A stretch of 34,165 nt of DNA, from IMG/VR virus record IMGVR_UViG_3300030333_002838, positions 1 through 34,165 of that record; one strand, 5' to 3'. This document shows positions 1 to 34,165 of this stretch, in pieces (within the stretch, counting starts at the first letter, position 1; every line of letters begins with the position of its first letter). The stretch is from a virus. The notes beneath the pieces are model-generated. The model was not told the origin of the DNA, did not search any database, and worked only from the letters and a program-made list of their open reading frames with translations. Made by a program: the position numbers and the translations under genes.

Positions 1-1339
1 CTTGTATTTCGGTTGTTAATGTAACATCATAAGTATCGTTATCTCCATATGTTGTGCCGGGATTTTGTGCAGGAGTTGAGGCAGTTCCAGCAAACCCTTC
101 ATTGTAGGCATTTACAGCACTTGCAAAATTAGCCGCAGTTTGACTTAATTCACCCCTGTTGTATTGTCTTGCACCTGCGGGCCAAGTGAATGTCCCATTG
201 CTACCCGATAGTGCCGCACCATTTGTCCCAGTGCTTCTAGCAAACCATTTAGTTGTTGTTCCACCATCTTCACTAACTATCTGAATGTAGTTGTTTACGT
301 TGGTGTTATCTGAAGCAACTGGCTGATAACCAAATTTTATGACTGTTGATTCAGCAACCGGAAAAACATCAGTGTTTAATCCGTTCCTATTGGCTATGGT
401 CACACTTCCCGTAGCATTAACGGCTGCAACGTTAGAAGGCAATGTGTTAGATGTGACGGTAATAGTAGATTGTTTGTTTCCTCCCGCCGAACTACCTGAT
501 GATGTAATTTGTTGCAACGAAGTAGTGTGTTGGTTGTAGAATCCAGTTTCATCATAAAAGGCGTTCAATGTATAATTCGACTTTATGACAGTTGGGCTTG
601 AAATCGTCAAAGTCTGAGCATTGGCATCTTTAATCTCAGCAACAACCTTGTATTCAGCAGGTTGGTTATAGGAACTAGAGGTAGTGTTCTGTAAATACAA
701 TTTTAGATTTGGATTATTGAATAACATCATTTTTTGAGTTAGATAAGCACTAGTTCCTAAGATGCTGACGCTTTCATAGACCGTATCCCTGTTAGAATAT
801 AGGTCACTTGGATAAGGAGGGGATTTCTGTGAATCCAACCTACCTTCTTTCTCCCTATCAGTAGCAACTGCCCCTCCGTAATCATCAGTAAAATGTGTTC
901 TATTTGCTGTTCCATTAACGTCATATGGAGTGAATATTGCTTCAAGAGTAAAAGAGCCATCATGCGCCCATATACTTCTATCTCTCAGTGTCGAAGTAGG
1001 AGTGATGTTCTTCTTTAGATTCTCGTTATTGTCCAATGCTTGGGCATTGTTCGCTGATAGCGTGATTTGGGTCGCTGTCACTGCGCTAACAGTCCCAACA
1101 AGTGCATTGCTTGAATCGTATACATTGTCTCCAATCGAGAATTTGGTGGTTGCGTCAACTGTATCTACTGCGATATTAGTCGAAGAACCATTACCAACTG
1201 CCCCATTAACCAACACTCCTGAAGATTCCTTAGCATCAGTCGGGTGATTAATAGAGCCTTCATAGTCAATGTTTAGATAACCATTGCATAGTAGTGGAAA
1301 AACCAATTTGTATGGGTTGCCAACATATGCGTTTACCAT
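1..1339 (-). CDS. Partial beta-rich tail/baseplate protein, runs off the left edge
   Basis: Translated directly: ATG at 1339, three to five bases after the previous stop region, then 446 codons without a stop to the window edge, so the C-terminus is missing. The product is Thr/Asn/Ser/Gly-rich and strand-rich. Residues about 50-100 look like a small SH3-like repeat (F-S-I-G-D-N-V-Y, then L-V-G-T-V-S-A-V and I-T-L-S), a unit common in phage tail and baseplate proteins. Repeated threonine-rich strands continue to the edge. It is probably a baseplate, fibre or receptor-contact protein following the distal tail gene. Confidence 0.8.
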   Translation of the reverse strand, partial: MVNAYVGNPYKLVFPLLCNGYLNIDYEGSINHPTDAKESSGVLVNGAVGNGSSTNIAVDTVDATTKFSIGDNVYDSSNALVGTVSAVTATQITLSANNAQALDNNENLKKNITPTSTLRDRSIWAHDGSFTLEAIFTPYDVNGTANRTHFTDDYGGAVATDREKEGRLDSQKSPPYPSDLYSNRDTVYESVSILGTSAYLTQKMMLFNNPNLKLYLQNTTSSSYNQPAEYKVVAEIKDANAQTLTISSPTVIKSNYTLNAFYDETGFYNQHTTSLQQITSSGSSAGGNKQSTITVTSNTLPSNVAAVNATGSVTIANRNGLNTDVFPVAESTVIKFGYQPVASDNTNVNNYIQIVSEDGGTTTKWFARSTGTNGAALSGSNGTFTWPAGARQYNRGELSQTAANFASAVNAYNEGFAGTASTPAQNPGTTYGDNDTYDVTLTTEIQ

Positions 1340-1344
1340 TTTTA

Positions 1345-2061
1345 TCAATCCAAGAAGTTGTCTGCTATCACCAACGCCTCTTCAAAGTCAAGAGTAAACG
1401 TGCATGAATCTACTTCTGTTCCAGCAAAGGTCGTATTGAAAGAACGGATGAACCCAGTCACTCCTATTGTCACATCATCTCTATTGTTCTCACCACTAGT
1501 TGCATTCGTATATTCATCGTAATACTTGCTATTTGCGCCTAATGAGGCAAAATCATTGTCATATCCTCTATTTTTCCAAGTAAAGGGAATCAATGGTAAA
1601 TCCTGAATATCCGCATCCTCAGTATCATTAGAGTGATATGCGAAATTTTCATCTGCTCTACTTGGTATCAAGATAATCAGTTTGCTCATGTTCTGGTCAT
1701 CTTGGAAACTACTAGAGTCAACGTATGAATGCATCAATTGTGCCAGTTCGTAAGCAGTTAGATTCGTGCTTGTCGCAGCGACATCTGTGCTTTTCTGCTT
1801 CTTGATGTTTTGACCAACTAGAACACCTGAGATGTTAATTGTCTTACTAGCCTGTCCCATGTCAAATGCCAAATTGAGAGATTCACCTCTGACTGCTCCT
1901 GAGAAAGGAACACCCATGTTCATTACTTGTTTAGCAGTAGTGATATTGATTGATTCAACTAATAGTGGAATTCTATTCACGGAACCAGTTCCTACCTCAT
2001 TCCTACGAGCAAGTTCCACGAACACTCGGAAGTTTACAGCATCATGATTTAGCGTTGCCAT
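1345..2061 (-). CDS. Distal tail protein candidate
   Basis: A 238-residue, beta-rich protein directly after the tape measure (ATGA overlap), where distal tail proteins lie in siphoviruses. The strands I-P-L-L-V-E-S-I-N-I near 31-40 and L-N-L-A-F near 62-66, with I-N-I-S-G-V-L near 75-81, resemble the N-terminal ring-forming domain of such proteins. The C-terminal strands (S-C-T-F-T-L-D-F) close a second sheet. No direct family signature is visible, so a baseplate hub part is an alternative. Confidence 0.65.
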   Translation of the reverse strand: MATLNHDAVNFRVFVELARRNEVGTGSVNRIPLLVESINITTAKQVMNMGVPFSGAVRGESLNLAFDMGQASKTINISGVLVGQNIKKQKSTDVAATSTNLTAYELAQLMHSYVDSSSFQDDQNMSKLIILIPSRADENFAYHSNDTEDADIQDLPLIPFTWKNRGYDNDFASLGANSKYYDEYTNATSGENNRDDVTIGVTGFIRSFNTTFAGTEVDSCTFTLDFEEALVIADNFLD

Positions 2062-3398
2062 CAGAACCTACCTACCGTATTACTCGTTCTACTCATCTGC
2101 AAATTTATCTCCCTAGCAACTTTCTGCGCAATATCCCTTATTTCAGCATCAGAAGCCCCAACGCGGCCATTAACATGCACGTTGATGGTATTACCCCCCA
2201 TAGACCTACTTTCGCCGTTAGAATGCACTCTTGCGCCAGCCGGTAAATTCAGTAGTTCCGGCCCTTTTTCACCAACTACCGTTAGTCCTGAAGCAGGACC
2301 GCCAGTTGATAAGAAAGATAACTTGCTTTTGAGAGCGGCAATTAGGAGTCTTGGTAGTAGTTGAATCATGTGTTTTATTCGTTTGGGTATCTTTAGTATG
2401 GCTTTAACCATGTTCTTACCAAAACCAACTACCTTTTTGACAATAAGAATCGGTAAATCAATGTAAACGAATTTGTATATACCTACAATTTTTTCTGCCA
2501 CTTCCTTAAATTTTACACCTATCCATTTTATTCCATCTACAATAGGCATCAACCAAGGCTCAAACAATAATTTGAAAATCTTGGGTAAGTCTCCTTTGAA
2601 AGCCGCACTTGCAACTTTAAACATGAATGTCAAATACGCCATTAATGCTTTGAAAATACCTTTGATTAGCCAAATAGTCTTTCCAACAATGTCAAATCTC
2701 TCATTTAACTCCTTGAATATTTTAACAACCACTGCAATAATTGGCATTAGCAGTAAGAACCACAAGGTAAATTTGAGGAACATCCCCAACGCTGCTTTCA
2801 AGAACGCACCTAGGAATTTCATTGCGAATGCCAACTTGTCTTTCATCTTGGCAAAGAACCTATGAACAGGATTCATTTTATTATACTGTTCTTCCCTAAT
2901 CATTCGTTTCTTCATTGTCTCTTTAATTTCATTTTGAGCAGCGATTTGGTCAGCAAAATATTTGTCAGTAGCCTTCTTTGCTTCATCAGAACCTTCACCA
3001 TGTATCTCCTGTTGCATTTCATACATGGCTTTGTATTCTTTGCTCTTTTTGATTTTCTTGGTTTTCTTGCCTCCACTCAACCAATCTTCCATTGAAGGGA
3101 CTTTCTTAGCAATCTTAGCATAGTTCGTTAGAGCCTTGCCCATTTGCTGAGAACGCTCAATTGACTTTTTCTGAGTGTCGTTGTAGAGAACCATTGCAGT
3201 AGTCAAAGCCCTGAATTTGTTTTGGACTTTCCAGAAATCGCTACCCGAAGTCATTCGGCTAACAATGCTCCATGTCTTTGAGGAGTTTATGTTCTTGATG
3301 AGTTCTTCTCGATAACTAGACATTGCATTGGTAAGTTCGGCAGTTGCATCTGCAACACTGTAAATATACTCCTCAGTGTCTTTATCACTTTTTGCCAT
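2061..3398 (-). CDS. Tape measure protein
   Basis: Sets tail length and is expelled during DNA ejection. The 445 residues include a charged helical first half, a hydrophobic membrane-like segment (about 192-226) with further apolar helices to about 350, and a C-terminus typical of tape measures: V-G-E-K-G-P-E-L near 377-384, L-P-A-G-A-R-V near 387-393, then N-T-I-N-V-H-V-N-G and an A-S-D-A-E-I-R helix. At roughly 1.5 angstroms per residue the tail would be short, of the order of 65 nm. It begins one base after the chaperone stop and overlaps the next gene by ATGA. Confidence 0.9.
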   Translation of the reverse strand: MAKSDKDTEEYIYSVADATAELTNAMSSYREELIKNINSSKTWSIVSRMTSGSDFWKVQNKFRALTTAMVLYNDTQKKSIERSQQMGKALTNYAKIAKKVPSMEDWLSGGKKTKKIKKSKEYKAMYEMQQEIHGEGSDEAKKATDKYFADQIAAQNEIKETMKKRMIREEQYNKMNPVHRFFAKMKDKLAFAMKFLGAFLKAALGMFLKFTLWFLLLMPIIAVVVKIFKELNERFDIVGKTIWLIKGIFKALMAYLTFMFKVASAAFKGDLPKIFKLLFEPWLMPIVDGIKWIGVKFKEVAEKIVGIYKFVYIDLPILIVKKVVGFGKNMVKAILKIPKRIKHMIQLLPRLLIAALKSKLSFLSTGGPASGLTVVGEKGPELLNLPAGARVHSNGESRSMGGNTINVHVNGRVGASDAEIRDIAQKVAREINLQMSRTSNTVGRF

Positions 3399-3399
3399 T

Positions 3400-3971
3400 C
3401 TACTTCCCCAGTTTCAACCTCTTCGATTCTCTCTCTATTTCTTGCGCTTTTATTTTTTCTGCTTCAGAATGGATATGTATCATATCCAACATCAACTCCA
3501 AAGGAGTGTCTTTAGCATCGTTGGGACTTATCTTGAATATCGAACAATAAGAATACAATAGCAGTCTTAGAGCCATTTTAGGCTCTATTTCCCTGCCTTG
3601 CAATCCTTTGCGTATTACGTTGCTTTTCCCGTATCAGCCCCCATCATGTCTTCAAAAGGATTAGGTAGAATATCTTTCAATTGATTACCAACAAAAGGGT
3701 TCAATCGAAGAAGGTCTATAGGACTCAATTCAGGTTCTGTCTTTTCGACAAACTCCTCAACCATATACTTATACAACTTCATCAAATCAATATCTACATT
3801 TTGTTGAGCATCAAGGTTCATCATTGTAGACATTGCCTTCTCCACTTGAAGCCATGTGGGTTGTTTAATCCACACTTTCAGGACTTCATCTGAGTCAGGG
3901 CTAACCCTCAACTCATGGCATTCACTTTCTATTTTTGCAAACAGCACGTTCTTATCATTCACTACTTTCAT
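3400..3971 (-). CDS. Tail assembly chaperone, long form by -1 frameshift (gpGT-like)
   Basis: The second open frame (3400-3603 as a free gene) has no good start of its own: TTG at 3603, or ATG at 3576 without a ribosome-binding site. It stays open upstream through the end of the first gene in the -1 frame. Slipping at 3624-3630 joins 116 residues of the short form to 74 new residues, about 190 in all. The added part is helical (L-L-L-Y-S-Y near its start, Glu/Lys-rich end), as is usual for the T part, which binds the tape measure. The next gene is the tape measure, one base after the stop. The coding join is complement(3400..3624, 3624..3971). Confidence 0.75.
3615..3971 (-). CDS. Tail assembly chaperone, short form (gpG-like)
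   Basis: A 118-residue protein from ATG 3971, chosen over an upstream GTG because GGTGG lies five bases before it. In siphoviruses the gene between tail tube and tape measure encodes a chaperone that coats the tape measure before the tube polymerises. The sequence (strand-rich first 40 residues, then helices with W-L-Q-V-E-K-A-M and M-K-L-Y-K-Y-M-V) suits this family. The stop lies nine bases past a G GGA AAA slippery site, where a fraction of ribosomes should shift frame to make the long form. Confidence 0.8.
   Translation of the reverse strand: MKVVNDKNVLFAKIESECHELRVSPDSDEVLKVWIKQPTWLQVEKAMSTMMNLDAQQNVDIDLMKLYKYMVEEFVEKTEPELSPIDLLRLNPFVGNQLKDILPNPFEDMMGADTGKAT
3624..3630 (-). promoter_or_regulatory. 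Programmed -1 frameshift slippery site (G GGA AAA)
   Basis: On the coding strand the heptamer GGGAAAA is read as G GGA AAA in the chaperone frame, the X-XXY-YYZ form needed for two tRNAs to slip back one base. Lambda uses the one-base variant GGGAAAG at the same gene. The shift lands in the open frame that continues to 3400, bypassing the TAA at 3617-3615. Confidence 0.8.
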
Positions 3972-3987
3972 TTTTTCCACCTACATT

Positions 3988-4018
3988 AAAAACCAACAAA
4001 CAAACAAACGAATGTTGG
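3988..4018 (-). terminator. Possible partial terminator between tail tube and chaperone genes
   Basis: On the coding strand a CCAACA/TGTTGG inverted repeat (4018-4013 with 3998-3993, 14-base T-rich loop containing three GTTT units) is followed at once by five T residues. U-rich runs end transcription in archaea, so this could reduce transcription past the tail tube gene. The stem is short and the loop long, so the call is tentative. Confidence 0.45.
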
Positions 4019-4035
4019 TGGAAATTCTATATTGG

Positions 4036-4056
4036 GGTATTCTACTTGTGAATACC
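4036..4056 (-). other. Hairpin immediately after the tail tube stop codon
   Basis: A perfect seven-base-pair inverted repeat (GGTATTC/GAATACC) with a seven-base loop begins three bases after the TAG stop of the tail tube gene. It may protect the 3' end of the abundant tube message or act with the second hairpin at 3993-4018. Confidence 0.5.
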
Positions 4057-4058
4057 TC

Positions 4059-5660
4059 CTAATTATCTTGGTTAATTATAACCCATCGACCCTGATACTT
4101 TGCAGATTGTAGAGTCCTTGCAGACATAGTGACCGCTACTTCCAATGGTCCCTTGTCTTCAGGGAATGGTATGTCTACAGTCGAAACTATGAAATCTCTA
4201 AAGTCCAATTCAATGTAATCGTTCTCATTTAGAGTGGAGTCATCAGTTGTCTTGGAGAACTTCAGTTTTATCTGTCCATCCCCAGTAAGAACCTCACCTT
4301 CTTTTCGCAACTCATCCCACACTTTAGTATCTGTGATGAGCATTGTGAAGTTGAAATCATAGAGCCTTTGACCCGGAATATGAGTAGAAATAACAGATTT
4401 ATTGTAATTACCCATGAATCTCTGTGGAGTTAGGTTATTTGTAATAGTCAAGGAGCCTGATTTGATTCTTGCAAATGTAGAAGAAAACAATGTTATTTCC
4501 CCATCTGAAAACAAGTAGGGTCTATCGTGTGGGTCACCTCTCCTGTTCAACAATGAGTCATTGTCTCGCTGATTGTTCCTTGGAACATACCCCAGAGGAG
4601 CATCCAACATCCCCTTTGAAACCAAATCCAAGGATGTCTTTACTTCCATTCCCTCTTCAAAGTTCAGAGTCATGGTATTGACTTGACAACCTGTGACTAT
4701 CCTAGAATACACATCAATTGTTGGGTCACTAGCCGTGGTTTCATCAGTTCCGTCAGTTCCGTCTCCACTTCTAGAACCAACGAAGTATGAACCATCAGCA
4801 AGGTCTGATTTCTCATAAGTCACTTCCAATGCAAAGGAAGGAAGTTCCCCACCGTTCTTCTCAGTAAAGGTATAGGTGATATCTCCTGTTCCTAGTTGTT
4901 TGTAGCCCGCATGTGTTTGAGCGGCCCCAGTAAGAACGCCATTAGATACTGTAGCAGAACTAGGCGGGAATTCTGTTCCACTGATTAAGCGAACAAATTC
5001 CCTGCTATCACCACCGGCCTTCGTAGCGAATCCGGTAGTATTCGACTCAGCATCGGCCCCAACCGAATGAGCAACAGTAGAAATTTTACCCAACGCATAA
5101 TACAACCAAGAACCGTTGTTCAATGAGATATCCAGAGAAGCACCCGATACTGTTTCTGCCTTCTTGTATTGGTAGGTGAAGTTCCTAGTTCCTCCTAGAG
5201 CCAAGTTCATCTGTGCTATCTCAGGTGCTACGGATGGGGGAGTGAAGGTGTTTACCAAACCTAGCCAGTTGTCAGCAAGGAGAGATGTTTCTGTTCCAGA
5301 ATATGATTTGTTATGTGCGGGTGCTGGACATGGTGCGCCATAAGGTAGGATGGACACATCAGTAATTGTTCCAGCAGTTGATTCACCCAGATAGATTTGA
5401 GCATCCGTATTATCCTTGATTACTAGATGGTGTTGTATGCCACCAAACGTGCATCTTAGAGTGCAACCAGCGTATAGACCGGGAACTAAAACGAGTGGGG
5501 TGCATGGAACCTGAGCATTTGCAATACCACCGTGTGTTGCGGGAGTAGTGCCGGTGCTAATGGATGCACCAATGTAAAACGTGCTTTCTGGTATAAGTGT
5601 CGCTGATGCTCCTGCACCTAGAAACACTTCATTCTCTAGAGTTGTTGCTGTTGTAGCCAT
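4059..5660 (-). CDS. Major tail tube protein
   Basis: Forms the hollow tail tube. At 533 residues it is larger than many tube proteins and probably carries extra surface domains in the Gly/Thr/Ser-rich first 150 residues. The second half has the tube-fold pattern: V-N-T-M-T-L-N-F near 332, a following strand ending S-L-D-L-V-S-K-G, S-L-T-I-T-N-N-L near 400 and the last strands near 490-525. Only one tube-like gene and no sheath is seen, so the tail is probably non-contractile. Two hairpins follow the TAG stop, which could limit read-through of this abundant transcript into the chaperone genes. Confidence 0.85.
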   Translation of the reverse strand: MATTATTLENEVFLGAGASATLIPESTFYIGASISTGTTPATHGGIANAQVPCTPLVLVPGLYAGCTLRCTFGGIQHHLVIKDNTDAQIYLGESTAGTITDVSILPYGAPCPAPAHNKSYSGTETSLLADNWLGLVNTFTPPSVAPEIAQMNLALGGTRNFTYQYKKAETVSGASLDISLNNGSWLYYALGKISTVAHSVGADAESNTTGFATKAGGDSREFVRLISGTEFPPSSATVSNGVLTGAAQTHAGYKQLGTGDITYTFTEKNGGELPSFALEVTYEKSDLADGSYFVGSRSGDGTDGTDETTASDPTIDVYSRIVTGCQVNTMTLNFEEGMEVKTSLDLVSKGMLDAPLGYVPRNNQRDNDSLLNRRGDPHDRPYLFSDGEITLFSSTFARIKSGSLTITNNLTPQRFMGNYNKSVISTHIPGQRLYDFNFTMLITDTKVWDELRKEGEVLTGDGQIKLKFSKTTDDSTLNENDYIELDFRDFIVSTVDIPFPEDKGPLEVAVTMSARTLQSAKYQGRWVIINQDN

Positions 5661-5661
5661 A

Positions 5662-6201
5662 TTACGTCACACTTCTTGCCATTCTTTTCATTTCAATCGA
5701 GAGTTTGTATCCTAGTAGCCGCTTACCTCTATCGTTTGCCTCACTTCGGGTTAGCAATTTAACTATTTCCGCAGAATCCTCTACATTGTTTGAGGAGTTA
5801 CCTCCCACATAGACCTTTGGCCTCTGGGAGTTGTTCTCCAATATGTATCTTGTGACTCTATACAGGGCTTGAAGCCTATCCCTAGAATACTCGTTGTTAG
5901 GGAAATCTCTTCGGTGTAGAACCCTGATATGGATTGTCATGTTGTAGGATTCGTTTCTAACAAGATAGTCTATAGTAGGATACTCCACGCTGTTTCCATC
6001 CTCATAGACCAAGACTACAGACTTAGCATCAGCATCCACCCGCCTTCCTTCGTTTGGTGCTATTGACCTGATATCAATGAACTTAGGAGTCTCAACATGA
6101 GCGTTTAGGATTTCTCCGCTTGAAACTAAGGTAGTGCAAGCACTTGACCAATTATCACTCAGTAAGCGCAATAGAAACGTGACTTCATCCAATATTGCCA
6201 T
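5662..6201 (-). CDS. Tail terminator/completion protein candidate
   Basis: A 179-residue alpha/beta protein. An N-terminal helix with L-L-R-L-L near 10-14, strands with V-V-L-V-Y near 62-66 and M-T-I-H-I near 87-91, the helix L-Q-A-L-Y-R-V-T-R near 109-117 and a final strand Y-K-L-S-I-E-M fit the small alpha/beta fold of tail-terminator proteins, which cap the tail tube and join it to the head. Position just before the tail tube gene is the standard one. Family membership is inferred. Confidence 0.7.
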   Translation of the reverse strand: MAILDEVTFLLRLLSDNWSSACTTLVSSGEILNAHVETPKFIDIRSIAPNEGRRVDADAKSVVLVYEDGNSVEYPTIDYLVRNESYNMTIHIRVLHRRDFPNNEYSRDRLQALYRVTRYILENNSQRPKVYVGGNSSNNVEDSAEIVKLLTRSEANDRGKRLLGYKLSIEMKRMARSVT

Positions 6202-6202
6202 A

Positions 6203-6409
6203 TCACTCTTTCCTTATTGGAGTCCCCTTGACATTATCTCTCACCATGATGTCAATGTTATTCTTTAGTGCTTTGTCAAAAGAATTTCGTATGTCTTTCA
6301 TTAGTTCCTTATCCGATAGAGCAAACGCAGAATAAGGGCTGTCTTTCAACATCTCATTCCTGTCTCTCTCTCTATCCATGATTTCATTGAAGAGATTTAG
6401 AAACTGCAT
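6203..6409 (-). CDS. Small head-closure or tail-connector candidate
   Basis: A 68-residue charged, helical protein between the connector and the tail-terminator candidate. In siphoviruses this slot usually holds head-closure (stopper) and tail-completion proteins, but those are longer, so the match is positional only. The basic C-terminus ends G-T-P-I-R-K. The start follows a weak GTGAT. A later in-frame ATG (codon 11) is a possible alternative start. Confidence 0.6.
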   Translation of the reverse strand: MQFLNLFNEIMDRERDRNEMLKDSPYSAFALSDKELMKDIRNSFDKALKNNIDIMVRDNVKGTPIRKE

Positions 6410-6413
6410 AATA

Positions 6414-7520
6414 TCACGAAATGAAGTATACTGATTCTTTCTTTCCGTCTAATATTGCAGTCGCCTCTTCTATGAGGATATCATGCTTGGTCTTCAAGTC
6501 AATATTGGAACCTGTTTCAGCAATCAGAATGGAGTTGTCATCGTGCCTAATTACTTCTGCGGCAACGAATTTTGTAGCAGCATCGTGAATTGCAGCAGGG
6601 ACTCTAGCATCTCCCGCCACATAGGTAGCCTTGATGGAAGCATGTTGTAGATTAGGGTATTCTGTGCGGAAGAAAATCTTACCATCATCAGTCATTTGCC
6701 AATAGTTACTGTTTCTTCCTTGTGTTTCCTTGTCAGTAAAGGCCGTGACGGTTCCCACTGCTGCATCTGAATTATCCGTGTCTACTGATGATATGGTGCA
6801 AGTGCTTCCATCATCACCCATTAGTAATGAGGAAATTATCACAGTATCCCCTGCTTCACTATCTGTAGTGGCATAGAAAAAGTCTGAGATGTTATAGTTT
6901 GTATTGCCATTAGCAGTAGTGGTTCTAGGTGCTGTAGTATTCGTGAATCTCGCTGTCTTGGCTGGAAATACCTCATTGATGCAATCAGCAATCTGACTTG
7001 CAGTTGTCTTAGGCCCATATGTGTCATCAAAGGCAACTCCCTCTACTAAATCGAAGTTCAGCGTTCCGACTCCCAAGCGTATTCTCCAAGAAACTGAGTT
7101 TGAGGTAGCAGAAGATGGAACCTTGATTTTAGCCGTTGCAGAAGCCAAATCTACCCAACTAGAACCCTTCCATACTTCAAGGCGAATCAACTTCTGTATC
7201 TTCCTGTGTTCCAACTGAATGAACCCAACATAATCCTTCCATTCTGTGACAGGATATGCGCTTCTATTAACAGCATCAAAATGATGGAATTCCTTGTGGT
7301 AGAGAATAGGTCTGTATGACATCTTGGTTGTCTCATCTATTCGGTCCTCCACCTTTTTGATGAGTCTCCCCACTTCCTCTATGTTCGGAGTGGTGCTGGC
7401 ACTAAATGCCCCTATCTGCAATAAACCGGAAACCTCTGAATGTGTTGTATAATATCCCTTTCCGGTAGCATAATTGACATCTATGTTAGTGTAGTCACTT
7501 GGGGAGGAAACCTTTGCCAT
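6414..7520 (-). CDS. Head-tail connector (adaptor) protein candidate
   Basis: A 368-residue protein. The N-terminal helix (about 47-66, E-E-V-G-R-L-I-K-K-V-E) and C-terminal helices (P-A-A-I-H-D-A-A-T-K-F-V-A near 315-327 and the last 40 residues) resemble the helical bundle of gp6/gp15-type adaptors that sit under the portal. A beta-rich domain of about 200 residues is inserted between them, making it longer than the usual 100-200. Position before a tail-terminator candidate and the tail tube fits the conserved head-to-tail order. The call rests on helix pattern and order. Confidence 0.7.
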   Translation of the reverse strand: MAKVSSPSDYTNIDVNYATGKGYYTTHSEVSGLLQIGAFSASTTPNIEEVGRLIKKVEDRIDETTKMSYRPILYHKEFHHFDAVNRSAYPVTEWKDYVGFIQLEHRKIQKLIRLEVWKGSSWVDLASATAKIKVPSSATSNSVSWRIRLGVGTLNFDLVEGVAFDDTYGPKTTASQIADCINEVFPAKTARFTNTTAPRTTTANGNTNYNISDFFYATTDSEAGDTVIISSLLMGDDGSTCTISSVDTDNSDAAVGTVTAFTDKETQGRNSNYWQMTDDGKIFFRTEYPNLQHASIKATYVAGDARVPAAIHDAATKFVAAEVIRHDDNSILIAETGSNIDLKTKHDILIEEATAILDGKKESVYFIS

Positions 7521-7524
7521 CTAA

Positions 7525-9261
7525 TCACCCGCCGTATTCCTCTATACCATCTATCATATTATCCAATCGCTGATATGCACTCGTTAAACTATTCAAGAAT
7601 TCCAACCTACCTGCTTCTTTATCTCTAGAGGAATAGCCTCTTCTACCATGCTTGCCTTCAGAATGTATTCTTGTTTTATTTTTTTCTTGGGTAGGAATGT
7701 TTTGTTCGCTAAACCTTCTATACATCTGGGGATGTATTTGTGCAGTAGAAATTTTTCCATTTGATGGAGCATATTTTATTTCTTTTAGCGAAACTAAAGC
7801 AATGTTATCGTCATGATAAGTCAAATTATCCATGTTTTTCAATGCTGCTTCTGCACTTTTCACACTCTTTTCTGCTGCATCTAATGTCTTTCCGTATTGT
7901 AATCTCAATTCTTCTATTTCTTTCAAGGACATTTTTTCTTCTGCTTCTTCAGGAGTCTTAGCATCTCCTGCTTTCTTATCTGAAATAGCATATTCAAGTA
8001 GAGCAACATTATCTCCTTCTACTGCGGGTGTTAAGGCTTTAATTTGTTCTTCTGCTTCTATTTTCTGAGTGACAACTTTTTCAAAAAGCGAAAATGTGGC
8101 ATCGGTGAATGTATTTGTTTCAATATTCATTTCCAACACTAATTCTCCCATGGTTATTCTACCATCCCTTGCCTCAAAAAATTGACTAAAACTATCATTA
8201 TTCTTTACATTGGCTGTTAGGGTATCTATGATGCTCTTATCAGATATAGCACTTTTCAAGCCATCTCCTATGAAATTATGAACTTCCGATTTATTCTTAG
8301 CAGGAACACCATATGCACTCATCAAGAAACCTTCTATGTTATTTCCCTTTTTATTCCAAGCAATAGGCATTTCATTAAAAGAAATGTCAGGTGGAGAGAC
8401 ATCACTCATAATATCAAATAGGTTAGACTCAAGAGCATGTTCTTTTGAAGAGATGTCTCCACCCGTTGGTCTTCTTGCAATTCCTTCTCTAGAAAAGACT
8501 TCTGTGAAGTATTTTTCTAAATCAATTACAACTTTTATTTTTGAACCATCTCGTTCTATTCTAATGTGTTTATCTAAGAAATCATAGTAAAGGGGTCGGC
8601 CTTTATCTATTGCATCGAGAAGCCGCCTAGGAAATTGTTCCTCTATTGGAATGTCAAAAGACTCAAAAACTCTACCTTCTGTCGGACCTGCAATTCCGTG
8701 TCGTTTGAAAGACTCTCCTTCTTTCCAAGAACCTATCAACTCAGCATGGTTTCCCGAATCAATAATTTGAGCCAACGTTTTTCCAACAATAAATTCAGGG
8801 TCTATTTTTGATTTAGGAGGAAAGGAATCCCCTGTGAGAACTATGTTTCTATTCTCGGAATCATATGTTGCTATTGCATTGCTATTTCTAGTTTCAGAAA
8901 TTGCTATTCCTCCCTTTAACTTTGATAGAAACATCTTCAAGTAGGCTTTGTATTCACTATGTGAAAATTGATATCCTTCTACCTCAGCGTTGGGAAACTT
9001 ATGAAAAGTTGTTAACTTGGGAATGTTTTGCTTGGCCGTGTTCATCTCAGGAGTTGATTTCAAGGTCACTCCTTTGAATAGGTAGTTAGCCATCAGCCTT
9101 ACTACCTTATTTCCAGCATTTTTATCACTCAACAAATCTTCTACTGTTTTATTTTGTTCTTCAGGATAAAATACAATAGATTTTGCTAGAGGATTAAAGC
9201 CTCTAGGGATTCCTTCTAAATCAGGAATCTGTGCAGGAATATTTATGTCATCTTCAACCAT
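7525..9261 (-). CDS. Large unknown protein, possible minor head or neck protein
   Basis: About 578 residues from ATG 9261, which starts one base after the previous stop; the frame is open 15 codons further up but would overlap its neighbour. The sequence looks like a mixed globular protein with a coiled coil near residues 440-485 (Glu/Lys/Ala) and a basic, Arg/Gly-rich patch near 530-545. I see no motif that names it. Directly upstream of the head-tail connector, it may be a minor capsid or connector protein. Confidence 0.8.
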   Translation of the reverse strand: MVEDDINIPAQIPDLEGIPRGFNPLAKSIVFYPEEQNKTVEDLLSDKNAGNKVVRLMANYLFKGVTLKSTPEMNTAKQNIPKLTTFHKFPNAEVEGYQFSHSEYKAYLKMFLSKLKGGIAISETRNSNAIATYDSENRNIVLTGDSFPPKSKIDPEFIVGKTLAQIIDSGNHAELIGSWKEGESFKRHGIAGPTEGRVFESFDIPIEEQFPRRLLDAIDKGRPLYYDFLDKHIRIERDGSKIKVVIDLEKYFTEVFSREGIARRPTGGDISSKEHALESNLFDIMSDVSPPDISFNEMPIAWNKKGNNIEGFLMSAYGVPAKNKSEVHNFIGDGLKSAISDKSIIDTLTANVKNNDSFSQFFEARDGRITMGELVLEMNIETNTFTDATFSLFEKVVTQKIEAEEQIKALTPAVEGDNVALLEYAISDKKAGDAKTPEEAEEKMSLKEIEELRLQYGKTLDAAEKSVKSAEAALKNMDNLTYHDDNIALVSLKEIKYAPSNGKISTAQIHPQMYRRFSEQNIPTQEKNKTRIHSEGKHGRRGYSSRDKEAGRLEFLNSLTSAYQRLDNMIDGIEEYGG

Positions 9262-9262
9262 A

Positions 9263-9973
9263 TCAAGCCAACCACTTAGCCCAAGCAATGCCCTTGCTGA
9301 CAGCATTTGCTAGACCAAGACCGCTTGCTGGTGGAGTGTATGACATCTGACCTGTTTGTGGGTCTATCCAATACGGGTTGTTCATGTTGTCATAACCTGC
9401 GGGTGGAACCGGATAACCCGATTGATTGTTAAATGCCATTTGTTGTTGCATCATTGCGTTATTCATTCCAACTGCCGCACTGCCTCCTGCAATCATTGAC
9501 GGGTCCATACCTTGTGGATTACCTACCATTGCTTGACCCCCCATCTGCTGATTCATGGTTTGCTGCTGTTCTTGAGGAACAGTAAATCCTTGAGATTCTA
9601 AGTATTGGGTCTTTGCCATCCTACGCTGCATGACAACTTCTGAATTAATTGCAGAAGCAAGCAGAGTCTGAATATCCAAGTCGATGTTTGCTTGAGTGAT
9701 ATTTCCAAATTCAGTAGCAGCATCAGGAGATAGTGTTAGGTCACCATTACTATTAGTGACAAAAGCAAGTTTAGGCAACATTTGGCCTAAGACCTTCTGA
9801 ACAGTATCCTCTACTAATTGTGCTAGAGCAGTAAGGAATGCATCACCGTGATACTGAAAGAAGTCCTCAACATGGTTCTCTTGTAGAGTCAACAAGTTGT
9901 TCATTGTCTTGAACTGCGCTTGCTGATTTGATTGCATTGTGTTGTATATTGTCTTATTACTCGTTCCCCACAT
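9263..9973 (-). CDS. Gln/Met/Asn-rich protein, possible virion component
   Basis: About 236 residues. GTG 9982, ATG 9979 and ATG 9973 are all possible; ATG 9973 has GGTGA at normal spacing. Residues 10-130 are helical, and residues 140-215 are low-complexity, rich in Gln, Met, Asn, Gly and Pro (M-N-Q-Q-M-G-G-Q type), probably disordered. A short Trp-containing helix closes the protein. No known domain. Position among connector and head genes suggests a structural or assembly protein. Confidence 0.75.
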   Translation of the reverse strand: MWGTSNKTIYNTMQSNQQAQFKTMNNLLTLQENHVEDFFQYHGDAFLTALAQLVEDTVQKVLGQMLPKLAFVTNSNGDLTLSPDAATEFGNITQANIDLDIQTLLASAINSEVVMQRRMAKTQYLESQGFTVPQEQQQTMNQQMGGQAMVGNPQGMDPSMIAGGSAAVGMNNAMMQQQMAFNNQSGYPVPPAGYDNMNNPYWIDPQTGQMSYTPPASGLGLANAVSKGIAWAKWLA

Positions 9974-10652
9974 TCTCATCACCTTCCTTTTCTGTTAGAT
10001 TTTCTACCTTTGCTCCTTCCGTTAGTAGTGTCTGCACCCTTTCGTTTATAGCATTATTCTCTACTATCAACCTGAAGAGTTCTTCTTCAGAAGACTCAAA
10101 TTCCGCCTTCGGTGGTCTTATTGTCCAACCTAGTCCTGACAGGGATTGTATATCAACCTGCTTTAGACTAGTTAACGGGCCAGTGACTGCTGCTAGTGGG
10201 TTGAGTTTCTTTGCACTAGGAACATATGCGCTAAACGAAAGGCCGTGTTCCTCTGCTAGTATCTGTTGCTCTAGATATTCATATTGTCTGTGTATTGCAG
10301 CATGTTTGTCACAGTAGGTTCCTCTCATTGGATATCCTTTTCGCACTTTATGTAGGGGAAGAGGAGGCCTTAGATTATCACTAGCCTCCCAAACCTTCTG
10401 TGTTCCACAAACCACACATCTATCTTTGATGTTATATTTGAACTTGTATGGGATTTTCAAAAATGTCTTGTTTTCAGGCTTCAAGACTTTGATTATCTCC
10501 TTGAGTTGCTTCTTTGGCTTGGTGCTTTTATAGTCATAATTCATTATTGGCCCTGCTGACCTAGCAGACTCAAACCTATCCATGAACGCACTAGAATTCA
10601 CGGTGGTATTGGTTGCTCCAATTAAACTAGGGGGCTGGAATTGCATCGACAT
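9957..10652 (-). CDS. Zinc-binding protein of unknown function
   Basis: A 231-residue protein. ATG 10652 is chosen because GGTGA sits five bases upstream; a GTG three codons earlier overlaps that site. A CxxC near residue 79 and a C-D-K-H near 114 probably bind one metal, with basic and aromatic residues in between. Residues 45-70 are basic, and the C-terminal 40 residues are acidic. It could be a nucleic-acid-binding or virion protein. Its last 17 bases or so overlap the next gene in another frame. Confidence 0.75.
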   Translation of the reverse strand: MSMQFQPPSLIGATNTTVNSSAFMDRFESARSAGPIMNYDYKSTKPKKQLKEIIKVLKPENKTFLKIPYKFKYNIKDRCVVCGTQKVWEASDNLRPPLPLHKVRKGYPMRGTYCDKHAAIHRQYEYLEQQILAEEHGLSFSAYVPSAKKLNPLAAVTGPLTSLKQVDIQSLSGLGWTIRPPKAEFESSEEELFRLIVENNAINERVQTLLTEGAKVENLTEKEGDENVGNE

Positions 10653-10665
10653 TAGGTTCACCGTA

Positions 10666-11337
10666 TCAATAGTCCTTTATCATTGTTAGGACTCCTCTAT
10701 ACACCATCTCCGAGTTTGTTTTGGCACTAACGATATACTTGTAGCAAGGTATTCCCTTGTCATTGAGTCTTTGCATTCCATCTCTAAACGCCTCAAAAAT
10801 CGGATGTTTCTCTATGGGGCCATCATAGTCATACTTGTCTTTCCACAAATCATACTTGTTCGCCCACAAACCTACTGCTACAGGATAATCAGAGTCCCTC
10901 TTCTTTTTTCTCTTTCCATTAACATTCCATTCAGAAGCACATATTGTATCTACTAGAAAAGTCCAACATAGTTGCTGCTCGATATCGAAGTGTTTGTCCA
11001 TATGCCTGTCATCCAACATGAATATGATGTATTTGACATGCCTCCTTCTCATGTCATTAATCCAATCATTCCAATATACAGTCTGTCCTCCAATATCTGC
11101 TGTTTTAACGGTATGAGCATCCCCATCTAATTTAATGAATTTTCTTGTGGCTCTTTCTAGACCAACGGTTCTAGTTTTGATATCCGGCACTTCTCCTCTT
11201 GTTCTAAGTTGGTTGTTCAAGGTAGTCTTCCCTGCTTGAGTCGCACCATATATTCCAAAGTTAATTGCGTGTATTCGTTGGTATAATTTATTCAATCCTT
11301 CTACAATCAATATGGCAAATCCTGCCATAACTGACAT
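10666..11337 (-). CDS. Ras/Arf-like small GTPase
   Basis: A 223-residue protein with the signature set of a P-loop GTPase: G1 G-A-T-Q-A-G-K-T near 31-38, a possible G2 threonine near 55-57, G3 D-I-G-G-Q near 81-85, G4 N-K-Y-D near 160-163 and G5 S-A-K near 204-206. D-x-G-G-Q is typical of the Arf/SR-beta/Gtr side of the family and includes the glutamine that supports hydrolysis. The N-terminus (residues 4-14) is hydrophobic, as in membrane-associated Arf-like proteins. A Lys/Arg insertion near 142-147 is unusual. GGTGAT precedes the ATG. Nearby membrane proteins suggest action at a membrane. GTP binding is well supported; the viral role is unknown. Confidence 0.88.
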   Translation of the reverse strand: MSVMAGFAILIVEGLNKLYQRIHAINFGIYGATQAGKTTLNNQLRTRGEVPDIKTRTVGLERATRKFIKLDGDAHTVKTADIGGQTVYWNDWINDMRRRHVKYIIFMLDDRHMDKHFDIEQQLCWTFLVDTICASEWNVNGKRKKKRDSDYPVAVGLWANKYDLWKDKYDYDGPIEKHPIFEAFRDGMQRLNDKGIPCYKYIVSAKTNSEMVYRGVLTMIKDY

Positions 11338-11341
11338 TCAA

Positions 11342-11566
11342 TCACCATAGATGATGCCAAAAGTCTACTGCTCCATTCCAAACCCATGATAGAGTATTAA
11401 TCCCATAGACTGCCAATGCTTGTCCAACAACGAAACTAGACAAACAAGCAATTCCACCCCATAGATAGAATCTTGCTCTTAGAAACCAGATATCAGCAGA
11501 ATGCGCTCTTTGTAAGTCATATGCGAGAGTGGATTCATCCATTCCGAATAGTATTTCGCTTACCAT
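11342..11566 (-). CDS. Small single-span membrane protein
   Basis: A 74-residue protein with one clear hydrophobic segment (about residues 32-57) and a Trp-rich C-terminus (W-V-W-N, W-H-H-L-W). ATG 11566 is used, with GAGG seven bases upstream; an overlapping ATG four bases earlier is out of frame. It sits 12 bases after the two-span membrane protein and five bases before the GTPase start. Possible roles are a GTPase partner, a spanin/holin-like lysis component or a virion membrane contact; none can be settled from sequence. Confidence 0.65.
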   Translation of the reverse strand: MVSEILFGMDESTLAYDLQRAHSADIWFLRARFYLWGGIACLSSFVVGQALAVYGINTLSWVWNGAVDFWHHLW

Positions 11567-11578
11567 ACATATGCCTCA

Positions 11579-12001
11579 CTACTGCTCTACGGTCAAGAAT
11601 GTCGGGCTAACACCCTCAGATTCTGCTACAACATTACCATAGCCTTGTTGCGCGGTTGGAAGATTATTATCACCATAGAAACCGGTGTTTTGCTGGAAGG
11701 CTCTGAAGGATTCTCTAACTCTCTTCCTGTTATCTTCCTCTCTAGCCTTTCTTTGCCAATAGGAATCGATTCTACGCTGCAAAAGCCACTCTTCTATGTA
11801 GTCGTTAAGGAATAGGTCAAAGAACGCTTTAATGCACATTATTCCACCAACGGTCACAACACCGAATAGTAGGGCATGTTCAACGTATCCGTATGGGAAA
11901 GTAATTCCGTATTGTGAATAGAAGAATATGTTAGTTCCGCTAATTGCACCAACGAATAGTATCGTCATCACAAGTCTTGTATCTGAATCTATGCTTGGCA
12001 T
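11579..12001 (-). CDS. Membrane protein with two transmembrane segments
   Basis: A 140-residue protein with hydrophobic segments near residues 9-31 and 42-63, then a strongly charged helix (about 68-105, Arg/Glu-rich) and a polar C-terminal tail. Such a layout fits a small inner-membrane anchor with a cytoplasmic domain. No family is recognised. It is followed by a single-span membrane protein and a small GTPase gene, so the three may act together at the host membrane. Holin function is possible for a two-span protein but unsupported otherwise. Confidence 0.75.
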   Translation of the reverse strand: MPSIDSDTRLVMTILFVGAISGTNIFFYSQYGITFPYGYVEHALLFGVVTVGGIMCIKAFFDLFLNDYIEEWLLQRRIDSYWQRKAREEDNRKRVRESFRAFQQNTGFYGDNNLPTAQQGYGNVVAESEGVSPTFLTVEQ

Positions 12002-12002
12002 G

Positions 12003-12161
12003 TTATCTCTTCACCTCTGGAGTTGCTTCATCTTTAATAGCATCTACCACTATTTTTGCTTCTTTAACTTCTTTAACAGGCTCTATCACAAGAGCAATCG
12101 GTTCTGCTGCTTCGGCTGCACCTGAAAGAACATTCTTTTTCTTTAAAATATTTTGCCACAT
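12003..12161 (-). CDS. 52-residue tagged protein (MWQNILKKK start)
   Basis: A short gene read from the bases, with GAGGA six bases before the ATG and one base separating its TAA from the next ATG. It begins M-W-Q-N-I-L-K-K-K, the recurrent peptide with the serine lost. The body is Ala/Glu/Val/Lys-rich with V-K-E-V-K-E heptads, a probable single helix. It is the only N-terminally tagged gene found downstream of the capsid gene, and it lies beside two membrane-protein genes. Function unknown. Confidence 0.75.
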   Translation of the reverse strand: MWQNILKKKNVLSGAAEAAEPIALVIEPVKEVKEAKIVVDAIKDEATPEVKR

Positions 12162-12170
12162 ATTAATTCC

Positions 12171-12485
12171 TCACAGGAAATGAACGAAAACGGTTCCTCC
12201 GGTTCCCGCTATGTGCAGATACAATCCATCTTCTGCAACCACCCCATGTAAGTCAGTCTCAAAGTTGAATGCTGGTGCAGAAGTGTGGTTTCCATTTGTA
12301 GAAACCTTGGCAATGGCTACTCCTGAAGTGTCTGTGCCATCATATAGAGTTGCAACGAAAGCAGCAGTCGCTCCACTACCGGAATGATTAGCAGTTGAAT
12401 TAACATGCATGGAAATCGCTTTGTGTCTTCCAAACGCTATTTGAGTGCTTGCTGTGCAGGAACCGCTACTAAGACAGCCTGTCAT
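12171..12485 (-). CDS. Beta-rich small virion protein candidate
   Basis: A 104-residue Gly/Ala/Thr/His-rich protein with the strand-heavy composition of small capsid-surface or fibre proteins. Two cysteines lie near the N-terminus (C4, C9). Its ATG directly follows the previous stop (TAGATG), with GGTGG seven bases upstream. No family is recognised. A second decoration or spike protein is plausible because of composition and nearness to the capsid genes. Confidence 0.65.
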   Translation of the reverse strand: MTGCLSSGSCTASTQIAFGRHKAISMHVNSTANHSGSGATAAFVATLYDGTDTSGVAIAKVSTNGNHTSAPAFNFETDLHGVVAEDGLYLHIAGTGGTVFVHFL

Positions 12486-13043
12486 CTAAAGTCCACCCTT
12501 GCCCTCTGTTAGCCTCTTGATAAGGTCTGCTTTTTTACCTTCTGTTGCAAGGTTTCTCTCTACTAGGAGTTTCTTCAAATCCTTCACAGTTAGTTTTTCC
12601 AACTTAGGAGGCAGAGGTTCTAGTTTAGGTTTCTCCTCAACATCTTCTTGTGGAACGACTTCCTTAGCAGCCTCTACCCATGCTGGCTCCTCTGGTTCAG
12701 GCTTTTTCTCAGCCTTCATCATCTTTCTTCCTTTCTTCATCAATTGTGAAGCAGGGCCGCTTGATGGGCCACATAACTTATCTGCTATCTGCCTAGGTTT
12801 GGAACTTGGCATTTTTAGCAAGTTGCCCATTCTTCTAATGATGTAATCAGGCAAAGAAAGAATTTCCTTCCTATCATCATCAGTCCACTTAAAATCAAGT
12901 CTTTCATCCAGAATCAGCGTATATGCCTCTTTCACAGTCAGTTCCTGTGGCACTCGCCAAAACTTAATTTGAATTCTATTCTCATCTCTCCATATCCACG
13001 TTGTGAAGGAGCGGCTGCTTCTATTCGTCTTTATCAATACCAT
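12486..13043 (-). CDS. SAP-domain protein
   Basis: A 185-residue protein. The last 38 residues form a SAP-like helix-extended loop-helix motif (L-T-V-K-D-L-K-K-L-L near 151-160, then A-D-L-I-K-R-L near 172-178), a small DNA-binding unit. The first 90 residues are a mixed domain with several Trp and Arg residues (T-W-I-W-R near 15-19). The linker 105-148 is a Pro/Glu/Lys-rich disordered stretch. The start follows an A-rich stretch and GGTG. It may bind packaged or incoming DNA, or be a head protein with a DNA-binding tail; the exact role is unknown. Confidence 0.75.
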   Translation of the reverse strand: MVLIKTNRSSRSFTTWIWRDENRIQIKFWRVPQELTVKEAYTLILDERLDFKWTDDDRKEILSLPDYIIRRMGNLLKMPSSKPRQIADKLCGPSSGPASQLMKKGRKMMKAEKKPEPEEPAWVEAAKEVVPQEDVEEKPKLEPLPPKLEKLTVKDLKKLLVERNLATEGKKADLIKRLTEGKGGL

Positions 13044-13066
13044 ACTTACACCTTATTTTTTTGGGG

Positions 13067-13108
13067 GTAGTAACCCCTGCCCCGCTATTTTGGGGCAAGG
13101 GCTACTAC
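13067..13108 (-). other. Strong RNA hairpin downstream of capsid genes
   Basis: A near-perfect inverted repeat: 17-base arms at 13067-13083 and 13092-13108 around an eight-base loop. All 17 positions pair if two G-U wobbles are allowed, and GC runs sit in the middle of the stem. In the direction of transcription it is followed by C5 then A7, not by a T run, so it is not a classic intrinsic terminator on the coding strand; on the other strand it is followed by a T-rich stretch. It may stabilise the 3' end of capsid mRNA, pause transcription or act as a processing site. Confidence 0.6.
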
Positions 13109-13120
13109 TTTATGTTTTAC

Positions 13121-13477
13121 TCAAAGAAGCCCGTATACTCGGACTCTTACCATGTTGACTGTTGTGCCTGTTCCGGTTGTTAGACCAGATGACATGATGG
13201 TTCCGTGTAGTTTGAAAGAACTACCGGACTCATAATCGCCAGCAGAACTAACTTCTACGTTTACGGCATCAACTATCACGTTGCTTGCAGACTCTTCCCT
13301 ACCCGTAATCATTACTGCGGTTATGGTAGATAGTCCTAGTGACGAAGCCGTGACTTCTACTCCACCAGCGATGTGTGCAGTTACGTCAACCAAAGCATCA
13401 ACGAAATACTCGTCACCACTAACCCTAGGGCCAGTGTAGCCCTTATGGTCAGCGACTAAAGTTACGGTGTGTGCCAC
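13121..13477 (-). CDS. Probable head decoration protein
   Basis: A 118-residue, Val/Thr/Ser/Gly-rich, beta-strand-rich protein with few charged residues, encoded right after the major capsid protein with a nine-base gap. Small beta proteins in this position are often decoration or cement proteins bound to the capsid surface. No specific motif proves it. It ends just before the 17-base-pair hairpin, so it probably shares the capsid messenger RNA. Alternative: a minor head or spike component. Confidence 0.7.
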   Translation of the reverse strand: MAHTVTLVADHKGYTGPRVSGDEYFVDALVDVTAHIAGGVEVTASSLGLSTITAVMITGREESASNVIVDAVNVEVSSAGDYESGSSFKLHGTIMSSGLTTGTGTTVNMVRVRVYGLL

Positions 13478-13486
13478 TTAATCACC

Positions 13487-14872
13487 TCAAGCAGCCTTCA
13501 GGTTCGTAATCTTTCCTTGGCCCTTCATGAAGGAACAGCAGACTTCACCGACTGTGCGGTATAGTCCTTGGTTCCCTAGTTTCTTGACACCAAATGGGTT
13601 GCCGTTAGTGATACCATCCTCAAAGTATTCGGTTGGCTTCATCACTGATAGCCACAGATGGTCCGTGTCTAGTATCAGGATGTCACTTAGGGTAGCACTC
13701 GTTCCAGTTGAAGGCATATCCTTCGCTGGAATGATTGGTATGTCGTAGTATGTTGCCACACGGAAACCAACCTCAGCACCCTTAACTCCACGAACTCCGT
13801 TGTGGGTTGGGACAATCTCTTTCCTGTCCATGAACCTCTCTTGGCTCTGTAGCAGGTCAGATATGTGCTGTATTGTGTCGTATCCCGTCAAGATAACCTT
13901 GGGGTTTCCACCGTTCTGCCTTAGTCTCCTAATCATGCTGTTTAGGATGCTTAGGGTTAGAACTCTAGCACCACCAGAAGCATAGTTGCTTCCCTCAGCA
14001 AGTGAACCCATGTCCACTTCTGCGTCTAGGAAACCGTTAGCCCCGCTTGTGCTTGCGTTAGCAGAACCGCTAGTGACTCCTCGGCTTAGACCGAAGATAT
14101 CTAGCAGTTTAGCAGGGGTGGTTCCATCGGATGAACCCGATGCAGTGATGTTAGCATCGTGCATCTCAACAATCTCACCAGCAGACGAAACTATCTTCAT
14201 TAGAGAAGTGTAGTTGTTTCCTATGTCTCCGTAGTTAGCGTTGTCGTAATGCTCTAGAGGCATCAGAAGCATCTTGCTCTGAACCTCAGCGTGATGCTTA
14301 CCCATGTCCTCACGAACAATGGCCCTTATGTCACCAACACCGTCATCTATTGCTGCAAGTTCCATTGCCAACTCCGAGAACTCAAACATGTGAGCAATCG
14401 TCTTTGGCCTGACATGCATCTTTGCATACTCAGGGGCCATGGGGTGTAGCCCAGTTCCCTCAAGTGCTGCATTCTCAGCAACTCCACCAATGCTGTCAGC
14501 AGCAGGTGTATCATATCCTGTGTTCTCGGTCCCAGATTGGTCCGTGTTGTTAATGGCAAAGGCAGAACCGCTTCCACCTTGTGGCCTTGACTTTAGAACT
14601 CTCCAACCGCTAGAGGTGTAAGGCCTCTTTGGTAGGATGGATAGAGGATTAACCTCCCTGTTCAACATCGACCATACCTTTTGCCCGTAGGCAAGGTTGT
14701 ATAGGTCACCCATTCCTTGACCGGAGTTACCCATACCAGTTAGTAGGGTTTCTCCACCATGTGCTGTCCCGAAACCTGCAACAGTTCCACCAGCCTTCAT
14801 TAGGGTGTTAGCCCCTCTTAGGCCGTATGTTGCCGCTTCTAAATCTGCAATCGTCTTAATATATCCACTCAT
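13487..14872 (-). CDS. Major capsid protein (HK97 fold)
   Basis: Builds the icosahedral shell. The 461-residue length, position directly after the protease-scaffold and C-terminal half fit HK97-type capsid proteins. That half includes a P-K-V-I-L-T-G stretch near 323, a helix ending Q-E-R-F-M-D, the Y-Y-D-I-P-I-I-P strand near 378, D-T-D-H-L-W-L near 404 and a final L-G-N-Q-G-L-Y core. The N-terminal 60 residues are Gly/Ala-rich and a likely scaffold-like delta region removed by the protease. An AAGGAG lies 11 bases upstream of the ATG. A strong hairpin lies one gene downstream, possibly setting capsid mRNA abundance. Confidence 0.9.
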   Translation of the reverse strand: MSGYIKTIADLEAATYGLRGANTLMKAGGTVAGFGTAHGGETLLTGMGNSGQGMGDLYNLAYGQKVWSMLNREVNPLSILPKRPYTSSGWRVLKSRPQGGSGSAFAINNTDQSGTENTGYDTPAADSIGGVAENAALEGTGLHPMAPEYAKMHVRPKTIAHMFEFSELAMELAAIDDGVGDIRAIVREDMGKHHAEVQSKMLLMPLEHYDNANYGDIGNNYTSLMKIVSSAGEIVEMHDANITASGSSDGTTPAKLLDIFGLSRGVTSGSANASTSGANGFLDAEVDMGSLAEGSNYASGGARVLTLSILNSMIRRLRQNGGNPKVILTGYDTIQHISDLLQSQERFMDRKEIVPTHNGVRGVKGAEVGFRVATYYDIPIIPAKDMPSTGTSATLSDILILDTDHLWLSVMKPTEYFEDGITNGNPFGVKKLGNQGLYRTVGEVCCSFMKGQGKITNLKAA

Positions 14873-14888
14873 CTCTTCATCAACTCCT

Positions 14889-16106
14889 TCAGTTTACTCC
14901 TACAAGACTGTGAACATCGGTCCAAGATAGGTCTGCCATCTCTTCTATTGATGTTGGGAAGCCTTCGGGTAGTCCGAATGCGACCTCTTGTGTCTTGCGA
15001 ATCTCATCGTTCTTTGCGCTGATAGACTTCCTAAGTTCCTCAAACTCGGTTCTTAGGGTAGCAACTTCCTGTTGAGCATCGTAATCTGCTCTCTCGGCTG
15101 CTGCTTTCTTAACGGACATCTCTTCCTCAAACCTAGAAGCAAATTGCTTGCTTAGGTTATCAAAGGCCAACTTCTCTAGTTGCTCTGCCTTGTATGCCTC
15201 GTAAGCCTTCTCAACGTTCTCGTTGCTAAGGTTCAGTGTGGTGAAGTCCCTGTCACCGTATCCTTCTACGATGTCTCCTTTGACGGTAGCACCGTCAATT
15301 TGGGTCTTCTCAGTGATAAGTTTTCCAGCCTCAACGTCTAGGTCTTTATCAAGAGCCTTTTCTGCACCATCATCTGACATCTCTTCGGTGTCTTCTGGTG
15401 CTGGCTCTTCTTCTGGTTGCTCATCAGGAAGGGGTTCTGCATCTTCATACTCGCCCTTTTCCATTGTTTCCACATTGCTTTCATCTGTTTCTTCTTCCGC
15501 CTTACGGACCTCGGTTATTTGCGTTAGCAAACTGTTGAGTTCCGTGATTGATTTCTCCAATTCTTCACTCATTTTTTCTTCAACCTCCGACTTTAAAATG
15601 TCGAATTTCGCTTCTGGGTTTATTCCTTTCTCGCAGATTGTAACTTCATGCAGTTCTAACTTGTCAATCTCGTTGTATCGCCCAAGTTCAGCACTAGTTC
15701 TGCTTTTCTTAGAAATTGCTTGCCCTCCTATACTAAATGACCTCAGTGTTCCTTTTCTGATGCCTCTTGAAATCTCCTTTGCTTTTTCTATGTCATCTCT
15801 AAGTTTTATTACGACATAGAAACCAACATCATCTACTCCTGTCTTGTGTAGAGTTCCGTTGTTATCTCTGTATTGTTCTATGACCTCCCCGACTTGAACA
15901 TTTGAATGGTTAGACATTACGTTTCTGTAATTATTTTCTCCCATGAATTTGTTAACTGCTTCATCTAATGCTGGAATGGTAATCAAATCGTTTTGCTTAT
16001 CAACGACTTCTATTGATGCATAACCTCCTATTACCAAATCATCTGACTTTAAAATCTGAAAACTACCTACATCGCCATGCTTTAGAAGAACTTCTTGCTG
16101 CAACAT
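14889..16106 (-). CDS. Prohead protease fused to scaffold-like domain (S78-like)
   Basis: Assembles with the capsid protein and then cleaves scaffold or capsid segments during head maturation. Residues 1-175 match HK97-type proteases: G-G-Y-A-S near 28, the catalytic histidine in M-S-N-H-S (H67), the serine in S-F-S-I-G-G (S125, with S123 nearby) and L-H-E-V-T-I with E154, followed by the family-like K-G-I-N-P-E-A. Residues 205-250 are extremely acidic, about 290-380 are coiled coil, and the protein ends S-W-T-D-V-H-S-L-V. Such protease-scaffold fusions are known, and scaffold C-termini often bind the capsid protein. ATG 16106 is used over an upstream TTG. No ribosome-binding site is seen, but a TATA-like element sits at -27. 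Confidence 0.9.
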   Translation of the reverse strand: MLQQEVLLKHGDVGSFQILKSDDLVIGGYASIEVVDKQNDLITIPALDEAVNKFMGENNYRNVMSNHSNVQVGEVIEQYRDNNGTLHKTGVDDVGFYVVIKLRDDIEKAKEISRGIRKGTLRSFSIGGQAISKKSRTSAELGRYNEIDKLELHEVTICEKGINPEAKFDILKSEVEEKMSEELEKSITELNSLLTQITEVRKAEEETDESNVETMEKGEYEDAEPLPDEQPEEEPAPEDTEEMSDDGAEKALDKDLDVEAGKLITEKTQIDGATVKGDIVEGYGDRDFTTLNLSNENVEKAYEAYKAEQLEKLAFDNLSKQFASRFEEEMSVKKAAAERADYDAQQEVATLRTEFEELRKSISAKNDEIRKTQEVAFGLPEGFPTSIEEMADLSWTDVHSLVGVN

Positions 16107-16128
16107 TTGCAAGATTGCGAATTTTTTA

Positions 16129-16137
16129 CTATATGAA
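16129..16137 (-). promoter_or_regulatory. Possible archaeal TATA box for the protease-capsid transcript
   Basis: In the 38-base gap before the protease gene the coding strand reads TTCATATAG, close to an archaeal TATA box, centred 27 bases before the ATG at 16106. That is the distance expected if transcription begins at the start codon (a leaderless message). The gene also lacks a visible ribosome-binding site, unlike most others here. An A-rich run follows. Tentative, since short TATA-like strings are common in AT-rich DNA. Confidence 0.4.
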
Positions 16138-16144
16138 GTATGCG

Positions 16145-18667
16145 TTATTTCGGAAATGGTAATTCTGCATACTTATCTTCTGTTATATCCCACATATGTT
16201 GCTTTCCTTGCGTTTCTATCATAGTTTGCTTTTTTCCTGTCCAAGCAATCCAAGTATTTTTCTCATTCATCGGAACAACTCTAAGATGAACTCTAGTTTT
16301 GAATTTATCACCGTTTATTTTGTATTCGTGATAGCCGTTTTTCTGCATTCCAAGAGAAAGTTTTCCTTCATCAATAAGTTTCTTTTTATCTGTGTTAGTA
16401 GAAACAATAGCAGGATACTTACCTGATTTTCCAAACAAGTCATAGATATCTGAGTCTTTGTCTATCTTAATTGTCCAAGCATTCTTAGTGTTTTCAATAC
16501 CAAGAATGAAATCTAAATTACCATCCTCCCTCTTATACAATTGAAAAAAATGGTCATCAGATTTTGTTATATTGCTTGGATTCAATGAAAACGTCTGGTT
16601 AGCACTATCATAAACAAACGCTCCGCGTTTATTCATGCCTCTAGCCAATTTTATTGGTTGTCCTTGCCAATGGGTGTCTATTTCTCTTGGAAAGTTCTTT
16701 TCAGCAAACTCAAACACTTCTTCTAGAGTCATTTCCTTCGGATTAGAAGAATCGTCACCTGTCATCTCTACTTGTATTGCCTGATACACCTTTGACTTCT
16801 CTTTGTGTATTAGGTCTGCAAGTTGTTCTTTCCACAAATCCAAATCAGCAACTGCATTCTTCTCCATCAAAGAGTCACCATCAAATCCATAGATTGTAAA
16901 TCCATCAAGGTCTGATTTTAGAATTATCTCAGCATCACCGTGTATGGTATCTGTAATGGTATAGGACTTTTTCATGTCCTTGTCTTCACTTTTCACCTTG
17001 TAAATGGAATCCAAGGTTTTCTTGCTTTTCTTGGATAATTGTTCTAAAGTGAGCAATTTGTCAGAAGTATCTACTTCAGGAATCTCACTCAATTTAGCAG
17101 AATAGAGGCTGAATCCCTTTTTTCCTTTCTTTACTTCATCTACCTTGACTCTGATAATTGAGCCAATTGCAACAGATTGCTTAGTATTGAGGGCTTTTCC
17201 GACAGGAAGATAAAACTCTCCATCTAACTCAACTGTGTCATATTCATCCTGTTCCTCCTCTGTAAGAGGCCCGATTCCCATAGTGTAGGAATGCAAGTTG
17301 CTCTTAGTTTTCTTCTTATCTAGAACAATGACATCCAAATCAACGAATTTCTTCCACTTAATCCACTTTGGGTTTTTCTTGATTCCCTTGTAATATGTAG
17401 ATTCAATGTCCTTTATGACTACTCCTTCTGAGGTAGGCAATTCCATTATTGCCTCAGCATACTTCTCTACTTCTTCTATGGAATCCGCTATCCTCGTATC
17501 CTTCTTGGAAGGGAAGGCTAGGACTTCCGAAGAATGTTGGGAGTATTGGTAGAACAGAACGTTGATTCTTTCCCTTAGAGTTTCATCTAGCATCATCTTG
17601 TCTTCGTGTTTCATTATGTCAAACACATGCGCTCTTAGTCTGCCCTTGGTTTTCTTTTTGAAAACATGCTTGATTGTATCCGCACGATGTAGAGCATCAT
17701 CCCCATCGAATAGAATGAGTTCTGCATCTAGAATGCAATCTCCGAACTTCTTATCTTTGAGTTCTTCAACCTGTTCCTTGCATTTCTTAGTGATATCTTT
17801 CTGATTGTAAGAGTATATTTTGATGACATCTTTCAACTTATGAATTTGTATCCTCATCCCATCATATTTCTCTTGCACAACGAATTCACTAGTTAGTCCC
17901 TTAATTTGGTGCATGTCTTTAATCTCAAATATCCGATACATCGGCTTATTCGGTATTAGAAAGTCGGCATCTTCATTTGGTTTTTTTTTAACTGATTCGG
18001 CTTTACTGATATCCAACGCTAGTAGATTTTCCCAGTTATCCTCATCGTATTTGACTAAGAACAACTTCTTGACTACCTTGAATAATGACTTGAAACGAGC
18101 GGTCACTCTCTTTGTATCCTTGTCATCACCATAGTGTTCTTTGATGTAGAGGGGTATGTCCTTTGGTTCCAAATCCAACCCCAACATATCCTCGGTGATT
18201 CTGTCAGGCTCAAATCCGTGTTTCTCCAATACCTTGTCTGGTAGGGTATTAGCGTGAGAACGCAGTGCATAATGGATAAATGCCACAAAGACAGAATCGT
18301 TCTCCATTAGAGTCTCATAGACATTATCGCCTAGTTGGTCACTGAACGGGTCAGATATCTTGTCAGACTTGAATCTCATGGCCTTGATAGACATGAAGAG
18401 AGACTTGGCTCTAACACCTTCAGGATTCATCACTTCTTTGTCATGGAGAACATCTTCGTCTATCCATCTTTTCAATTCCTTAGAAAAGGAACCTATGCCA
18501 TCGTATTTCTCTCTGATTGACTTTACAGTGGACTTCCACTTGTCGCCGTATTCAACGGGGTCTTCCTTAGCAGAAAGATAAGAGTATCTAACTCTCTCAA
18601 AGAAATCCAACACTCTCTTTGTTAGGTGTTGTATTTCCTTATCGAAAGTTAGACCTGATTGAGGCAT
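16145..18667 (-). CDS. ATP-dependent DNA ligase with long extra N- and C-terminal regions
   Basis: Seals DNA nicks by the ligase-adenylate route. The nucleotidyltransferase core is clear: motif I E-K-Y-D-G-M-R with the nucleotide-accepting lysine near K267, motif III L-D-A-E-L near 313-317, motif IIIa V-F-D near 348, motif IV E-G-V-V-I-K near 414-419 and motif V K-W-I-K-W-K near 434-439. An OB fold with I-G-S-I-I-R-V-K-V-D follows (about 445-530). At 840 residues it is much longer than a usual viral or archaeal ligase (about 550-600). The first 240 residues lack an obvious known DNA-binding domain, and about 300 residues after the OB fold are unassigned. Placement between portal and protease is unusual and suggests a late or virion-linked job such as genome repair. 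Confidence 0.93.
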   Translation of the reverse strand: MPQSGLTFDKEIQHLTKRVLDFFERVRYSYLSAKEDPVEYGDKWKSTVKSIREKYDGIGSFSKELKRWIDEDVLHDKEVMNPEGVRAKSLFMSIKAMRFKSDKISDPFSDQLGDNVYETLMENDSVFVAFIHYALRSHANTLPDKVLEKHGFEPDRITEDMLGLDLEPKDIPLYIKEHYGDDKDTKRVTARFKSLFKVVKKLFLVKYDEDNWENLLALDISKAESVKKKPNEDADFLIPNKPMYRIFEIKDMHQIKGLTSEFVVQEKYDGMRIQIHKLKDVIKIYSYNQKDITKKCKEQVEELKDKKFGDCILDAELILFDGDDALHRADTIKHVFKKKTKGRLRAHVFDIMKHEDKMMLDETLRERINVLFYQYSQHSSEVLAFPSKKDTRIADSIEEVEKYAEAIMELPTSEGVVIKDIESTYYKGIKKNPKWIKWKKFVDLDVIVLDKKKTKSNLHSYTMGIGPLTEEEQDEYDTVELDGEFYLPVGKALNTKQSVAIGSIIRVKVDEVKKGKKGFSLYSAKLSEIPEVDTSDKLLTLEQLSKKSKKTLDSIYKVKSEDKDMKKSYTITDTIHGDAEIILKSDLDGFTIYGFDGDSLMEKNAVADLDLWKEQLADLIHKEKSKVYQAIQVEMTGDDSSNPKEMTLEEVFEFAEKNFPREIDTHWQGQPIKLARGMNKRGAFVYDSANQTFSLNPSNITKSDDHFFQLYKREDGNLDFILGIENTKNAWTIKIDKDSDIYDLFGKSGKYPAIVSTNTDKKKLIDEGKLSLGMQKNGYHEYKINGDKFKTRVHLRVVPMNEKNTWIAWTGKKQTMIETQGKQHMWDITEDKYAELPFPK

Positions 18668-18676
18668 TCATCTCAC

Positions 18677-18901
18677 TCAGCCTTCGTTGACTTCCCCGGC
18701 ATATGAATCATCAGGGTCAGTAACAGGCTTAGTTGTGTCTTTCTTGGCCTTTGCGTCTTTCACCTTGACAGTATCGCCTTCTGCTTTCTCATCAAGTTCC
18801 ATATTGTTAACATTGGCTTCTTGGATTATAGCCTTGGCCTTGTCTATTGCTTCATGTAGCAATTGTTGTGCTTTCTCTTCCTTAGTCACTTTCTCAGGCA
18901 T
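18677..18901 (-). CDS. Small charged protein of unknown function
   Basis: A 74-residue protein. ATG 18901 is chosen because GGTGG lies five bases upstream and it starts one base after the previous stop. Residues 5-32 form an Ala/Lys/Glu helix. The remainder is a Lys/Asp-rich, probably disordered tail. No M-S-W tag and no recognised family. Situated between the 76-residue protein and the DNA ligase. Confidence 0.65.
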   Translation of the reverse strand: MPEKVTKEEKAQQLLHEAIDKAKAIIQEANVNNMELDEKAEGDTVKVKDAKAKKDTTKPVTDPDDSYAGEVNEG

Positions 18902-18902
18902 C

Positions 18903-19133
18903 TTAACCACCGTAATTCTCAATCATAGCGTGAACGTCTTTCCATTCCATTGAACTCACATCGGGAATCTCATCTGCCTTTGTTATATTCATATCAGGAG
19001 TTGGGCTATCTACGACAACATATCCTGATTTCATCAAGAGGTTGTCCTTGTCATAAACCGCCTTCTCTAGGTTATTCACCTTGTCAACTAGTTCTTTCAA
19101 AAGCATAACCAACTCGTCATTTGCCTCAGACAT
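18903..19133 (-). CDS. Small coiled-coil protein with C-terminal WKDVH motif
   Basis: A 76-residue protein preceded by GGAG at good spacing. Residues 4-33 form a leucine-rich coiled coil, residues 35-58 are a polar linker, and the last 15 residues contain M-E-W-K-D-V-H-A-M-I. The prohead protease encoded downstream ends with the closely similar S-W-T-D-V-H-S-L-V. A short coiled coil with a capsid-binding tail is what a small scaffold or assembly adaptor could look like, and it lies between the tagged block and the capsid module. The role is inference; the motif match is plain. Confidence 0.75.
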   Translation of the reverse strand: MSEANDELVMLLKELVDKVNNLEKAVYDKDNLLMKSGYVVVDSPTPDMNITKADEIPDVSSMEWKDVHAMIENYGG

Positions 19134-19135
19134 AT

Positions 19136-19411
19136 TTATCTCTCCTCATCTCTATTTGATAAAACTGCCGCCCCTACTTTCCCAGCAGCCGCTAGATTTT
19201 TATCAAAATGGTCTTCATCTGTTTTACTACTATAATCTGTCAATGAAGTCTGTGTGGTGTTTGGGTCAGCCTCAGCAGGTTCTGTGTCATCGCCTATTGG
19301 CTTCTTGAACCATTTATCTGCCGTTACCTTACTTTGAGTAGTCGCGGAAGCAACGAGTTCCGGTGGCAACTTAGTCTGTTCCTTTTCCTTTAGAATAGAT
19401 TGCCAACTCAT
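19136..19411 (-). CDS. Tagged 91-residue protein (MSWQSILKEK start)
   Basis: The open frame extends ten codons upstream, but ATG 19411 follows a GGTGAT by four to five bases and gives M-S-W-Q-S-I-L-K-E-K, so it is taken as the start. The remainder is polar and Thr/Asp/Ala-rich, probably partly disordered until an Ala/Gly-rich C-terminal helix. It is the last member of the continuous tagged run. It precedes the 76-residue protein bearing the related C-terminal motif. Confidence 0.75.
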   Translation of the reverse strand: MSWQSILKEKEQTKLPPELVASATTQSKVTADKWFKKPIGDDTEPAEADPNTTQTSLTDYSSKTDEDHFDKNLAAAGKVGAAVLSNRDEER

Positions 19412-19433
19412 TACATCACCTTCAAAACTGCGC

Positions 19434-19709
19434 TCATTCATTTTGTCTTCTTAGTTTGCTACTATAATCTAACATGAAATCATAACTTTCTTTTACGGCA
19501 TTAGCAAGTTCAAAGTCTTCACCATCTTCACCCGCTAACATACGAATCCATTCTTCTTTGAGAGTAGGATGAGCATCTAACATCATTAATTCTTTTCCAG
19601 CCTCATTAGGCTTTAGTTTTCCAGACTTCACATCCTTCTGCCAATCAACCAACAACCTCACATTTTCGGGATTTGTTCCCTTTGCTTTCATTATATCTTT
19701 CCAACTCAT
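19434..19709 (-). CDS. Tagged 91-residue helical protein (MSWKDIMKAK start)
   Basis: Begins M-S-W-K-D-I-M-K-A-K, eight bases after the previous stop. The rest is a compact helical domain (residues 15-91) with conserved-looking Trp, Leu and Glu positions and no catalytic motif. The tag here, W-K-D-I, is the version closest to the W-K-D-V-H found near the C-terminus of the 76-residue protein encoded at 18903-19133, which links the two motif classes. Function unknown. Confidence 0.75.
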   Translation of the reverse strand: MSWKDIMKAKGTNPENVRLLVDWQKDVKSGKLKPNEAGKELMMLDAHPTLKEEWIRMLAGEDGEDFELANAVKESYDFMLDYSSKLRRQNE

Positions 19710-19717
19710 TTTATCGC

Positions 19718-20299
19718 CTATTGATAATAGTCACTTTGTAGATAATAATCAACATCCCTTGTAAATAATTGTTCAAACCGTTTAATACCACTTCGTATTC
19801 CACTTGCAAAACCAAAACTCATACCACCAAACTCATTACCCATTAACATTTGAAAACCTCTATCAGTAGCAAATTCTGAATCTGAATCTCTAAACACATC
19901 ATTAATCAATTCATCCATATTGTAAGGGCCGTGTTGTGGATTCTTATCTGCATACTCCTTGGCCTCTTTCTTTATCTTTGCAAGTTCTCTCTCAGCCTGA
20001 TAAGCCTCCCTTAAAGCAGAGTCTAGTTTTTGCCTAGTTCTGTCCGGGTCAATGAATCCGCTTCGATTTAGAACTCGCAACATTTCCCTATCCTGTGGAA
20101 TTTTTACGTTGATTATCTCCGCCAACTTTCTTTCAACTTTTTTGAAACTAGGGCTTTCATAGGACTCTGAATATCGCTCCGCTTCAATATCTCTTCTTAG
20201 AGCATCCATCTCAAATTCTTCTTCTGCATCCCGTTCAAAGGGTTGTATCTCTGTTCTATCTAATTCATATTTATTCTTCAGAATATTTTCCCAACTCAT
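19718..20299 (-). CDS. Tagged 193-residue protein (MSWENILKNK start)
   Basis: Starts M-S-W-E-N-I-L-K-N, the consensus form of the recurrent peptide, after a GGTGAT that overlaps the preceding stop. Residues 10-115 are charged and helical. Residues 140-175 contain a Gly/Phe/Met-rich stretch (F-G-G-M-S-F-G-F) that could be a loop or membrane-active segment. The C-terminus is Tyr/Asp-rich. No homologous family is recognised. The tag implies the same targeting as its neighbours. Confidence 0.75.
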   Translation of the reverse strand: MSWENILKNKYELDRTEIQPFERDAEEEFEMDALRRDIEAERYSESYESPSFKKVERKLAEIINVKIPQDREMLRVLNRSGFIDPDRTRQKLDSALREAYQAERELAKIKKEAKEYADKNPQHGPYNMDELINDVFRDSDSEFATDRGFQMLMGNEFGGMSFGFASGIRSGIKRFEQLFTRDVDYYLQSDYYQ

Positions 20300-20307
20300 T
20301 TCATCAC

Positions 20308-20772
20308 CTAAAATGACACATCATCACGATGTGGAACAGGATATAGAAGTCCATCACTGTCTTCTGCCCACATTTCATCATCCTGTAGTTTGTAGCCTTT
20401 GAAGTCAGGATGCACTCTTCCTCGACCACCCGATGTCGTGTAGCCAATATCATCATCTTCGGGTTCATCTTCTTCTTCAGGCTCTAATTGTGCAATCGCG
20501 TTAGATAACCGACTAATAGCACCGTTATAATCAGATACTGCTGTTAATACAGAATCAATATGCTTATCGATATAACTCTTGTCATCATCATCCAATAAGT
20601 CTCTCAATTCTCCCGCACCATCAGAATACATTGGGCTGGAACCAATTTTATTGTAGAAGGCTCTCCAGTCATTCCAATGAACTACACTATTCTCATCCAA
20701 TCGGAATTCTTCAACTTCGTCTGCTAACCTACCAAAGTTTATTTCTCTTTTCAGGATTTTTTTCCAACTCAT
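20308..20772 (-). CDS. Tagged 154-residue acidic protein (MSWKKILKR start)
   Basis: The open frame allows a TTG start three codons upstream that would overlap the previous stop, but ATG 20772 gives the recurrent M-S-W-K-K-I-L-K-R peptide and is preferred. The middle (about 100-120) is a Glu/Asp run, followed by a Gly/Arg patch and a C-terminal segment rich in Asp and aromatic residues that could be a small beta unit. No known domain. It belongs to the coupled block of tagged genes between portal and ligase. Confidence 0.75.
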   Translation of the reverse strand: MSWKKILKREINFGRLADEVEEFRLDENSVVHWNDWRAFYNKIGSSPMYSDGAGELRDLLDDDDKSYIDKHIDSVLTAVSDYNGAISRLSNAIAQLEPEEEDEPEDDDIGYTTSGGRGRVHPDFKGYKLQDDEMWAEDSDGLLYPVPHRDDVSF

Positions 20773-20777
20773 TTCAA

Positions 20778-21053
20778 TCAACCCTCGATATCTAAGTAAG
20801 GGCTGTTTTCGTAGTCCCGTATTATGTGTCCTAAAGATGCCCTTGTTCTTTGAAGTGAAACTTCTAGGTCACCAGTATCATCTAGGCCCATTATGGTTTT
20901 ATTCCTTAAAATTTCACTAATAGCCTCAATAGCCCGTTCCATATCATCTATTTCCTTCTTTGGGACTTTTTCGTTTGGGCCTCTTCGTTCATCTCTCAAC
21001 ATGTCTATCTCATGTTCTTCCATGTCATTTTTGATTATATTTTCCCAAGTCAT
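20778..21053 (-). CDS. Tagged 91-residue acidic protein (MTWENIIK start)
   Basis: A small charged protein starting M-T-W-E-N-I-I-K, almost identical over eight residues to the start of its upstream neighbour, while the remainder is unrelated. Two helices (about 25-48 and 62-80) are likely. The shared tag is spelled with different codons in the two genes, consistent with protein-level conservation more than with a recent DNA repeat. It overlaps the preceding gene by ATGA. Function unknown. Confidence 0.75.
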   Translation of the reverse strand: MTWENIIKNDMEEHEIDMLRDERRGPNEKVPKKEIDDMERAIEAISEILRNKTIMGLDDTGDLEVSLQRTRASLGHIIRDYENSPYLDIEG

Positions 21054-21538
21054 TTCTTTTCCTCCTTATTTTTCTTAGGATAAACAAGTTCTCTCATTTC
21101 CCCATAAAGTGTCTCGTATTGCTTACCAACACTTGCGGCAGACGCTACCATTTCTAAATTCTTTTCCTCAAAACCTTCCATTTTCTTTTTGAAAGCATCA
21201 TCTGTTTTGTAAATTCCCATGCTTTTGAATTCATCCATGAGAGTAGAAATTTTGTCGATTTGTTGTGTGAATGTTCCTGTGGGTGCTGCATCTTGAAGTG
21301 CTTCTTTGATTTTCTTCTTCTTCTTTGCATCTATCTTTTCTAATATTGATTTAACAATAAACCCGTCTTCTTGTGCTTTTCGTTCATCATCTTCATCATT
21401 CGACACTGCATTAGCAGTTTCATTGGCTAAATCAACAGCAGCATGAGCAACTCTCGCTCCAGCAGCAACTTTGTCTTTTTTAGCATGACGAAGAACTTTT
21501 GCTGCTGGGGCAATTTTTAGTATGTTTTCCCAAGTCAT
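21050..21538 (-). CDS. Tagged Lys/Ala-rich helical protein (MTWENILK start)
   Basis: A 162-residue protein beginning M-T-W-E-N-I-L-K, joined to the previous gene by an ATGA overlap. It is rich in Lys, Ala and Glu, with predicted long helices, a Lys-rich patch K-K-K-K-K-I-K near residues 73-79 and a basic C-terminus, so DNA or scaffold contacts are possible. No recognised domain. The next gene starts within its stop (ATGA), indicating that the tagged genes are translated as a coupled set. Confidence 0.75.
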   Translation of the reverse strand: MTWENILKIAPAAKVLRHAKKDKVAAGARVAHAAVDLANETANAVSNDEDDERKAQEDGFIVKSILEKIDAKKKKKIKEALQDAAPTGTFTQQIDKISTLMDEFKSMGIYKTDDAFKKKMEGFEEKNLEMVASAASVGKQYETLYGEMRELVYPKKNKEEKK

Positions 21539-22740
21539 TCAGAATCAAGCCCCATCATTCGTCTAATCTTATCTGCTAACTCAGCATATCTTTCTTGTAT
21601 GGTTTGCAGATTTATCTCATCGTTAAAAGGATATCGTGGAATTTTGATATTGGTGTTAGGCACATTCTGATTTGCCATTTGAGCATAGAAAGCAACCTTT
21701 CCGTAGAATTCTCTCATTTCTCTTGTTTCTTCGTTGTCTTCATCTAGCCCAGTAGCATTGTTTCTTTCTTTCTTCTCGGCATCACGGAACTTTCTTTCTG
21801 CTAGAATGATTAGTTTCTGCAAATCGTCTGTATCTGAGATATATGCAGCGTCATCATCTACGTTAGGAGAATCTAATACTCTTTGTAATTCTCGGTATTC
21901 TCCTTCTAGTCTTTCCTTTCCAGCATACAAGTCATATAGGTCAGAACCAATGGCTTTGGGTTTCTTGATTGTGCTTAGAGTGTAGAGTCCCTTGTCTTTC
22001 AAGTAGCGCAATAGGATATCAAAGCCCCTTCTCCCGTTGTATGACTGTGTTAATAAAACAGAAACACTAGGGTCCATTCCTCGGAAGACTAAGTCATCAA
22101 CTCCCCTATGACCTCTTCTCTTGATGACAAGAATCAAATCAATTATGTCTGTAAGTTGTTTACCGTCAAACTTACCTAACTTAGTGAGTATTTGTTCTGG
22201 ACCCTCTATGCTTTTATTTTCTGAAAGACCAACGAAGAATTCTTTCCATGCTTTGATTTCTTCGGATTTTTTAGTGGGTTGCTCGGCAATATCCTCATCT
22301 ACGAATTTAATTTTTAATTCGTTAACAATCTCTCTAGTCATTCTATTAAGATGCGTTTTAATGAATCTGTATATTCTACCTAAGTCTCTTTGCTCAGATA
22401 AATCAAAGGAATTATTGTTAAGTTGAATAGCAGTGTTAACCCGTTGACTTAGGGGCTGTGTTCTACTAATGTCAAGTATTCCCAACATTGTTCTTATGAT
22501 TTCCATCATATCATAGAAGTTGTAGTATTCCCCGTTTTCTGCCATTTCAACTAGAAATCTCCTTGGAGGTCTAGAAGAAGTAGGTGCAGCAGATGTTAAT
22601 CTGTTGTTATTTTCTATCCAAAGAGTCAACGCAGATGAAATCTCATCTAGTAATCTCTTATCATTCTCATCAAGGTGTTTTTTCATGAATTCTTCTATAG
22701 TCATCTGCTCTTCTTTGCGCAAGATGTCCATAAAAGACAT
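21535..22740 (-). CDS. Tagged 401-residue protein (MSFMDILRK start)
   Basis: Unknown protein, mostly helical and charged. It starts M-S-F-M-D-I-L-R-K-E-E, a version of the recurrent start peptide in which the tryptophan is replaced by phenylalanine and the lysine by arginine. These conservative swaps argue for selection on the peptide. No enzyme motif, membrane segment or metal site is apparent. It is the first and largest member of a run of seven consecutive tagged genes (22740 down to 19136) and shares an ATGA overlap with the next one. A head-internal cargo role is inferred from the shared tag. Confidence 0.8.
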   Translation of the reverse strand: MSFMDILRKEEQMTIEEFMKKHLDENDKRLLDEISSALTLWIENNNRLTSAAPTSSRPPRRFLVEMAENGEYYNFYDMMEIIRTMLGILDISRTQPLSQRVNTAIQLNNNSFDLSEQRDLGRIYRFIKTHLNRMTREIVNELKIKFVDEDIAEQPTKKSEEIKAWKEFFVGLSENKSIEGPEQILTKLGKFDGKQLTDIIDLILVIKRRGHRGVDDLVFRGMDPSVSVLLTQSYNGRRGFDILLRYLKDKGLYTLSTIKKPKAIGSDLYDLYAGKERLEGEYRELQRVLDSPNVDDDAAYISDTDDLQKLIILAERKFRDAEKKERNNATGLDEDNEETREMREFYGKVAFYAQMANQNVPNTNIKIPRYPFNDEINLQTIQERYAELADKIRRMMGLDSE

Positions 22741-22744
22741 TTAA

Positions 22745-22972
22745 TCACCAAGGTTTATTGTGGCTCATCTTTCTCTTTTTTCTAGGTAGAAGCACAACAT
22801 CTGGTATAGAGTTAGACTCAGGTAGTTTCTTCTCTACCGCATTAGGGTCTATCCCTACTCCCATACTGAGGTCACGGTTCTTTGAAGCCATGTCCTCATA
22901 GTGCTTCTTCTCTGCTATCCTAGCAGAATTCAAAGCCTTTGTTGCGTCTTCCACATTCATTTTTTCACTCAT
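22745..22972 (-). CDS. Small basic-tailed helical protein
   Basis: A 75-residue protein starting with ATG in an ATGA overlap, preceded by GGAGG eight bases upstream, which is why the longer reading from 22987 is not used. Residues 1-40 are helical and charged. The C-terminus is basic (R-K-K-R-K-M near 65-70), which could contact DNA. It lacks the M-S-W start. No family is recognised. It stands between the portal group and the tagged-protein block. Confidence 0.65.
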   Translation of the reverse strand: MSEKMNVEDATKALNSARIAEKKHYEDMASKNRDLSMGVGIDPNAVEKKLPESNSIPDVVLLPRKKRKMSHNKPW

Positions 22973-23127
22973 TCTCTTTTCCTCCACTCTTTGCTTTTTT
23001 TAGTCATCTTATTGAACTCTTCGATTTTCTTATCTGTTTCTGCATTCAATTTGTCAATCTCTTGTTTCCACTTCATAGCAGTCCTAGTCACACTATCCAA
23101 CTCTTCTTTCTGTTCTTCTATCGACAT
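22969..23127 (-). CDS. Small coiled-coil protein
   Basis: A 52-residue, very charged, probably all-helical protein overlapping the 3' end of the portal gene by 35 bases in another frame. ATG 23127 is chosen over the upstream ATG 23181 because an AGGA lies six bases before it, while nothing similar precedes the other. An internal M-K-W-K-Q-E-I stretch resembles the recurrent tag but is not at the N-terminus. The stop overlaps the next start (ATGA). Scaffold-like or portal-associated roles are possible from position; no family is recognised. Confidence 0.65.
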   Translation of the reverse strand: MSIEEQKEELDSVTRTAMKWKQEIDKLNAETDKKIEEFNKMTKKSKEWRKRE

Positions 23128-24763
23128 TAGTATTCCCTGCTTCTTGTGGTAATCCTGAGAACCGCTTGTCAGGACCGACATTCATACTAGGTTTAGACCT
23201 AGCGGCAGGAGGGTTCTCTTGAGACTTAACGGGTTCAGGCCTTCCTTCTTCTGTAGGACTAGGCCTTCCCCCGCCGCTTTCCATCATTTCCCCCATATGT
23301 CTAGCGTCAATGTTTGTCCCTGCGTAGGGGTCTACTTGGAATTCATCTTCTCCACCAGCCTCCCCTTGTTGCTTTTCTTTTTCTTCCTTCTCATAGATGA
23401 AATCGCCTTTGTCATCCATGTCTACGCTAAATCCTAAGTTCTTTATTTGACCAGCAATGCTAACTTCCATCTCTCTCTTTCTGAGAAGAGCCACATTGTC
23501 TTCTTCCTCTGATGGTGGTAGTTTCAATACCCAATCTGTAATTCCAAACTGGTCAGTTACGAATGGGAAAACATAGTTGTTCCAAAGTGTCTGAGCCATC
23601 TCTACTGCTCTGTTTGTGACTAGAATCTGTAGTCCTTCGTTATTCAAACCACCTGCGGCAGAAGCATCGTTCTGGAAAATCTTACTGACTCCATAGAAAG
23701 CAGATATCCTATCTCTCAAATCATCTTTCACGGCAATGTAGTCCATTTCCTTGAGACTATCCATGAAGTTAATCCACTCAACAGAACCCTTACCGCCTTC
23801 TGCTTCTATTCCCATTACAGGAATGAAGTGTGGGTCTTGTTCCATCTTCTCCTTAACGCTTCTCCAAAAGGACTTCATTGAATCCATGTTTCTAGTTTGA
23901 ACTGCTAGTAGTCCCCTTGGCATACGAGCCTTGGTGTATGAGGAATTGACGTAATTCTCCATTGCTAGTAAGGTAGTAATCTGATTCCATAACGTCAAGA
24001 CAGGTGAAATCCCATACATTCTACTTGGAGAGTATTTGCTGAAATGCAACACTTCTCCCTTAATGAAATACTGTTCCTCTCCATTGGCCCTATTGACATA
24101 GTGAACTGGATGAACGTCACCTCCGCACATTTCACAAGTTCCATTTGACTCAGTGATTAGTTGGTCCCTATGCCTCAAACAAGTATGTCCCTCTTGTCCT
24201 TTCTGCCCTATTCTATCAGAATAGATATGCATGCTCACAGGGTCACCCCTGTATACTTCCTTGATTCGATGCATCTTTATTTCGGAATCACTATCCATGT
24301 AATACTCTTTGACCATCACCAGATATGCATCATCCATGATGTTCAAATCATCCTCTAGTTCCTTCAGGACATCAATGAAAAGTTGTTCTGATTTATTGAC
24401 ATACTTATCTAAGAACTTCGTGATGTATTTTAGTTGGCTGGCATCGGGTTTACCGAGGTTGGTTGAACCACACTCAATGCATTGAGCAGTAGGTTTAGCG
24501 TGTTCCTTCCCACAATCCTTGCATTTCATCGAGAATTTCTCTTCCCATGTGTAGCCCTTTCTGAATATCTCTTGCTTCAATTGGGTGAGACAAGTTCTCA
24601 GAATAGCGGATTGTTCCGCAACATGGTAGATGATTGGTGTTGTCACCATGAAGTTAGTCTTCTTCTCTTGTATACCCGGATTGAACACCTCTCTATCTAT
24701 TGGCTTAGGAGTGGTTCTTCTGAAGAGATTTGTAATCTTGAATCTCCTCTTTTCCTCAACCAT
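23093..24763 (-). CDS. Portal protein with inserted zinc ribbons
   Basis: Forms the dodecameric ring at one head vertex through which DNA enters and leaves and to which the terminase and tail connector dock. At 556 residues it is in the normal range. The H-F-S-K-Y-S-P and Y-G-I-S-P stretch near 240-254, the long helix that follows, and the asparagine-rich G-L-N-N-E-G segment near 390 fit HK97/SPP1-type portals. Two unusual insertions carry metal-binding pairs: C81-C84 with C95-C98, and C195/H198 with C210-C213. The C-terminal 100 residues are Glu/Gly/Pro-rich and probably flexible. The gene follows the tagged 53-residue protein and precedes the tagged-protein block. Confidence 0.9.
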   Translation of the reverse strand: MVEEKRRFKITNLFRRTTPKPIDREVFNPGIQEKKTNFMVTTPIIYHVAEQSAILRTCLTQLKQEIFRKGYTWEEKFSMKCKDCGKEHAKPTAQCIECGSTNLGKPDASQLKYITKFLDKYVNKSEQLFIDVLKELEDDLNIMDDAYLVMVKEYYMDSDSEIKMHRIKEVYRGDPVSMHIYSDRIGQKGQEGHTCLRHRDQLITESNGTCEMCGGDVHPVHYVNRANGEEQYFIKGEVLHFSKYSPSRMYGISPVLTLWNQITTLLAMENYVNSSYTKARMPRGLLAVQTRNMDSMKSFWRSVKEKMEQDPHFIPVMGIEAEGGKGSVEWINFMDSLKEMDYIAVKDDLRDRISAFYGVSKIFQNDASAAGGLNNEGLQILVTNRAVEMAQTLWNNYVFPFVTDQFGITDWVLKLPPSEEEDNVALLRKREMEVSIAGQIKNLGFSVDMDDKGDFIYEKEEKEKQQGEAGGEDEFQVDPYAGTNIDARHMGEMMESGGGRPSPTEEGRPEPVKSQENPPAARSKPSMNVGPDKRFSGLPQEAGNTNVDRRTERRVG

Positions 24764-24924
24764 TACTTATCCCCCTTGACCTTATGCTCAAACAAGTAGT
24801 CTGAAGCGTCATCGACTGAACTCCAATCATGTTCATTCAAATCGTATTCTTCCGCTATTTCTTCCAAATCATCTATTGCCTCATCTACGGGCTTTTTCTT
24901 TTTCAATACTGAAAACCATTTCAT
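24763..24924 (-). CDS. 53-residue tagged acidic protein between homing-type gene and portal
   Basis: A short gene read directly from the bases. It begins with ATG in an ATGA overlap with the preceding gene and ends in TAA that overlaps the portal start by one base (TAATG), so the fit is exact at both ends. The product opens M-K-W-F-S-V-L-K-K-K-K, a variant of the M-S-W-x-x-I-L-K peptide seen on many neighbours, followed by a strongly acidic helix-like body (Asp/Glu-rich from residue 14). Function unknown. Its tag, small size and position suggest a head-associated accessory protein. Confidence 0.75.
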   Translation of the reverse strand: MKWFSVLKKKKPVDEAIDDLEEIAEEYDLNEHDWSSVDDASDYLFEHKVKGDK

Positions 24925-26309
24925 ACAATCATTCCTTCTATTCTATCCATTTCGTTCATCTTACTATTCTCATGTAGTTTTGCCACTGTGTCGATATCAA
25001 TGTCATATTGGGTGAAATCATAACCAACGTGGTCTTTGTGATTCTCATATTTCATGAGTTTGAAGAGTTCATCTCTTCTCTCTTGATACCACTCCTCTTT
25101 CTTGTGCGACTTCTTCATGCGTATTAACTCTAGTAGGATTTCAGCATTGGCCTTCTTCATTTTGAAGTGTGGTAGGCATTTCGTGAGTAGTTCCTTGACA
25201 TCATCCATTGAATAGAAATTCAATCTATTTACCGGTCTAGTATCTTGGGGTGATTTCTGGTCTAGATGTAACCTACCTACCCCAAGAGACTTGTGCATCT
25301 CCATCATGAATGCCTTTCCTCTATCCCCAGTAGCAACCAATCCGACTCTTGGGTTGTATGACTTATCCATGGTGATGTATCCATCCGAGTCTATGAAAGC
25401 AGCAGTGTAAGCATAGATGTCTTTCTTTATCTCATCGCTGAACTTGTATAATGCCCCATCTAGGTTAGTGACATTCTTGGTCTTCGCTATCTTACTGATA
25501 ATTGCCGGACTAGTGTGTTTCTGAAGGTTCTTAGGTAGTTTGTCATGTATCTGCTTTACAGAGATTCCCTGTTCCATGCATACCATTTGTAGTAGTTCCT
25601 TGCCGACCTCATCTTTCACCGACCAACTTTTTAACAACGTATTTTGGTTTTTTACAAGAGCCTTGAACTCCTTCTTTGTTGCCATCATTTCTTTATGGAT
25701 ATTAGCATATTCGGACCCATAATCAAGAGACTCCTTCTGTATTTTCAACTCCCAGTATTTGCACAGGGTGTCAACCATTTCCCTACGAGTGTCTTCATCC
25801 TCTATCTTAGAGATACTGAATAATTGTGATTCAGAACACACCATATCTCGTATTAGTGGTTTGTATTTTTTAATCCAATAGATTTCATCTACGCATTTAT
25901 CCAGATGGTCAGCGTATCCCTTTATCATGTTGTCAATAGACTCAGAAAATTCTTTTTTCTGGTCACCTTTCAGAGTTCTACGATAATATTTCAATTCCTT
26001 AACCAGACTAGGAATATCCTTGCCTTCAACTTCGTATTTAGAGAAATTACTCTTCAATTGCTTTCTAGAATCAGATAGACTTAGCCCATATTCCTGAGCG
26101 TGTTTTTTCTCAATGTCAAAATGTGATAGTATTGGTTGTCCATGAAGCCAATCATCCAAGGAAAGTCTGATTTCGTCTTGTTGGGACTCCTGCATCATTT
26201 CATTCACACTTTCCCTTTGTTCTTGTATTTTTTCTTCGTCTAATTCAGCATCATTGGCTGCTGTTTCAAGAATCCCTGCAATGTCTAGGAGTTCTTCTCT
26301 TGTTGACAT
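24921..26309 (-). CDS. Unknown protein with C-terminal LAGLIDADG homing-endonuclease domain
   Basis: A 462-residue protein between terminase and portal. Its GGTGA ribosome-binding site overlaps the terminase stop codon. Residues 1-230 are helical and charged with coiled-coil character. Residues 235-290 look like a winged-helix or HTH segment with an I-S-V-K-Q-I core. Residues about 298-395 form a single LAGLIDADG-type domain: the motif reads A-Y-T-A-A-F-I-D-S-D-G-Y-I near 299-311, with the acidic residue in place, followed by the usual strand-rich R-V-G-L part. One motif implies it would act as a dimer. It could be a free-standing homing endonuclease between two conserved genes, or a structural or regulatory protein that absorbed the domain. 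The fold call is strong; activity is untested. Confidence 0.85.
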   Translation of the reverse strand: MSTREELLDIAGILETAANDAELDEEKIQEQRESVNEMMQESQQDEIRLSLDDWLHGQPILSHFDIEKKHAQEYGLSLSDSRKQLKSNFSKYEVEGKDIPSLVKELKYYRRTLKGDQKKEFSESIDNMIKGYADHLDKCVDEIYWIKKYKPLIRDMVCSESQLFSISKIEDEDTRREMVDTLCKYWELKIQKESLDYGSEYANIHKEMMATKKEFKALVKNQNTLLKSWSVKDEVGKELLQMVCMEQGISVKQIHDKLPKNLQKHTSPAIISKIAKTKNVTNLDGALYKFSDEIKKDIYAYTAAFIDSDGYITMDKSYNPRVGLVATGDRGKAFMMEMHKSLGVGRLHLDQKSPQDTRPVNRLNFYSMDDVKELLTKCLPHFKMKKANAEILLELIRMKKSHKKEEWYQERRDELFKLMKYENHKDHVGYDFTQYDIDIDTVAKLHENSKMNEMDRIEGMIV

Positions 26310-26313
26310 TTTA

Positions 26314-27753
26314 TCACCAATTTAACCCAACGATACCCGTAGACATGGCACTCGGAGGTGGTTGTATTTCATCAAATATTCCCATGTCATCCAACAAAAC
26401 GAAACTCTCACCAAGTTCTTGCGAAGCAGAATTTGCAAGTGCTAAACTCATCACTAAGTCATCGTGCGCCCCTACTCCCTCAAATTTTCCTGTGGAAGTA
26501 ATAGCAAACATAGATAATTCCTCAATTAGTGCATTTGTTAGTCTTCTGCTTGCTTCATCTCCATACGGGAAATTTATTTTTCCATTTTCAATGTTCATTT
26601 GTAGATTTAGAATTATTTCTTGCTTCTTTTTCCTAGTTGTGTTGAAATCTTGAACATTTAAGTCAGAAACTGTCCTAAGTTCTTGGGTAAACGCCTTGGC
26701 AAAGGTGTTTGTCTCATATAGGATAACTTCGGGCTGAAACATTTTCCCAATTAAACGAACTTTCTCGATGTTTTCCCTAAATTCAACATTTTTTGCCCTA
26801 TCGACATGCACTATAGTCTTATTCATCTCATCGTCTACTTCTAAGACGGTTATTACGTTGTAGTCACCATCCGTTGAGATAGCAGGGTCAATCCCAACAT
26901 AATATTTGTATCCCTTATCCTTTCTATGTCCTAATTTCAACACATAGTCTTTGTTTTTGCACTTAGCAATAAATTCAGGATTGAACAAAGCCGTTCCTGT
27001 TGATATTGGAACACATAGATACTCCCTAGTGAACTTCAGAGAGCCGATTTCCGCCTTTCTTTGCATAAGAGCATCGTAATCCCAACGCTCAGGCCAAAGA
27101 GGTTCATTCATCGAATCTAAACATGGATACTTGTTTACCGTATAAGCAGGATTATCCTCCAACTGTGCGAAAATATCAGTATATGTGAAAGGTGTGCCTA
27201 TCATTCTCAAGTTAGCAGTGTGATGTAGTGTTGGTATCATGTCACCGAAGAACCAATCTGTGACTCGTTGGATAGCAGCCAAACTAAATTCCTTCAATGG
27301 GTCGTCAATGATGATTTCCTGTGGGTGAAGACCACGAATCTGAGAACCAACTGAACGCTCCAAGATAGCATTACCATTTGTGAGTTGTATGTTTCCAATT
27401 GCCCAGCCTCTAGAAGGCCTGAACTGTTTCAAGGAAGGATGATTGAAGTATCTGTCAATCTCCCTCATGTGAACTAGAGTCTGCTTTTGGTTAGATGAGA
27501 TGTAGAGCATCTGATATGGAGGCTCTTGAAATACTAGGTTCCATACAACCCAACAATGCATGAACACAGATTTTCCATGGTCACGACTACAGACAATAAC
27601 TGTTCTATCGGTGTCTTGCATCGTTTGCAACCATTCTTGCATGTAGGATGGAAACATCATTCCCATGACATTCTGAAAGAAATAGGGAAAGGATGTCCTA
27701 GACATCTCCATGTCCATTTCGGACATGAAGTCCATACCATCTAATTCAACCAT
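26314..27753 (-). CDS. terL: Large terminase subunit (packaging ATPase-nuclease)
   Basis: The DNA-packaging motor that pumps the genome into the procapsid through the portal and cuts concatemers. About 479 residues, usual for the family. The N-terminal ATPase shows Walker A S-R-D-H-G-K-S near residue 56, Walker B I-I-I-D-D near 147-151 and the coupling motif G-T-P near 186. The C-terminal RNase H-like nuclease shows G-I-D-P near 288, Y-E-T-N near 346 and the paired acids in A-H-D-D-L near 431, a complete acidic set. ATG 27753 is preferred over GTG 27756 because a GGTGA sits six bases upstream; the difference is one residue. It is followed by a homing-type gene and then the portal, as expected in a packaging module. 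Confidence 0.95.
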   Translation of the reverse strand: MVELDGMDFMSEMDMEMSRTSFPYFFQNVMGMMFPSYMQEWLQTMQDTDRTVIVCSRDHGKSVFMHCWVVWNLVFQEPPYQMLYISSNQKQTLVHMREIDRYFNHPSLKQFRPSRGWAIGNIQLTNGNAILERSVGSQIRGLHPQEIIIDDPLKEFSLAAIQRVTDWFFGDMIPTLHHTANLRMIGTPFTYTDIFAQLEDNPAYTVNKYPCLDSMNEPLWPERWDYDALMQRKAEIGSLKFTREYLCVPISTGTALFNPEFIAKCKNKDYVLKLGHRKDKGYKYYVGIDPAISTDGDYNVITVLEVDDEMNKTIVHVDRAKNVEFRENIEKVRLIGKMFQPEVILYETNTFAKAFTQELRTVSDLNVQDFNTTRKKKQEIILNLQMNIENGKINFPYGDEASRRLTNALIEELSMFAITSTGKFEGVGAHDDLVMSLALANSASQELGESFVLLDDMGIFDEIQPPPSAMSTGIVGLNW

Positions 27754-27759
27754 CACAAC

Positions 27760-30633
27760 TCACCGGAAATTTCCCTTCACAAAATAAACTGCGTCTTGGG
27801 AAATACCGTATTTCTCGCTTAGATTCACAAATGAATTGGTTTCATGAACAAGGGAATCCAACTCAAATGGTGTCAATTCTGTGTTATATTTCTTCTTGAG
27901 TATCTCTAATGCTCCCCCTACATGGTCTAAGTCATCTGACTTAGCAACATTGTAGTAAACAGGTTTGTCATTCATCTTGCGAATGATGTCATGTCCTTCA
28001 AGCACAGTCAATTCGATATCGTTCTTTAGTATGTCAAGTGAGCGGTAGACATCCATAAACTGCCTAACCACTTCTTTCTGAGACTGACCTCTATCATCAG
28101 TAGTCATGGTTTCCATCGTATCTCTATCTTCATACATGCTATTCAAACGTAGAAGGTGGTTTATCAGAAGTTGGAAAGGATAACTCTCATTGGGACTAGA
28201 CTCAAACTCCTCATACAATTCCCTAGTGGGTCTACCAAAGAAAGTATGCATTGTATCTACTTTGTTTCTCTTGATTGTCTCATGAAGTGCGTGGCCTATT
28301 TCGACTATGGCGTTTCTCTTGACATCAGAACCACCACCTAGAATTTCAGTCACTTTCTCAACTACCGTTTCCCAGTAAGTTTTCAGAGTGTCAATGTTAG
28401 CAGTGTTCTTTGGGTTGTTTACTCTCCTCAATGCCCTGATTATAACTTCAAAGTCCTCTAAGTCATCTAGAGTATTCATACCAACTTCTTTTTCTCTAGT
28501 GAGCATTATTGTCAGCATGGAATTCTCATCTCCATTCTTACCAAGGGATGTGGCGGCTGCTCCCATAGACCATTTAGGCTGATTGTCAAAGGGTATCATT
28601 CTACTGAAACAAGGTGCAATGTAGTATTCAAGGGTCTTCTTGAAGGCATCATTAAATGCAGTCACAAGTTGCTCTGAAGCATTTGTGGCCTTTCTATTTG
28701 GACTGGCTTTCTTCCAATTTTTATCTAATGCTGCAATAGGAACTCTGGGGTTTTTTCTTCTAGAAGCCGCTCTACCATACATTAGTCCGACTGGTTTGCT
28801 ACTTGATGCTGGGCTTGGAGTTGTGACTCTTGGTTGGGCTTCTTGTTCCATTGAAGACTGACCTGTTCCTTCTGGAGTGCTTTCTGCATAATCTACGAAG
28901 AGCCTCATCCATTGTAGGAATTCCAGAATGACTTTCTCATGGTCTTCATATTTGTCGAAGTCACCTGCTACACTAGTTCTATACGATTTAGCCTTGGGAT
29001 TTCGGCCTCCAACTCTAGTGAAAAACAAATCTCTAATGTGTTCAGTGTATGGTAGGTGAACAACCGTATCTCCTATCGCTGCTTCCCTCTCAAGTTTGTT
29101 AGCCATTTGCTCTACTTCATTCATGACATTATCCTCATCTATCAGAATAATGTCTCCCATCTTCGCATACATCAGCATGGCATTCTTGACTTCCCTCATT
29201 TCCTTCTCAAAAGTCGGGGATGATACGGATAGTATCTCATTGCCCGGTTTGTCTAATGCATATTTCATTAGAGGGTCAACTTGGATATCCACGAAATTCT
29301 TAACCATCTTGGCATCTATCGCATCTAACTCTGATTCACTTATTCGGCCTCTACTCGATGATTCCTCTATTTCAGCATCGGTTTGTCCTTGTGTTCCTTC
29401 TCCGGTCCACCTTTGGTAAGCAACCATTGCATTGTCTTGAGCATCATTATCAATTTGCTCGGCTTCTTCCCTAGTAGCAAGTAAATCTAGTAGTAGTCTA
29501 ATTGCAGTCAAATCCACATTCTCCAATTGCTTTACAGTTAGAGCCTCCTTGATTCCAGCCTCCTGCGTGTTTATCTCAACTATGTATGAACCAGAATCCC
29601 CTCGTATTTTGTTAAGGTCAGGTTTTCTGTCAATGATAGATTTCATTTCATCAGGAATGCCTTCTACTCCATCATAGGCATTAAGTGCAGTATCTAATCT
29701 AGCAATACTAGCATTGAATTCGTTCTTCTTTCTAGATATGTCCTTCCAATACTTGTAGATTGACTTTCTCCTAGAGACATCCCTCAAATCCAAGGAGTTC
29801 ACGAAATCATCTATGGGTATGTCGAATATCGTTACGGTATCTTCGTCAAACAAAGAACCCAATTTATCAACGAGGGGTCTGAGTAGAGCCTGTTCGTTCC
29901 AATCATTTGCGTATTCCTGAATTGTATCAGAAAGTTCTTCCGCTTCTTGAGGAGATAGTGTTTCAGTGACCTTTAGCCTTTGGTTGTCTAATTTTCCAAC
30001 TGCACCTAAGTATGCGATGTTCTTTCCTTTCAGGGACTTACCGTCTATAGTGAACTTATTGAAGAACTTCCTGTAGGAGGTTCTTGGAACCTTAACTCCC
30101 TCTTCCATACCAATTGGAGTCTTAGTGGGTTTGCTTGTTCCACCCAATAACGGGGCTTGTAGTGCGCCATAGTCAGAAGATTCCCATAGAGCATTCAATT
30201 TTTCTAGAACCTGTTGTTTCACATTGCGACCAAAATCAGGTATGTCATCTACTTGAGGAGCGAGTTCCTTGATTGCTGTTTTCATTGCATTAGCATTCAA
30301 TCCCTTCTGTCCTCCAAGGAGTATTAGTTTGGGATTGACTTCTGCTCTTTCATTGGCAATTATGAATAAATCTGAAGGGTGGTCTTCTAGTTCTCCTGTG
30401 ACGGATGTTGCGGTTTCCATTGCTCTCTCAATGATAATGTCGGCTGCTTCACTAGCCCTCTCTCTATTACTAGCAAGTTCCTTCTCAGCATTTTCCAATT
30501 CAACGTCAACCTGCTCGTTTATCTTGGCATCAGGAACATTCAGGTCACTTAGACCTTCAACTATCTCGTCTTCTATTCCATCAATTCCTTCATCTAGATA
30601 GGTAGATAGGGACTCTTTTGTAAATTGAAACAT
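27760..30633 (-). CDS. Very large unknown protein, possible C-terminal HTH
   Basis: A 957-residue protein, the longest in the window, one base after the previous stop. It lacks the N-terminal M-S-W tag. Two mostly helical halves (about residues 1-600 and 640-957) are joined by a Ser/Pro/Thr/Gln-rich linker near 600-640. The last 35 residues contain an L-S-E-K-Y-G-I-S helix-turn-helix-like core ending in V-K-G-N-F-R, a type of unit often used by phage packaging proteins to bind DNA. Directly followed by the large terminase, it could be a virion protein with a packaging-related tail. No homologous family is recognised. Confidence 0.8.
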   Translation of the reverse strand: MFQFTKESLSTYLDEGIDGIEDEIVEGLSDLNVPDAKINEQVDVELENAEKELASNRERASEAADIIIERAMETATSVTGELEDHPSDLFIIANERAEVNPKLILLGGQKGLNANAMKTAIKELAPQVDDIPDFGRNVKQQVLEKLNALWESSDYGALQAPLLGGTSKPTKTPIGMEEGVKVPRTSYRKFFNKFTIDGKSLKGKNIAYLGAVGKLDNQRLKVTETLSPQEAEELSDTIQEYANDWNEQALLRPLVDKLGSLFDEDTVTIFDIPIDDFVNSLDLRDVSRRKSIYKYWKDISRKKNEFNASIARLDTALNAYDGVEGIPDEMKSIIDRKPDLNKIRGDSGSYIVEINTQEAGIKEALTVKQLENVDLTAIRLLLDLLATREEAEQIDNDAQDNAMVAYQRWTGEGTQGQTDAEIEESSSRGRISESELDAIDAKMVKNFVDIQVDPLMKYALDKPGNEILSVSSPTFEKEMREVKNAMLMYAKMGDIILIDEDNVMNEVEQMANKLEREAAIGDTVVHLPYTEHIRDLFFTRVGGRNPKAKSYRTSVAGDFDKYEDHEKVILEFLQWMRLFVDYAESTPEGTGQSSMEQEAQPRVTTPSPASSSKPVGLMYGRAASRRKNPRVPIAALDKNWKKASPNRKATNASEQLVTAFNDAFKKTLEYYIAPCFSRMIPFDNQPKWSMGAAATSLGKNGDENSMLTIMLTREKEVGMNTLDDLEDFEVIIRALRRVNNPKNTANIDTLKTYWETVVEKVTEILGGGSDVKRNAIVEIGHALHETIKRNKVDTMHTFFGRPTRELYEEFESSPNESYPFQLLINHLLRLNSMYEDRDTMETMTTDDRGQSQKEVVRQFMDVYRSLDILKNDIELTVLEGHDIIRKMNDKPVYYNVAKSDDLDHVGGALEILKKKYNTELTPFELDSLVHETNSFVNLSEKYGISQDAVYFVKGNFR

Positions 30634-30634
30634 A

Positions 30635-32566
30635 TCAGGTCACTCCATCCACAAATCCACGAATTTGTTCGTTTCTAGTATATTGTTCTACAATAGTATC
30701 TTTCAATGCTTCCTTGAAATCTCCAATGACGGTAGGGAAATTAGTTTCAATCGCTTGCATTAGTTGCTCTAAGTCCTTCTCAAAGTCCTTAGAGTTCATG
30801 AGTCGGTCTTTCTTCATACCAATGTCGTATTTGTTGCTGTAGCCGCTTTCCATCAAAGCAACCAATTCCACAACATCTTCCATTAGTAGAGTTTGTGAGT
30901 TGAACTTGCCATCTGTCATTAGTGATTTGCTCTTTTTCCAATTCTCTTTCTCAGGAGTATCCTCAGAATATCTTTCCCTCATGATATCCCTAGTCCTACC
31001 AGTCGAGTAAATCAGTTTACTAATAAACGGGTGATTAATATCATCAGGATTGGAGAGTTTCATCTTGACTGCATCTCCCTTCATGTCAAGTAGGATATTT
31101 GTTCCTGTTCTACCGTCAAGGTCTTTGTTAGCATCTCTTGAAATCTGCCTAGCCCTTGTGTATGAGCCAATTGGCAAATGAGAATTCATTTCTTCTCTAG
31201 CAGCCTTGTATCCTGCCTTATCTGTTCCTCTAAGAGGCATTCCTTCTGTCAAGAACTCCTTTACCGCATCCCAGTCTTGAGTAGGTATTGTCATAGAAAT
31301 AATTCCCTTTTCCTTAGACCTATCTTTGTATGCCTGAGATGCAATTTTGTTTTTATCTACAGTAGGATTTCTCATTTCTCTAAGGAAGTCATCTAATCCT
31401 CTTCTAGTTTTTCCACTAACAGAAACCATGTCATTGAATGCTTGTTGTAAAACATCATCCGTCTTAGCCTTAGACCAATTTTCAGTAAGGGTTTGTAGTA
31501 AGGCTCTTTCCTGCGCTTTCATAGAAATGCCTTGCACCATCTTACCTTCCTTTCGATAAGAGAAATCAGTCTCATCTAATTCTAACTTCTCCTTACCCAT
31601 AATATGCAGTAAAGCAGGAACTATCCTCAATCTATCAGTAGCCAATTTGAAGGCCTTCCCATTCTTCTTCTTAGGGAAAGCAGCAAGTCGCAAATTGGCT
31701 GACATGGGTGCTGTCATTATGAATTCCAAATAGGAAGTCAAGTGAGGGTCTAAGTCATCCTTGTTTATTTTGGCCTTCTCCTCATCAAAGGCTGTATCTG
31801 AAGTTTGGTATAGTGTCTCTTTCACTTGGTTCCTAAACTCAGGGTTCTGATTCAGATAATCGCTGAATGTAGTGCCAGTTGTATTGGAATCGAATTCCTT
31901 TCTAGCAGCAATGAAGTCTTTCTTTCTATCAAAGAATGTCCTTCTACCTATTTTGCCCATATCAAAATAATCTAGGAAATTCTGGTGGTTCCCATTGACT
32001 GCTTCTTGTAATAGTTCGTTTATTTCATCCGTTCTACTTATTTGTGGGGTTTCTTGTGAAGGTAGAGCATCTAAAACCTCCTGAGCCAATTCCTTGACCT
32101 TATCCAAGTCACCTTCCTCAACATCTACCTTGGGATTAAGGACAAGAGGATTGAGTAGTTTCTCATCCCAAGCAGACATATTCAACAGTCTCTTCATATG
32201 CCTACTAGTCGTTCTAGATGTTAGTAGTCCGTTATCTATCATCGTTAGAGTCTGCTCTGGACCGATGCTGATAGGAAGAATAGGATTGCTTTTCACCGAT
32301 TCCTTCTTTATCTCATCAATCAACTCAAGTGCTTTTGATTCCATCTTCTTTAGAGGTATTTGCATAGCACAACCATCTTGGGCGTATCTACTGTTTGAAG
32401 AAGGTGGGCCTTTCCCTTCAGGGCAAGCCATCCCTCTTTGAACCAACTTGTGGCAAGCGAAACAAGACCCACTATAGTGAACTTTTGGCTTTTGGTGGTC
32501 TGCTAGGCTTTTAGGGTCAAATGTCCATTCAGTTCCAACTTTTTTGATTTCGTCTTCCCATGACAT
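30635..32566 (-). CDS. Large tagged protein (MSWEDEIKK start) with N-terminal zinc site
   Basis: A 643-residue protein of unknown family, overlapping the previous gene by one base (TAATG). It starts with a variant of the recurrent N-terminal peptide, M-S-W-E-D-E-I-K-K. Cysteines C35, C38, C48 and C66 form a likely zinc-binding knot straight after the tag. The remainder is mostly helical and charged, without an obvious enzyme motif or membrane segment. Lying just upstream of the terminase and bearing the tag, it may be a large internal virion protein. That role is inference from context, and nothing in the sequence names its chemistry. Confidence 0.8.
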   Translation of the reverse strand: MSWEDEIKKVGTEWTFDPKSLADHQKPKVHYSGSCFACHKLVQRGMACPEGKGPPSSNSRYAQDGCAMQIPLKKMESKALELIDEIKKESVKSNPILPISIGPEQTLTMIDNGLLTSRTTSRHMKRLLNMSAWDEKLLNPLVLNPKVDVEEGDLDKVKELAQEVLDALPSQETPQISRTDEINELLQEAVNGNHQNFLDYFDMGKIGRRTFFDRKKDFIAARKEFDSNTTGTTFSDYLNQNPEFRNQVKETLYQTSDTAFDEEKAKINKDDLDPHLTSYLEFIMTAPMSANLRLAAFPKKKNGKAFKLATDRLRIVPALLHIMGKEKLELDETDFSYRKEGKMVQGISMKAQERALLQTLTENWSKAKTDDVLQQAFNDMVSVSGKTRRGLDDFLREMRNPTVDKNKIASQAYKDRSKEKGIISMTIPTQDWDAVKEFLTEGMPLRGTDKAGYKAAREEMNSHLPIGSYTRARQISRDANKDLDGRTGTNILLDMKGDAVKMKLSNPDDINHPFISKLIYSTGRTRDIMRERYSEDTPEKENWKKSKSLMTDGKFNSQTLLMEDVVELVALMESGYSNKYDIGMKKDRLMNSKDFEKDLEQLMQAIETNFPTVIGDFKEALKDTIVEQYTRNEQIRGFVDGVT

Positions 32567-33003
32567 TAGTATACCACCTTCTTGTATTCCGGCAAGGTTT
32601 CTAGTTTTCTAACTAAGTCAGAAACAACCTGCCTCGCAGTATCGGAAGAGAAGTTAGTATCTAAGTATGCCTTTGCAACAGTGTTCTTCTCACCTAGTAG
32701 CATGACGGACAATCTCAACCAAGAAGAGTCATCCCCACTACCTTCTCTAAAAGTAAGATAGTGTAGGTTCTGACTCTTATTCCATGTAGTGGTATAAGTT
32801 GCATTAGGGAATTCCTTTATGAGTTCTTTACAGGCATCCAACCAAAACTTGAGTGTTTCACCCTCATGAGGAAATGGCTCATTGAACCTACCGGGTGCAT
32901 TTAACTCATCAGGAAGTTCAATATCCTTTAGCATTTCAAACCAATCTATTCCATCCTCTTTGTTAATCTTGAAGGGATTAATGAAAACGCTTTGCCAACT
33001 CAT
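32566..33003 (-). CDS. Tagged protein (MSWQSVF start), unknown function
   Basis: A 145-residue protein. ATG 33003 is preferred over the upstream extension because it forms an ATGA overlap with the previous stop, has GGAGG upstream, and yields the recurrent M-S-W start. The tag is a diverged version here (M-S-W-Q-S-V-F, no Lys at position 8). The rest looks like a compact mixed alpha/beta domain, with a helix near residues 50-62, strands near 68-100 and a C-terminal helix. I see no catalytic motif. It ends one base into the start of the next tagged gene (TAATG). Confidence 0.75.
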   Translation of the reverse strand: MSWQSVFINPFKINKEDGIDWFEMLKDIELPDELNAPGRFNEPFPHEGETLKFWLDACKELIKEFPNATYTTTWNKSQNLHYLTFREGSGDDSSWLRLSVMLLGEKNTVAKAYLDTNFSSDTARQVVSDLVRKLETLPEYKKVVY

Positions 33004-33269
33004 TGCATTTCCTCCCATTCTGTTTCTCTTATCCACTTCCACCTATTTCTATTATCATTTAGAAATATGCGCTTATTTTTTTGATAATTATCTTCATCGG
33101 GAAATTTTTTACTAAACTCCTGAAGACAATCTTGGCAATCATACCAAACGTCAATAGGGCCATATTTGTGTTGAGTGCAATAAAGATTCGACTTGTCTTT
33201 CCCCGTTAAAAATTCAGCCGCATCCCATGTTGGCGGATTTTCTTTTTTCAACATAATTTGCCAACTCAT
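33000..33269 (-). CDS. Tagged small protein (MSWQIMLKK start) with possible zinc site
   Basis: An 89-residue protein. The reading frame is open 13 codons further upstream, but ATG at 33269 is chosen. It lies in an ATGA overlap with the preceding gene, follows a strong GGAGG, and gives the N-terminal peptide M-S-W-Q-I-M-L-K-K that recurs through this window. A CxxH (about residues 31-34) and a CxxC (about 45-48) could bind one metal. The C-terminal third is Trp- and Arg-rich. No family is recognised. The shared start peptide suggests it behaves like the other tagged proteins, possibly as cargo of the procapsid. Confidence 0.75.
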   Translation of the reverse strand: MSWQIMLKKENPPTWDAAEFLTGKDKSNLYCTQHKYGPIDVWYDCQDCLQEFSKKFPDEDNYQKNKRIFLNDNRNRWKWIRETEWEEMQ

Positions 33270-33922
33270 TGCATCTTCTCCTCCATTTGCTTTCTGACAT
33301 CTAGCCAAACTTCGGGATGATTCTGTGCTAGAACCTCCTTGATTACTTGCATCTGATGAACGATAATAGTGTCTTGCCTCTTGTGGACTAACTTGCCCTT
33401 GAACTCCATGAGATACTTCAGGCTCTCACGAATCTCCTTTGCTAGTTTAGTAAGGGAATCAATGTATTTCGCATCCATCTCCTCCTCTCGGAAGAGAATG
33501 TCTATCTTCTCATCTAGCCTGTTGATGTTCTTTGACAGGGAATCTATCTCATTCACTTCCCTCACTGCAATGAGGTTCGCAGCAGACTGCTGGACTAATG
33601 GTTGCAAGTGATTCTTCATGTGCCTCAATACCTGAGCCTCGGTGCAACCCTGTGAAGTAGCGACCTCCGCTACCACTACCTCTCCCGAATGAAGTTGCTC
33701 TTCTAGTTGAACTCTTATGGGACTAGTGCAAATAACGCATTTTGGATTGGATGAATTGTGGAAGTGTCCCATGTGGTTTCTCTGATGCTTACTAGATGTG
33801 CCACTAGCCCAACCCATCCTCTCATCCAATGCATCAGGGGTAGTCTCCATGTTCTCTAGTTCCCGCTCAAACTGCTCGCGGTCTTCATGGTTGCATAGAA
33901 CACATCGCTTTCTGGTAATCAC
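33266..33922 (-). CDS. Tandem CxxC-HTH-HxxxH DNA-binding protein, possible small terminase subunit
   Basis: A 218-residue protein starting with GTG inside a GTGA overlap with the preceding gene. Two zinc-finger-like modules are visible: C7-C10 with H46-H50, and C62-C65 with H101-H105. The spacing is identical, giving an exact 55-residue period, and each has a helix-turn-helix-like stretch between the cysteine and histidine pairs. This resembles the common phage module with a CxxC start, an HTH and an RHxxxHL end. Residues 120-218 are helical and charged, suitable for oligomerisation. Placement upstream of the large terminase and the DNA-binding look make small terminase the best guess. A transcription regulator is the main alternative. 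The DNA-binding module is well supported; the terminase role is inference. Confidence 0.75.
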   Translation of the reverse strand: MITRKRCVLCNHEDREQFERELENMETTPDALDERMGWASGTSSKHQRNHMGHFHNSSNPKCVICTSPIRVQLEEQLHSGEVVVAEVATSQGCTEAQVLRHMKNHLQPLVQQSAANLIAVREVNEIDSLSKNINRLDEKIDILFREEEMDAKYIDSLTKLAKEIRESLKYLMEFKGKLVHKRQDTIIVHQMQVIKEVLAQNHPEVWLDVRKQMEEKMQ

Positions 33923-34146
33923 TGTTGAACACGCTCCATTAGTTGCTTTTGCTCTTCTAGAATCTTCTTCCTTTCCTCAAGGAACTTCTCTTCATTGTCA
34001 CTATGCTTGTCATAAACTTCAGCGATTTTCTGATTAACCTCTTGTAGTTCTTGAACAATTTTCTGATAGTCAGGTGGCTTGATGTATTCCTTTCCTGCAC
34101 CTCCTCCATAATCAGAAGCGAGACTTACTGCCTCTTCTTGAGACAT
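33919..34146 (-). CDS. Small coiled-coil protein of unknown function
   Basis: A 75-residue protein that I do not recognise. The first 25 residues are Gly/Ser-rich and the rest is a highly charged Glu/Lys/Gln heptad-like stretch (about residues 28-75), so a single long helix or coiled coil is likely. It begins with ATG 19 bases from the window edge and no clear ribosome-binding site is visible. Its stop overlaps the GTG start of the next gene (GTGA), which suggests translational coupling with the zinc/HTH protein that follows. Being first in the packaging block it could belong to the terminase complex, but that is only position-based inference. Confidence 0.7.
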   Translation of the reverse strand: MSQEEAVSLASDYGGGAGKEYIKPPDYQKIVQELQEVNQKIAEVYDKHSDNEEKFLEERKKILEEQKQLMERVQQ

Positions 34147-34165
34147 GGGTTTACGAGGAACTTTC

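What the first reader, a model, noticed from the sequence alone, without database searches (positions are those of the whole stretch)
19136..22740. Recurrent N-terminal peptide M-[ST]-W-x-x-I-L-K on at least eleven unrelated proteins: possible capsid-targeting tag
Seen directly: genes starting at 33269, 33003, 32566, 24924, 22740, 21538, 21053, 20772, 20299, 19709, 19411 and 12161 open with variants such as MSWENILK, MTWENIIK, MSWKKILK, MSWQSILK, MSFMDILR, MKWFSVLK and MWQNILKK. Seven are consecutive. After about residue 10 the proteins differ in length (52-643 residues) and sequence. The same residues use different codons (ATT/ATA/ATC for Ile; TTG/CTA/CTG for Leu), so selection appears to be on the peptide. 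Known precedent: T4 internal proteins carry a short N-terminal capsid-targeting sequence. Inference: this is an independent cargo-loading tag that packs many proteins into the head for delivery to the host, or a docking peptide for a common partner.
Basis: partly seen in the sequence, partly recalled or inferred. Interest (0 to 1): 0.92.

Follow-up and report, generated by a model that had tools for sequence, protein, structure and literature searches.

The report
Shared docking tag on magrovirus proteins
Marine archaeal viruses of this group put the same eight-residue peptide on the start, or sometimes the end, of many otherwise unrelated proteins made with the virus head, probably a loading tag that packs them into the particle for delivery into the next host cell.

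Summary
In the window plus nine relatives, 114 of 885 genes start M-(x)-W-x-x-[IVLM]-[LIVMF]-[KR], against 0.2 expected, in 82 sequence families. In 257 Gb of cellular genomes it gives 33 scattered single hits, none titled Poseidoniales. Tagged genes lie almost only on the head-gene strand (130/529 versus 2/356).

New here: (1) the peptide is portable. It also sits 1-5 residues from the C-terminus. In one acetyltransferase family it is N-terminal in 7 members, C-terminal in 16 and never both, even at one syntenic site. (2) A related peptide, [STDE]-W-x-[DE]-[IVL]-H, ends the prohead protease/scaffold (43/43) and a neighbouring small coil protein (28/28). (3) The tag looks like a capped amphipathic helix, physically similar to T4's capsid-targeting sequence.

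Best explanation: a cargo-docking tag that loads effector-like proteins into the prohead, probably by copying the scaffold's docking peptide. Virion presence and binding partner are inferred; AlphaFold gave no docking evidence. It works like the T4 tag but is not a member: new variant of a known kind.

The parts
33000..33269 (-). tagged protein MSWQIMLKKENPPTW, 89 aa
32566..33003 (-). off-consensus tagged protein MSWQSVFINPFK, 145 aa; second internal DWFEMLKD at residue ~20
30635..32566 (-). 643-aa protein MSWEDEIKKVG (variant tag); genes at this position in relatives (633-822 aa) carry canonical tags; no sequence match to them at E 1e-3
24763..24924 (-). 53-aa protein MKWFSVLKKKKP
21535..22740 (-). 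401-aa protein MSFMDILRKEE (F-type tag; relatives have MSFMDIL[KR] on 662-745 aa proteins here)
21050..21538 (-). MTWENILKIAP, 162 aa; family found in all nine relatives, most of them tagged
20778..21053 (-). MTWENIIKNDM, 91 aa
20308..20772 (-). MSWKKILKREI, 154 aa
19718..20299 (-). MSWENILKNKY, 193 aa
   Evidence: no solved relative
19434..19709 (-). MSWKDIMKAKG, 91 aa
19136..19411 (-). MSWQSILKEKE, 91 aa; start supported by a GGTGAT box
12003..12161 (-). MWQNILKKKNV, 52 aa (seven-residue MW form), downstream of the capsid gene
18903..19133 (-). p75: small coil protein, C-terminal peptide M-E-W-K-D-V-H at about 18906-18950
   Evidence: 28/28 distinct relatives keep W-x-[DEQ]-I/V at the C-terminus
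14889..16112 (-). prohead protease (Peptidase_S78) fused to a coiled scaffold-like region; C-terminal peptide L-S-W-T-D-V-H-S-L at about 14892-14930
   Evidence: 43/43 complete distinct C-termini
13487..14872 (-). major capsid protein (SU10-type), the inferred but untested docking surface
23093..24763 (-). portal protein, upstream boundary of the main tagged cluster

Best explanation
The peptide [STN]-W-[KEQF]-[DNES]-[IV]-[LIV]-K is a short capped amphipathic helix that docks cargo proteins onto a head-assembly component, most likely the capsid shell or the scaffold core of the prohead. The prohead protease/scaffold and a small coil protein carry a related peptide at their C-termini, so cargo probably imitates the scaffold's own docking peptide. 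Tagged proteins are enclosed when the shell closes, and some are delivered into the next host, where acetyltransferases, a tRNA-nucleotidyltransferase-like enzyme and others could act before viral genes are expressed. Shown: the peptide, its number, its terminal but end-independent position, its restriction to the head segment and to one virus group, and the related scaffold C-terminus. Inferred: helix capping as the binding form, docking partner, packaging, delivery and effector function.
For: 114 N-terminal W-type tags in 82 families versus 0.22 expected. About 700 further tagged ORFs in other loci; tagged proteins of all loci fall into 337 clusters. 11 C-terminal tags 1-5 residues from the end versus 0.77 expected. 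Acetyltransferase family: 7 N-terminal, 16 C-terminal, none both, including the same site between the 957-aa-protein homologue and TerL in L002 (N) and L011, L014, L015 (C). Its C-tagged model has a confident GNAT fold (pLDDT 93, GNAT hits in PDB), with the tag a terminal helix of falling confidence. Portal strand 130/529 tagged, opposite strand 2/356; 0 of 59 genes downstream of the capsid gene in three genomes. Scaffold and p75 C-termini invariant for W-x-[DEQ]-[IVL]; the protease profile also finds p75 C-termini in 15 records. Gene order portal, tagged cluster, protease/scaffold, capsid parallels T4 gene 20 to 23. T4 capsid-targeting residues 4 and 7 (PMC9026906) fall on the positions of W3 and I6, and T4 IPII/IPIII rank 4-5 of 199 T4 start candidates with an untuned BLOSUM score.
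Against: No virion proteomics or binding data exist for these uncultured viruses. AlphaFold of the naturally adjacent protease and capsid failed (pLDDT 41). The scaffold C-terminus matches only half of the tag: H-[NKS] replaces [LIV]-K, and under a tag matrix most scaffold and p75 C-termini rank in the top 1-12% of tryptophan sites, the two worst at 21% and 27%. No conserved protease site follows the tag. Most tagged proteins have no recognisable function.
Confidence: 0.66

Rival explanations
1. The peptide is a docking motif for a non-capsid partner, such as a host complex or a viral assembly or replication site inside the cell; tagged proteins cluster with head genes only because accessory late genes collect there.
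For: No binding partner was shown; the tagged proteins look like accessory genes. Host-factor docking motifs can also sit at either end of a protein (general knowledge).
Against: Replication-half genes are almost never tagged (2/356) and a related motif ends the protease/scaffold and p75, which points to head assembly.
Confidence: 0.17
2. Tagged proteins are structural or scaffold-core parts, internal proteins that shape the prohead, rather than delivered effectors.
For: T4 internal proteins partly act in head assembly (PMC9026906). Some tagged families are widespread, e.g. the family of window 21050-21538, found in all nine relatives.
Against: Most tagged families are sporadic: 66 of 97 clusters are singletons. 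Several are enzymes with no obvious structural role.
Confidence: 0.12
3. The likeness is a by-product of shared gene starts (duplicated leaders or translation-initiation sequence) without protein-level function.
For: The Ser codon is AGT in 59/64 tags (p = 1e-8), so the starts share ancestry; codons 4 to 8 vary. Weak excess of neighbouring WF-type tags (p = 0.05).
Against: The same peptide occurs at C-termini and swaps ends within one enzyme family. Upstream sequence shows little beyond an ordinary Shine-Dalgarno region.
Confidence: 0.03
4. A short membrane-binding amphipathic helix.
For: W, I, L and K on a short helix (composition).
Against: Seven to eight residues is short for a membrane anchor; position 5 is mostly acidic or Asn, and the scaffold version carries D and H. 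Membrane binding was not modelled.
Confidence: 0.02

Closest known systems
T4 capsid-targeting sequence (CTS) of IPI, IPII, IPIII
   Same: About ten-residue N-terminal peptide shared by otherwise diverse internal proteins, in a phage whose portal-protease-scaffold-capsid order is similar. The same type of helix start, [ST]-aromatic-[KEQ]-[acid]-hydrophobic; T4 residues 4 and 7 are the targeting ones (PMC9026906). T-even internal proteins are a diverse anti-defence set sharing only the CTS (PMC3012670).
   Different: Different virus lineage, W/I/L/K consensus, either terminus, many more cargo families, no conserved cleavage site after the tag. Packaging is proven in T4 and not here.
Encapsulin cargo-loading (targeting) peptides
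   Same: Short portable peptide that loads cargo into an HK97-fold shell (general knowledge).
   Different: Virus capsid with scaffold and protease; a different consensus that mostly sits at the N-terminus; binding site unknown here.
Scaffolding-protein C-terminal coat-binding segments (P22- and lambda-type scaffolds)
   Same: Terminal peptide of a scaffold proposed to bind the shell (general knowledge); the magrovirus protease/scaffold ends in a conserved peptide after a coil.
   Different: Here a related peptide is spread over many cargo proteins.
Haloarchaeal HVTV-1 head module
   Same: Related S78 protease (about 31% identity) and similar gene order.
   Different: No W-type tag in the listed head-region proteins.

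Membership tests
T4-type capsid-targeting sequence | short terminal peptide shared by otherwise unrelated proteins | tested here: met
   82 families with W-type N-terminal tags in ten genomes
T4-type capsid-targeting sequence | strictly N-terminal propeptide | tested here: not met
   C-terminal tags and end-swapping acetyltransferases
T4-type capsid-targeting sequence | removed by the prohead protease at a conserved site just after the tag | tested here: not met
   no conserved residue at positions 9-12 of the tagged proteins; an unknown cleavage rule cannot be excluded
T4-type capsid-targeting sequence | sequence relationship to T4 CTS | tested here: inconclusive
   T4 IPII/IPIII rank 4-5 of 199 T4 start candidates, IPI rank 25, by untuned BLOSUM score; similar physics, no homology shown
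T4-type capsid-targeting sequence | carriers are packaged inside the head and injected | not testable with these tools
   no virion proteome available
Encapsulin cargo-loading peptide | cargo peptide binds the inner face of an HK97-fold shell | not testable with these tools
   capsid protein matches SU10_MCP; docking model of protease plus capsid failed
Magroviruses (Poseidoniales viruses) | PolB, DNA ligase, ERCC4 nuclease, portal, terminase, S78 protease and capsid genes in one genome | tested here: met
   relatives: PolB 6/8, ERCC4 6/7, the rest; signature list from PMC10160649. The window itself holds only the structural half and the ligase domain

The most novel reading that the evidence does not exclude
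A general protein-delivery code in marine archaeal viruses: any protein bearing the peptide at either end is loaded into the head by copying the scaffold/protease docking peptide and is injected, so each virus carries about 10-20 interchangeable effectors into its host.
Probability: 0.45. Interest if true: 0.92.

Novelty: new variant of a known kind. Interest (0 to 1): 0.8.

Why it matters
Magroviruses infect some of the most abundant archaea in the surface ocean, and most of their small late genes have no known function. A recognisable tag turns about 10-20 orphan genes per genome, and hundreds of families overall, into a testable set of likely virion-borne effectors. It offers a sequence handle for predicting virion cargo in uncultured viruses. 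It also suggests that T4's capsid-targeting strategy has an independent, two-ended counterpart in archaeal tailed viruses, and it gives a candidate peptide for loading foreign proteins into an archaeal virus capsid.

Tried and rejected
Chance and gene-start artefacts: rejected by internal-rate, strand and cellular-genome controls. DNA-level repeat or leader: rejected as sole cause by C-terminal tags and codon variation, though shared AGT codons show some common descent. Family membership of window tagged proteins: no useful PHROG hits and no PDB relative for the one tried. Haloviral precedent: HVTV-1 head-region proteins carry no such tag. Docking by AlphaFold: the in-frame protease plus capsid of L029, stop codon read as Gly, gave pLDDT 41 and is not used as evidence; a first alignment for it was misaligned and discarded. 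A physicochemical pattern that finds exactly T4 IPI-III was written after seeing T4, so it is circular; the untuned BLOSUM ranking replaced it. Papers: no mention of MSWENILK and no description of such a tag found.

Full report
WHAT WAS CHECKED. The seven from 22740 to 19411 are consecutive, and Shine-Dalgarno-like boxes support several start choices. The window is an IMG/VR virus record holding the structural half of a tailed archaeal virus: portal, TerL, an S78 prohead protease and an SU10-type capsid protein, plus an ATP-dependent DNA ligase domain inside an 840-aa protein.

WHOSE GENOME. A portal search gave 25 relatives at 61-74% identity. Nine were read whole or almost whole. Relatives carry B-family DNA polymerase (6/8) and ERCC4 nuclease (6/7). 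With the ligase and structural genes these make up the signature published for magroviruses, viruses of Poseidoniales (PMC10160649). No close relative exists among annotated phages, so the family-level name was not settled.

SIZE OF THE EFFECT. In ten genomes 885 genes were called with a simple home-made caller. The core W-x-x-[IVLM]-[LIVMF]-[KR] occurs internally at 1.2e-4 per residue, so 0.22 N-terminal cases are expected; 114 were found, in 82 sequence families after the tag is cut off. About 700 further tagged ORFs were found in other loci, and tagged proteins of all loci fall into 337 clusters. Tagged genes make up 130 of 529 genes on the portal strand and 2 of 356 on the other; 18/31, 10/22 and 14/30 genes of the head segment are tagged in three genomes, and none of 59 genes downstream of the capsid gene there. 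The window itself has one short exception downstream (12003-12161).

SPECIFICITY. Of 50 records sampled, 38 have the same protease, 5 more have the same TerL and 3 more share other structural genes, so 46 of 50 belong to this group. In 257 Gb of cellular genomes there are 33 scattered single hits, none in a record titled Poseidoniales.

THE PEPTIDE. In 97 eight-residue tags, position 2 is Ser 64, Thr 9, Asn 8; position 4 is Lys, Glu, Gln or Phe in 90; position 5 is Asp 36, Asn 18, Glu 14, Ser 10; position 6 is Ile or Val in 89; position 7 is Leu, Ile or Val in 94; position 8 is Lys or Arg in all. This is the look of a helix N-cap (Ser/Thr, with Asp/Glu three residues later) carrying W, I and L on one face (inference). 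The shorter MW form is a habit of one clade: 15 of 50 tags versus 2 of 64 in the other (p = 8e-5).

IT IS PORTABLE. The core also lies 1-5 residues from the C-terminus in 11 proteins against 0.77 expected. The clearest case is an acetyltransferase family: 42 distinct members, 7 tagged at the N-terminus, 16 at the C-terminus, none at both. At one site between the 957-aa-protein homologue and TerL, L002 has the tag at the N-terminus while L011, L014 and L015 have it at the C-terminus. The C-tagged member models as a GNAT fold (pLDDT 93; PDB hits are GNAT enzymes), with the tag a final helix of falling confidence. A tRNA-nucleotidyltransferase-like protein carries the motif at both ends (MWFNILK at the start, SWEDLLWR at the end). 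An initiation-sequence explanation cannot produce this.

LINK TO THE HEAD. The prohead protease continues into a coiled scaffold-like region and ends in [MLI]-[STDE]-W-x-[DE]-[IVL]-H in 43 of 43 distinct complete C-termini; a 75-100 aa coil protein next to it ends similarly in 28 of 28. A profile of the protease picks up this small protein's C-terminus in 15 other records on its own. The match to the cargo tag covers the first half (S-W-x-D-I) and not the second, where His replaces the hydrophobic residue. Under a tag-only matrix most of these C-termini rank in the top 1-12% of tryptophan sites, the two worst at 21% and 27%. So the link is suggestive, not proven.

MECHANISM. The proposal is that the tag docks cargo onto the shell or core during prohead assembly, imitating the scaffold C-terminus, and that cargo is then carried to the next host. 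T4 offers the model: its internal proteins are diverse, share only the capsid-targeting sequence, and residues 4 and 7 of it do the targeting (PMC9026906; PMC3012670). Read from the T4 genome, these proteins begin MKTYQEF or MKTFKEF, so T4 Y4/F4 and F7 fall on W3 and I6 here. With an untuned BLOSUM score from magrovirus tags alone, IPII and IPIII rank 4 and 5 of 199 T4 start candidates; IPI ranks 25, and the top hit lies inside the capsid-protein reading frame. IPII and IPIII share the same tag, so this is one observation and only mild support. Recognisable cargo includes acetyltransferases, a CCA/poly(A)-polymerase-like enzyme, pentapeptide repeats, a PAP2 phosphatase and a possible metallopeptidase; most tagged proteins match nothing.

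LIMITS. No virion proteome exists for these viruses. AlphaFold on the naturally in-frame protease plus capsid pair failed, so no docking partner is shown. Gene calls are approximate. The Ser codon bias shows that many tag starts share ancestry, so tags are not all independent inventions.

VERDICT. A real, group-specific, portable terminal peptide; most likely a head-cargo docking tag. It works like T4's capsid-targeting sequence but fails two of its defining features (N-terminal only, cleavage site), so it is a new variant of a known kind.

Noticed in passing
window 16145-18667: An ATP-dependent DNA ligase adenylation domain (residues about 259-439) sits inside an 840-aa protein placed between p75 and the prohead protease in all nine relatives; an unusual place for a ligase, perhaps a virion enzyme.
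   Followed up: partly
window 13487-14872 (residues 405-413): The capsid protein has an invariant internal D-H-L-W-[LM]-x-V-M-K-P stretch in all aligned relatives that resembles the tag core; its place in the fold is unknown.
   Followed up: no
window 33266-33922: The zinc-finger, possible small-terminase protein ends PEVWLDVRKQMEEKMQ, and its relatives keep W-L-D-[VI] near the C-terminus; it may be another docking peptide.
   Followed up: no
L269 (HVTV-1) 3808-6954, 8201-12142, 12135-12596: HVTV-1 gp113, gp115 (zeta toxin) and gp116 share a module like V-Y-V/I-x-S-P-x-E-A-P-E near one terminus, possibly a different shared module in haloviral head genes.
   Followed up: no
window 10666-11337: A weakly matching small-GTPase-like protein is conserved in the structural module of all relatives.
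   Followed up: no
G001, G002, G004, G005, G007: B-family DNA polymerase is split over two reading frames in several relatives but is one 1003-residue frame in G006.
   Followed up: no
G004 (IMGVR_UViG_3300021958_000021): The 184,733-base record holds two copies of protease and polymerase regions, so it looks like two related genomes joined.
   Followed up: no
G005, genes at 40824-43571: Five neighbouring tagged genes all use the W-F variant, suggesting local spread of tags between neighbours (p = 0.05 over all genomes).
   Followed up: partly
L272:9973: The best magrovirus-tag-like start candidate in the T4 segments scanned is NKWKPLLEG, near the start of the gene 23 capsid-protein reading frame; possibly chance.
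   Followed up: no
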